Shown piece after piece: positions 1-64,000 of a DNA stretch of 64,000 nucleotides (position 1 is the first letter of the stretch; every line of letters begins with the position of its first letter). Below the pieces are notes generated by a model. That model was not told where the DNA came from and searched no databases. It saw only the letters and a program-made list of their open reading frames with translations. The stretch is from Malus domestica (Eukaryota; Streptophyta; Magnoliopsida; Rosales; Rosaceae), in contig NC_091676.1 in assembly GCF_042453785.1 (NCBI RefSeq), positions 2,425,501 through 2,489,500 of the forward strand, written 5' to 3'. A program made the translations under genes and the position numbers.

Positions 1-3000
1 GCACAACATCATTTCAGGAGGAACAATTTGGGGTGCAGGGTGCAACTAAACCACCATATGTCACTAAGATAACATGACAGACATTAAGAAGCATATGCAC
101 TGAATGCTAAGGAATTAACAATCTTTAGCTCTAATCAGTTTAAGAAAGTAACGCTACAATGAAAAGAAAATTACAACAATTCACAATAAGCTTTCAGCAA
201 CAAAAAATTATGCAATTGAAGATTTAAGTTAAAATAACATTAGGTAGAGAAATATAAATTGACTGTTACAGTGTTACCGCGAGTAATTCTGGTGACTGCA
301 GAGCCCTAGATAAGAACTCAGAAATGCTTCCGAGGTTTAAACTTTTTATTTGCAGACAGAGAGACTGCAGAGGTGTCCTCAAAATCTCTGGCAATTGATA
401 CTCTGCAAATGCATCATAGACACATCTAGGATAGAGATGATAACATTCCCCTGGCTGGACACGTCCTGCTCTTCCTCTTCTCTACAATATACAAGCAGAG
501 AAGATTGTAACCAATCAATGTAACAGACTGAAACTTGAAATGTGCTGAAAAACATAAAGGAAAACCAAAGTTGCCCACAAGAAATCACATAAGCATGCAC
601 ACTCATAAACAAAGACCAACATGTAAATAAGCATTTATAGACCGTCTCCTGCTGGGTGTTTAAACAGGAAACCTAATGATCTCAAAAGAATTAAAAAAAC
701 ACATGTTAAATTTAATGGAAATTGTCTAATCACAGAAAGATGAGGTTGCCTTCAGGAACGTTTTCTCTGCTACTCATTCTACCACACTTGCATGTGCACA
801 ACAATGTAGTTAACAACCTAGGATAGATTTCGTCTAAGAGAGAAAAATCTTCAGCCAGAACATATCCTTACTTGTTGAGCAGAAACCTTGGAAATCCAGG
901 AAGGAAGCAAACAAGGAGTATTGTTCAGTGCGTCATATGAAGTCTCTTTTGCCTTTCCACAATCAAGTACAAAAACAACATCATTGATTGTGATACTCGT
1001 CTCAGCAATATTAGTAGCCAGCACTATTTTCCTCACTCCATCCCCAGGCTCATCAAATATTAGCCTCTGCATGCAGTCACAACATGGAAACGATGAAAAT
1101 AAGAGAAAACACCATATGAAAATTGGCTAGAAAGTGATTCGGTGGTAATTCTTTAATTCACCACCATAGATAACAAAGAACTATGGAAGTATCTATCCAG
1201 GATGGATCACTAAATGTGAAGACAAATTATGGCAGCATTAATTAATTAATTGATAATTAAGTCAATATATGCTGAACAGTGTACAAGAAGCATGCACAAC
1301 ATGCTAGCGATAGTACAACTATTGGAGCACTAAAAATTACCTGCTCAGTACTTGCCATAGAACCATGGCATGCTAGTAACAAGACTCGGCTTGGATCACC
1401 TAATAGAGGATTGGCATGTAACTTTTCCTTCAGAGAATTGATGTCATCCCACCCAGTCATAAAAACTAGAATGGCACCAGGCTTGTCACTCTCACAGATA
1501 TTGCACAAGAGATACTCAATCAGATAAAAACCGATACTATCAGGATTCCAACATGCTAGAGACTCCCGAGTCTGTGGACTATACCCCTTAAAATCGGCTG
1601 CTTTAAGTGCATCCTGAATACATTCCATGAGGGAAAAATTGAGATGATATGGAAAACAAAAAAGGACAAAACTGTTTATGCAGTAACTTGTATACCTCAA
1701 CAACAGAAACAATTTGGCTTTTCCTCTTTCTTGGTGCCTGTTTGCTCATTTTCCACATCTTTTCTTGGCCATAATCATCAATCTGATTGTATGGAGTTAA
1801 TTTGCATCCCGTAATTTCCAGAACATCCTCCAGAAAATGAGTCCGAACTGGATATGTAAAACCCTAGTTTAGAGGGAAAACAACAGAGATAGAAAACCCA
1901 TATCAGACATTATTATCCATCTCTGCAATCATCATTAAGAGTTCCCTCAGGAAGCAAACAGAAATACGCAACAACAACCTCAAATAGAGGAAATACAAAT
2001 TTTTAACAGAAATACACTGGAATTTCAAACTTACTGGAACATGAATTATCTGAGCCCTACCAAAGTAGGATGAGAAAAGTTCAGAATCTAGGGTTGCACT
2101 CATCAAAATCAACCTCAGTTCTGGTCGCCGAGGAAGGAGATCCTTGAGTACAATAAGCAGAAAATCTGGCATCAACGTATTACAGTGAGAAATCACCCCT
2201 CATCATCCAAAATTGAACCCTTAATCTAGCTCTAAGTTACCTTCATTCATTCCACGTTCATGAATTTCATCCACAATCACATGAGTTACACCTTTCAAAT
2301 TTCTATCAACTAGTAATCTTCTCAACAAAATGCCAGTGGTGCAAAAGAGAAGGCGAGTGTCCCTTCCCTTCATACCTTCTAACCGAACCTTATACCCAAC
2401 CTAAGACCAAAGGAATGCAAGGAAAAGGTTAAAAGAAAAAGAAACCACCAGAAGTTCTTTTTAATTTAAGGGTAATAATTTGGTCAAGTATTGCAAGAAA
2501 CTCACCGAGTCACCCAATTTCTCTCCTCTCTCTGAAGCAACTCTTTCAGAAACAGACATAGCAGATATTCGTCTAGGCTGTGTACATATAATACTACAAA
2601 CAGCTCCACGAACAGCTTCTATCTCAGATTCTAAAATGAACTGTGGAATTTGAGTAGTCTTGCCACAGCCAGTTTCACCTGATATGATAACAACCTGCAA
2701 GTACAAACGTGCCAAAAAGTACATTGTCAGGTTACAGGCCACCTTGCATAATTGAACTAAAATAATTGCATGATTCACCATGTATCCACATCTACTACCT
2801 TACCTTTGAAAACAACCCATAAAACAAAGAAAAGAATGACCACCACTTACAAGAGAAAAGAGCTGACCATCAACACAGGCCAACTACTGAATTGTAAAAC
2901 TAGGATCAAAGCCAGAATAAGAGTCCTGCGTGAATTTTTCCAAAAAAATAATTACTAACCTGATCCCGTGAAATTGCTGCCAATAATGCATCCTTCTCTT

Positions 3001-5011
3001 TATAAGCAGGAAGACTTCTGCGAAGTTCAAGCATTTTTCTACCTTCAGGAGATTCCTGAAATAAAAATATATATCACAAACACATAGAACAAAACACATG
3101 ATTCATCTTATGAGTTATAAGTGAATGCAATCATGCAGAGCAATCTGCCGAGGTAAGACAAACCTGCCAAGCTTGTTGCTTATCACGCAGCTGCATACTT
3201 CTCCGCCAAAGAAGTTTTTCCATCACACCCTTACTCGACGCAAATGATTCTGGTTGCTCAAAAAGCCCTTCGTCAGTAGCAATGCTGCCACTACTGTTTG
3301 ATCTAGAAAAGGAAAGATCTTGAAAGCTTTCCTTTGTCCTAGACTTCTGGGAAAGGAACTCTCCAAGATAGCTCTCAACTCTCCTCAGCAACCCAAGAGG
3401 CAAGGTCACCTTTCAAATTTAAAAACCTTCACGTAAGAACCGTGTAGAATGAAGTACCAAATATTCAGGCATTAAAAACATCATGAGGTGGAGGGAAGCC
3501 ATCCTAAACTCGTAGCTAATCCATTATTACATTTTCACATAAGTAAACTAGTCTGTTGGGACAAATTAAAATAAGAAACATCAACTGAAGATGGGGAGCA
3601 AGAAGTGAGGGTTATCAACAAAAGGAATCCCCATTAACACTAGAACTCAGTGAATTAAAGGCAGTATGTTTTGAATGACTTTAAGATTATGTTAAACAGA
3701 AACGTCAACTTTAAGGAAAACAATACAATCAGAATTACCTCTCTCTGAGGGCGCCTATCATCCAGGTCAAATCTGTAGTTTGGCAGTGGAACCTTACTAA
3801 ACACTGCAACTTTCGAATATAGATGGCTGTAAAAAATTCTTACAGTCAGACTTCTATAAAGTTAATGAAACACTTAAACGCTGACATAAACCAAAGATAC
3901 CTATAAAGCCCCATTTTGCTTGCCAAAGCAGCTATTTTATCAAAGTCGCGTCTATCTTTTTTCTCCCTTGTAACCAACTCTTGCTTCGCCTTGTCACGTA
4001 ACAGCATGGTTAATTTCCGTTTCCACTCATCAATATCAGATGAGTAAGGACTCTGTGTCTGCAATGTTCGGATAAACAAAGACCATAAGCATCTATCCAT
4101 GCTATACCTTTCAACCGGATAAAAATCTATGTAAACATCATGTTTTGATGCCTTAATAAATCAGTCATAATGGTACGCCTTGAATTAACCTAAAGATGTA
4201 CGGGCATGAAAAGGCTAAATTAATATGCAATTTCGAGCCATTAGTGGTTGATGAGAACTCCATGCAGGGCTAACGAAAACACTCCACCATATATTGTCTG
4301 CGAGGGAAAATGTGGATGGAAATCTCCCCACCTTAACTCCCAACGCGCAAAAGTGATTTTCTTAACTCCCAATGCCTTTGAGTATGCAATGGAAAGCAGT
4401 AAAAATGAAATTGAAAGATTTAAGCTGCTAAACCAAACTCCACAAAATCTCTCCACTACTTTCAATCATCGTCCGCAACCTAATCAGATTAAGCTTTGAA
4501 TAAACTACCCGAACCGCAAATAGAAAATCAACACTGCATTTCACATCGCACCAAGTACACGACTCGATCAACAACCAAATCAAAAGCTAAAAATGAAACA
4601 CCCAACTACCACTTCCAAAATTCAGAGTCTGAGCCCTAGTTGAAACCCAATTAACAACTCTACGCGCACACAATTCACATATAAAATCCTCACCGGATGC
4701 GACGGGAACTCAACTTCGCGATCGGAGCCTTCCTCGGAAACGCTGTCGTCGTAAGCAGAAGTGTGCTGAAGCTTGGGCTTCTGAAACTGCTCCTGTTGCT
4801 GCAGCTGCTGCTGCTGCTGAGTCTGGTAGTACGCCAGAGCACCATTGGTGCTGCTCCTCCGGTTGAGAGCAGCAGCAGCAGTCTGGTTTTCGCGGAGCTT
4901 GGAGCCGATTGAAGCAGGGGAGGTATAATTGGGGGTGCTGATGACGGAGCGGAGGCGGTGGTGGGGAGGGACATAGACGGAGCCGTACGAGGAAGGAGGC
5001 CGGTCCTTCAT
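1..5011 (-). CDS. DExH-box ATP-dependent RNA helicase (DExH1/DHX36-like), 3' part outside window
   Basis: This gene codes for a superfamily 2 RNA helicase that uses ATP to remodel RNA or RNA-protein complexes. Exons read on the minus strand are 5011-4694, 4058-3901, 3826-3740, 3409-3164, 3055-2960, 2694-2506, 2400-2241, 2165-2035, 1863-1696, 1613-1341, 1066-872 and 481-278; all joins keep frame. Motifs appear in order: [10 protein letters not shown] (motif I), TQPRRISA (Ia), DEIHER (motif II, DEIH type), MSATLDS (III), [16 protein letters not shown] (V) and QRRGRAGR (VI, formed across the 872/481 junction). The winged-helix, helicase-associated and OB-fold regions should lie beyond position 1. 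The N-terminus (PPHHRLRS) and Gln run match my recollection of plant DExH1. Start chosen at 5011 ([11 protein letters not shown]); an in-frame ATG at 5131 would add 40 hydrophobic/Pro-rich residues and cannot be excluded. Family assignment is firm, the exact orthologue less so. Confidence 0.92.
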
Positions 5012-5131
5012 CGCCAGGAGTGAGGGTTTGGAGGAGGAGGCAATGGGTTTTGGATGCGAAGGCGACGGCCAGCAAGGGAATTGCAGAGACGGAGGAGATG
5101 GGGGGAGGAGGAGGAGGAAAACAAAGGGCAT

Positions 5132-5860
5132 GCAAGGTGAGGCAGCAAAGTGGCGTCGTGTTCGAGATCAGAGGAGTGAGTCTCCGGAAGCCAAGAGTTT
5201 TAGTGTACTTTGAGTTCGCACCTCAGCGCTGCACTTTGGGCTTTAAACTGCAGCTGGTGCATCTTATGCTCTGGGCCTCTTTTGCAGATAAAACGCTTTG
5301 CACTCTGGAATTTTACGATTTATTTCTCTTTATTTTATAAAACAAAATTCAATGCCCTTTCTGCCCGGATTTTACAAGAAAATATACATGCTTTTTCAGT
5401 TTTTCCAAATAAAAAATTTATTTTAGATGACAACTTTTCTTTTCTTTTAAAAATGAGGACAACGGGTGGTAAGCCACAATTATCCATATTTTCGAAGGTC
5501 GGGAAAACTTAAAGAGGCATTTCAACCTCTTTCTGGTCACAAGTCTGGCTTCCACACCAGACGCAGGTTTCGAATTCGAGACATCTAATTTTTAGTTTTT
5601 AAGGAAGCTTTGTAATCCGTTCTTTATTATTAGGCCACCAGCTCGTGGTTTTAGATGACAACTTATGTGCAATGTATAGGGTTGGTAGGTTTTATTAAGG
5701 TATTGAGTTACGGATTTATTGTGGCACTCACATAGTTTTTATTTGTGTACATGAGGAAATTGAGAAAATTTTTAGTAATTTTAATATTTCCCGTCAATTT
5801 TTAGAAAAGGAGTTGCTATTGTCATCTGAAAGTCATTGAGAAGAAAAAAGCTTTGTCATC
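5132..5860. other. 5' flank of the helicase gene, no gene recognised
   Basis: This AT-rich spacer lies upstream of the helicase start and should hold its promoter, but no single core element stands out. A tRNA-like B-box match (GGTTTCGAATTCGAGAC) near 5569 hints at a degenerate SINE; nothing else is supported. Short ORFs here lack any family motif. Confidence 0.5.
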
Positions 5861-5867
5861 TAAAAAT

Positions 5868-6046
5868 GGAGACCAAATCTTCTGCACCCAAAATGGGTGT
5901 GACTTCTCTGTGGCTTCAATAAGTGTCTTACACGTATTTAATATCTTAACTTTTCTTAAATTTGTTGTCATGAATTTAATGTATCAGACACTTATTAAGG
6001 CCATAAATAAGCCACACCCATTTTGGGTGCAGAAGATTTGATCTCC
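5868..6046. mobile_element. 179-bp MITE with near-perfect terminal inverted repeats
   Basis: The left end GGAGACCAAATCTTCTGCAC is mirrored at the right end by GTGCAGAAGATTTGATCTCC, and the inverted match continues inward through CCCAAAATGGGTGTG and TAAGTGTC. TAAAAAT flanks both sides (5861-5867, 6047-6053), with a C before each copy, so the duplication is 7 or 8 bp. No coding capacity. A hAT-like origin is possible from the duplication length; the superfamily is not otherwise shown. Confidence 0.85.
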
Positions 6047-6125
6047 TAAAAATGTCATTGTGAGGACAAAGTGCATGTCAGCCTCGTTTGGAAATGTTGC
6101 TTTTTCAAGATCCACTTATATTTTT

Positions 6126-7113
6126 TTTTTGGCGAACTGGAATAACTAACAACCGGGCAAAGATGCCAAAGATACAAAGAAGCCTACCCCGAGGCAAAAG
6201 CAAGCAGCAACAACTAAGGAAAAGCAGTACAAAGAGGTAAAGACGACATCGCACCAAATGCTAAAAATGTCATTCCTCATACTGCCAGGAAGAAATTAAT
6301 GGGGACAAGGGAGACCATCATTACATAGAACATGAACAAGGGAGGATGGGGGTTTGTTGACCCAAATATTATCACATACCTCCCTACTTTGCCGCAACGC
6401 CAGAAGATCCGCAGCCATATTGGCCGATCTTGGAACCCAAGACCAGTGGCAATCATTAAAAGACTCCCCCATTCTTTTGCATCGCGCTAAAATTGGGAAA
6501 GCTTCCCAACTGCCCATCGTATCCAAGTCTCGAATACAGGATATGGATTCCTGAGAGTCAGATTCCACGATGACAAAATTCCATCCCATGTTTCTTCCAA
6601 ACTCACACCCATGCAGCACTGCTAAAGCTTCTGCCACTGCCACAGAAGAGCCCGTGACCCTCATCCTGTTCGCTGCCACAAACCTGCCCGCATCGTCCCG
6701 AGCCACAACACCCACAAAACCCGAAGCCCCACTCCTTAACCAGCTTGCATCCACATTAATTTTGATAAAACCCACACAAGGTGGAGACCAATGGACATCA
6801 GAAGCCGATCCATTTACAGAAATTGGCAAACTAATTACCGTAGCCTGAGAAGATTCCTTGAAGGCAGCCACAGAATGGGTGATAACTGCAATGATCTGTC
6901 GAGGAAAGATAGGTTGTTGATTGAAGAGAAAGTTGCATCTTGCCTTCCATATATACCAACATGTGGTAGCAACATATGAAAGCATGTTGTTCCTCACACT
7001 TGTCTGCCCATTTACCGAACCAACAATATCACCCAACCAATTAGCCCAAGTTGTGACCGCTCCCCTCCGCAAGCCTCTAGTTAACCTTCCCCCAAGGCAT
7101 ACCTCCTCTACCC
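6126..7113 (-). mobile_element. 5'-truncated LINE (L1-type) fragment with RNase H domain
   Basis: An open frame (6296-7120, minus) encodes the C-terminal RNase H domain found at the end of many plant LINE ORF2 proteins. Visible acidic positions are in INVDASW, VAEALAVLHG and VESDSQES, with an upstream CWYIWKARCNFLFN segment typical of the linker after reverse transcriptase. The reverse transcriptase itself is absent. A 17-bp target duplication, GATCCACTTATATTTTT, lies at 6109-6125 and 7114-7130. The T run at 6121-6130 is the poly(A) tail of a minus-strand insertion. The first codons of the open frame lie in the target duplication, so it is not an independent gene. The insertion interrupts an older repeat (GTTTGGAAATG...CAAGTGC). 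Confidence 0.9.
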
Positions 7114-7130
7114 GATCCACTTATATTTTT

Positions 7131-7573
7131 ATGCAATACCGCACTAGTTATATGTTTCTTGAACAAAGAACTCAAGTGCTTTCCAGGATTCACTTACACT
7201 TATATAAAGATAGGTTTCAAAAGCACTTTCATCAAAAACACTTTTAATCATTTTAAAAGCATTTCCAAATCCGTCAACTACTAGACAGGAAGCACGAACC
7301 AATCTCAAGAATCACAAATAAATAGGCGGATCTTAACCTTGAGAGGATAGAAATACTTTCACCACTTCCACCTTCATAAGTTACAATTTGCAAAACATAT
7401 CGTTTTATCATCGGTCTTATTCAAGCCCTCGAGTCTTCTAATGGGGGAAAAAGAAATCAAAAAGCTTTTACTCAAGCATACGTAAGCTAACACCGAAAAA
7501 GAAACTGCTGTAAATTACACCCGTCTCGAGTTTCAACTTCCAAGGAGAGGAATGAATTGCCTCAGACTCTGGC
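7131..7573. other. Aldolase 3' UTR and spacer
   Basis: The right part should be the 3' untranslated region of the minus-strand aldolase gene. The left part (about 7131-7265) is the remainder of the old repeat split by the LINE, with motifs such as AAAAGCACTTT. No further gene seen. Confidence 0.5.
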
Positions 7574-10037
7574 TTAGTATGTATAGCCCTTGACGAACAT
7601 ACCCTTCTTGGCTTCCTCGTCCTCACCCGCGGCAGAGTACTTTCCTAGCTGAGCCAAGGAGTTTGCCTTTGCTCGCACCAAAAGTGCCTTTTGTGCGGCC
7701 TCCACATTCTCAGGACGTCCTTGCCATGCCTTAAGCACAGAATTCTGCAGGGCACGTGCGTACGAGAAGGATACATGCCAGGGGTTGGGGCTTTGGTTCA
7801 TTGCATGAAGGTTGAGGGTTGCTTCTGCTTCAGATTGTCCTCCTGACAAAAACTGAGAAGTAAACAGAGAAAATATCAATTAGCCTATGGGTCGATGGTA
7901 ACAAATATCATGAGTATTACGTTCTTTTAGTAATATTATTGTAGTAATATTCAACAACACCAGAAGGTGAACAAACAAGTTGCACAGTTCGGTATTGTTT
8001 GCAACAATCTTACCATGATTCCTGGCACCGCAGGAGGAACTCTCCTTTTAAGCACTGTGAGGGTAGCCTTTGCAATGGCTTCTGGAGTAGCCTTTTCCTT
8101 GTGTTCAGCCCCTGGGGTAACCATGCTAGGCTTAAGAAGGATTCCTTCGAACACCACATTGTTTTCGGCCAAGTAATAGAATACTTCTGCCCAGACCTTC
8201 TCTGCAACTTCAAGTGTCCTTTCGATTGGGTGATCCCCGTCGAGAAGAATCTCAGGCTCTACAATGGGCACCAGACCATTGTCCTGCAAATAATGTCATA
8301 CCAATGAATCATAACCATAATGTTTTACAATTATCACCAATGGGTAAAAAAAAAAAAAAGGAAATATCTATTTTTTACTTTCAAGTTGGCAAAAAAATTT
8401 TCACTCTTACAACATAAAATGTTTTACCAAATCCAACTAACATAGCTATCTAAAATTGAACATACCTGAGAAATGGCAGCATAACGAGCAAGTCCCCATG
8501 CAGCTTCCTTAACAGCTAGAGCAGAAGGACCACAAGGAATGCTAACAACTGTACGCCTGCACATTTCAATGAGAGGACACTTCGATAAGTTTATCTAAGA
8601 ATAGATCAAATGGACTGAACAATAGTAGAAACTCTATATAGCAGACGTCCACAAGAGATACTAGTTGACTTACCATTTAGCAAAACGAGCACCTTGCTTA
8701 TAGTACTCCGCAGAACGTGAAGCCAATCCATCTAAGCCTTGGCACCAAGATTCATTGTTAGACCCGGGGAGAGGAACCAAACCCTGAACCACGAAAGAAG
8801 CACGTGAATGACAATCAAAGATCTCATCTGAGATTCTGAAGTATGTAACGAAATTTCACAAACTATATAGAACCCAGATTCTAGTGGCATCTTACCTTAT
8901 CAACTTTGATTCCAGGTACAATTTTCTGGTCGCACAAAACATCCACAAATTTCTTCCCATCGGTTGTAGACTGGTAAAGTGTTTCCTCAAAAAGAATGGC
9001 ACCTGAAATGTATTCGCCAAGGCCAGGGGTGGTCAACAAAAGTTGCCTGTAAGCCTGTCGGTTAACCTCGGTATTGTCCAACCCAATCGAGTCTAACCTC
9101 TTTCCACAAGTTGCATTTGATTCATCAATAGCGAGTATACCACGACCAGGGGATGCAATAGTTTTCTGTACCATCCAAAAACAAGCAAAAACGAGTTAAA
9201 ATCAATTACAAGCAGTGTCAGATCAAACTACACAGGAAAGTAGAAACACAACTTTCCAATCTAGTCACCAAAATCTTCAGCAATTCTATCGAACACCAAA
9301 TCTTTTTCTTCTCTTTAGGAAATCCACACGAAACAAGAACATATATATTAATCAATTGAAGAGGAATAACACTAGACCACATGATAAGCCATACTAATTA
9401 GGTATGAAACTCGCCATCTGAGCCAGTCGAACATGAGACCTTTCACTTACTAGTGAAGCGGTATACTACTGGACACCGTAGTGATAGTGATATACTAATC
9501 AACTGAAAGGAATAGCACTAGATCACACGATGAGCCATAATAATTAGATATGAAACTCGCCGTCTGATCGAGTCGAACATGAGACGTTTCCCTAGTGAAA
9601 GCGGAATACTACTAGGTAGTGATAGTGACATATTGATCAATTGATTAAGCAAGACATATTAATCAGTTGAATTAAGCAAACAAATCAAATTCATATCCGG
9701 ACAAACAAATCAAATCAAATCAAATCACAAAAAAATTATTAAATAAATCGTAACTAAGAAAATGATCAGTCTAAAATAGATTCAAACTTTCAGCCAGCGA
9801 TGAAATCACCAAACAAAAACCTCGAATTGTGCATAAATATTAGCGAAACGAAAACAAGTTAAAGAGAATACGCACGGCGGTTAGGACGAGTTCGTCGGTG
9901 TAGGCCTTGGCACGGATCGGGACGGCGACTCGGCGAGTAGCGAGGCTAGTCGACGATCCAGGACGCTGAGTGAAGGACTGCTGTCCGATCCACTGAGACG
10001 ACGCCGCATTAAGCTTCGCTAAGCTGGAACAGGCCAT
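7574..10037 (-). CDS. FBA3: Fructose-bisphosphate aldolase, class I, chloroplastic
   Basis: The enzyme interconverts fructose-1,6-bisphosphate with glyceraldehyde-3-phosphate and dihydroxyacetone phosphate (and makes sedoheptulose-1,7-bisphosphate) in the plastid, in the Calvin cycle and plastid glycolysis. Exons on the minus strand: 10037-9876, 9165-8896, 8783-8674, 8556-8466, 8283-8014, 7852-7574. They sum to 1182 nt, 393 aa plus stop, the usual plastid length. Residues 1 to about 43 form a Ser/Ala/Arg-rich transit peptide. Family signatures follow: [54 protein letters not shown], and GILLKPSMV with the Schiff-base lysine at about residue 262. The C-terminus GMFVKGYTY is the conserved substrate-contacting tail. 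The symbol rests on the [11 protein letters not shown] transit peptide and EHKEKATPE segment, which resemble FBA3 more than FBA1/2 from memory; function is more certain than paralogue. Confidence 0.95.
9345..9632 (-). repeat. Tandem pair of SINE-like units in aldolase intron 1
   Basis: Two direct copies of about 140 bp (about 9345-9490 and 9491-9632) share AATTAG(G/A)TATGAAACTCGCC, GTCGAACATGAGAC and GTATACTACT-like blocks. On the minus strand each has a pol III B-box-like GTTCGACT and an A-box-like GTAGTAT...CTTCACTAG. Similar sequence recurs at 10652, 33758 and 52815, so this is a dispersed tRNA-derived SINE family. No target duplication was delimited. Confidence 0.6.
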
Positions 10038-11321
10038 GGCTTCGAGCAGAGACGATCGAAATTACTTTGGAGAGGTCGACTGATTGTTTGTTTCCCGATA
10101 AAATGTTTAAGCCTGACGGGGGTTGGTGGGTGCGAAGAGAAAGAGAGATGGTGTGATATAAAAATAAGACGTTATTCTTGGGGAGTCCGCACTTGGCTTT
10201 ACGAGTTGCAATGGGACAAGCAACACGCGAGACTACCAAACGGTTCTTATTGTATCATTGTGTGATTTACCAGATTAACCTTTCGTAAATGACGATCTTG
10301 TCCTTGCAGTCGCCAAGAAAAAGGATTTTTGGGGTATTAAATGGGTCGGGTCACGTTTACCCTTACCTACCAATTGACAGCTTTGCCAATGCGGCTTGTG
10401 TTAGGTTGGCGGAGGAAAAATAAAAAATAAAACTATTATTATGTAGGAAATTGTGATCATTTCATTTTTCAAATAACGCTTCAGTGAAGCGATTATATTT
10501 ATGTATACTGATGTGAGTTTAATCTTTATCGATTTTCTTCTTTTAATAATGATATATCGCTATACATAAAAAAAATTATAATCTACCCTTAATGAAAATT
10601 TTGTTTGTTTTTTTTAACAAACGATAATTTACACTAATGAGAAATGAATGTGTTAAGTCTCATAATGTGATAGCACCAATGTGGTTCAAATTCGTCTTTG
10701 ACGATAATCGAACCTAAAATCTCTTACTTACGAGTGAAAAAGAATACTACTAGACTATAATACTAGCTGACCTCATTTTTTTTCTTTATTAGGTATAAAA
10801 ATGTAAAATAATATTTTTAGAGTGCGAATTACATCTTCAAATTTAATTAGGAAAAAACAAAAAACAAAAGAGAAATAAATGAAAAGGAAACCGATCCCCC
10901 ACGGGACATGACAAAAGAGCCACACCTTCGTGATTCACGATTCGACGCTTGCTTTGCATGACAAGTTTGACATAGGCCAAAGGAGGCTTTATTTTTTTTT
11001 TGGGTAAAGGTCAAGGAGAATTTCCTTTTTTCTGAAAATAGTGAATTAAGTAATAACGGATAATTTCCGTTTTATAAGAAAAAGGAAGATAATATTTACT
11101 TCTATATGATGTCTTCATTTGGTGAGCTATATTCTTAGCCTAGCCCATAAAATTGAAAAAAAATATAAAAAGATTCCTATTTGTCTTTGAAGCCCACGGC
11201 CCACCCGTTGACAATTTGAACACTGAGTCAAACGTTAAATTCAACCGGTGTTAATAAATAATAAACAAATGATTGTCAGCTCCTAATGATATTTAGTGTT
11301 TTGCTTGTTACTTTGATTTTT
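10038..11321. other. Aldolase promoter side and spacer
   Basis: The stretch next to 10037 should hold the aldolase promoter. A TATA-like GATATAAAAATAAG on the minus side was not resolved with confidence. A SINE copy occupies about 10652-10771. The rest is AT-rich with T and A runs and no recognised gene. Confidence 0.45.
10652..10771 (-). repeat. SINE copy, same family as intron-1 units
   Basis: Read on the minus strand it gives AGTAGTATTC...CACTCGTAAGTAAGAG, then GGTTCGATTATCG and GACGAATTTGAACCACAT. These blocks also occur in order at 33758 and 52815. The GGTTCGA block is a B-box-like element of a tRNA-derived SINE. No clear target duplication. Confidence 0.65.
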
Positions 11322-11545
11322 ATGAGGGAGAATCCTCGTAGGATCGTCTTTGTGAGGATTCTTGAAATCTTTCAATTATATCTGTTTATCGTACATCGTG
11401 TGGTAAAAAATTATTGTAAATTTTTTTATTTAAAATTGAATATAAACAGTACCTGACGAAAATTGACCGCACGATATACAATGAAATGATATGACTTGTG
11501 GATCCCCAGGATTCTCACAAAAAAATATCCGGTGAGGATCCTCAT
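11322..11545. mobile_element. Short inverted-repeat transposon (MITE)
   Basis: The outer arms are inverted copies: ATGAGGGAGAATCCTC at the left against GAGGATCCTCAT at the right, and inside them TTTGTGAGGATTC against GGATTCTCACAAA. Inner parts pair too (ATCGTACATCGTGTGG with CCGCACGATATAC). Flanks TGATTTTT and CGATTTCT may be an eroded 8-bp duplication. A partial relative lies near 31460-31605. Confidence 0.65.
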
Positions 11546-11876
11546 TCGATTTCTATTTCACATGCAGTTTTCTTTGTACTTAGAGAAAAAATTTCAGTAT
11601 ACTGAAAACACGGGTTTGAACACCAATTATCATAATACAATTGGTTGTATTTTTTTTTTTTAAGTTTTCAACCAATTGTACTATGACACTTAGTCTTCTT
11701 AATCGTATTGCCAGCACACTAAAAAAATCTCTCATACATGTGAGATGCCTCTCCTCCTTAACTAATTATTATTTTCATTTATTACTCGAGTTACATGTAC
11801 TTTAATCTAAACTACAAAGAAAAAATCAATCAAACTTAGGAGTAGGTAAGAGACCACGTTGCTCGTGCCAGATTGA

Positions 11877-12230
11877 GACCTAGTTTGGGAGTGAGGTGCT
11901 TAAAAAAAAAGCACCCATGAAAAAAAGCTGTGAGGGTTTTAGGTGTTTGGTAAACTGAAAAAAAAAGGGCTTATTTTGGAAGTTGCTGTGAGAATAAGCT
12001 GAAATCAAAGGAAAAAGCTGAAGCTGCTATTTGCAGCTTTGGAAAACTGGCTTTTTTTCAAAGCACACGGAGCTACAATGCTTCTTTAATGAAAAGACCC
12101 ACTATTAGACTGTTTTTTTTTTCAAAAGCACTTTTACAAAAAAGTTTACCAAACACTCTGCTGATTTATTTCACAGCCGCTTATTCTCACAGCAACTTTT
12201 TTTTCAAATCACAGCAATACCAAACCAGCC
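11877..12230. mobile_element. 354-bp MITE, fold-back type
   Basis: The ends GACCTAGTTTGG and CCAAACCAGCC are inverted copies. Internal pairs include GTTTGGTAAACTG with AGTTTACCAAACAC, and TTGCTGTGAGAATAAGC with GCTTATTCTCACAGCAA, so the element can fold into a long hairpin. A TTGA may be shared by the flanks but the duplication is not certain. No coding capacity. Confidence 0.75.
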
Positions 12231-12349
12231 TTGACTACTATACTTCTTAGCCGATTACTTTTAGTTCGAAAAACAATGTAAATATCTGATTAAAATCAAA
12301 TACACACTACTAAAAAAAATTTAAAATCGTATAAAAAGTTTCTCTTTAT

Positions 12350-12848
12350 ATCCACATCGTGTTGTTAACTATTTTTAGTAAGTAATTGAACAATGTTGTT
12401 TTTTTTTTGTTTCGTTCGTGTCTTGCAGCTATAATACTGGTTTTTGTTTGGCTACGTTAACATTATTTGTACGTTGGATCGTATAATGCAGCCAAAGTAA
12501 TTTGTATACCATATCGCGTTATTGACTATTTTTAGTAAACAATTAAACAATTTTGTTTTTTTTTTCTCGTTCGTGTCTTAGAGCTATAATACTGGTATTT
12601 GTTTGGCTGCATTATACATTACCATGTGCTTTTTTGTTTAGATGTACTCTTCTATTTACACGTGGAAACGTATAATGCAGCCAAAATAATGTTCTATATT
12701 AGATTGCGTTATTAACTATTTTTAGTAAACAGCTGAACAATCTTGTATTTTGTTTTCCTTCGTGTCTTGCAGCTATGATACTGGTATTTGTTTGGTTGCA
12801 CTATATGTTGTTAGGTGCTTTTCTATTTACTGGTATTTGTTTTTTTCG
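12350..12848. repeat. Three diverged tandem units of about 150-190 bp
   Basis: Each unit runs from GTT(G/A)TTAACTATTTTTAGTAA through a T-rich block and CGTGTCTT(G/A)(C/G)AGCTAT to ATACTGGT(A/T)TTTGTTTGG. Units start near 12351, 12511 and 12701. Unit 2 also holds the inverted pair TTTGGCTGCATTATAC and GTATAATGCAGCCAAA, so the array may have grown from a small inverted-repeat element. No coding potential. Confidence 0.75.
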
Positions 12849-13175
12849 TTATTTGTAACGGTTTATCATTATTCGAGATTAACTAAGCTGGAAGTCGAAC
12901 AGATGATTTTTTTTTTTTAATAAGGATGATAAAGAATTAAGCGAGTCGAGCTACGCATAAGGTTTGGTCATCGGACTACAATAGTAGAAACCTTACTCTC
13001 TAAACCTGCACAAGTCGAACAGATGAATCACGAACAAACAAAGAAGTGTTACATTACAGTGATGTATAATTAGCTCTCTGTTTATTTATCACATGTCGCA
13101 AACCGAAGCATGGTAAAATTTCCACTTTGTGTAACATTCAACCCTATTCAAAATAGGTTTTTTTTAATCCAAAAT

Positions 13176-13490
13176 AATATTTGAGATTGGCATAACTCAT
13201 CACTTTGGTTTCTGACATGAAAATCAATTGAAGTAATCTTTGAGTTTGTTCGTAAATGATTTTAGTAATTCCATGATAAATTTGTCAATATCTTTATTAA
13301 GTTGTCATGTCAACGACCATGTGATTACATTTTCAAGAGTATTTTTGTCAAACCAACCCCTTCACTTAATGATCATGTTGACAAATTCTTCACAAAATGA
13401 CCAAAATGATTGACAGTTGACAAACTCAGATACCACTTATATTGATTTTCATTGTTGAAGACCAAAGTGATGAGTTATGTCAATCTTATA
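13176..13490. repeat. Inverted repeat, diverged fold-back element
   Basis: Left arm GGCATAACTCATCACTTTGG is mirrored by CCAAAGTGATGAGTTATGTC at the right, and pairing extends over about 70 bp per arm (ATGAAAATCAATTG with TATTGATTTTCATTG). The phrase ATAACTCATCACTTT also occurs near the left end of the element at 45614, so both probably belong to one group. Confidence 0.7.
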
Positions 13491-14091
13491 AAGCACTTGA
13501 GCTAAAAAGCCTTCAAGAAAATCTTCAAAACTCAACTTGTTTTGATGTTGATGTGTCATGTATAACGATTAGAACCCATAAAGAACGATGCAGCCCAACT
13601 ACACCACAACATTCCCAAGGTGAGTGATTTATCACATCGGAGATGCAAATAAGACCAAATCCATTTTCCACCAAATCACCTACATGATCAACACATTTCA
13701 CCCATGCAACCATAAAGCGCCAAAATGGCCGTTGCCTTTACACAGAACTCCCGGAAAAAAATCCAAAAAGTGAATTGAATTCAAGAGCCCCCACATCCAC
13801 CGATGCAATATAAAGATAAAACAAAATTGTATAACGCCATCACAGCATAAGCTGTAAATTTATCAAGTTTCCATATAATACTATATTGGATTTGGAGCTG
13901 TATATATACTACGTGTTTCTGTTCATGGCTAAGTTATCAACCTATGAATCGTGACCCTCCGAGAACCAGAGCGAAACGGGCAGTTTCCGATACAACTAGG
14001 GCACATTCCCGCCGTCCCTCTCAAACCCATTTCATCGTTTTCTGTGTAACCAAAAGGTGGTGGAGGAAATTCTGAGTGAAGTGAGGGAGAC

Positions 14092-17000
14092 ATGGGTGTG
14101 TCGTTCCAGGTTGCAAAGACGGGTACGAGGTACAGACCGAAGCTGCTTCCGACTGAGGAGAAAGACAGCAGTGAAAACGATTCGGGTTCTGACCCTCAGC
14201 AGCGAGAGAACGAGGTCTTGTAGATGTTATGAGTTCGAGTTTTTTCACCAGCCAACCTTTTATTCAACCTGCTTCATAGTATTATTTTGATTGATCGGTT
14301 GTTGTTTGTTGTATTGTTGTTTTATTGTCTCGGTTGGATTTTGGGGTTTCTGGTTTTTATGACATTTCTGTGGTTTTGGTTGATGGGTTTCTTTTCGGGT
14401 GGTGCTATCCACATATCCATTTTTACCTCTCACACATGGAAGGTAAAAACGAGTGTTTGGATAGCACCACCTGTTTTTTTTTTTCCTTGCCTGTAATTGT
14501 GATTCGTTGTTTGCATGGTTGAAGGTTGATTAATTCAGTGGGGAGTGAACTTTCACTTGTTTATGTGTTTTTATTTTTCCCCCATCTTTCGCTTTTTTTT
14601 TGTTTTATCGAAAGATTGCCCTTTTTTATACAAGCGATGTTGGGAGAGGAGAATCGAACTTGGGAGCTTGGATGAAAAATTTCGCCTTTAATTGTTGTCT
14701 TTTGTTATATAAAATGGACGTTTTAAAACATAATTTAGTTAACAAGTTGGATGTTTAGTTGAAACACATTTTCAAGTGCCTGTAAGGGTTTTAAATTATT
14801 AAATCTTCCAATGGTTTTGTGAAGGTTAATTGTACTGGGATGGGAGCTAAGGTTGCTGCTGCTGATCCTTCAAGTGTATTAGTCAATCTTTCAGAGGGTA
14901 ACGCACCACTTTGATCTTGTAAGCTTATGATCTGCTGAGAATTTTTTCTTGTTGAGAGTCGATTTTTCGTGCAGACTTTGAGGTATCCTTTTCACTGAAG
15001 TTGTTTGAGAATGGATTTAACGTGGGAAAAGCTAACGAGGTCAGAAATCATGACGATAGATTCTTACAGAAGTTGCTTGCATTTGTTAAACTATTGTATC
15101 ATTTGTAATCTTTCCACCGGCCATTAACGCACACCTTAATGCTTTTGTAGCTGCTCAATGGCGTACCAGAGCACTTGCATCCATATGATAGAGCATCAGA
15201 GAAACTTTTTACGGTAAGTCTGTGATTCATTATTTGCGCGGTGTGATTCACCAGAATGTCTTGGCAGTGACTTAACTTTTTGTTAGATAGGCTACAAGTT
15301 ATTAATAGATAGCTAAGTGGTTCCCTTTCCTCCTCAGTTTTAACTAGATTGTTGAGGCCAAGATGACTGTTTTGCTTGCACATGCGAACTCAGTTCCACG
15401 GTCCGCTATTCCATTCCGCTCGGGCCTCTCTTTGGAGACTCCCTTCTTTCCAATCTATAAATATAGTGCTGCCTCGCTATACCGAGTCTTGCTATCTTGT
15501 TGTTGTACTTAGATCTTAACGGGTCATAGCCAGTGGCTTTTCACAACGACACTCATGGTCGATTGCTTCTACTTACGCTGCTTGTGCTGCATTTTATGCT
15601 TGTTAATTGTTTGAGTTCCTAAAACCCGGTTAAAATTTTAAGATAGGAAGGTCAGTTTCCATACGCATTTTATCGCCAGATAAACAGTTTACCTCTTTTC
15701 CTAAAACCCGCAAACATCACAGATTTTTAGGGGAATATTGGATAGAGCTATTGAAAAAAATGTTCCTACATATTGGGGTTTGTTTAGTTGTTATTGAACA
15801 TCAAATGCTGGAATGAAAGGTCATGGAACTTTGATATCTTCTTTTCTTTTATTTTTAGATAAAATCTTCGGAATATTGTTCAACCTTAAAGCGATTCGTT
15901 AATATTTTAATGCAAGATGCAGGTTCTTTACTGTATATTTAACACTCATAATTTGGTTTTCTATATTTGTCGTGTTTATCAGGCGATTGAGTGTGGTTGG
16001 TTACCTGGAGATGTTTTTGATGCCTTACCTTGCAAATATGTCAATGGAGCCATCCTTTGTGAGGTGATGTCTTTGTTTTAGTGTTTATTTGGTCATTGGC
16101 ATTAGGTATGGTAGTTTTGTCTTCTTGAAAGATGTTTCCTTCGCAGATTCAAGATTACCGCAGTTGTTTGATCCAAGAAAGAGCGACTGTTCCTACAAAT
16201 AAAGTTCCAAGTGTTCACAAGGTTCTCTTGCATATGCGCACGGAAAATGTTGTCAAAGACATCTTGTCAATCTCCAATAATTCTTGGACCTACAGAGACT
16301 TTTTGGTTGGTAGACTTTTGTAGTGAGCATCTGTATGCTCCTCGGCTTTCCGCTCAAGCTTATTGCCTCGTTCTCATGTTCATTTCCTTGTTCTTGTTCA
16401 GGAAGTTGAGTCCCAAATTGTCAAGGCTCTGCAACCTGCTCTTCATCTAAATCCACAGCCATTGCAGGACATATACTCTGGAGAATCCTTAAGAAAGAAG
16501 GTACTGGAAGTGATAGAATTCGTGTAACGCCTGCCAAAGTTCCAAATGCGTGAAGCATATTACCTAACTTTTCCATTTTTTAGCAGATCAATCTTGGAAT
16601 TATGTGGAGCTGGAAAAGGCGAAAGCTGAGTAATGCATCAGACACCGACATAGATTTCAACAACTCTCATCATGTAGCTGACATTACCGTTAATTGTGCT
16701 ACTCAGAGTTGCAGCTCTCTAGCTGGTTTATCGTATCAAGAAAGAGGCATTACATTTTCGGAGCACAATGTTGTACGAGAGAACTCATTATCCACAAGAA
16801 AACAACCTTCTTCAAGAGAATTGGGGAACTCACTTTCCAATCTGTTGACATCACAGCCTACATCTAAAGCTGCATATAGTTGTAGCCAGGCTTCTTTACC
16901 GATGGTTGCAGTGTCTGATTTTGCCGCTTTACCCAAACCAAGTCTTAACTACTCAAATAATGGTTTGGGAATGCCTGGTTCATCGGCTCTTGATAAGAGA

Positions 17001-20000
17001 GTCAGATGTGAAACACAAGCAGTTCAAGCACCAATGCTAAAGAAACCCAAGCCAGAGCCCGTGGACTTATCTTATCAGCAGCTTACTGGAAGCCAAGCTG
17101 AAACCAGTCTTCTACCTTATCTACAGTGGAAGAAAAAATTGTTGCATCAACCCAGTGAGGGTGGAAAAGTTATACATGAAAGAATCCAGGAGAAAGAGCG
17201 TCCCTTGGCGATAATAAATAATGGTCAGACAAGAAGTTTTCAAGGAATCTCAGAGCTGCAGGCTGCTTTCGACACTTCTAATGTTAAGTTAGAGCCTGAA
17301 AAAGATAGTTTCCCCAGTTCAAATTTTAGGAAGACCAAAAATGAGCACCGTGTGATGGACAGGATACCTGTTCAGTCTTATCTCCAGCAATCACAAAAGC
17401 AACAATCATCATCTCAATTAAGAGATAATGTATCTACTAATATGAGGATGCACAGAAGTGTCTCTCAATTGAGGACGGGTTCAGATATATTCCAGGTTGC
17501 AGCTCCTGAGAATTGTGCGTCTGCAAGTTCTCCAAACATAACCTTTCTGCCATCAGAGGTAGTTGTTCCTCCAAAGCAGAAAACAGATCCTCGTCCTAAA
17601 CGCTCCAGAAAAAAGACTGATGATTCTAGTGCTAGCATGGGCAATACCAATGCTGCTGATGCAAACCATGTTTCCATGAATCTTACTTCATCTCGGCCAT
17701 CAAGACCTAAAGCTGGATCTTTCCCTGAGAGCTTTTTGAAGATTCAAGCAGTGACTGAGAGGTAGTATCATAGTTAAAGTCATGCCAGTTATACTGCAAA
17801 TAGTTCTGTTTCTGCAGTCTTGCTTGTTATGATGTGTAATGCTTTGTAATGCATCAGGTATGGACTACATAACAGGGAGTACAAATTGGACCCATTTTTG
17901 CGAAGGAAACCCTTTTCTTCCGTAACTCCATTGGTTTCTTACCAACTCTTATCTTCAGGAGATAACAAAAAGTGGGAGAATACTTCCGCAGATAAAATTT
18001 CTCTCAAAGAATGCTTTCTGGACAGGGGTATCGGTATTTATGAAACTCGGACATTGACTTTTCTACGTCAATCTCACATCCATCAAGGTAAAGAACTGAT
18101 TATGTTTGTCTTCCATGCATGTTATATATATACATGTATGTAATTTTCAACCCTTATCGCTACCTTTCTTCTCATTTTGAGTAATTCTATGCAATCCTAG
18201 AAAATGAGACTCCCATCGTTGATAGAGAGGCTCAGGTCAGACTGATCATATCAGAGAAGCTGAATGAGGGAATGATGAAAGCAAGTGTTGCTTATGGAAC
18301 CGAAAAAGAGATGTTTTCAATTGATTATCCTCTTCTACCGGCTTCTACTAGCACTGTGAGTTTCCATTTGTGATTATTCAGAGTCTCCTCTTCTGATATA
18401 TGATTGCGACGTTCCTTTTGGAATGCAATAAATCTTTCGATTATCAATCCCCTGACATCTGTTTTGAGTTTGTTACCCTGTGGTCTATTTTACATAGCAA
18501 AGCTCATGGTTTACAGATATTTCCTTGATATTTCAAGTAACTAATGAGCACTTATATCTTTTGTCAACTACTTCCGAATTGCGGTCCCATGATTTTATTT
18601 GCGCGTTCCCATAATTCCTTATTCCAATTTTCTTTTTCGAACCAACAGTTGGTCTATTTTGTGACTATAATTTTACGAGATTAAAATCTATCCAGCCTCC
18701 GTTAGCAAACTGTATAGAATAAGAAACGGAAGCCAGTTTATATCTTAGAATCGTGTTGCTGGGTTGATTTGATGAAGAAAGCATCTGATTTCATGTATTG
18801 TTCTTGGCAGCATTCTGCATACCTCTTGGCTACTCAGTTCACCACACTGGTATGTTTGTATCTGTTGCGGATTTTTCATGGATTAGGTTTGTTTCTCAGA
18901 ACATAAAATAATACTTCGTTATTTACTCTTTCGTCATTCTTTTGGACAGATGAAGCATGAAGGGTACTACCTAGCTAGTTATCATGTAGGGCCGATTTCT
19001 CCCAAGGCTGACGGGGGCTTCAGCATTCAGTGGCATAGTGCTAGTATTAGTGCCACTCCATCAGCTCGACCAATCGCCCAACCTTCCTCAACTCTGACCC
19101 CAAGGTTATCACCTTCCGGACTCAGTCCCATATCCATGCAACGCCATTCACAGAACATTTTCTCTGGAGGCCAATTTCTCCCACCTGAAATCATACAGTT
19201 AGCTGCACAACTCCCGGACACTTGTATACCCAAGCAAGCTCTCAGCATTGCTACACAAGAAAATTGCATGATGCCGCAAGTCCGGCAGATTCTGAATAAT
19301 TGTGCCTATTCAATGTATCAGACGCTGCAAATACAACAACAACAACAACAACGAAATCAATTCATGCAGGGGGGATCAGGAGGTGGAGGAGTAAGTGCAA
19401 GTGGTTTAGGTATGATTGAACGGGGTGGAGTCCAGGGACTTGGAAATTCTCGTCTTGGTTTGTTGGGTAATGGCATGGGCTTGAGGTCCTCTACTCCTCC
19501 TACGGAATTGGGAGGACGGATGCCTTGGGTTGGCAATGTAGGCCTGTTTAACAATCTTGGCAGTGAAGTATCTAGTTTAAATGACAGCAAGCTACCTCTT
19601 GGCCCGGTTTCTGATCTTCTGAGGGCCACAGAAGGCCAAGGGAAAGCCTTGATGAATGGGGTTTCGGTGGACATAACAAATTCTCGAGGCGTGACTACTA
19701 AATTAAGCAACCAGCAGCTGCTACAATTGCAGATGCATCCACTGGAAATGAGATCACTGTTTGAACAGAGGATACAACCGGAAATTAGATCACTGGTTGA
19801 GCAAAAGATACCGCCACAGATGCATCCACCAGAACTGGAATCATCAGTCCAGCAGCAGATACAACCGCAGATGTATCAACCGGGACTGGGATCACCAGTT
19901 GGGCAGCAGCTACAACCGCAGATGCATCAACAGGAAGTGGGATCACCAGTCCAGCAGCAGATGCAACCGGAAATGAGATCACCAGTCCAGCTGCCACAAC

Positions 20001-20188
20001 AGAATACGGAGCAGCAGCAGGAAATGACATCATTGCTCCAGCATTCAGATACAGCAGCCATCGTAGTACAGCATGCAGGTTCACCTCATTGTCAAGTTAC
20101 CCGTCATCAACAATTTGATCAAAGCCAACAACTTATCCCAGAGCCAGCAGCGCAACAGGCGAATGGTAAAGAGTCATCAAAGTGTTGA
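14092..20188 (+). CDS. PHL: SPT20-like nuclear protein, PHYTOCHROME-DEPENDENT LATE-FLOWERING (PHL) type; 3' end altered by Copia insertion
   Basis: Proteins of this type are nuclear, Gln-rich and carry an Spt20 (SAGA subunit) domain; Arabidopsis PHL is reported to promote flowering with phyB and CONSTANS. Exons: 14092-14214, 14825-14897, 14975-15039, 15151-15213, 15983-16063, 16147-16305, 16402-16500, 16587-17761, 17858-18087, 18201-18355, 18811-18849, 18950-20188. They sum to 3501 nt, 1166 aa, and frame holds at every join. The Spt20-like core spans roughly residues 66-220 (SLKLFENGFNVGK, VPEHLHPYDRASEKLF, GWLPGDVFDALPCKYVNGA). The middle is Ser-rich and basic; the last exon is Gln-rich with repeated QPQMH-type units (19730-20000). 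Donors after exons 1 and 3 (GAG|GTCTTG, GAG|GTCAGA) are weak, so those joins are less sure. The last six codons (KESSKC) and the stop come from a retrotransposon LTR. Function is inferred from family. Confidence 0.85.
14398..14471. repeat. Small inverted repeat in PHL intron 1
   Basis: GGTGGTGCTATCCACATATC at the left pairs with GTGTTTGGATAGCACCACC at the right, and TTTTTACC with GGTAAAAA inside. It resembles the 42929-43076 element (GTGCTATCCACA, TTTTTAC.TCTCACACA) and is probably a short member of that MITE group. No target duplication found. Confidence 0.6.
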
Positions 20189-20342
20189 TAAGAATTGCTT
20201 ATAGTTTGTTTTAGTTGTTTTGTAAATTGTTAGTTTGGTTAAGGGCATAAGTGTAATCTGTTAGAATGCCCACAATATATATATCAAACTTTGTGTAATT
20301 ATCTGATTGTATTGAATGAAAGAAAGATATTCAGTTTCTATA
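20167..20342 (+). repeat. 5' LTR of the Copia element
   Basis: This 176-bp direct repeat of 24881-25056 starts TAAAGAGTCATCAAAGTG and ends CAGTTTCTATA. It supplies the last six codons and the TGA of the host PHL frame. An AATATATATAT box and an AATGAA tract lie inside and could act as promoter and polyadenylation signals; this is inference. Confidence 0.95.
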
Positions 20343-20507
20343 TGGTATCACGACCGTCTCGCCTCACGGCCTTCTCTCTCTCGATCCTCTTCGCTTTCGC
20401 TCCTAATTTCTGATCTTTCTCTCTGAATTTTGCTGTGATTCTTCATTGTTCTTCTTCGATTGTCGCTTCGATCTTGTTGTTTGGTGTCTTTCTCGCTGCA
20501 ATCAGCC

Positions 20508-23500
20508 ATGGCGACTCCGTCAAATTCGTCTTCTCCTCTTGAGTCGGTGCAAGCTCCAAACCCTAATTCGTCAAATTATGCCATGTCTTCGTCTTCATAT
20601 GCTTCTCTGACGATCCAAAACATTGGAAGTATGGTGCCAATTAAACTCAAACGCTCCAATTATCTCCCCTGGCGTGCTTTATTTGCTCCAATTCTGCGCC
20701 GGTATAAGCTCCTTGGCATCATTGATGGTACTGAGGTCTGTCCATCACCTCTTCTTTCTGATCGCTCTATCAATCCCGACTTTGACATTTGGAATGAGAA
20801 AGATCAGAACCTTCTCATCTGGTTGAATTCTACTCTGTCTGAAGAAGTGATTCCTTTCACTGTTGGTGTCTCGTCGTCTCGGGATCTATGGATCAAGCTT
20901 GAGCAGCGCTTTGGAGTAGTCTCTGATGCTCACATTCATCAGTTACGATCTCGTCTCCAATCCATTCAGAAAGGTTCACAGTCAATTTCTGATTATCTTC
21001 AACAAATCAAGGAAATCTCTGATGCCTTGATGGCGGCTGGTGCTCCTGTCACAGATCGTGACCTAATTGCGGCTACACTGGCTGGCTTACCTGATGAGTT
21101 TGAATCTTTTACTGATTCCCTTCTTCTTCGTCTTTCCCATACAACTCTGGATGAATTGCATGGCTTACTGCTCACCAAGGAATTATCAATGACTAGAAGG
21201 AAGAAAGCTGCTTCCTCTAACACCACAGAGCCTTTCCATGCCTTTGCTGCTCACTCGCTGCCTCCTCTTTTGCCTACACCGCCACCGCACCAAGCTTTTG
21301 CTGTTCAACCTCAGTCTTCTCGCGACAATTACCGTGGCAGTCATCGTGGAAACTATAGAGGCAATGCTCGTGGACATCGTGGCAATTATAAAGGTACCAA
21401 TTTTCGTGGCAATTATCAAGGCTTTCGTGGCAACTCTCAAGGCTCTCGTGGTATCCAGTGTCAAATATGTGGATCAAACAGTCATGAGGCTATTGACTGT
21501 TTTGATCGAATGAACCCTGATATATTTGGCAAAGTTCCTCCTGCTAAACTTGCTGCTATGTGTGCACACTTTTCATCAAAGCCCACTCCTTCTTGGCTTA
21601 TTGATTCGGGTGCAACTTCTCACATTACAAATGACATCTCTAACATTTCTTCTCCTACTCCTTACCGTGGTGAAGACAAGGTCTACATTGGTGATGGTAA
21701 AGGTTTGACAATTACCAACGTTGGTTCTTCGTTTTTACATACTCCCTCTGCTACATTTAAACTGCAACATGTTCTTCATGTACCATAAATGCAGCACAAT
21801 TTACTATCTGCATATCAATTTCTCAAAGATAATTACTGTTCTTTGACTCTTAATTCTGATGGATCCTTTGTAAAGGATCGTTCTACGGGGAAGACGCTTT
21901 TGCGGGGACCGGTTAAAGATGGTTTTTATCCCCTGCAATGTACATCTCAGTCATCTCAGTCATCTCATCGTTCTGCTACTTCACCTACTGCCTTAATAAG
22001 TGTCAAAGCATCGATTTCAGTTTGGCACAGTCGACTTGGTCATCCGTCTTCATCAATATTCAGGCGTGTTCTCTCAACAAATAAGCTTGCTCTCACAGGA
22101 AAGGCTTCAGTGGATTTCTTTTGTTCTCACTGTGCTCTTGCAAAAAGTCACAAGCAGCCGTTCAGTTCTGTTAGTTCTACTTCTTCTTCTTGTTTAGAAC
22201 TTTTACATTGTGATCTCTGGGGTCCAGCTCCTGTTATGTCAGTGAGTGGATCTAGATACTATCTGTTGATTGTAGATGACTATAGTAAATATAGTTGGTT
22301 CTTTCCTTTACAATCCAAATCTGCAGTGTATTCTGTATTGGTTCAGTTCAAGAGTTATGTAGAAAACCTTCTTGGCAATAAAATCAAAGTGTTTCGTTCA
22401 GATTCAGGGGGTGAATTTACTAGCACTGCACTACAGAATTTTTTCAAAACTCATGGTATTATACATCAATTCAGTTGTCCACATACACCTGAACAGAATG
22501 GTTGTGCAGAAAGAAAACATCGTCATCTGGTCGAGACTGCTCGCACACTTTTGGTTGCTTCTAATGTGCCTCATGTTTTCTGGGTAGAGGCCTTTTCCAC
22601 TGCTATATACTTGATTAATCGACTTCCAATTTCTGGCATGATGCAGTCTCCATGGGAATTATTATTTCATACTTTCCCTGATTATTGTCGGCTGAAGGTC
22701 TTTGGTTGCAGCTGTTTTCCATGGCTTAAGCCTTATACAACTTCCAAACTGGACAGCAAAAGTAAGTATTGCGTGTTCTTGGGGTACAGTCTTCAACATA
22801 AGGGATATCGGTGCTTGGATCCATTGACACAGAGGGTCTATATATCTCGTCATGTTATTTTTGATGAATCTACATTCCCATTTCATCACTCTCACCCATT
22901 GTCCCCGAGTGCTTCCCGATTTAATACTGCATCTCCAGTTGTGTCTTCAGTTGACTTGCAGTTCACTGTCCCTCATTCTTCCCGATCCTGCACTACTAGT
23001 GCCTCCCTTACTGTCCCACCTACTGCCCCTATTGCCTCACATGCTCCTACTGCCCCCACTGCTCATACTGCCCCTATTGACTCACATGCTGCTCCTGTTG
23101 CTTCACATGCTGATTATGTTGCTTCACATGTTGATTCTGTTACTTCACATGATCTACTTGCTGCCCCTATTGACTCACATGATCCTACTGTTGATTCCAT
23201 TGGTCTTCCCATCTCGGTTCCTTCTGTCTCTTCTACTGTGCACAATACTCATCCTATGCTTACTCGGTCAAAAGCAGGGATATTCAAACCCAAGGCCTTC
23301 TCGGCAACCAAGCATCCTCTTCCATCTTCTCTTGATTTTGTCCCATCTACTTATTTGCAAGCTTCCAAGCATGCTCACTGGAGAACTGCTATGTAAGAGG
23401 AGTTTAATGCATTGCAATCTACAGGGACATGGGTTCTTGTACCCTCTTCTCCTCTTCACAATGTTGTTGGTTGTAAATGGGTCTTTCGGATTAAGAAACA

Positions 23501-24902
23501 TCCTGATGGTTCTATTGATCGCTACAAGGCTCGCCTTGTTGCCAAAGGCTTTCACCAACAAGCAGGCATCGATTATAAAGAAACTTTCAGTCCTGTAGCC
23601 AAGCCTGTTACCATTCGTATCCTGTTGTCTTTTGCTGCTCAGTTTCACTGGTTTTTAAATCAGTTAGACATTAGTAATGCCTTCTTGCATGGGGATTTAC
23701 AAGAAGATGTTTTTATGCAGCAGCCTCATGGCTTTACTGATCCCTCTTTTCCACATCATGTCTGCAAGCTTAAAAAGTCCCTTTATGGTCTTAAACAGGC
23801 TCCAAGGGCTTGGTTTGACAAATTATTTCAGGTGTTGAGATCTTTTGGTTTTCAGCAGTCTTCTTCTGATGCCTCTTTGTTTGTCTTACGAGCTCCAACC
23901 TTGGTGATCATCCTTGTATATGTTGATGACATTTTGGTAACTGGTCCTAATGCTACACTCTGTCAGCATTTTATCAACAAACTGAGCACTGTTTTTCCTG
24001 TCAAAGATCTAGGCTCATTGCATTATTTTTTGGGACTTGAGGTGCACAAGTCTTCTGAAGGCATATTCTTACACCAAGGAAAATATTTACTTGACCTTCT
24101 TCAGAAGACTAAAATGGATGGAGCTAAACCATGTTCCACTCCCTTAGGCACGGCCAAACTTGATCATACCGGTTCTCTCTTGTCTAATCCCACAGAGTAT
24201 CGATCCTTAGTTGGTGCCTTGCAATATCTTACATGGACTCGGCCAGATATATCTTTTGCTGTGAATCAAGTATGTCAATTCATGCATGCTCCGAGGGATT
24301 CCCATCTTCAAGCTGCTAAAAGAATTCTCAGATTTTTAAAAGGTACTCTCACCCATGGCTTATGGTTCAAACCCGGAAATCTGCACCTTACAGCATACTC
24401 TGATGCTGATTGGGCAGGGTGCACATTTGACAGAAGGTCCACCAGTGGCTATTGCATCTTCCTTGGTTCTAATTTGATTAGTTGGAGTGCCAAGAAACAG
24501 CCAACGGTTGCCCGATCCTCTACTGAAGCTGAGTACAGGTCTTTGGCTCACACTTCGGCTGAAATAACATGGATCTGTAAAATTTTCCGAGATATTGGTT
24601 TTCAACTACCTCAGATTCCTCATCTCTGGTGTGATAATATCTCTGCAATATCTTTAGCTTCTAATCCTGTTTTTCATGCCCGGACTAAACACGTTGAAAT
24701 TGACTATCATTACATCCGTGAGCTGGTTCTTGCTCATCTTATCAAGGTCCAATATGTTTGTAGTCAAGACCAATTGGCCGACATTCATACTAAGTCTCTG
24801 TCTCGGCAAAGATTCCTCTATCTTCAATCCAAGCTTTCTCTTGGTTCTTTTGATGCTTCCAAGTTCAGCTTGAGGGGGTGTAAAGAGTCATCAAAGTGTT
24901 GA
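20508..24902 (+). pseudogene. Copia gag-pol polyprotein with two in-frame stops
   Basis: One reading frame holds, in order: a gag with LKRSNYLPWRALF (UBN2-type) and CCHC knuckle CQICGSNSHEAIDC; protease WLIDSGATSHI; GAG-pre-integrase WHSRLGHPS; integrase with HHCC finger (CSHCALAKSHK) and core (CDLWGP, DDYSKYSW, PEQNGCAERKH); reverse transcriptase (CKWVFRIKKHPDGSIDRYKA, VYVDDILVTG); and RNase H (YSDADWAGC, STEAEYRSL). The start is the ATG at 20508 in good context; upstream codons lack ATG. Frame is kept throughout, but TAA stops occur at 21786-21788 (between protease and integrase) and 23394-23396 (before reverse transcriptase). It therefore cannot make a full polyprotein unless the stops are read through. 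Confidence 0.93.
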
Positions 24903-25056
24903 TAAGAATTGCTTATAGTTTGTTTTAGTTGTTTTGTAAATTGTTAGTTTGGTTAAGGGCATAAGTGTAATCTGTTAGAATGCCCACAATATATATATCA
25001 AACTTTGTGTAATTATCTGATTGTATTGAATGAAAGAAAGATATTCAGTTTCTATA
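24881..25056 (+). repeat. 3' LTR of the Copia element
   Basis: This 176-bp copy matches the 5' LTR, with no difference seen by eye. The pol frame runs into it and stops at the same TGA (24900-24902) that ends the host frame in the 5' LTR. Confidence 0.95.
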
Positions 25057-25061
25057 AATGG

Positions 25062-26185
25062 AACGCGGCTTATGGAATCCAGGAGATGAGCTTGCAGGCT
25101 TATGGCTATGCGGGAAGTAACAAAACTTCAGCTCAATGAGTGTTGTTTTTCTAGCCTTTTGGTCTTTTCGTTTTTGGTCAACAGTAGTCAAGAGGTAAGA
25201 TTTAGTGGGAAAAACCAGGGTTTTTGGGTGTACATTTTTACATACCAAGGTAGGGAGGGGAAGGGTATACATCCATTTTGTCTTTTTGAAATAAAATGTA
25301 GGGGAAAACAATCAGCCTCATGTTTCTTCAATGTTTTTCTTCTATCTATTTGCTTCATCTGGGAGAATGGTGTGCCAAGTATATGTTGCCAAAACAAGAT
25401 CAACAGTCCACTTACCTGGTTGGAGCAGTGTGCTTCTCTTAATGAATTCAAGTTTGATTTTTTTTTTTTTTTTTTTTGTGATTTAGATTAATTTGATATA
25501 GTATTTCTCGTGTAAAAAAAAAAAAAAAAAACCTCAACGGTTCATTTTTTAATACAAACAATGCCTTAATTCATACTAATTAAATTATACAAAAGAAAGA
25601 TTCAAATTTTGAGTGCATATTAAGACACATTTTCTTTAGCTAATGCGGCTATCCCCCGTCTAAATAATTAGAAAGTAAGTCAACATTGCATCGGATTCAA
25701 ATAGGATTGTAATGATAGCTGATTCAATTACAATGAATTCGTATAGAAAGTTGTTCGTATCCCATTAACTACACCAGATTCGGTCCATTCGGATAAGATT
25801 GTAATTACCATTTTCAAAAACAAAAGTGCATAATGAATTGTTGAAAAAATGCATCGGATTTGAATAGGATTGTAATGATAGCCGGTTTAATTACAACGGA
25901 TTCGTTTAGAAAGTTGTTCGTATTCTATTAATTACACTAGATTCAGTTAATTCTGATAAGATTTTAATTACCATTTTCAAAAATAAAACTGCGAAATGAA
26001 TTGTTGTTGAAAGAAATGCTTCGGATTCAAGTAAAATTGTAATGATAGCCGGTTTAATTACAACAGATTCGTATTAAAAATTGTTCGTAAGTTATTAATT
26101 ACATCAGGTTCGAATAAAATTGCAATTAATATTTTCAAAAAAAAAAAAAAGCTCGATGAATTGTTATGGAAAAAAGAAGGTGGGA
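25062..26185 (+). other. Displaced PHL 3' end/UTR, then spacer with tandem repeats
   Basis: Sequence right after the target duplication (GAACGCGGCTTATGG...) is what followed the PHL coding end before insertion. Joined across the duplication, the uninterrupted frame would end within about ten codons. Poly(T) at 25459-25478 and poly(A) at 25514-25530 follow. The remainder is the repeat array listed next. Confidence 0.6.
25690..26170. repeat. Three tandem units of about 162-168 bp
   Basis: Units start near 25692, 25854 and 26022. Each carries CGGATT(C/T)(A/G)A.TA..ATTGTAATGATAG, then CAATTACAA or TTAATTACAA, (G/A)ATTCGT, GTTGTTCGTA, AGATTCGG and ATTACCATTTTCAAAAA. Copies differ by scattered substitutions. 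No ORF is conserved; a structural or satellite-seed origin is likely. Confidence 0.8.
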
Positions 26186-26194
26186 AAAAGAAGT

Positions 26195-26399
26195 GGAGGT
26201 GGATTGTCTGGCCTCCTATTTTCATACTCTTCACATCCTCTCTTGTTTGTGTGGTCATGGTTAAGTCACGTCAACATTTTATATTATTTTTTTATAAAAA
26301 TAATAAGAATATAAAATGTTGACATAACTTAACCGTGATCACAAAAAACAATTGAGAATAGAGAGAGTATAGAAATTGGAGGGCAGATACTCCACCTCC
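26195..26399. mobile_element. Mutator-like MITE, family A copy 1
   Basis: The perfect 9-bp duplication AAAAGAAGT is at 26186-26194 and 26400-26408. Ends are GGAGGTGGATTGTCTGGCC and GGCAGATACTCCACCTCC. The core holds GTGTGGTCATGGTTAAGTCA and its inverse TGACATAACTTAACCGTGAT, so the whole can fold back. Related copies are at 32717 and 60013. Nine-base duplications are typical of Mutator-like elements. Confidence 0.9.
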
Positions 26400-26483
26400 A
26401 AAAGAAGTAAATGCACTACTTGAAAATTTGTGGATAAGTTTCCAACACTCCACGTCAGAGTGTCCCCACAACTAAAATAAAAA

Positions 26484-26621
26484 ATGAAAACTAATAAAAA
26501 TGGTTTAAAAATTTTGAGTCTTAAATGGTAAAGTGAAAAAGTACCATGATTGACTTTTTAGTATAAAAATGTAATTTTTTGTTAAAATGAACAGTACCAG
26601 AAATTTTTCGTTAAACTTCCC
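26484..26621. mobile_element. Mutator-like MITE, family B copy 1
   Basis: The 9-bp duplication AAATAAAAA is at 26475-26483 and 26622-26630, though the A-rich context makes this less compelling alone. The body has TTTTGAGTCTTAAATGGTAA, GATTGACTTTTTAGTATAAA, TTTTTTGTTAAAATGAACAG and TTTTTCGTTAAAC, in the same order as the copies at 49269 (opposite strand) and 63597. It lies about 230 bp upstream of the oxygenase start and so may be part of its promoter region. Confidence 0.75.
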
Positions 26622-26850
26622 AAATAAAAACCACCCCACGTCATCTCTGTGGACCCACGTCCAGATTCTGCTCGCGCGTCCACTGTAGTGTTTAACCAAC
26701 TAACCACGCCACAGGGAACCCCAAGCCCTAACCTGCAGCTCAAACTTCTTCTGCATTTTTCAATTCTTCAAAACCCTAACAAAATTCCGCCAATTCAGTC
26801 ACCATCTCTCTCTTAAAATCCCCAATCTATCTCACGAAGAGTCGAAGACT

Positions 26851-29261
26851 ATGGCTACGGACGGCGCGGCGGACCGACGGAGGCCACCGCCGCAAACGCT
26901 GAGCGCAGGCAACAACGGAAACTGCGTGATGAGCTTGTCGAACAGACTGAGACTGATGCCGAACAAGGATCACAAGGCGGAGAGCTACGAGGACCTGGAG
27001 CAGTTGGAGTTCAGTCCCTTGCTCTTCAGCTCGCTGGAGCGCTACTTGCCACCCACCATGCTCAATGCCTCACGTGACCTCAAGCTCCAGTACATGAGGG
27101 ACATTCTCCTCCGGTACTCACCCGAGAGCGAACGCACTCGTGTAAGACATGATAACTCTCTCCCTCAAGTTTGGTGCATGCATGAAACTGAAAATGAATT
27201 TGATTATTGGAAGTTTCGGAATTTCTTGTTATGTGAATTTGAATATTTGGATGAAGGTGTGAAATGAGTTTGCTCCAGTTGCGATTGCGGTAGAATGTGT
27301 AATTTCTTTGAATTCTCCGGAAATGATTGATGCGGATATACAATTCCTGTGTTAAAATTTGATTATTGATGCGGATTTAGTTTATGTGCCTAGTCAAGGG
27401 AGATAAGCTTGAGTAGAAATAACGTATAGTCAGAACAGGCAGGGGCAATGTGCTTTGGTTAATTAGTCAATCCGGCGTCACTGCATTCCTGAGTGGGTCA
27501 TATGTTTTTTTCTGTTTGAATAAACAGGTTCAACGACATCGAGAATACAGGCAGAAGATCATCACACACTATCAGGTGCGTTTGATGGCTAATATGCAGT
27601 TAACATTTCAAAACTTTCTGTAATATGTAAACAACACATTTATGGATCACGGTCAAGTGTTGCAGTCATTAAAGTTAAGCCCCTTCTTTTGGTACTACTG
27701 GAATTGGGGGCTCGAGTTTTCTGCATAAGACATTTAGTCATGATTGCATGTCAACAAACTTAAGTAATTTCCTTCTTAATCGGTCTCATTGCAGCCTCTA
27801 CAAAGGGAGTTGTACACTCTGCAAGCTGAAAAGTTCTTTGTCCCCTCATTTCTCAGAGCAATCAGTGAGAACACAGAGGATAGCTTTAGAAGTATACTGT
27901 CTGAACCCTCTCCTGGAGTTTATACATTTGAAATGCTTCAGCCGGATTTCTGTGACTTGTTAGTAACTGAGGTATCATTTTGAATAAAAGTTAATTTTCC
28001 TTTATGTTACCTTTTCTATTTTCTTATCAAATTCTGATTGCTTAGGTGGAAAATTTTCAAGGGTGGGTCCATGAGACAAATTTCAGAGTCATGCGACCAA
28101 ATACAATGAATAAATACGGTTGTGTTCTTGATGACTTTGGCCTGGAAACCATGCTTGACAAGTTGATGGAGGACTTTATACGTCCTATGTCCAAAGGTAT
28201 TTCATCTCTAGTATTGTGAAATTGTAATTGGAAAAAGTTCTTATATGTGAAAGATTAGAAATAAGGTTATACTTTTTTTTGTTGATGCAGTTTTCTTCCC
28301 GGAAGTTGGTGGATCCACACTGGATACTCATCACGGTTTTGTTGTTGAATATGGAATCGATAGGGATGTAGAGCTTGGTAGGTGCTCATCCATCTAAAGG
28401 TTTTAGATTTAGTTTTTCGATAGAAACATTTGTACTTAAGCCTCTCTTTCTCTCTCTCTGCCATTTCCACTCTTTATATTTTCTTAGTGAAGGGAGTTAT
28501 GCTGTAGACTGCAGAGTAATACTGAGGCTTTAGTATCTGACTGGACGATAATGTACTCTATTGCATTTTTGAGTTATTTCTACTGATTATCATTATTTCC
28601 TAGGAACAGTTTTGATTGTTGGTTTAGCTGATATGGCATTATTTCTCCTTATGTTTTCATAATTGTGTCCAATTGTTCAATACTGTATGCGTGTCTTCAT
28701 CTCAAACCCCTGTGCTAGATTTATAGCTTGTTAAGCTTTTATGAATCCACAACAGCTTTATATTGCAGGTTTTCATGTGGATGATTCAGAAGTCACCTTG
28801 AATGTTTGCTTGGGAAAGCAATTTTCAGGTGGAGATTTGTTCTTTCGAGGTGTTCGATGTGATAAACATGTTAATTCAGAGACACAATCTGAGGTGTGCT
28901 ATTCTTTATGATCAATTTTTGGTACAATTTTTTATGTAGGGTCATATAAAGACTTTGGGGTATCATATTGGATATCATTTCTAATTTATGATAAATAGTA
29001 AGTTGCATGTATATTTTTTTTCTTATGTTTTATTTTTTTTCTTATGTTTTCTTAGTTGTAATAAATCTTTTATTTTCTTACATTTTACCATATAAGTATT
29101 GAACTTAATTTTACTTAATAGGAAATCTTTGATTATCCTCATGTCCCGGGACATGCCATTCTTCATCATGGTCGCCATCGACATGGTGCTAGAGCCACGA
29201 CATCAGGGCGTCGAGTCAACTTATTATTATGGTGCAGAAGGTACCATTCTCCATATTTAAT

Positions 29262-29296
<35 letters not shown>

Positions 29297-30003
29297 TTTA
29301 AAGAAACCTAACCTAAGGATTTCAAGGATTCACAATCTCCCTAACTTTCGGGTTACTACACAATCTCCCTAACTGGTCTTAAAGTAGAGTTCAGTGAAAT
29401 GTTGGAATATCCGGGTTTCACACAGTTGGTTTCTCCTAAACGCTATGTCCTCTATTGTTTTCTCAATTGATTGTGCACATTGCAAAACACACTGAATGGC
29501 CTTGTAAACATACATTACCAAAATGTGCCATCTAAGAAATTGATAGAATTTATTTAAGGCTAAGTAACCTTTGGATCCTGGTCTCGTTAAGTACTAGGAT
29601 TTTTTGCCTGTGTGCCGGTTAGTTTACTTACAAACAGTTTTGCAGAAGCTTTTCTAGGTATACTTACAGTAAAACTGTCAAACATAGGGTTTTACTGCAA
29701 GGATTATCTCAATTATGCTTTCTTGTTTACCAAATTACTTACTTTGGATCCCCAATCTTCTTGTAGTTCGGTCTTTAGGGAGCTGAAGAAATATCAGAAA
29801 GACTTTTCCAACTGGTGTGGCGAGTGCAAACGTGAGAAGAAAGAAAGGCAGCGCCAATCAATTGCCGCAACCAAACTGGTATGGAATATTTGATGAGACA
29901 GAGAAAAATATTCAGCATGTTTCTATGTTTGGCATTCATTAACTTCTGACCTCTGATTTTCTTTTCACAGGAAATACTTAAGATAAATGGACAAACTGCT
30001 TGA
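26851..30003 (+). CDS. 2-oxoglutarate/Fe(II)-dependent dioxygenase (prolyl 4-hydroxylase-like fold)
   Basis: A predicted non-haem iron oxygenase that couples 2-oxoglutarate decarboxylation to hydroxylation; the substrate is unknown. Exons: 26851-27141, 27528-27575, 27795-27971, 28046-28196, 28291-28377, 28769-28893, 29122-29240, 29767-29878, 29971-30003. They sum to 1143 nt, 380 aa, all in frame. The double-stranded beta-helix motif is visible: HVD at about residues 254-256, LHHGRHRHGARATTSGRRVN with the distal His near 314 and the 2OG-binding Arg near 323. No signal peptide or membrane segment is seen, so a cytosolic or nuclear place is likely. The tail is Lys/Arg-rich (ECKREKKERQRQ). It resembles the Arabidopsis At3g18210-type family as I recall it. 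The start ATG at 26851 opens a Pro/Arg-rich leader; an upstream pyrimidine-rich 5' UTR fits. Confidence 0.9.
29262..29288. repeat. 27-base poly(C) run in oxygenase intron 7
   Basis: An uninterrupted C run lies about 22 bp after the exon-7 donor. On the minus strand it is a G27 tract able to form G-quadruplexes. Its true length may differ because such runs are error-prone in sequencing. Confidence 0.9.
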
Positions 30004-32116
30004 GCTGCTTATTTCTTTTACGTTTTTACTTCCAATTCTTCTTGATCTGTTCATTTTGCAACTTTTGCTCGTTAAGTTGTAAAATCTCATCCTTATCAGC
30101 ACATAGACGTTTTTCGTGTCTATTTTCAAATTTGTATTCCATCCATTAATACAGACTACAGTCGGGCTATTTGTTAGTAATATGAAAGGCCGGTGGCGGT
30201 GTGGTTTCACTGTGTGTTTCAACGCTTTAGCTGTTTCACTGTGTGGTTTCACCTTGAAACCACTCCGGTGACGTTCTTTCTTATCATTCAAGGTGTGGTT
30301 TCACTGTGTGTTTCAACAGGTAACATACGATTGTACTTGACATTGCGTGATTGGCTTGGATAACCCCACAATGGCAATATGGTCTGTAAGTTTCTCTCCC
30401 ACCATCCACGTACAAATCTCATGAAATTCAAAGTGTACAAATCTCATGAAATTCAGAGTATAGAAAATCCGCTCTGGCATCATGAAAGACGATGTTACTC
30501 AACACCATCTTTCGTTTGACTCGTTCTACACGTTTGATCAAAATATTCAAGTCAAACATGCTTTCTGCGTGTGTCTACTCAGTAGGTCTGTCTCCACAAC
30601 ACTAGCTCTTAAGGAATTGGTCCAAATGGTATAGTGTTGCTTAAACCCATATCCCAAAGGTCGTTATGCGTGCATGAATCTGTCAATTATCCTTCTGCAT
30701 TCTTCACATATTACCATATAAATGGAAGAACGTCAACCATCCGATCACAAATTTTCCACGTGAATATGAGTGGCGGTGATGCTTAATTTGACTCGATTAC
30801 AAACAGAGTGAGTTTAACTGAGTGTTAAAAATAACCATTAGGTGAGAACAATGTTCAATGTCTGAAAGAACACCTTAAAGTTTTTAAACTTTTTATAGGA
30901 GATTTTTTTTCCATGTCCTTATTCAAACAAGTACTTTACGTGTCATAAAATAAATAAAATGACATAAAAAATTATATTATTTCCTTTTTTTTTTTTTTTT
31001 GAACGACTGTTTCCTCTTCTTTTTTTTTATATGTGAAGTACCCCTTAAATACTCAATATTAAAAAAAAAACAATATTATCAATAGGTAATGGTCAAAGTA
31101 AAAGTACCCTTTTGGATTCAATTTCATCAACACACTGCACACGTGTTAGTGCTATTAATAGGGTAAAGATAGAAGGATTAATTGTACACTATTAATGTGG
31201 GCTCCTTTTCCACCCCTAAAATAATACAGGCCTGGAGAAAATCCAAGAGAAGGACAAAAAAATATCAAGTCAGTGAACTTATAGGCCAGCCCGATAGGAC
31301 CAAATGAATGAGGCCTGACCGTTTAATGGTCTGGTTTGACTATCAACAAAGAAGCTTACAAAAGGGACATAAAGATTGTCAGACCTAGTGTTCGGGGTGG
31401 TATTCTCTTGACACCTCAGGGATGAGCAAAGTGCTCGACACGTATTCGATTAGGAAACATCGCAACTAGGAGCAATCGTGTTCGTTCATCGTACATGGTA
31501 CGGTCAGTTGTCGTTAATAATTTCCGACCGCTCAACGTACGATGAACATATATGATTACAGGATTCTTAGAAAAATGATCCCAGGATCCTTTTCCGGAGC
31601 AAACGTCACTTCACTTCCACGTGTTACTTAGACAGTGGAAGAATAATTTGTTGGTTAGGTTTGTGTGTTCTGACCATCTAATGCGAGAACAGTGGAATAC
31701 TATGTGCCAAGACTTTGTGAGACTTTTTGGCTCACAAAAGGCCTAGCCGCCTCTGTAAAGACTAAAGAGGAGCAAGTACTTCTTATAGTCATCGGACGGA
31801 ACGATACACTGTTAGTACCGAGCGTTTCTTGTAACCTATGTCATATAAATACAAATCACTACAGTGGACATAATTCAGTTTTGTTGAACAACTTCAATAT
31901 TGTTGTCCATTACTTAAAGTCGTGATCCCAAATCCCACAAAGAGTTGGCCATACTCATCTTTGTTGACCTCTTAATTTTGAGCGTCAACAAACAAAATTG
32001 TTGTTTTCATCTCAACCATAGAACTAATTGCTAGTGTTAGGCACAAACTATTAAAGAAACGTAAACGTATCTTAGCCATAAGTAGTAGTGATTTTTAAAG
32101 TTTCTTCTTTAGGTGG
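30004..32116. other. Oxygenase 3' UTR and gene-free spacer
   Basis: After the stop come the 3' UTR, a duplicated 25-base phrase (GTGTGGTTTCACTGTGTGTT at 30194 and 30293) and a 25-bp tandem pair at about 30408-30458 (GTACAAATCTCATGAAATTC). Near 31480-31550 GTTCATCGTAC and GTACGATGAAC form an inverted pair, and 31560-31605 resembles the right arm of the 11322 MITE. No gene recognised. Confidence 0.5.
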
Positions 32117-32124
32117 CCTGTCTC

Positions 32125-32594
32125 CAAGGTCTAAAATATCGATGATATAAGAATACAAAAACACGGAAATTTCGATGGAAATATCAAGATATTATCGATA
32201 TCGATAAAAATTGAATAAAAACCACGGAAATTGTACGAAAAACTTGAAAATTTTTATTGAAACTTTGCAGGATGTTTATTTAGTCAATTATCTATTAGTT
32301 TATCACAAAAATTTAGAAGGAAATACATTGCATGATGGATTTAACTGATTTAAGTTGATTATATAATGAGCTAGCAAACATTGTGAGTGTAAAAAATATG
32401 TAGTAATTAATGAAAGAAGTTTAAACACACCATAATCATTTATATATAATGAATTAGTACAATATTTTACATTTTAGTACCACATAGAGTTCCTATCAAG
32501 GTCTAAAATATCGATGATATCAGAAATATCGGTAGTCCAAAAACACGGAAATTTCGATGGAAATATTGGGATAATATCGATATTTTAGACCTTG
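32125..32594. mobile_element. 470-bp hAT-like non-autonomous element with internal duplication
   Basis: The 8-bp duplication CCTGTCTC is at 32117-32124 and 32595-32602. Ends are CAAGGTCTAAAATATCG and CGATATTTTAGACCTTG. A second direct copy of the left end begins at 32498, followed by the shared AAAAACACGGAAATTTCGATGG, so the last 97 bp look like a complete small element inside the large one. The 8-bp duplication fits hAT elements. No ORF. Confidence 0.85.
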
Positions 32595-32716
32595 CCTGTC
32601 TCAAGCCTCAAGTGCAGTGAATGGGAATAACTTTCCAAGTCATCTTCTTTTACCTACTAAATTTTCTCTAGGATTCTTCTCGACTCTCGAAGACCTACAA
32701 ACAAGGCATCCGAAAG

Positions 32717-32948
32717 GGACCTGGATTGTCTGCCCTCCCCATCTCATAATCATACTATTCTCATCTCCTTTTATTTATGTGGTCACAGTTAAGTCACGTC
32801 AATATTTTATATTGATTTTTTTTTTTTTAGAAATAATAAGATAAAAAGTAATGGGAATATAAAATGTTGACGTGGCTTAACCTCGTGACCACAAAAATAG
32901 GAGGGGATGAGAAGGATATGGGATAGGAAGGGCAGACAATCTAGGTCC
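32717..32948. mobile_element. Mutator-like MITE, family A copy 2
   Basis: The perfect 9-bp duplication ATCCGAAAG is at 32708-32716 and 32949-32957. Ends are GGACCTGGATTGTCTGCCCT and GGGCAGACAATCTAGGTCC. The core has GTCACAGTTAAGTCACGTCA paired with TGACGTGGCTTAACCTCGTG. Same order and ends as the copies at 26195 and 60013. Confidence 0.93.
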
Positions 32949-32957
32949 ATCCGAAAG

Positions 32958-33757
32958 GGATTCCTGCTAATAAATATATTATTTTTCTTCTCGACTATTC
33001 CTACGGGGATGTGATCGTGTAATTATAATATGATTTCAAAGCTTTTTCTTGAAGTAATTGTGATTAGTTTACTCTAATCCATTGCTAGGGCGTCCTATAT
33101 ACCGTCCTACCCGTCGTCCTTTTCATTGTCGTCGTCGTCGATGTCATTATTTATCGTCAATCAAATATTGTCTCGATCCTTCTAATAAGAAGGTCTTTGG
33201 ACTGACTAAATTATAATATGTATATGATTGGCACTTTTTCGTCAAGTAGACCATAGATTGGACACCCCTATGCACATTTTGTTTATGATAAGGTTTTTAT
33301 TTGGTACAATAGGAGTTTCGGTTACTTTCGTTTAAGAGCATCTCCGATGAAAGAAGCTAAACTTGGAGAGTTGAGTTGGTTTAGCTCTTCCTTTGCAACT
33401 TTAATGTGAATAGTTGAGTTCCCTCACTTCAAGATGAATGTGCACATTTTTTAGCTATTTTAACAAAGCTAACGAAATGTCTTCAATTGAGATAAAGCGA
33501 GACACAAAATTGACATTTAGAGGATTAAGTGAGACGTTTTGAATTTTAATTAACAAAGTGAGATTATAATTGAGTTTCGAGGGACATTGATGTAAATAAG
33601 TCTTCTCAACAACAGAAAAGCTTAGGCCTTTGGGGTAACTTGGAATTTTATTTATAAAAATAAAAAATAAAAAATAAAAAATAAACACCGATATTATCTA
33701 GGGAGAGAGGGTTAAGCTTATCTTAGAAACGGAAAATTGGCAGCTAACAATGAGATA
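32958..33757. other. Gene-free spacer
   Basis: AT-rich sequence with a GTCGTCGTCG tract near 33128 and an AAAAATAAAAAATAAAAAAT run near 33658-33685. No gene or bounded element seen. Confidence 0.5.
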
Positions 33758-33930
33758 GGTCACTCAGTACTACGATCTAGTGGTATTCCTATTCACTTAG
33801 AAGTGAAAGGTCTTAGGTTCGAATCTCATGGATGACGAATTTGATACCAAATTAGGTTGCCCATTGTGTGGTTTAACCGAACTCCTCATCTCCTTAGTGT
33901 AAAAATATTGATATCATTGTATTTAAAAAA
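33758..33930 (+). repeat. SINE copy
   Basis: Blocks CACTCAGTACTACGATCTAG, AGAAGTGAAAGGTCTTAGG, GGTTCGAATCTC (B box) and GACGAATTTGATACC are in the same order as at 52815 and, inverted, at 9345 and 10652. It ends in an A-rich tail (TTTAAAAAATAAAAAATAAA). A tRNA-derived origin is inferred from the B box. Confidence 0.7.
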
Positions 33931-34525
33931 TAAAAAATAAAAAATACAGTGTGGTCAGCGGATACGCGGATTTTCGTGGACGGTGGAGATTGCATCATGC
34001 ATCTTCTAATTATATTATTTCTCTCTTTCTGATGAATTAATAAACAAACACAGGGGTTACTAATTCTAATTTATATGTAGGTTTAGTCCTCAAAATTTAA
34101 TGCATCTTTGATTAACTAGTCAGCGGAGATCACGAAAAAATCTTTCACCACTAATCATACGTCTGTTTTGGTTTCTGGTTGGAATGACACATGTGTTGGA
34201 AATTATTTTGGCCCTGAACAGATCCCGGATTTCGTAGGAGCTTTAGAGAATTTAGCCATATCAATTCTCATAAATGTGGCCTCATTTACTCCTATATAGG
34301 TGACATTAGTTAAGAATAGTCTGCTATATTCCTCTTGATAACAAGATATTAATGTCATTAAATGTATAAAACATAACCCCTCAAACGTCAACAAACAACA
34401 CACATTTTATCATAAGAATGGGTAAGTTGTGTGTTCAACTTTTGAATCAAACTCAACCAGTTTGCCTATTGAACCTAGACCATGGGATCTCCAATCAGTT
34501 AGGTTAGGTTTCCGCCCAGTTCAAT

Positions 34526-37500
34526 TCATTGAATTGGCTTAAGACCCATTCCCCTCGATGTAAATAATATTTGCTCTCTTGGTAGGCCTTTTGTCAAATG
34601 ATCAGCTATATTTTCCTTTGACTTCACATAATCAATGGATATTATTCCATTGGAGAGCATCTTCTTAAGAGTATTGTGTCGACGTTTGATGTGACGTGAC
34701 TTCCCATTGTATACATGACTTTTGGCCCTTGATTGAGCGGCCATACTATCACAATGTATACATATAGCCGTTACCGGCTTTGGCCACATTGGAATATCCT
34801 CCAGAAAATTTTTGAGCCACTCGGCTTCTTCGCCAGCCAAGTCTAAAGCTATAAACTCGGATTCCATGGTGGACCGAGCTATACATTTCTGTTTAGAGGA
34901 TTTCCAAGATATTGCTGCACCTCCCAAGATAAAAACATATCCACTTGTCGACTTGGATTCTGTAGTGTCATAAATCCAATTGGCATCACTGAAGCCTTCT
35001 ACAACAGGTGGATATTTTGTGTAGTGTAATCCGTAGTCAAGTGTATTTTTCAAATACCTTAACACTCTTACTAAAGCATCCCAATGCTCTTGTGCCAGAT
35101 TACTTGTATATCTACTAAGCCTACTTACTGCATAAGCTAAGTCGGGCCTAGTTGAATTCATCAAGTACATTAGACTTCCAATTACTTGAGAATATTCAAC
35201 TTGAGATTTGGCATCGCCTTTATTTTTCTCCAACTTGCATCCAGCATCAAAAGGAGTCGCAGCAGGTTTGCATTCAAATTGACCAAACCTTCGTAATATT
35301 TTTTCTGCATAATGGGATTGTGTAAGGACATATCCTTCACTATTTCTCTTAATTTGAATTTCTAAAATGACATCGGCTTGACCTAAGTCTTTCATGTCAA
35401 AACTTGAATTCAACATTTTCTTTGTTTTGTTTATTACATCTTTATTGCTTCCCATTATGAGCATATCATCCACATACAAGCAGACAATAACACAAGTTTT
35501 ATCATTACTCTTAATGTAGACACATTTATCAGATTCATTTATTTTGAACCCATGTGTCAACAAAGTATGATCAAACTTTTCGTGCCATTGTTTTGGTGTT
35601 TGTTTAAGTCCATATAATGACTTAACTAATTTGCACACTTTGCTTTCTTGTCCTTTAAGCACAAACGCTTCAGGTTGTTCCATGTATATTTCTTCATCTA
35701 GTTCTCCATTTAAAAATGTTGTTTTTACATCCATTTGATGGATATCAAAGTTGTATACAGCCGCAATTGCTATTAACGTCCTAATTGACGTTATGCGAGA
35801 AACTAGAGAATAGGTGTCGAAATAATCCAACCCTTCTTTTTGGCGATAACCTTTGGCTACTAAACGTGCCTTGAACTTGTCAATGGTTCCATCCGCCTTG
35901 AGTTTCTTCTTGAAAATCCATTTATGACCAATTGGTTTACTACCGGGAGGTAAATCAACCAATTCCCATGTGTTATTTTCCATAATGGATTCCATTTCAC
36001 TTTTAATTGCTTCCTTCCATAAAGGAGCCTCAGAAGAAGACATGGTTCTTTAAAAGTTCTAGGTTCATTCTCGGATAAGAAAGCAATGAAATCTGGTCCA
36101 AAGTTTTTAGAAACTTTGATTCTTTTTCCTCTTCTTGGTTCCACATCATTTCCTTGGACACCAGAAGAAGATGCTTCATCATGACTATGATCATGAACCC
36201 TCTTTGTATTAGAACCAGATTCCTTTTCTTTGTAAGGGAATATATCCTCAAAGAATTCTGCATCTGCTGATTCTAATATAGTGTTAACATGTATGTCAGA
36301 AATCGAAGATTTCACAACAAGGAACCTATAAGCAGCACTATTATTTGCATATCCAATGAATACGCAATCAATAGTTTTAGGTCCTAGTTTCGTTCTTTTT
36401 GGTAACGGAACTTGCACCTTTGCTAAGCAACCCCACACTTTGAGGGTTTTATAAGTGGGTTTATGTCCTTTCCATATCTCATAAGGTGACTCGTCAATCT
36501 TTTTTAGAGGAACCTTATTCAATATGGTATTTGCAGTAAGTAAAGCTTCACCCCACAAACTGTGTGGAAGCCCAGAACTATTTAACATGGAATTAATCAT
36601 ATCTTTGAATGTTCTATTTTTTCTTTCGGCAACACCATTTTGTTGTGGTGTGTATGGAGCCGTTGTTTGATGTATAATTCCATATTGTGCACAAAAATCT
36701 GAAAAGGCAGTAGACTCATACTCTCCTCCTCTATCGGATCTAAGTGCTTTGATTTTTCTCTCAAGTTGATTTTCAACTTCGGCTTTATATGTCTTAAACA
36801 TATTCAAAGCTTCGTCCTTGCTATGAATCAAATAAACATAGCAATACTTACTGCAATCATCAATGAAAGTGACATAATAATTCTTTCCTCCATGACTTGG
36901 TGTGGATTTAAAGTCACAAAGATCACTATGAATTAATCCAAGTAATTCATTTGATCTTTCCAAAATTGACTTTCTCGTTTGCCTAGCAAATTTTGATTCA
37001 GTACATGTTTCACACTTATGATTAAAATTAATTTCGAATTTAGGTAATAATTCTAATTTAACCATTTTATGCATGGAACGAAAATTAACATGTCCTAATC
37101 TAGCATGCCAAATATTAGAAGACTCAACAATATAAGTAGAAGCATTTATTTTATTAGCATCATCAATGGCAATTACATTGAGTTTCACGAGGCCATCAGC
37201 CACATAACCCTTTCCAACAAACATCCCACCCTTGGTAAGTACAAATTTGTTGGATTCCATTACAAGTTTAAAGCCCTTAGCAATTAGAATTGGTCTAGAA
37301 ACCAAGTTCCTCCTCATTTCAGGAACATGCAGTACATTCAGCAAGGTCAAACTTTTCCCAGATGTGAATTTGAGTACCACCTTGCCATATCCCTCCACAG
37401 AAGATGTGGCAGAATTGCCCATATATAGCTTTTCTCCAAGAGCAGCAGGGTGATATTCTGTGAACAGATTTCTGTCAGCGCAGATGTGCTTTGTAGCACC

Positions 37501-38466
37501 AGTATCCATCAACCATTCACTCACATTTGAGACCATGTTAACCTCGGACACAACAGCAGCCAATTCTTCATCGGTGGTTGCCATGTTAGCATGGTTGTTG
37601 TTGTTTCCGTGGCCATGATTTCCATCCTTGCGATGATAACAATCTTGTGCCTTGTGACCAGATTTGCCACACACATAGCAGGCGCCCTTAATCTTCTTCA
37701 GATTCTTGCCTTTAGGAGCAAGGGCAGATTGCATAAACTGCTTGGTTTTCGGAGCAAGAGCCTTATTCTTTTTTGGCTTAGCCTTGGAGTTTCCTCCCTC
37801 AACATAATTCGCATTGGCTTCAATGGCTGCAAACCCTCCAGAACGGTCTGCCTTTCTGTGGTCTTCTTCCACACGTAGCCTCAGAATCAAATCCTCCATA
37901 TTCATCTCACGACGCTTGTGCTTGAGATAAATTTTGAAGTCATTCCAGGAAGTTGGCAATTTCTCAATTATCGCCCCAACTTGGAAATGCTCATTGATCT
38001 CGCATCCCTCAGAATGCAATTCATAGATCAACTTCTGGATTTCTTCGACCTGAGAAACAACAGATTTGGAATCCACCATTGTATATTTGAGAAACTTACC
38101 GATAACAAATTTCTTTGAACCGGCATCATCAATCTTATACTTTTTCTCTAGGGATTCCCACAACTCCTTCGCTGTCTTGCACATAGAGTAAATGTCGTAG
38201 AGATTGTCATCCAAACTATTCAGGATATAGTTTCGGCAACAAAACTCAGAATGATTCCAAGCTTCAATTGCCATGACAGTCTCTCTCGTCATTGGATTCT
38301 CATTAGACTTCGGAGCTTCTTCCTTAACAACATGAGCGAGATTCATTGTTGTCAGGAAGAACAACATCTTCTGTTGCCATCTCTTGAAGTCCAACCCTTT
38401 GAACTTCTCAGGCTTTTCTGAGTACTTTGGCACATCACCATTCACATTCACAGATTGTTGATCCAT
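34526..38466 (-). pseudogene. Copia gag-pol with one frameshift (inverted half)
   Basis: Gag begins at the ATG at 38466 and holds the knuckle CYVCGKSGHKAQDC, then protease WLMDTGATKHI, GAG-pre-integrase WHARLGHVN, zinc finger (HKCETCTESKFA) and integrase core (SDLCDF, DDCSKYCY, PQQNGVAERKN). This frame continues to 35860 out of register. Reverse transcriptase and RNase H ([39 protein letters not shown]) lie in a second frame from about 36043 to 34526. A single-base slip near 36035-36045 separates them; no other break is obvious. The family resembles TNT1-type polyproteins. One key motif is atypical: DTYSLVSR where DTFSPV is usual. Confidence 0.92.
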
Positions 38467-38484
38467 AACTTTCTGTTTCAAGAT

Positions 38485-39285
38485 TGTTGGTTATATGTCA
38501 ACAATCTGTGATAATTTATATATGCTAATAAATAATAAATGCAATAGAAATTAACATAATATAAACTAGAATACGAATTATAAAAACAAACAACTTGAAG
38601 ATCGAGGCTTGCGTACCGCAATGTCCTTGAAACAGAAATTTCGTCCCTACTCTGTGCTTGTAGTTCTACGGACGTCTGCTTCACCAGGATTCAACGATCA
38701 AGTTAAAATTCCAGCACCGGAAAATTTAACTTCTGGCGAATTTAGTGTGGTTCTCTCAGTAAGAAGGTTTAGGAATGTAGAAGATGAAGTTGATTACTTT
38801 CTGTGTTTTAGATGCTATGCAGATGAATGTATATATAGCAGATGGATGCCTGTTTGCAACAGGTATGAGAATGGGGTGTGACTGTTGGGAGACATCTCTT
38901 CAGATGGGTGCTTTGTTCTGTGTTCAGAAAGAACTCTCAGACTTCATCTGAAAGGATGAGTCTTTTCATAAAAAATAATTAATTAATTAAATTCGAATTT
39001 AATTAATTAAATAATTTAATTATTAGAGCCCAAAGGTCCAAGGCCCATCTTTTGACAATTAAATATATATTAAATATATATTAATTATAATTAATTATAT
39101 ATTAATTACCAAATAATTAATACACCCCAAAGCCCAACCCCAAGGGTGAGCCCAATTTTAGTCTCCAGGCCTATTACTCAAATCACTTTCTTTAAAGGAC
39201 AAAGCCTTATAAAGTGATAAAATCTTTTGGGAATGGCCAATGTGGGATAAGGAAATTTCTACTCAAACTACTCAAATTTCCAACA
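38485..39285 (-). repeat. 5' LTR of the inverted Copia half
   Basis: On the minus strand it begins TGTTGGAAATTTGAGTAG at 39285 and ends about 38485 near CCAACA. It shares blocks with the plus LTR at 40521: GTTGAATCCTGG, GAACTACAAGCACA, GAGTAGGG(A/G)CGAAAT and GGACATTGC, then AAGCCTC(G/A)ATCTTCAAG. The left limit is uncertain, because no standard primer-binding site was found between it and the gag ATG. Confidence 0.7.
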
Positions 39286-40520
39286 ATGATATTAATATAA
39301 AGAAATAATCATGAAAGTGTGGGGGTCTTTCAAAAAAGGACAAGACCATACTGAAAATGTAAAAGACATTTCGCAGATTTGAATTCGACATAATGATGCT
39401 TATTAAGTAAGCATATGATTGGACATGGCCATTGGGTCATGCATGTTAGTCATAGTAAGGAAAGAATGAAAGCCAAGAAGTGATTTTCTCATAATTTCTA
39501 GTGAGGCATGAAGGCCTAAAAAGATAGATAAAGTCTATATTAGTTGTTCCTTACTTCTTAAAGTGGAAAATGTGATCAATTTAATGATAGCATTACAAGA
39601 AACTACAATTATGAAAGAATTGTGGGGGTTGGTTAAAAGTAATTTGCTAATTGAATGACATTTAAGATGTCATCTCATGTAATGAGTAATTGTTTAAGGT
39701 ATGACAAGGTTAGAGACCTTCTTACAACTACCTTAAATGTGGGGGAAGTCTACTTCCAAGGGTTAGCAAATTATTGAATAAGTCCTAACATATGTTTTGA
39801 GGACGTAACATTGGAAATCAACTACTCTCATATAAAATATAATTTTATAAGATGGATTGTGCACACCATTATAGATAGTCAACCTAGTAGTGGATCCAAT
39901 TATTCAAGGTTAGACTAGAGAGTAAGTTGATCATCGAGGGGAATGAAGCTAAAGCCAACATAACTAATGAATCAGCCGAGCGGAAACCTAACTTAGTTGA
40001 TTGGAGATCCCATGGTCTAAGTTCAATAGGCAAACTGGTTGGGCATGATTCAAAGAAGTTAACACACTATATACCTCATTCCTATGATGGAAGAAGTGTG
40101 TTGTCTGCTGAAGTTTTAGGTTGTATATTTATACTTAATGACAGTGATATCTTATAAATAAGAGGAATAGAGCAGACTATTCTTAATCAGTGGTCACCTA
40201 TGTGAGAGTAGAAGTGGGTCGCTTCTATGAGTATGAGATGGCTAAATTCTCTAAAGCTCTCATGAATCCGGGATTTGTTCAGGACCAAAATGAACACAAC
40301 CGCATGAACCAGAATATATTAGGATTAGTGATGTGTGTTGCTTATTGTCTCGGTTTACTATTGCGGTGAATAGTTCAAGATTTTATATTCACTGCGTCAC
40401 CAAGTAAATCCGATAAGTATTCACTAGGGTAGGTTCAAGTTCAAAAGACACCTCTCCCGATGCATCTCTTGTCCGCCTGTACTCTCAAAGTCTTCCTGAT
40501 TTTTCATTCATGTGGTTGAT
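39286..40520 (+). mobile_element. Internal fragment of a related Copia element, plus orientation
   Basis: The part from about 39927 matches, in reverse, the region after pol in the inverted half. The part before it has only decayed coding traces, such as a GAATTGTGGGGG segment reminiscent of gag ELWG. Most of gag-pol is missing, so this is a deletion derivative. TTCATGTGGTTGAT precedes the LTR where a purine tract is expected. Confidence 0.7.
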
Positions 40521-41130
40521 TGTTGGAAATTATATATTATAATATGAAATAGTGTAATATATAATTTTAATAATTGAATAAAAAATAGTGTTAACCAACA
40601 TCTTAGAAAGGTTATGTTGTTTAAGTGATATTCCCTTGATAAGTGATGTATACTTATAGTGAAAAGTTACATCTCTTTAATAAGTAGATGTTGGATTCTA
40701 TATAAACCCATGAAACCATTGGTATTAGATATAGAAAATTAGAGTTAATTTTTACTTTTGAGAAATAGGGTTTCCCCACTTTGTTTCTCTCATGCTTTGT
40801 GTGTCAAATTCCGAGTTGTGTATTGAGAGTACGGAATATATAAAGTTCACCAGAGTCCGAAGATTGAAGGGCTTTGACTTCGGATTATAGATTGTTGAAT
40901 CCTGGGAGATAGACGCCTATCGAACTACAAGCACAAGAGTAGGGGCGAAATTCTATCTTTAGGACATTGCATTTATGCAAGCCTCAATCTTCAAGTTTGT
41001 CAGTTTTTCTAACTTTATCTCTAGTTGTTTATATTAATCACATATATAATTGATGTTGTGAAATTTCTTTATGATTATTATCATTGAAGTTCTTGTGTTA
41101 TTTTTCATATTTTCTAATATTGCTCCAACA
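40521..41130 (+). repeat. 610-bp LTR, plus orientation
   Basis: Begins TGTTGGAAATTATATATT and ends GCTCCAACA, with canonical TG...CA ends, followed by the target duplication ACATG. A TATATAAACCCATG box near 40700 and the phrase CTCTCATGCTTTGTGTG look like promoter and transcript-start regions. Homologous but not identical to the minus-strand LTR at 38485-39285. Confidence 0.85.
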
Positions 41131-42508
41131 ACATGTTTGTTTATATAGGACAATATTTGACTACTCAAAAGATGAGTATGAATTCTTATTCAAAATCATT
41201 CGTCGTTGATTTATAGAACTTCGTGTTTATGATTGGATCCGTTCATATTATAAATCACTCTTTAAATATCATCTCAGCAAAAAATCAATTAAAACTAAGG
41301 TCGTTTAGTAATTGAATTGTATAAAAACAGATGAACAGAATTGACAAAACATTACGAACCGTCTGTATATTTGCTATAAAATTATTTTTGTGGTTTAACA
41401 ATCAGAAAATTGGAGTTCATGCACATAATTTCTTGGACATGGATCGTTACTAATATTTTTTTCTAGTTTTTTACATCAGTAATACTTTACATTAAATTAT
41501 CTAAATTACAACAAAATATTCAATAATTAGGTGTAAAAGGTGAAGTACATTGTCGTATCTCTAATCAACTTGATGAAGTTCAAACTTGCAGGTCACTGTC
41601 ACCTGTCACTAATTATTAATGTGGTTAATTCCAACCAAAAATAGAAGAAGATTTGGTTTTTGTTATAATACATCCTCTTTTCTTTATTTTTAATTACTAT
41701 TTTTTCCTTATCGTTGTTATATCAACATGCAAATCATCTCTTTAGCAAGATATGTAGATGTGACCTTTAACTGTTTAATAATTTTATATTGATTACCACC
41801 TATAAAGCAGCATGACTTTATCAACAGTACATATAATTATTTTAAACTTAATTAACTAACAAATTGATCAAACCATATTATTTTGCCAAGAAATCAATTT
41901 ATTTGTAATGCAAATAAAAGAAATTATACGGGTCTAAGTGTTATAAACGATATTCTATACTAATCTATACGATAAGGGAGAAGAGTTTGAACTTGGAATG
42001 TAATGAACAATCCACCACCTACAAATGAGGGTCATCTTCAGTTGTCGAAGGCTAAACGTAACCCTTGACTATGTTTTAGCCCTACAAACGTTTTATATTT
42101 TACAGACTAATTTAGGGCTAATTTTTTTTCATCTCAAACCATGCGGTGCTTTATTTTATTCCTCCTTCATATTTTATTACTTTTTTGGACCAAACTTTAC
42201 CTACTATGGGGCAACATATTACTTGCTTTGTGACCAAACTTATCATGATTATGTTAGCCCAAATTCTTTTAGCCCTGTGGTTGGATACTGATCTTTACAA
42301 ATTTTATGGCTAATAGTCCTTGGCTCGAGAGGACCTAATTATATATTAATTTAATAATTAACTTATAAATAATCAAATGTATCAATCGCACATTAATGTT
42401 AGGAAAATAGGTTTCTAAACTCAGAAAGAGTAAAATGATGACCATACGATCGGAACTAGCTAGTGGCGATGGGCCATGCATGGCCATATATTCAGACTAA
42501 GACAGGCT
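41131..42508. other. Gene-free AT-rich spacer
   Basis: No gene, element boundary or strong repeat was recognised. The short ORF at 42025-42291 has no family motif. Confidence 0.5.
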
Positions 42509-42517
42509 GAGCTACAG

Positions 42518-42687
42518 GAGAGATTTTTTAATGTGACTGGTACACAGGGTAGTACACCACGTGTCACTATATAAATGGTGAGATATGTGTGCTAAAAATT
42601 TAATAACTTAAAAAATAAAAATTCTCACCAATTCTATTAAAACACGTGATGTACCACTTGTGTTCCCGTCATAATTAAAATTTTTTC
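42518..42687. mobile_element. 170-bp MITE, family C copy 1
   Basis: The 9-bp duplication GAGCTACAG is at 42509-42517 and 42688-42696. Inverted arms include ATGTGACTGGTACACA with TGTGTTCCCGTCAT, and GTAGTACACCACGTG with CACGTGATGTACCAC. The core AAAAATTTAATAACTTAAAA is shared with the copy at 61681. Confidence 0.88.
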
Positions 42688-42928
42688 GAGCTACAGCTCT
42701 ACTGGTTATGTAATGTAATGCATGCATCGAAAATTCGAAAAGATCAAAGAAACTTTCATATTCATTAGGACTGGGATCGGGGTTGAGTTGGATTTTATAT
42801 AAAGTATATTGGATGGACGGCAATTTGTAATTTCGTACGCAAACTATATTTATTGGTTAATGGTTTTTTGCGTGTTGGAGAGCAACTTACGTATTACAGA
42901 TATATTGTCAATGTAACATTTTATTTTA

Positions 42929-43076
42929 GGGGTGTGCTATCCACACACCCCTTTTTACTTCTCACACACCCTTGTTAATTTCTATCCGTTAGATCTTCTT
43001 CATTTCATCCGATCCAACGGCCGAAAATGAAAAGGGTGTGTGAGAAGTAAAAAAAGGTGTGTGGATATCACACCCC
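42929..43076. mobile_element. 148-bp MITE, family D
   Basis: The 9-bp duplication TTTATTTTA is at 42920-42928 and 43077-43085. The ends GGGGTGTGCTATCCACACAC and GTGTGTGGATATCACACCCC are near-perfect inverted copies and continue with TTTTTACTTCTCACACACCC against GGGTGTGTGAGAAGTAAAAA. The hairpin covers almost the whole element. Weaker relatives lie at 14398 and near 62665-62770. Confidence 0.93.
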
Positions 43077-43085
43077 TTTATTTTA

Positions 43086-44194
43086 ATACCTACAATATTT
43101 TGTATAAATTTTCTAGTTATATTATTAGCACAGAATAAGAATGAATGTGTACTCATATCACAAAAGTCGTACTCATATCACAAAAGTCCTTCTCCTCGTA
43201 TTGTCAAGATCTCATGCAAGAAGATCCGAAGTATATATGATGAGAAACCACATGGATGAACATGCATGATTAGGCTTTGCAGTTGGCAATTTGGCATGCA
43301 CACCTGCACTTTCCCCTTATTTTTCACGTGGAGTGGGAGATGAAATTTACATAAATCTAATCAGGGTTTCGTGTGGTTGTTTTGACGTATTGGTGTATCA
43401 GATTCATTTCATATGCAAAATTAAATGAGGGCTGGTGGGGAAGTAATTCTAATCAATCATACAATGTTAATTGTGTAAAAAACTTAAATTAAGTATAGTT
43501 TATTTGGGATGCCAATACTTTAATGTTCTTGTTTCATGCAAGTTACCGTTGCACAAAAGAGAGGTTCGAATTCATGTGGGGAGCGCTTGGCTCCTTGCCT
43601 CCTCCGCTTAATGCTAGAGAGATAACATTTGGAGACAAAAATTAGAAATTAAATGATGTGTCACCAATATAAATGAACACGTTTATCAACGTTTGAATAA
43701 TAAATCAATCATTAATTTTCGTGTCTTTTAGTTTCTAAAATTTTATTTACAACTGTCTCCTCCAGTCAATCAGTCTTATCCTATTTCACACTTGGCCTGC
43801 TTCCTTCCTCTTCCAATCACAAAACTGAAACAAACAAAAGAAAGCAAAGAAAAGAAGTGAGAGGCCTGAAAGTTGCAACTCGCAATCGTTACGTCGCCCC
43901 TTCACCGACACCCATCCCTCCCTCCCTGCTGCCTGCTGTCTGCTGTCCTCCCTCTCTTCCCCACAAGTACTACTCAGTACATTCACTGTATACCCTCCTT
44001 TTCCCCTACTTTTTAGTTTCCCCCACCTATTGCCTTTGCCCTTTTGATTTCCTTCCCCTTTTAACCCTATGTATTTACCAAATTGCCATGCCCACTGCCT
44101 AATATATATATATATATATAATATATATACATAGCTGTATATTATATCTCACCTTCACAACATTCACAACCACTTTTCCTCTCACTCCATATAT
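43086..44194 (+). promoter_or_regulatory. Spacer and upstream region of the RING-H2 gene
   Basis: Near the gene, TATA-rich tracts lie at 44100-44135 and 44188-44199, and ACCTTCACAACATTCACAAC looks like 5' leader sequence, so transcription may start near 44140-44160. A pyrimidine-rich tract (CATCCCTCCCTCCCTGC) sits near 43913. A 16-base tandem (ACTCATATCACAAAAG) occurs at 43152 and 43171. No other gene seen. Confidence 0.4.
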
Positions 44195-44205
44195 ATACAT
44201 CCACC

Positions 44206-44229
44206 ATGGAAAGATCCTTGAGAAGCTAA
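44206..44229 (+). promoter_or_regulatory. Upstream ORF 1, 7 codons
   Basis: ATG in the strong context CCACCATGG opens MERSLRS and stops at TAA 44227-44229. If the transcript starts upstream of 44206 this uORF would be met first by scanning ribosomes and should lower translation of the RING-H2 frame. Transcript start is inferred. Confidence 0.55.
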
Positions 44230-44280
44230 CATCATATATATAACAAATATGTATCTATAGCCTATTGTTATACATCCACC

Positions 44281-44322
44281 ATGGAAAGATCCTTGAGAAC
44301 TAAGCTAACATCATATATATAA
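44281..44322 (+). promoter_or_regulatory. Upstream ORF 2, 13 codons
   Basis: This is the duplicated copy of uORF 1, again with CCACCATGG. The four-base insertion shifts it to MERSLRTKLTSYI before TAA. It lies about 90 bp before the main ATG, so it is probably in the leader whichever TATA tract is used. A (GA)n tract at 44372-44389 follows. Confidence 0.6.
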
Positions 44323-44410
44323 CATATATGTATCTATAGACTATATTGTTGCTATATACAGGCATACGAAGAGAGAGAGAGAGAGAGAGATCATAATCCA
44401 TTAATTTAGT

Positions 44411-44923
44411 ATGGGGTTACAAACCCAGCTGAACGACGTCTCATCCGACTCCATCCCACTCCTACTCATCGCACTCATCGCCGGTTCTATCTACCGCCTC
44501 CGCTCCTCCCTCCTCACCCTCCTTCATTTCCTGGGTCTCAGCCCCCATCCCGGTCCAGGCACAGACTACGACGAAGGCGATATTGCGGGCCCGACCGTGG
44601 GCTCGGGACTCGCGGGTCTCGTTAACCTGTCCGACCAGCTCGCCATCAACCGCCAGTTATCCTATCCATACGACCGTGACGACGCCGTTGCCACCGCACG
44701 GGATTGCGATTGCGTGGTGTGCTTGTGCACCTTGAGGGATGGGGAGCTGGTCCGCATGCTCCAGTGCCGCCACGTGTTCCACAAGCACTGCTTCGACTCC
44801 TGGCTCAACAACCTCAACTTCAATTGCCCTCTCTGCCGCTCTCCCGTCCTACACCGCGACAGCGGCGCGCTCACGCGCTGCCGACTCTCCCGCGACCTCC
44901 TCCACTGGCTTTCCATCCGCTGA
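44411..44923 (+). CDS. RING-H2 E3 ubiquitin ligase, RHA2A/RHA2B-like
   Basis: This intronless 170-aa protein should transfer ubiquitin from an E2 to target proteins; RHA2 proteins of Arabidopsis act in abscisic acid and drought responses. A hydrophobic segment at residues 14-28 (SIPLLLIALIAGSIY) suggests a membrane anchor. The RING-H2 finger has C101, C104, C119, H121, H124, C127, C139 and C142 (CVVC, CRHVFHKHC, CPLC), and the conserved Trp before the last pair is present. The opening MGLQTQLNDVSSDSIPLL is characteristic of the RHA2 group. It is GC-rich, unlike the AT-rich flanks, as often seen for intronless plant RING genes. Duplicated uORFs in the leader point to translational control. Sure of RING-H2; RHA2 subgroup likely. 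Confidence 0.92.
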   Translation: MGLQTQLNDVSSDSIPLLLIALIAGSIYRLRSSLLTLLHFLGLSPHPGPGTDYDEGDIAGPTVGSGLAGLVNLSDQLAINRQLSYPYDRDDAVATARDCDCVVCLCTLRDGELVRMLQCRHVFHKHCFDSWLNNLNFNCPLCRSPVLHRDSGALTRCRLSRDLLHWLSIR

Positions 44924-45059
44924 GAATCAATGGAGATAACGTCATAAATAAGTTCACATGGTGTCCACTTATATCCGCCCATCCGCCGGTGGCTTCTTAC
45001 TTTTTTCTTTCTCTGCTTGTTTTCAATACTATTCGTACTATGTTTTTATATCACATTTT

Positions 45060-45420
45060 TATACCACCTTAAGCGGCATCTGAACATCATTTGAAAAATT
45101 TGTAAAACCCAAGAAAATAAAGGAGAAATACTTATTGTATACCACAGTCATCATTTAATTAACTAGTTTTTCTTAATTATTAGTTTATTAAATAATGAAC
45201 TAAATTTAAAACTTTGATTAATTCAAATAATGTGTTTCTATACCACTTTAGGTGGCATCTAAATATCATTTGAAAAATTTGTAAAACACAAGGAAAGAAA
45301 AGGAAAGAAAGGAGAAAGACTCATCGTACATCATGATCATCATTTAATTAACTAGTTTTTCTTAATTATTAGTCTATTAAATAATGAACTAAATTTAAAA
45401 ATCTGATTAATTCAAATGAT
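45060..45420. repeat. Tandem duplication of about 180 bp downstream of the RING-H2 gene
   Basis: Unit 1 (about 45060-45235) and unit 2 (about 45240-45420) share ATACCAC.TTA.G.GGCATCT, CATTTGAAAAATTTGTAAAA, TTAATTAACTAGTTTTTC, TTAATTATTAGT.TATTAAAT and GAACTAAATTTAAAA. Copy 2 has a short AAGGAAAG expansion. A third shorter trace (ATACCACCTAAGATAA) ends the array. Confidence 0.85.
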
Positions 45421-45613
45421 ATGGCTATCAACATCAAATACCACCTAAGATAATATGAAAATATGGTACAAAACATGGTGCATTCTTTTTCTTTTATTTT
45501 TTTTTATAATTTAGAGAATTGTTGGCCATGGATTGTTTGGTCCTTCTAACTTGTTTAAAAAATAACAATAATAAAAAAAATAAAAAATAAAAAACTCTCT
45601 GGGGTTTTTTTTA

Positions 45614-46478
45614 AAAAGGCTAAATAGCCAAAATGTTCCCTGAGATTTACATAACTCATCACTTTAGTCCCTAAAATTTCAAATCGATAAAAGTGGTCCT
45701 AGGGATTATCCACCATCCATCATTTTGGTCATTCCGTTAAAAACTCCGTTTAGTGTACCGGAGCTCTTGGCCGAAAGTTTAGGCAATTTTCAAAGTTCCG
45801 TAACTCAATCATTTCTTAACCAAATTCGACTCATAATATATCAAAATGAAGATAGGAAAGTGTATAATAAGATTATACCTATTTGGAAGCCCAATGGCTG
45901 CCGATGATGGCCAGAAAATAGACTCAAAGTTGACTGGTCCGAGAGAAAACTGGAAAACTCGCCGGAAATTGAGTAAACTTTAAACGTTCATAACTTCTTC
46001 AATACTCAACAAAATCAAGTGATTCAAAAACGAAAATCATACTTCTCGACGAGATGAAGAGAATGGCACCTTTTTAGATGGCTAAATCGCAGTGGTTTGG
46101 CTGGAAAAATGCTCGAAAGTGGCTAACTCGAGACCAAGACAGCCATTTTCGAGCCGTTTTCCGGCCAAACCACGGCGTTCAAAAAAGGTATCATTCTCTT
46201 CGTCTCGTCTAGAAGTATGATTTTCATTTTTGAATCACTTGATTTTGTTGAGTATTGAAGAAGTTATGAATGTTTAAAGTTTACCCAGTTTCCAGCGAGT
46301 TTTCCAGTTTTCCTTCAGACCAGTAAACTTTGAGGCTATTTTCCGGCTATCTCCGGCAGCCATTGGGCTTCCAAATATGTATAATCTTATTCTACACTTT
46401 CCTATCTTCATTTTGATATATTATGGGTCGAATTTAGTTATGCAAATCTTAAGGACCATTTTGGCTATTTAGCCTTTT
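45614..46478. mobile_element. 865-bp fold-back transposon, about 400-bp arms
   Basis: Ends AAAAGGCTAAATAGCC and GGCTATTTAGCCTTTT are perfect inverted copies. GTTTTTTTTA flanks both sides (45604-45613, 46479-46488), a 10-bp duplication. Arms pair far inward: GAAGCCCAATGGCTGCCG with GGCAGCCATTGGGCTTCC, AACTTCTTCAATACTCAACA with TGTTGAGTATTGAAGAAGTT, and ATGAAGAGAATG with CATTCTCTTCGTC. No long ORF; a transcript would form a near-complete hairpin. Mutator-like by duplication length. Confidence 0.92.
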
Positions 46479-46916
46479 GTTTTTTTTAGACTGTAAATTT
46501 TTGGTGTGCTAATTAAATAAGGAAGAGGGATGTTTTTGTATTTACCGCCATTTTTAATATATTCTATGATGAATGTTAAGATTAGAAATTTTTAATATAT
46601 TCTATGATGAATGTTAAGATTAGAAATTTAAAAAGTTTACTAAATGGTAAATAAAAGTGTGGAATTATATGATTATTTGGGTTTTACTAGTTCTATGTGC
46701 GTGTAAATATAAAAATTAATATATATATATATATATATATGAAAAATAGAGAAGTTTGACAGAAATGTGAAAAAAAGAGGGAGAGAAAATGTGGGTTATG
46801 TTTTCTTTTTAGAGTAATGCTATACTTGTACTATCATTTGTATCATTTTTCTAATAGATGTAGGGTTCATTAATGCATGTACGTCTTATCTCTATTAGAA
46901 AGAGGATACAAAGAAA

Positions 46917-48052
46917 TAGGGCTGGGCACGGGCCGGGCCGGGCCCAATTTTGAAGGGACCGGACCAGACCCGGGTTTAAAGGGAACTGGCCGAGGCGGGC
47001 CGGATAATGCAATTTCAGAATCTAGAACCGGACCTAATCCGCCCTGTTTGAAACGGGCTAGTCCGGCTCGGGTCCACGGGTCCAGCAACATTTTTTTTTT
47101 GTCAAGCCCCCTGCAATTGCTAAAGACAAATCCCTCTGCAATTGCTGAAGACAAATCCCAGCCAAGCCCCAGGAACAGAAACAAAAAATAAATCCCTTCA
47201 ATTTCATGTCGAAAATTTAATTCAAACACACATCTACCCACCCATTACACCAAATTCAAACATGTCGAAAATTTCATGTCTTTCAAGGTGGCCAACATAC
47301 ATTTCTACATTCACTTTCAGTTAAAAACCAAAGATTTTTTGAAAATCCATGGACATGCAAAAGCAATAAAATGAACAACCCACAACAGAAAATCCATGAA
47401 AATCCATCAAACAAGTGTTTTTGATGTGCTTAACAGAGGTCAAGACATAACAGAAACAATAGATCTGAAACAAGAACATAACAGAGGTCAAGATTCAAGA
47501 ACCCAACAAAATCCATTCGAGTTTGATAGAAAGAGAGACTGATTTCTTGCATGCATTCAGAAATTAAAGAAAAAAAAAACACGAAGGAATTTCAGCAAAA
47601 AAGACGAGAGGATATCAGTGATCATGGATCGAGATCTGATGATGATGGCGACGGACGGAGCTGATGATGATGGCGGTGGACGGAACTAGGACGGTGGGAG
47701 AGAGTCAGGAGGAGAGATCGACGTCTGATGATGATGATGGCGGACGGATGAGAGTCAACGTCTGAGTGAGAGGAGAGGAGAGGAGCCATGAGGAAGGATT
47801 GATGGAAAGGGAAAATGAATAAATGATGAGGGTAGGCATTATTTTCGAATGACTTAGATTAGGACTGTTAGAAACGGGCCGGGCCAGGGGCCCGTTCACT
47901 TCTATTTTAAGAACCGGCCCGCCCTGCTAAATTCGTATACCCGCCCCGCCCCGCCCCGTTGTGTGTTCTGAAATTTTGGACCGCCCCTTACCCGCCCCAA
48001 ATTGCGGGTACCCGCCCCGACCCGCGAGTCCTGGACCCGTTTGCCCACCCCT
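46917..48052. mobile_element. 1.1-kb GC-rich-ended non-autonomous element (Mutator-like)
   Basis: The 9-bp duplication ACAAAGAAA is at 46908-46916 and 48053-48061. Ends TAGGGCTGGGCACGGGCC and GTTTGCCCACCCCT are inverted, and both end zones are rich in CGGGCC/CCCGCC over roughly 150 bp. The interior is AT-rich except for about 47620-47790, with repeated GATGATGATGGCGG phrases that look like a captured or expanded segment. ORFs inside match no transposase. Confidence 0.88.
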
Positions 48053-48837
48053 ACAAAGAAATGGTAAAAGTAGTATTTTTATTTATTTATAATTAGATAT
48101 GCTAAGTGACATAAAACAGAAAGAAAAAAAAAGTTGGGCCGACTGTTAAATAATTGCAAAGCCCAAACAGATAATTGTTCTACTTCCTGCGGAGAAATCC
48201 AAAACATCAAGTACTATTTTCGTCTAAAGGGAGATCCATCTGGCTGCGAAGATCCTGACGACGAGTTTTCTTGCGTACGTGAACAGACAAACCATCTTAG
48301 AAATTTTCCGGGGAAAATACCACGTGCACAACATCTTATATGATGATCAAATCCTCCGTTTGGTCGACGTCAACTTTGCCATAGGATCCTGCAGCCTTTC
48401 GTCTGGAACTGTCGAAACAGGCGACGGGAATGTCAAGGATTTTCAGTTCCAAGGAGCTGTGATCTACCATATTAGTCGTTTTCGATTCGTCAAGAGCTTC
48501 AAAAACATCAGCGGCCTGCCAGCAGCTGCTAAATACACAAGAGTTCCATGTTTGGCCGCCACAAATGGGAGCTACTTCTCTGCTGTTTGTGTCCCTGAGT
48601 ATATTATCGTCATCAATCGTCATGCTCGCTTGTTGCAATGGCTCTTGTAGATTATCATCCGGACATGAAGTTCACTTCCTACGAAGCCGTCATGAAACTA
48701 TTGCAGGCAGGGTTTGATATTGGATGTTCGGTTGAGTGCAGGGATTGCTCCTTGGCTAGTAAGAGTTGCGGAGTAAGTTCATGGGATGCCACGTAGATAA
48801 GAATCATATCTAAAATTTGCACAACCACTTACATCTC

Positions 48838-49092
48838 GACACGTGGCACCTAAAATCCTATCCGAAAAATTAGTAAGATTACATAAAGATAAGAAATTTG
48901 GAGAGTTACTCACTTTAGCGACACGTAACACTCGAAATCATATCCGAAAAATTATTGAGATTACATAAAGATAAGAAATATGGAGAATTACTCATGTTAG
49001 TGACACGTGTCACTCGAAATCATATCTGAAAAATTATTGAGATTATATAAAGATAAGAAATTTGGAGGCTTATTCATTTGACGACAAGTGGC
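48838..49092. repeat. Three 81-82-bp tandem units with ACGT cores
   Basis: Units start at 48838, 48920 and 49002, with a fragment at 49083. Each begins GACACGT(G/A)..AC and continues CATATC(C/T)GAAAAATTA, GATTA(C/T)ATAAAGATAAG and TTTGGAGAGTTACTC. Two starts contain ABRE/G-box-like cores (ACACGTGGC, ACACGTGTC). They sit in the former intron of paralogue 1. Confidence 0.9.
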
Positions 49093-49268
49093 ACTCAAGG
49101 TATGTCCAAAAACCTTATTTTAATATGGTAGTTTAATTTAATTAACATAATAAATTAATTTTGGCCTATGGTCTTTTGGTCCCCTCGATTGGAGATGGTT
49201 TTTTGTCAAATGGCTATGTTTGGCCTATGGCCATTTGGTCCCCTTGGTTGGAGATGGTATAAAATATG

Positions 49269-49422
49269 GGGAGTTTTAACGAAAAGCCCACGGTACTGTT
49301 CACTTTAACGAAAAACCACATTTTTACACTAAAAAGTCAAACCTGGTACTATTCACTTTACCCTTTATTTTGTCCTTATCATTAAAACTCAAAGTTTTCA
49401 AACCTTTTTCATTAGTTTTCCT
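49269..49422. mobile_element. Mutator-like MITE, family B copy 2
   Basis: The perfect 9-bp duplication TAAAATATG is at 49260-49268 and 49423-49431. Ends are GGGAGTTTTAACGAAAAG and CTTTTTCATTAGTTTTCCT. The interior TTCACTTTAACGAAAAACCA and TTTTTACACTAAAAAGTCAA is the reverse complement of blocks in the copies at 26484 and 63597. Confidence 0.92.
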
Positions 49423-49431
49423 TAAAATATG

Positions 49432-50524
49432 GCATAGCACTGTTTATTAAAATATAATTTCTTGCATAACTATAAGGCTAAAGGGAGCACTTTAGCCCTC
49501 ATTCGGTTGGAGATGACCTAAGCCACGCACCTATGCATGTTCACAAGTTCAGTATCATATCCCAAATTACCATATTGTCACGTCACAATGTAACAGCCAC
49601 ATTTAATAATTTATGAAGTACCATATGCAACTAATTATGTGCATGCCTAAGTTTATGACCACGCTTAATTTTATCTCTTACTTATGTAAATCCATGTCAG
49701 AAATGATTTTTGAATTAGTTAAAAGTGTTTTCTAACAATCGAAAATGTTCATTTCACTTAACATTCGTAGGAATCGGTGTGGGAGGTATTCTATTTTTCT
49801 ATATATACATCATTCATTAATCTGGTTTAAGTTTGCAACTTATAGAAATCATATTTTCTCTGCATTTTCAGCTCTAATTGGTCTGTTGTGTATAATTCTT
49901 GTACTGGTGGTTGTTACCCCAAAATGTCGTAGAAGTGGAAACGAAGCCCAGAAAAATCTCCAGAATCATAACCAGCAGTCGTCGGCCCCAGCAATCAGCA
50001 ATTCTTGAGCTTAACATTTGTATGTTGATGTGTGCAATTTCAAAAGCTCCTGGGCAGTTGATGCAAATAATTCAGATATTGGGCCAATTTGGGCCTATTG
50101 GCAGTTTGGTCTAGTTTGTGGGTTATGGGCCATTGCGCCTTGTACATTTTCCAAATAGGCCTCATTTCATTGGGCCAATTGTTATAAATTGTTTCTCCAA
50201 AGACTATAAATCTCCTTCCAACATTAAATTGCATATTATAAAAATAACTAACTAATAAATTAAAAAACTGGGCACACCATGGTCCCAACAATTAAATGGC
50301 TCCAATGACAACCAGCCAGCTTGCTTATGAGCTTATCCAATCCAAGACACTTGACATCTTCGGTCTTCAAAATTCAGAATTTCAGATAACGCGTTTATGT
50401 CATATATGAATATTAGTGAGGTGCACTAGGTTCAAATTTACTCTTTTAGTGAGGGGTCTTGCAAATAAAATTTTATTTGAAAGACGTCTTACAAACTTTT
50501 TGAAAAAAAAACCCTATAAAATAG
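49432..50524. other. Spacer around the paralogue-1 remnant
   Basis: Apart from the exon-2 stub and membrane exon of the pseudogene (49772-50008), no gene is seen. The text after 50008 is AT-rich with GGCC-containing phrases near 50080-50170 and no recognised element boundary. Confidence 0.4.
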
Positions 50525-50890
50525 ACACTTACAATAACAACTATCAAATTTTATCCTATTAAGTAAAGTCGACTTTATGAATCCTATAATGCTATTAGAC
50601 TCAGCTTTGTGCTAAGTTTTCCGTTAGCTCTAAATACTCCTATTTTTTTGTAGTCTCTTTCAGAGTCTTCATAGATCTTCTTCTACTCCTTTTTCCTTGA
50701 GGTTACGTTTCAAAATCGCGTCTTTGATCAGAGCAACTGTAAGTCTCTGGTTCACGTGTTCAAACCATTTTAACTGATTTTCTCTCATTTTATCTTCAAT
50801 TGTGATCACTTCTACTTTACCTTGAATATTCTCATTCTTAATGCTATCATTTCTAGTGTCCTCATACGTCTAACGAAGCATTTTCATCTC
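50525..50890 (-). mobile_element. Decayed 3' end of an RTE-type LINE
   Basis: Minus-strand reading gives RRMRTLEMIALRM and EDKMRENQLKWFEHVNQR, matching the C-terminal WMCGHTR...KMRENRLRWFGHVQRR-type segment of plant RTE-clade reverse transcriptases as I know it. Frame is then lost to stops. The 3' side (GGATTCATAAAGTCGACTTT, TTAGTTGTTATTG-like) resembles the RTE 3' tail. Strongly diverged, so old. Confidence 0.65.
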
Positions 50891-51042
50891 CGCTATACTT
50901 ATTTTTTACATGTGTTGCTAAAAGATAAACGATTAACATCTTAAAATACAATGCGGCTGTGGGCTTTACAAAATGCCCTTCAATGATTCCAACCGTTACG
51001 GTAGGCAACTTGACAAAGTCATTACTATCTTTAGAAAAAAGA

Positions 51043-51117
51043 CAACCCAACTTTACGTCTTTGTGCGGAGAAATAAAAAAAATCAGCTACCCTTTTCGCC
51101 TAAAGGGCGATCCACAG
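51043..51117 (+). repeat. 75-bp duplicate of the GUB exon upstream of paralogue 2
   Basis: CAACCCAACTTTACGTCTTTGTGCGG... is nearly the same as 51430-51505 of the intact gene, including GCTACCCTTTTCGCCTAAAG and GGGCGATCCA. Here it is out of frame with the signal peptide and about 240 bp upstream of the true start, so it is a fragment of a fourth copy or a local duplication. Confidence 0.9.
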
Positions 51118-51356
51118 CATGTAGCTGGAAAGTTTTGACCTACTCCCTTTCGTTGACTAACAAAGGAACGTCAATGGAGATTTCCTTTAAGAAGAAGATA
51201 GGGCCATGGCATTCCAAACTTTGGATAAAAAACAACACGCCTAAACATTTTTTTGAAATTCCACGAGACTATATATATGTAGAGCTTCATCCCAAATTAT
51301 TCACCCAAAGTTCTGAATTGCATGATTATTCTGCAAAAGCATATACTATATATATC

Positions 51357-52561
51357 ATGAGGACGGTCCAATATACATCTTCTCTTCTCTATTCTCTGCT
51401 GATTCTTCTATTTTTCGTTCAAATTCAAGCACAACCCAACTGTTCGTCTTCGTGCGGAGAAATAAAAAACATCAGCTACCCTTTTCGCCTAAAGGGCGAT
51501 CCATCCGGCTGTGGTGACTCCGATTACGAGCTCTCTTGTGTCGACAACAAAGCCATCCTAGAGATATTCCCCGGGAGATACTACGTGCACAACATTTCCT
51601 ACCATGATCAAACAATCCGGTTGGTCGACGTCAACTTTGCAAACGGAAGCTGCGGACTTCCGTCTGGTCCTGTCGAAACAACGGACGGGTTCGTCCGGGA
51701 TGTTCGGTTCAGGGGATATGGGTTGAACCCAGGAAGTCGTTTCCGGTTCGTCAAGTGCTCAACAAACATCAGCAGCGTGCCGGAAGCTGCTAATCACACA
51801 ACGGTTCCTTGCTTGACAAGAAACGGGACTTACGTCTACGCCGTTTATGATGGCGATTACTCGTATTATGAACCTCGAAAGTCATGCTCTGTCATTTCGT
51901 TGGCTCCTGTCGATCTTCGTAAAGATGTTACGAAGTTCAATTCATATGAGGCTGTCATGGAACTATTGAAAGCTGGCTTTGAAATTGGATGGTCAGTTAA
52001 GTGCCGAGATTGCTCTTTGGCTGGTAAACAATGCGTAGTAAAATCAATGGATAAGCCACTCATCTATATCTGTGAAAAAGGTCAGTTCCTACAGTACCTT
52101 TTCAAGTGGTTTAAATTCTTCTGTTAAATTTCCTAAAATTCTTCAACGGATGTTTAACCATTAATTACGCAATTTATTTTCACAGTTTGAATTCGTAACA
52201 CATGATCAATTGCACTTTATGTCTCTTGATTATGTTTTCTTTTCCCTAATGTTACACCTTTTTTTTAATGCAGAATACAAAGAACTGACAAGAGCTGAAG
52301 GAAACTGGATAATTGCTGCAATCGTTGTGGGAGGTAGTATTACTGTCGTATTTGTACACACATTGACAAACGTTATTTTCTTCCCATTTTTTTATTCCAT
52401 TCCGATTTGCAACTGATAAAAATCTTGTTTCTGCATTTTCAGGTCTGATTGCTCTGGGAGTTATCATTGGTATAATTGTAGTTGTCATCCGAAGATGTCG
52501 GAGAAGACGAAATGCAGCAGATAACACGAACAAGAATCTGCAGAATCGGATTGATGCTTGA
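51357..52561 (+). CDS. Kinase-less GUB_WAK-type membrane protein (LRK10L-like ectodomain), intact
   Basis: The 300-aa protein has the layout of a wall-associated/LRK10-like receptor without its kinase. Exons 51357-52080, 52274-52333, 52443-52561; total 903 nt, in frame. A signal peptide covers about residues 1-25 (SSLLYSLLILLFFVQIQA). The GUB_WAK_bind domain follows (CSSSCGEIKNISYPFRLKGD, PSGCGDSDYELSC, about 28-130), then a Cys-rich region ending CRDCSLAGKQCVV. One membrane span lies at about 253-278 across exons 2 and 3, followed by a basic tail of about 22 residues (RRCRRRRN). Several N-X-S/T sites suggest glycosylation. Related receptors bind cell-wall pectin and signal in defence; without a kinase this one could be a co-receptor or decoy (inference). 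The ATG at 51357 is chosen because the open frame upstream is a frameshifted duplicate. Confidence 0.85.
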
Positions 52562-52814
52562 GCCAACAATCAGAAATTCTTGGATGCGTGAATTCCATAA
52601 AAAATTATTTCCTTCTGTTTTTGTAATGCAGTTTAAAGAATGTAGCTCGATTTTTCCGTTTCTTTTTTGGATGTATAATTCAGTAAATTACTAAGTGTAA
52701 TTCCAAATTATTTCGTAAATTACCAGGAGAAATAAATCAAATGTGAATTTTGGCAAAAAATCGGATACGTGAATTCCATCATTTGTTATGTTTGATATAA
52801 AGATTACACGTGGC

Positions 52815-52960
52815 CACTTAGTACTACGATTTAATGATATTTTTCTTCACTTGTAAGTAAGAGGTATCAGATTCGATTTTCACCAAAGACGAATTTGAAC
52901 CACATTATTGCTAGCCATTGTGGGACTTAGCCCACTCCCACACTCCCTTAGGCGAATTTG
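52815..52960 (+). repeat. SINE copy
   Basis: CCACTTAGTACTACGATTTAA, CTTCACTTGTAAGTAAGAGG, AGATTCGATTTTC (degenerate B box) and GACGAATTTGAACCACATTA keep the order seen in the copies at 33758 and 10652. It ends near GGGACTTAGCCCACTCCC. It sits about 250 bp beyond the paralogue-2 stop. No clear target duplication. Confidence 0.65.
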
Positions 52961-53025
52961 AACGTTCATTACATGGTTGTTTCCATGTTTTCAATATGTT
53001 CTCATATTTTATAGTCTATATGTTA

Positions 53026-53790
53026 ATTTTTTTTTTGGTCAAACTAGAAACTTTCATTAATTATAAAAACTGTTACATGAAAGAATAAGCCCAAAGGCAG
53101 TCCAAATAAAAGAATAACCCATAAGAAATTACAACATAAATGCCCAAAAACACACAAGCCCACAACAACAAAAACCCTAGATTTGGAAGACTACTGCCTC
53201 CACCATAGCAGATGCGCCCGCCATTGTCGATTAGCCTGAACCATCAAGAGAAAGAGCCCACGAACAAGTTGGATAAAGGGAAAATGAGGGCGAGCAAGCC
53301 ACCAGTGCAAAAAGCACTACAATAATCCTACAAATAGTGCTAAAAGCACTTTAGTAACCACCTAACACCAAAGTGTGCCATCGAGAAGAGACGCACAATG
53401 GGTCGAGTATCAAAGGTCGGCGGTGGAGGACTGACGACGGGTAAAAGTAACTGGGAACGAAAGGGGCATAAAACCCAGATCTGAGACAAGCTAAGAGAGG
53501 TTGAGACAAGTTTAAGGAAACTAGAAATTGAGAAGGTTACTAGAAACAAGGAAGAGAAAGAAAACGGGAAAATTGAGAAGAGGGGACCATAAAATATTGG
53601 AGGGAATGGGAGGTTGGGGAGAGAAGATGGGAAGGAAGGAGGGTTTGAGGGAGAGGTAGCGGGCTAGAGAGGAGAAAGAAAAGGAGTAGCAAGGGGGTTG
53701 GTTGGAGTCGGTGGTGAAGGCTGGGGACTTGGGGGGGGGGGTTGTTTCGAGCGAGAGAGAAAATGGGCTAGAACAGCTTCTAAGAACTTT
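53026..53790 (-). mobile_element. Possible LINE 3' remnant with unrelated flank
   Basis: A T run at 53028-53036 followed by GGTCAAACTAGAAACTTTCA is the reverse of a poly(A) tail with sequence common at plant L1 3' ends. The rest to about 53790 is purine-rich on the plus strand and contains AAAAGCACTTTAG-like phrases but no recognisable domain. The right boundary is not defined. Confidence 0.35.
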
Positions 53791-54267
53791 TTCATGTAGT
53801 TTTCAATTTATATATCTCAATATAATTATGTATTTTTTGAGCATAAGTAGATATTTATTTATATATTATATAATAAATTTAAAACTAAAAAAAAATATGC
53901 CTATGCCCATCTATATGTCTAGGCACTAAGCCTCTAGCCGCCATCCTAGTAGTACCTAGCGCCTGAACCTTGTTACATAACATAAAATATCACGAAGTGT
54001 AAGGCATAAAATATTTTACATACCCATGTATATGTGTACCACGTAAACAACATATTCGATAACCAAGACGTTCATCTATTATTTACCTAACATAAGACCA
54101 TTCTTTTCCGGCCCCGGGTGGGGGGGGGCGCAACATAAGACCCATTCTCACTCATTTATTTATTTAAAAATAGAAAAATAAATAATATGTCATGGATTGG
54201 GTGACCCTGACCTAATGACTCTTGACCGTTTGATTTTTCAAACACAAATTGCGTCTTTGCAGATTGA

Positions 54268-55365
54268 TCGAAAACTGCATCCACTATTCTCTTTTCTGTG
54301 CTGATTTTCCTTATTTTCATCAATGGCGAAGCTCGAAGTGACAAAGAATTCTGTTCTTCTGCTTCTTCCTGCGGGGAAATCCGAAACATCAGCTACCCTT
54401 TTCGCCTAAAGGGAGATCCGTCAGGCTGCGGGGACCCCGATTACGAACTCTCTTGTGTCAACAACAAAACAATCTTGGAAATTTCTCCAGGAAAATTCTA
54501 TGTGACAAGCATTTCGTACGATGATCAAACACTCCGTCTGGTTGATGCCAACTTCGCCGATGTCAATGACAGCTGCAGCCTTCCGTCTGGTTCTGTCGTA
54601 ACAACGGATGGATTTCTCAAAGATATACGATTTAGAGGTGTCTCAGACCCTGATAGCCGTTTCAGATTCGTAAACTGCTCAAGAAACATCAGCAGCGTGC
54701 CGGAAGCTGCTAATCACACAGCAGTTCCTTGCTTGACAAGAAACAGGACTTATGTCTATGCTGTTTACGATGGCGAATACTCGTATTATTCTCCTCAACC
54801 GTCAGGCTCTGTCATTTCGTTGGCTCCTGTCGGTCTTCGTAAAGGTGTTACGAAGTTCAATTCTTATGAGGACGTCATGGAACTATTGACAGCTGGCTTT
54901 GACGTTGGATGGTCGCTTCAGTGCAGGGATTGCGCTCTGAAAGGTAAACCCTGCGTGTAACATCGAGGGTTAAACCGATCACCTACAAATGTGAAAGAGG
55001 TAAGTTTTTCGTTATTAACTTTATGATTAATAATTTAATTACACTTATGAGTTATGTCATTTGATTAATTAGTCATTTTCCTTTAAATGTGCAGAGAACA
55101 AAGAGCTGACAAGTACTGAAGGAAAATTAATAATTGCGGCAATCGTTGTGGGAGGTATTTTTTACAATTTTAATTGTAAATCTTGTAGGTGTTTTTCTTG
55201 CCAGTTTAGATTTCGTGGGGATTTGCAACTGATGGTAATATTTTTTCTGCATTTTCAGGTCTAATTGCTCTAGGGGTTGCCATTGCTAAATTGGTATTTG
55301 TTATCCGAAGACGTCAAAAAAGACGAAATGCAGCTGATAACACCGCGAAGAGTCTGCCGAATTAA
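54268..55365 (+). pseudogene. GUB_WAK/TM gene, paralogue 3, start lost and frameshifted
   Basis: Very close to the intact copy: exon 1 to 54999, exon 2 55095-55154, exon 3 55259-55365 with the same phases and splice sites. Signal-peptide codons (TILFSVLIFLIFINGEA) are present but no ATG precedes them in frame, and a TGA lies at 54265-54267. The GUB domain (SSCGEIRNISYPFRLKGDPS) and Cys-rich part are open. Near 54955 a one-base loss turns the frame into a TAA (54958-54960) right after KGKPCV, while the next frame keeps VTSRVKPITYKCER into the splice site. Exons 2 and 3 still encode the membrane span (LIALGVAIAKLVFVI). Any product would stop before the membrane. Recently inactivated is the simplest reading. 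Confidence 0.85.
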
Positions 55366-56039
55366 GTATACATCCTTGACGCCAACAATCAGCCAGTCTT
55401 GAACCACATCACGAACCCTTACCTTATTCACCCTTCACTTGTGTGATTAAAAAGTTTGATTCAATTTTTTTCTTTGTTCTTTTTTCGTGTACAAGGAGAT
55501 TGTAATGTTCTGTATTCAACTTGTATGTGGAATCGAAAACTATTTCGTAACATTCTAATCCATGAAGTTGGAAAAGAGTGTGACTGTAACCTTGAAGATT
55601 ATGTCGAAAGCTCCTTTAAAGTGACTCGGACTAGAAAGTATAAAGCATTACTTACTTGGATCGAAAGATGCAAGTATTTCAAGAGGAGCAGCGCCTTAAT
55701 CTATGTCTATAACAAATGTGATTCATTAATTAAGCACCTTAATAAACAAATTAGGCCGGTCGAGTACACCGATTAGTGATCGAATCAAGCCAAAGAACTA
55801 TATAATTGAGAGGATTGCTTGCCAAACAAGCAAACAGAAAATCCAAGGGATTATATATTTTATCAGCAAACGGTACTGATATCTGCATATTTTAAAAGTA
55901 AGACGGCCTAGAATATTTCATAATATTAAAGTTGGTGATTGGTTATGTCATCTAATTAATCAATTAATTAATTAATTTGTGAAATGTTGAAGACTCAGTA
56001 GGTTTCAGCCAAAGAGAAAGAGAAAGACAAAACGAAAAA
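55366..56039. other. Spacer between paralogue 3 and the P450
   Basis: Contains an open frame (55456-55776) without start context or domain, probably chance. The last 100 bp (AAAGAGAAAGAGAAAGACAA) looks like the P450 5' leader. Nothing else supported. Confidence 0.45.
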
Positions 56040-58583
56040 ATGAAATCTGTGGGAGGCACCGTGATCGTTCTTTCAAGCTTGCTGTGTCTGCTCCTCCTCT
56101 TAGGTCTCATCAAGATCTTTCATAAACTATGGTGGACTCCGATTCGAATACAGAATCTGGTCGCTCTGCAGGGAATCAAAGGCCCTTCTTACCGATTCAT
56201 CCATGGAAACACCAAAGAGATCTCCAGCATGCAAGAAGAAGCCATGAGCAGGCCCAAAAGTTTATCACATGACATATTTTCTCAAGTTCAACCTCACATA
56301 CACTTGTGGACAAAGACATATGGTGAAGAACCTTTTACCTGTTGATAGTTTTCAAATCATTATTCTAATCTAAGTTTGTTTCGTCTTTGACAACAGGAGC
56401 AAATTTCCTTCAATGGTATGGTGCTCAAGCCCAATTGATCATCACAGAGCCTGAACTGTGCAAAGAGATACTTACGAACAAAGATAAAGCTTATCCGAAA
56501 AGCGAGACGAAAGGCTATGCGAGAAGGCTATTAGGAGATGGACTTGTGGTAAGTGATGGTGAAAAATGGGCTAAAATGAGAAAGTTAGCCAACTATGCCT
56601 TCCACGGAGAGATCTTAAAGGTAATATTACTTGTGTGTTGGTTAAGTTAGTCGGTCAAAGTAATGTGCCCGTTCTCTTGCACTCTAGTTTGAATAAGCTA
56701 AGAGCAAATAGGAAACAAATATGTTAATTGCTTTTCCTAGGGTATGGCTCCAACAATGATAACTAGTGCTGAGACGTTGCTGGAAAATTGGAAAGAACAC
56801 GACGGCAAAGAGATTGATGTGTTTAAAGAATTTAGGTTGTACACCTCAGAAGTGATTTCAAGGACGGCCTTTGGCAGCAGCTACTTAGAAGGGAAGAACA
56901 TTTTCGAGAACCTGGAGAAGTTAGCCTACTTATCATTCAAAAATGCGTTCAACCTCAGGTTTCCCGGCATCAGGTAATTACTTCCATTTTACTAAATAAC
57001 CATGAATTGGAACATTGCACTACTTAGGTTCTGATGTTTAATCTGTCCTTGATCAATGCCCCAGTAAGTTTATTAAATCCAAGGATGAGATCGAATCAGA
57101 AAAGCTTGAGAAAAGTATCCGCGGCTCCATCATGGAGATGATCAAGAAACGAGAAGACAAGGCAATGGTTGGAGAAGAAGGCAGCTTTGGTAATGATTTT
57201 CTTGGAGTACTTACAAAAGCTCATCATGACGCCGATGAGAACCAGAGGATTTCGATTGATGAGATAGTTGACGAGTGCAAGACATTTTACTTGGGTGGAC
57301 AAGAAACCACTAGTAGTGGACTTGCTTGGACTGTCTTTCTTCTGGCAATCCATACCGATTGGCAAGAGGAAGCAAGGAAGGAGGTGATCCAAATATTTGG
57401 AAACCAAAACCCTAATCTCGATGGCATTGCCAAACTAAAAATTGTAAGAATGTCAACAACTCACTCATTTGCTTGTTTTTGTTGTAACATCTCATATTGA
57501 CCAACGGAGAGGGGGTGATGTGTCTTTTATATATATATATATATATATGCCCACTTCCATATAGCATGTGGCATTTTGGGAACTTACTAGCTCCGAGTTC
57601 TATCGGATTCTCTGAAGTTAAGCGAGTTCGGGCGAGAGCATTCCTAGAATGGGTGACCCACTAGGAAGTTCCCGTCTGAGTTTCTAAAAACAAAATTGTG
57701 AGGGCGAGGCTCAAAGCGGACAATATTGTGCTACGACAGAGTCGAGATTGGGATGTGAAAGAATGGTATCAAAGCCAATGGAGAGGAGGTGATGTGCTTT
57801 ATATGTACATGCCCACCTCCTATAGCACGAGGCCTTTTGGGGATTCATTGGCTTTGGATGCCCACCTCCTATAACACGAGGCCTTTTAGGGATTCACTGG
57901 CTTCGGATTCCATCGGAGTTCCGAAGTTAAGCAAGTTTGGGCGAGAGCAATCCTATGATAGATGACCCACTGGGAAGTTCTCGTCTGAGTTCTCATAAAT
58001 AAAACCATGAGAGCGTGGTCGGGGCCCAAAAAGGACAATATTGTGCTACGGCGGAGCCGGTCTGGGATGTGACATTTGTTGAGGCATATATGTTACCATG
58101 TAGCTCGAGGTTATGTATTCGATTCTTTTTCATGATTCATTTTTCATGCAGATGAATATGATCTTCAACGAGTCGCTAAGGTTATATCCACCGGTAGTTA
58201 CCATGGAGAGGAAAATTGGAAGGGAAGTTAGGCTGGGAAAACATGTCCTTCCTGCTAATGTTGAAATAACCATTCCATGCTTAGCCCTTCAGCACGAGCC
58301 TCAAATTTGGGGAGAAGATGTGCTACTTTTCAAACCGGAGCGATTCTCGGAAGGTGTTGCTAAAGCTACGAAGAACAACATAGCCGCGTTCTTACCATGG
58401 GGATTGGGACCTCGAAGTTGTGTGGGATCTAATTTTGCAACCATGGAAACAAAGATTGCTCTGTCGATGATTCTACAACGCTTCTCTTTCACACTTTCCC
58501 CAGCCTACATCCACTCGCCCTACCGGCTTCTTACAGTTCGGCCGCAACATGGAGTTCAAGTAATGCTACGCTCGCTCACATGA
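56040..58583 (+). CDS. Cytochrome P450, CYP72 clan (CYP749A-like)
   Basis: A membrane-bound haem monooxygenase of the endoplasmic reticulum. Exons 56040-56322, 56397-56620, 56741-56973, 57065-57443, 58152-58583; sum 1551 nt, 516 aa, all in frame. An N-terminal anchor (residues 8-24, VIVLSSLLCLLLLLGLI) is followed by IQNLVALQGIKGPSYRF. The I-helix has GGQETT near 324-329, where the usual acidic-Thr pair is E-T. The K-helix ExxR is ESLR at 380-383, the PERF motif is KPERF, and the haem loop is FLPWGLGPRSCVG with Cys463. All catalytic motifs are intact. The five-exon layout and LYPPVVTMER are CYP72-clan features; CYP749A is the nearest name I recall. Substrate unknown. Intron 4 holds a Cassandra element and an Au-type SINE lies just after the stop. 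The ATG at 56040 has an A-rich leader. Confidence 0.93.
57483..58074 (+). mobile_element. Cassandra TRIM retrotransposon with 5S-rRNA-like LTRs, in P450 intron 4
   Basis: The target duplication TTTGT is at 57478-57482 and 58075-58079. The left LTR (57483-57760) begins TGTAACATC. TGGTATCAAAGCC at 57764-57776 is the tRNA-Met primer-binding site. The right LTR (from 57777) lacks its first 20 bases or so and ends GGGATGTGACA. Both LTRs hold a 5S-rRNA-like block (GAAGTTAAGCGAGTTCGGGC; TGGGTGACCCACTAGGAAGT; 57590-57678 and 57899-57984), the hallmark of Cassandra. The internal region is almost gone, and the right LTR has a 49-bp internal tandem (GCCCACCTCCTATA at 57810 and 57859). Non-coding. Confidence 0.95.
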
Positions 58584-58610
58584 TGATCAATTTATTTCCA
58601 TTGCGCTTTA

Positions 58611-58776
58611 AAAAAGGTCGTACCCAGTGCACAAGGCTCCCGCTTTACGCAGGGTCTGGGAGAGGTGAATGTCGGCTAGCCTTACCCCCATTTATGGAGA
58701 GGCTGCTCCCAAGTCTCGAACCCGAGACCTACCGCTCATGGGCGAAGGCACTTGCCATCGCACCAAGTGCGACCTC
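58611..58776 (-). mobile_element. Au-type SINE just after the P450 stop
   Basis: The 16-bp duplication TTTCCATTGCGCTTTA is at 58595-58610 and 58777-58792. Read on the minus strand: GAGGTCGCACTTGGTGCGAT (tRNA-like start), GGGTTCGAGACTTGG (B box), then GCCTCTCCATAAATGGGGGTAAGGCT, CAGACCCTGCGTAAAGCGGG, AGCCTTGTGCACTGGGTACG and a short T run. This order is characteristic of angiosperm Au SINEs, which end in T rather than A. It starts 27 bp beyond the P450 stop codon, so it probably lies in the 3' UTR. Confidence 0.93.
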
Positions 58777-58792
58777 TTTCCATTGCGCTTTA

Positions 58793-60003
58793 GGTTACAA
58801 ATAATGCAACTCTGCTTTGAGCTTCAGCCAGAAGGGGAAATAAGATTTGCAATGGTAAATACTATATATTTTTCTTTTCCTGTTTTGCTTTTGGGGAATG
58901 TAACGATCAACAATGATGGCTTGTTTGGAACACTGTAGAAAGTACTTTTTTTAGAAGTGCGCTTGCTAGAAATGATTTTACTAAATTTCGTAGAAATTTT
59001 ACAAAAAATTCAAGTGTCATATGAAAAAGTACTTGAAAGTGATTCTTTAAGAAGCATAGCATCTAACGCTTCTCTAGAAAATGCTTTTATATATGACCCA
59101 GAAATACGGAATAAGATATCCTCTCCAGAACCCTTCCATCCAAATCCTTCATTCCTGTCCATTCACCCAAAATCAAACGGTCAAGAAATAATTCCTTGTT
59201 CATCTTCTTCCGCCTTTTTCCATGTTCACTTCTCATGTTCATCTTCTTCCCTCTCCTCCATCTCTTTCTCACAGTCTCTCTCCAGTTTCAGAATTAAAGA
59301 TCCGGAAGATCCGAATGAATGAATCCGGAGAGAATCCAAGTTCCAAAAATACTTATCGAAGGAGTTTTTGTTGTCATGAAAGTAGCATGTAAATCATTTT
59401 CCTTTGACCATTAGTAGAATGTGGGCCTAAAGAGGTTAATCGTTCGCTGCCAAAAACGAGGTCGCTCTGGCCCAAACAATAATGGGTCTATATAATTCCG
59501 CGTACGAACCGGGGAAGGTGTGGTCCAGACTTCAGGCACAGAGACAGATGTTGCATTTGCTTTTTGATTCTTTCAATGATATATTATGAAATTATTATCA
59601 AAGAAAATTCCTTTTACCTTCTTCCTCCTTCCAACAATAATGGGATGTTGGACAAAAAAAAAAAAAAAAAAAAAACAATAATGAGATGCAAATGCGTGTA
59701 AGGGTTCGTCTGGAAGAGATTTTGAAATGACTGTAAAAACTTTTTTAAAAAAATTTGATTCCAAAAGTACTTTTAAAATTTTTCTTCTTCAAAATTCACT
59801 CATATTTTTACTAAAAATTATTTTCAAAAATATTTTAACTGTTTTAAAAATAATTTCAAACGAATCCAACTATATGCAGGGAAACAAAAAAAAAAGTGTA
59901 AATATATAATAATTATATACAGATTATATATAAGGACGATTAGTCACTGGAGTTTGTTATTATATTATATATAATAAACTATGAATAAATGAATTATGAA
60001 CCT
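58793..60003. other. Gene-free spacer
   Basis: Holds repeat-like phrases (GAAGTGCGCTTG, AAGTACTTGAAAGTG at 58955-59040; CTCTCCAGAACC and GGAGAGAATCC forming a loose inverted pair at 59118-59335), an A run at 59655-59675 and an AT-rich tail. The frame at 58957-59322 has no domain. No gene recognised. Confidence 0.45.
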
Positions 60004-60012
60004 CGGGAACAA

Positions 60013-60233
60013 GGACTTGGATTCTCTGCCCTCCCAATTCGGTACCCTCCCCATGCCCTCCTGTTTGTGTGGTCATGGTTAAGCCACGTCAATATTTTAT
60101 ATTACTATTTATTTTTTGTCTTATTATTTTTATAAAAAAACAATATAAAATGTTAGCATGGATTAACCGTGACCACACAAAACAGGAGGGCACGGAGAGG
60201 ACACCGAAATGGGAGGGCAGAGAATCCAAGTCC
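60013..60233. mobile_element. Mutator-like MITE, family A copy 3
   Basis: The perfect 9-bp duplication CGGGAACAA is at 60004-60012 and 60234-60242. Ends GGACTTGGATTCTCTGCCCT and GGGCAGAGAATCCAAGTCC are perfect inverted copies. The core has GTGGTCATGGTTAAGCCACG paired with CATGGATTAACCGTGACCAC. This is the best-preserved of the three copies. Confidence 0.95.
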
Positions 60234-60242
60234 CGGGAACAA

Positions 60243-61680
60243 TGGCCGATTCTTTTCTTTTTTTATGTATAAGATACTTTTTTCTGTTTTTGGAATGGAC
60301 AAAAATTCGCTTCTAGCTAGCTCGCGGTTTTAACCCTATATCTGGATTATCATTATATTTGGTGAAATTCTACTACTTAATTTTGGCTAAAACTCGAACT
60401 TAATTAATGTAATTATTAAAGATTAATTATCAAAGGATCAAAGTGCAGAAAAAAGAAAAGGAAAGCATGGAATTTCACGCTGCCAAGCTTTCACAAAAAT
60501 CAGATTCTACTTTGAATCAGCATCTAGCTAGAACAAGAACAAGAGAGATGACACCAAAAACAAAAAGGAAAAGAAGGTTAAATAGGGAGAGACAAAAGAT
60601 CGGAAAAATTAAAGTTCTTAATTCCATTAATTCTTGATAACAAAGCAAATTACATGATAGGTGTAAGCGATGCATGCCCAGCAGCATTACAAACAAACAA
60701 AAACCACTTAATTAACACAAACTGGCTACCTCGTATGCATCTCTTACATCCCATGTTTTATAACATTGAACATGCAAAAAAAGATAAAAATCAAAAGGAG
60801 AACTAATTAAGAGCAAAGACTTACATATTCAAGCACAAAGAGGCCAAAGTCAAGTAAGTAATAAAAGAAAATTAAAGACCTAAGTTGTTAAGGTAAATTC
60901 GGACCGCTACCCTCAATTCCCCGCAATGCAATAATGCCGCTCTCCCGACTCTGCCCGGCACTTGTGTGCTAGCAGGCTAGAAATTCAGGAGAGCGCAATT
61001 GCAAAGCTTGTTTTGTATGTTGTTTTTTCGTCACTTTTCATCCATATTTACAACACAACCCTTCTCCACCGCAGTGCTGCTGCTGCCAACCGCGGTCACC
61101 TTCATGCCCTCCACACAAGTAGACGAAGTCCCACTGGTGGCAGCTGGCTATCATGGTCGACTTTGCTTCGTAAGTTGTCAATGAGAAAGCTATGTAGTTG
61201 ATGAGATGAAAATTTTATGGATAGCAAGAAAGAAGGACTAGAAAGAGGGTGATGAGTATAGAACTGAGGGGACATGATAGGTCGTATATAAAGACGAGAT
61301 TGTAAGCTTTTTGTTGAAACATGAGTGTCATATTTTTCTTTTTATTTATTTGATAAATTTTTATTTTCGTAAAGTAAGGTCGAAATTCTTGGTCCAAGCT
61401 GGTTAAGGGCATGTTTGTGGGGAATGCAAATAACTCCACTATCTCGGTTTCCAAAGCTCTTGGATTTTTCATATTATTCTCTCATGGAGAAGAGCAAAAA
61501 AAAGGAGAAAACAAAAAAAGAAAAGTGGAACTGGATGGGGTTAATTTGTCGGAGTGTGTGAACGTGGCGAGTTTGCTGCATACAAAAGTTGCAAATTTTC
61601 CCATTGAGCTCAAGACAAAAACATCTGAGAAATGTTTAAGGGACTTTCTTAAAAATGAGTTTTTCATGAATTCATCGTCT
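60243..61680. other. Spacer with GC-richer island near 60900-61180
   Basis: The segment 60900-61180 is less AT-rich than its surroundings and open for about 60 codons in two plus frames and a short minus frame (61153 down), but none carries a known domain, splice pattern or start context. It could be a non-coding RNA exon or gene relic. The frame 60443-60637 is Lys/Arg-rich and low-complexity. Nothing else supported. Confidence 0.35.
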
Positions 61681-61852
61681 GGAAAGATTTATTTAATATG
61701 ATCGGTACACAGAATGGTACATTAATTGTAATTATATAAATGGTGGGATATATATATTAAAAATTTAATAACTTAAAAAATAAAAATTTCCATCACTTAT
61801 ATAGAAACACGTGGTGTACTATCTGTGTTCTGATCACAATGAAAAATTCCTC
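61681..61852. mobile_element. MITE, family C copy 2
   Basis: TATGATCGGTACACAGAATG at the left pairs with CTGTGTTCTGATCACA at the right, and the core AAAAATTTAATAACTTAAAA is the same as in the copy at 42518. No exact target duplication was found, so this copy is probably older. Confidence 0.75.
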
Positions 61853-63587
61853 CATCACTTCATAGTTTAACTTTAATTCCTATGCCAGAATTATAAAACA
61901 TTATGCATTAAATCTCTATTATCTTACAATTTAACGTTAATTCTCATGCCGACGTTATAAAATATTATGTCAAAAATATGAGGTAAATTGAATTCCAATT
62001 TTTAGAAAGTCCCTACGCGCTTCTCAAAAAAAAATTAATGGGCAACTTTATGGGTTATTACCATATAATTGTGTAGCTAGGGTTAGGGTTTTTGGGTGGA
62101 TGAGGTGAATGCGTGGTGGGTCATTTGCATAGAACCCTGTGCATGCATGGAACTTCGAAGCAGACAAATGGTCCGGATTTCAGCTAAATCCCAGCTCTGT
62201 GCAATGCAAATTATGCAATACGAAGGAAAAGGCCGGATGATTGAGCAATAAGACTCTCTCGTTTTAACGTTTTAATACGTCAGCTTAATCGTTAATTATA
62301 CACAGAAAGATGAACTAATAATAATAATCATGATGAAGCTAATGAAGAACGTAAAGATTAAGTTTAGGCAACGTTAAGATGATCCTTTTTGTAGAGTTAT
62401 GATTAGCGAGCATGCATATTCCTCTATATGCCCGCATGATCAAACCGGATCACATGATATCTTTTCGGCCATGCATGTTTTGATGCTTCAAACTTTAAAG
62501 CTAAATCATTATATTTTCAGTGGGTTGGGTTCAAAGATCTCTACCTTTTCAAATCACAAATGTCTTAGATTTTCCTCTTTACACACTATGTATTAGCAAG
62601 AAATCAGGGCATGGTCATATGTCTCCAAAATATATAAATACTAGCTTAAATTGTACTGATCAAGGCTATCCACAACTCATTTTTACTTTTAACACACCGT
62701 TCTCAATTTCCGATCATCGAATTAAATGAATTGAAGAAAATTAATGGTCAAAATTAATCAGGAATAAAAATGGATGTGTGAACAACACTATTGTTTTTAA
62801 AATATACTTTAAAATGAGAAATATCAGCCAAATCGTCTACTTTCAACTCAACACGTAACATTATACACCATATTAACTTGTAGTCTCTAGATATCCATGA
62901 AAATATCTCTCAAATTATTGATAGTTTGTCAAAAGGAAGATCGTGTGGGTGGTTTGATTGCCTTAACCCAAGAAACAAACAAAGAAAATGAAGCAAAATC
63001 ACTTTGCCAAGGATACGTCCATGACATGATAAAGTAAAAGTTTATAAAGACAATGCATAAGTCAGCGCTCAGATTCTTTGTCTGTCACTTTACCAATTAT
63101 TTTCTCTATTAACTATTTAAAAAATATATATCTGGTGTTTTGAATTGTCATGAACAAATGGATGATACTGTGCAAACCAGTCCACAAGAAGTTGGTGGAC
63201 TGTCTCCATCTGTGTTTTTTCAGAACATTACCTCGAACAGCCGTCTGATCCTGATCAAACGACTTGTGTTTTGACAACAATTATGTGTGGTAGTTGTCGT
63301 GAAAGTTGACATTCTGATCCATCATGGAGCAATAATAAATGGGACCCATTACGCATTTGGGGGTAGGGCCCCAGCTCCTGATCGTAGAATTTGAGGACTA
63401 GCATTTTTCATGCTCAGCCTCACTGAGTGGCCTCCTACAGTCCTCCTCCTGCAAAATATATTTAAAAGTTGATCATATCATCGTTATTAATTAACACGCC
63501 AAGTTTTACGTCTTGATTACGTCATTTGTTACATCAAGTGAACGCTGATAATCTTCTTCATCTAGTGGTTGGCCTTAGGGTTAAACC
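61853..63587. other. Gene-free AT-rich spacer
   Basis: A weak relative of the 42929 MITE lies near 62665-62770 (GGCTATCCACAACTCATTTT, AAAAATGGATGTGTGAACAA). A short palindrome, AGTCCACAAGAAGTTGGTGGACT, sits near 63179. No gene, tRNA or known miRNA sequence was recognised. Confidence 0.45.
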
Positions 63588-63596
63588 TTTTTTATA

Positions 63597-63748
63597 AGGA
63601 AAGTTATAAAAAAACTTGAAAACTTTGGGTTTAACGATAAAGATAAAATAAAAAATAAAGTTAATAGTAACATGATTGATTGTTTAGTGTAAAAATGTGA
63701 TTTTTTGTTAAAGATAACAGTACTATTAAGTTTTTCGTTAAAGTTCTA
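63597..63748. mobile_element. Mutator-like MITE, family B copy 3
   Basis: The 9-bp duplication TTTTTTATA is at 63588-63596 and 63749-63757. Ends AGGAAAGTTATAAAAAAAC and GTTTTTCGTTAAAGTTCTA are inverted. The interior has TTGGGTTTAACGATAAAGAT, TGATTGTTTAGTGTAAAAAT and TTTTTTGTTAAAGATAACAG, as in the copy at 26484. Confidence 0.88.
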
Positions 63749-63757
63749 TTTTTTATA

Positions 63758-64000
63758 TTATTTTGAATGTAATTGTGTTATTTACTCACCCAAAATTAGT
63801 CACATCCTAGATCAATTCACTAATAGCGTATTTACGTGCCCGTAATCAAAATCAAAATAAGGAGTTGAATTCCGATTACAGAGTATTGAACCGTTTACTA
63901 ATTTTGGAGGAATCAAAAGTGTGGTGGGGCCCACACGAAAGAGGGAATCCAACTCCCCAAATTGAAGGAATTGAAATCCCTATATAGATGTGGTATCTGA
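63758..64000. other. Right-edge spacer
   Basis: No feature recognised; an inverted-looking pair (AGGAGTTGAATTCC and GGAATCCAACTCC) near 63860-63957 may be the start of another MITE cut by the window end. Confidence 0.35.

Follow-up and report, generated by a model that had tools for sequence, protein, structure and literature searches.

A recent short-LTR Ty1/copia insertion in the last modelled exon of an SPT20/PHL-like gene of Malus domestica, with transcript termination in the LTR as the favoured outcome

Introduction

In Arabidopsis, new insertions of ONSEN were described, in the sections of that study consulted here, as ending host transcripts, including within the R regions of the long terminal repeats (LTRs), and as giving predicted RAV2 chimeras with LTR-coded C-termini (PMC12112155). 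One exonic ONSEN copy was intronised, an outcome that the authors termed unexpected (PMC12112155). For Evelknievel, inserted in exon 13 of Arabidopsis CMT1, the available passages report three splice-out forms, one of which keeps the frame and uses a GC donor supplied by the target duplication, together with the recovery of full-length CMT1 mRNA in very low amount (PMC6238269).

As regards the elements themselves, TARE1 of tomato, a Copia element of the Ale lineage, is described in the excerpted text as autonomous and enriched in pericentromeres, with LTRs of 194 bp that start with TA and end with CA, and with 5-bp target duplications (PMC3701649). Other LTR ends are recorded in partial accounts, namely TG...TT and AA...CA in Rosaceae families and TG...TA in AcCOPIA1 of onion (PMC5659011), while TATA figures among the eight motifs of the LTR_retriever list, as quoted in an annelid study (PMC8220671).

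We describe here a Ty1/copia element of 4,890 bp (20167-25056) with AATGG on either side, lying in sense to an SPT20/PHL-like gene in a window of 64,000 nucleotides of Malus domestica (the whole stretch of DNA analysed). The likeness to ONSEN, as far as that work is described, lies in LTRs able to end host transcripts and to add LTR-coded C-termini; by contrast, the ONSEN insertions were experimentally induced, verified in transcripts and of another family, whereas the present one is known from sequence alone. Evelknievel, too, is copia-like, has perfect LTRs and interrupts a coding exon, its host gene being chromatin-related, but it lies antisense and mid-gene, and its splicing was shown by experiment, whereas the present element is in sense and in the last exon, and its splicing is only possible. 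With TARE1, compared through its published description and not through sequence alignment, our element shares the copia order, short LTRs (194 bp versus 176 bp here), a TA start, 5-bp duplications, a primer-binding site that also begins with TGGTATCA, and a G-rich tract (TGAGGGGGGA in TARE1) that resembles TTGAGGGGGTG here. Unlike TARE1, it has LTRs ending in TA, and this copy carries two stops in pol and lies inside a gene, whereas TARE1 is described as autonomous and pericentromere-enriched. It was not filed as TARE1 because its LTR starts with TA but ends with TA, not CA. The TATA motif is common to this LTR and to the LTR_retriever list, the latter being a filter setting and not a family comparison.

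Results and Discussion

The host gene was modelled with 12 exons, placed by eye on GT/AG sites without a homologue (Table 1). The preliminary description had called it SPT20-like, and a search with the N-terminal 258 residues of its protein agrees: the Spt20_SEP domain (PF12090), by which the SPT20 family is recognised, was matched at residues 65-208 with 74.6 bits, for a cut-off of 27.1, and phmmer with the same residues gave human SPT20 homolog chains at an E value of 0.023. The last-exon protein gave seven pattern matches in the genome contig collection (viral/prokaryotic collections), none of which was confirmed. Coding repeats of 51 bp (17 codons) occupy 19730-19974, close to the C-terminus of the host protein. 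We take PHL to be At1g72390. A review, in the part consulted, names At1g72390 for SPT20 of Arabidopsis. It also cites a protein with an SPT20 domain, named PHL in the title of the cited reference, that bridges phytochrome B and CONSTANS, and states that evidence of this mechanism is lacking for SPT20 in plants (PMC4604261). The label of flowering-time regulator would be carried over to the present gene from family membership only. None of the publications listed among our matches names in its title an insertion in a plant SPT20/PHL gene, which does not imply absence.

Table 1. Coordinates, within the window, of the features of the host gene, the element and their junctions
Feature	Position	Strand	Remark
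SPT20/PHL-like gene model	14092-20188	+	12 exons; joined frame open; 1,166 aa ending KESSKC
Exons 1-6 of host model	14092-14214, 14825-14897, 14975-15039, 15151-15213, 15983-16063, 16147-16305	+	
Exons 7-12 of host model	16402-16500, 16587-17761, 17858-18087, 18201-18355, 18811-18849, 18950-20188	+	
Target site duplication AATGG, left copy	20162-20166	+	
Donor-like junction G/GTAAAG	20165-20171	+	last G of duplication + LTR TAAAG; donor at 20166
5' LTR, 176 bp	20167-20342	+	TA...TA ends; supplies KESSKC + TGA of host frame
Host-frame TGA stop	20186-20188	+	inside 5' LTR
Primer-binding-site core TGGTATCA	20343-20350	+	directly 3' of 5' LTR
gag-pol, single frame	20508-24902	+	internal stops 21786-21788 and 23394-23396; terminal stop 24900-24902 inside 3' LTR
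Polypurine tract TTGAGGGGGTG	24870-24880	+	just ahead of 3' LTR
3' LTR, 176 bp	24881-25056	+	identical to 5' LTR
Target site duplication AATGG, right copy	25057-25061	+	
Right flank, 26 codons WNAAYGIQEMSLQAYGYAGSNKTSAQ + TGA (25137-25139)	25059-25139	+	coding-like; frame differs from left exon's
AATAAA in displaced native 3' region	25290-25295	+	

The element is delimited by direct repeats of 177 nt each (20166-20342 and 24880-25056), 100% identical to one another; once the AATGG duplication is set aside, the LTR proper measures 176 bp, starts with TAAAG and ends with CTATA. Three 25-base LTR seeds, searched exactly on both strands, had no occurrence in the window outside this LTR pair. In our judgement, chance is far from explaining identical 176-bp LTRs 4.7 kb apart combined with a 5-bp duplication, a primer-binding site and a polypurine tract, and the insertion itself is confirmed as real. 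LTRs usually, though not obligatorily, have TG...CA ends, and those observed here are TA...TA (TAAA...TATA). Canonical TG...CA ends were tried and rejected: before GTAAAGAG, the 3' LTR side has a T but the 5' flank is the G-ending AATG. The TA...TA ends were accepted because they alone fit the 5-bp duplication. Such ends are an uncommon but known non-canonical type, and membership in Ty1/copia stands despite them, since TATA is a recognised exception.

Scanned apart as three pieces, gag-pol matched Retrotran_gag_2, Pol_BBD, gag_pre-integrs, rve, SH3_retrovirus and RVT_2 in copia order, with a copia-type gag in 20505-21785, rve in 21789-23393 and RVT_2 in 23397-24899. As in Ty1/copia elements, the integrase precedes the reverse transcriptase within one gag-pol frame, here interrupted by two stops, and direct LTRs, a 5-bp target duplication, a primer-binding site and a polypurine tract accompany it. 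The intact gag-pol that marks an active autonomous element is missing (stops at 21786 and 23394), so this copy, though recent, looks non-autonomous, and it is probably unable to move by itself. The absence of any difference between the LTRs over 176 bp gives a 95% upper bound on age of 0.65 My at 1.3e-8 substitutions per site per year, or 1.2 My at 7e-9, in agreement with the youth already ascribed to the element. Internal stops together with identical LTRs suggest either a template that already had the stops and relied on enzymes from other copies, or a later origin of the stops. In the viral contig collection, the LTR pattern had 0 matches and the pol piece no pattern match.

Other repeated features were observed in the window. 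A second Copia-type gag-pol lies on the minus strand at 34526-38490; it is divided between open frames of 876 and 507 aa that overlap, matches were obtained to gag, Pol_BBD, integrase and RVT_2, and no repeat pair of at least 80 nt was found around it within 32000-42000. About 600 bp past the insertion, a tandem array (25687-26111) holds 2.6 copies of a 163-bp unit. A dispersed repeat has three copies, at 26195-26292, 32723-32820 and 60013-60110, the latter two matching the first at 68% and 81%; the first overlaps a palindrome (26246-26347) with 46-nt arms that is MITE-like by eye. An inverted repeat at 45812-46445 has 267-nt arms, 91% complementary and 100 nt apart, and duplicated stretches extend over 48200-55400, with a GUB_WAK_bind receptor-like domain in both of the two that were scanned.

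At the left junction, ...QQAN of the host frame is followed by G, whose codon is split (GG/T, the T being the first base of the LTR), and by KESSKC and TGA; the pol frame of the element closes with the same KESSKC-TGA. An incoming sense frame is stopped by the LTR after 0, 12 or 7 codons depending on its phase, split codon included, and termination soon after entry is therefore assured. No structured RNA was found at the junction (20120-20370; z-score 0.78, with 154 of 200 shuffles folding at least as well). The preliminary description had placed an AATGG-bracketed Copia insertion in the last coding exon and had read the host frame into the 5' LTR, where it gains KESSKC and a TGA, and both statements hold for the present gene model (Table 1). 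It had also put the native end within about ten codons. When the flanks are rejoined with one AATGG, the exon's own frame indeed gives ...QQANGTRLMESRR*, with a stop at 25087-25089 (NGTRLMESRR), but this native end is doubtful, the flank being coding-like in another frame. That the change is confined to the extreme C-terminus is nevertheless true of either candidate native tail, and the displacement of the native 3' region by 4.9 kb, with its AATAAA, is upheld as well.

In favour of an RNA end in the LTR, the 5' LTR contains AATGAA (20315), AAGAAA, AATATA, TTGTAA (20220), three TGTAA and a TATA-like stretch (TATATA at 20276/20278), the exact AATAAA being absent from it. Over 20167-25450, the exact hexamer occurs only at 22377, inside the element, and at 25290.

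We consider, with a probability of about 0.6, that an otherwise intact SPT20/PHL-like gene was hit recently, in sense and in its last exon, by a Ty1/copia element with short LTRs and TA...TA ends, and that termination in the LTR is the favoured outcome. From a mechanistic point of view, most host transcripts would then be terminated by poly(A) signals of the LTRs, whether in the 5' LTR or following read-through. With the stop in the model's last exon and no exon junction downstream, a fairly stable mRNA is to be expected. The protein would retain the Spt20_SEP domain and the Gln-rich region and would lose its end only, that is nine residues if the exon's frame ran on, or about 25 in the case of a native tail in the 26-codon frame. 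An effect on the 3' end or level of the mRNA, or on local methylation, is likely, rather than a loss of protein. Against LTR termination, the 5' LTR has no exact AATAAA while the displaced native region has one, and termination in the 5' LTR may be inefficient, because transcripts of the element itself must pass it. Against a simple insertion, a plain 5-bp duplication does not explain the frame change. Termination in the LTR comes first in our ranking, read-through and splicing being its competitors; the earlier claim that the gene is obliged either to adopt an LTR terminator or to be read through is kept as regards both routes, but the obligation omits splicing-out, which has been published for other exonic Copia insertions.

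The frame change calls for a second look at the native C-terminus. Codon usage was tabulated from the host model in its correct frame. On this scale, where the median of 26-codon coding windows is 8.9, the right flank reached 16.0 in the 26-codon frame, 3.2 in the exon's frame (10 codons) and 4.0 in the remaining frame (20 codons). Open windows scoring as high as 16.0 were 11 out of 2,266 off-frame and none out of 2,522 non-coding, or 24 off-frame and none non-coding when the table was restricted to exons 1-11. In steps of 16 codons, the best-scoring frame switches about 20 bases or less from the insertion, the exon's frame being good up to the junction. This coding signal suggests that the flank belongs to the other frame, and it is quite possible, if a little short of probable, that the native C-terminus is the 26-codon flank frame and that TRLMESRR is not the native end, as a result of an unnoticed native intron or of a single-base change at the insertion or close to it, whether this change preceded, accompanied or followed the event. 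The test is a weak one, however, as three frames were examined in overlapping windows on a gene model drawn without a homologue. An intron is unconvincing, the best of 29 candidate donor/acceptor pairs scoring 3.4 and 3.7, for lowest values of 3.6 and 3.5 in the model, and the single-base change is therefore the likelier reading of the two, although the duplications are exact and such a change has left no visible trace. A different alternative, which we hold to be unlikely, is that the insertion is without consequence because it hit a paralogue that merely duplicates the role of the SPT20/PHL gene. In line with it, a table passage of PMC4532415, whose header was not seen, gives a second SPT20 accession in four of 13 plant columns, and phmmer matched human SPT20 only weakly; yet the 12 modelled exons form one open frame, Spt20_SEP is well over its cut-off, and no decay is seen besides the insertion and the adjoining frame change.

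Removal of the element as an intron, from the GTAAAG donor (20166) to an AG in the 3' LTR, would be quite unlikely. The junction donor ranks second among the 52 GTs from 18950 to the junction, the donor of exon 9 of the model is also GTAAAG, and 123 of the 3,294 plus-strand GTs of the window score as high; these scores come from matrices made of the 11 donors and 11 acceptors of an eye-drawn model, which are small and circular for those sites. Thirteen AGs of the 3' LTR were tried, and each tail is reached from two of them: 25036 and 25048 return to the exon's frame, with products ...ERYSVSINGTRLMESRR and ...VSINGTRLMESRR respectively (net +12 nt for the latter), whereas 24957 and 24978 reach the 26-codon tail via LTR-coded residues. 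These acceptors are weak in comparison with the model's own 11, which range from 3.5 to 12.7: 25036 scores 2.0, 24957 3.8 and 24978 3.0, while 25048, with five pyrimidines in 20, scores -4.55, a value reached by 3,106 of the 3,620 AGs of the window. Precedents exist in Evelknievel (PMC6238269) and in the one intronised exonic ONSEN (PMC12112155), but, as these sources describe them, the former is antisense to its host, with very little full-length CMT1 mRNA, and the latter was "unexpected" to its authors. We regard as very improbable the further idea that the element family is built for exon tolerance, the TAAAG start of the LTR and a G-ending duplication creating a GTAAAG donor, with an AG 8 nt before the LTR end. 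After splicing of this kind the host would be 12 nt longer, from 8 LTR bases and the 5-bp duplication minus the lost G, and since this is a multiple of three, the host frame would survive in any codon phase unless the footprint makes a stop.

Conclusions

The event is ordinary in kind, a well-formed case of an insertion type already familiar. LTR termination, LTR-coded C-termini and the splicing-out of an exonic Copia have all been published for Arabidopsis. The biological weight of the insertion is speculative. It offers a compact case of three competing outcomes, namely LTR termination, read-through and intron-like removal. If polymorphic, it would provide a natural test of a poly(A) site moved behind a retrotransposon, in a gene for a subunit of the SAGA co-activator, a class linked to photoperiodic flowering in Arabidopsis.
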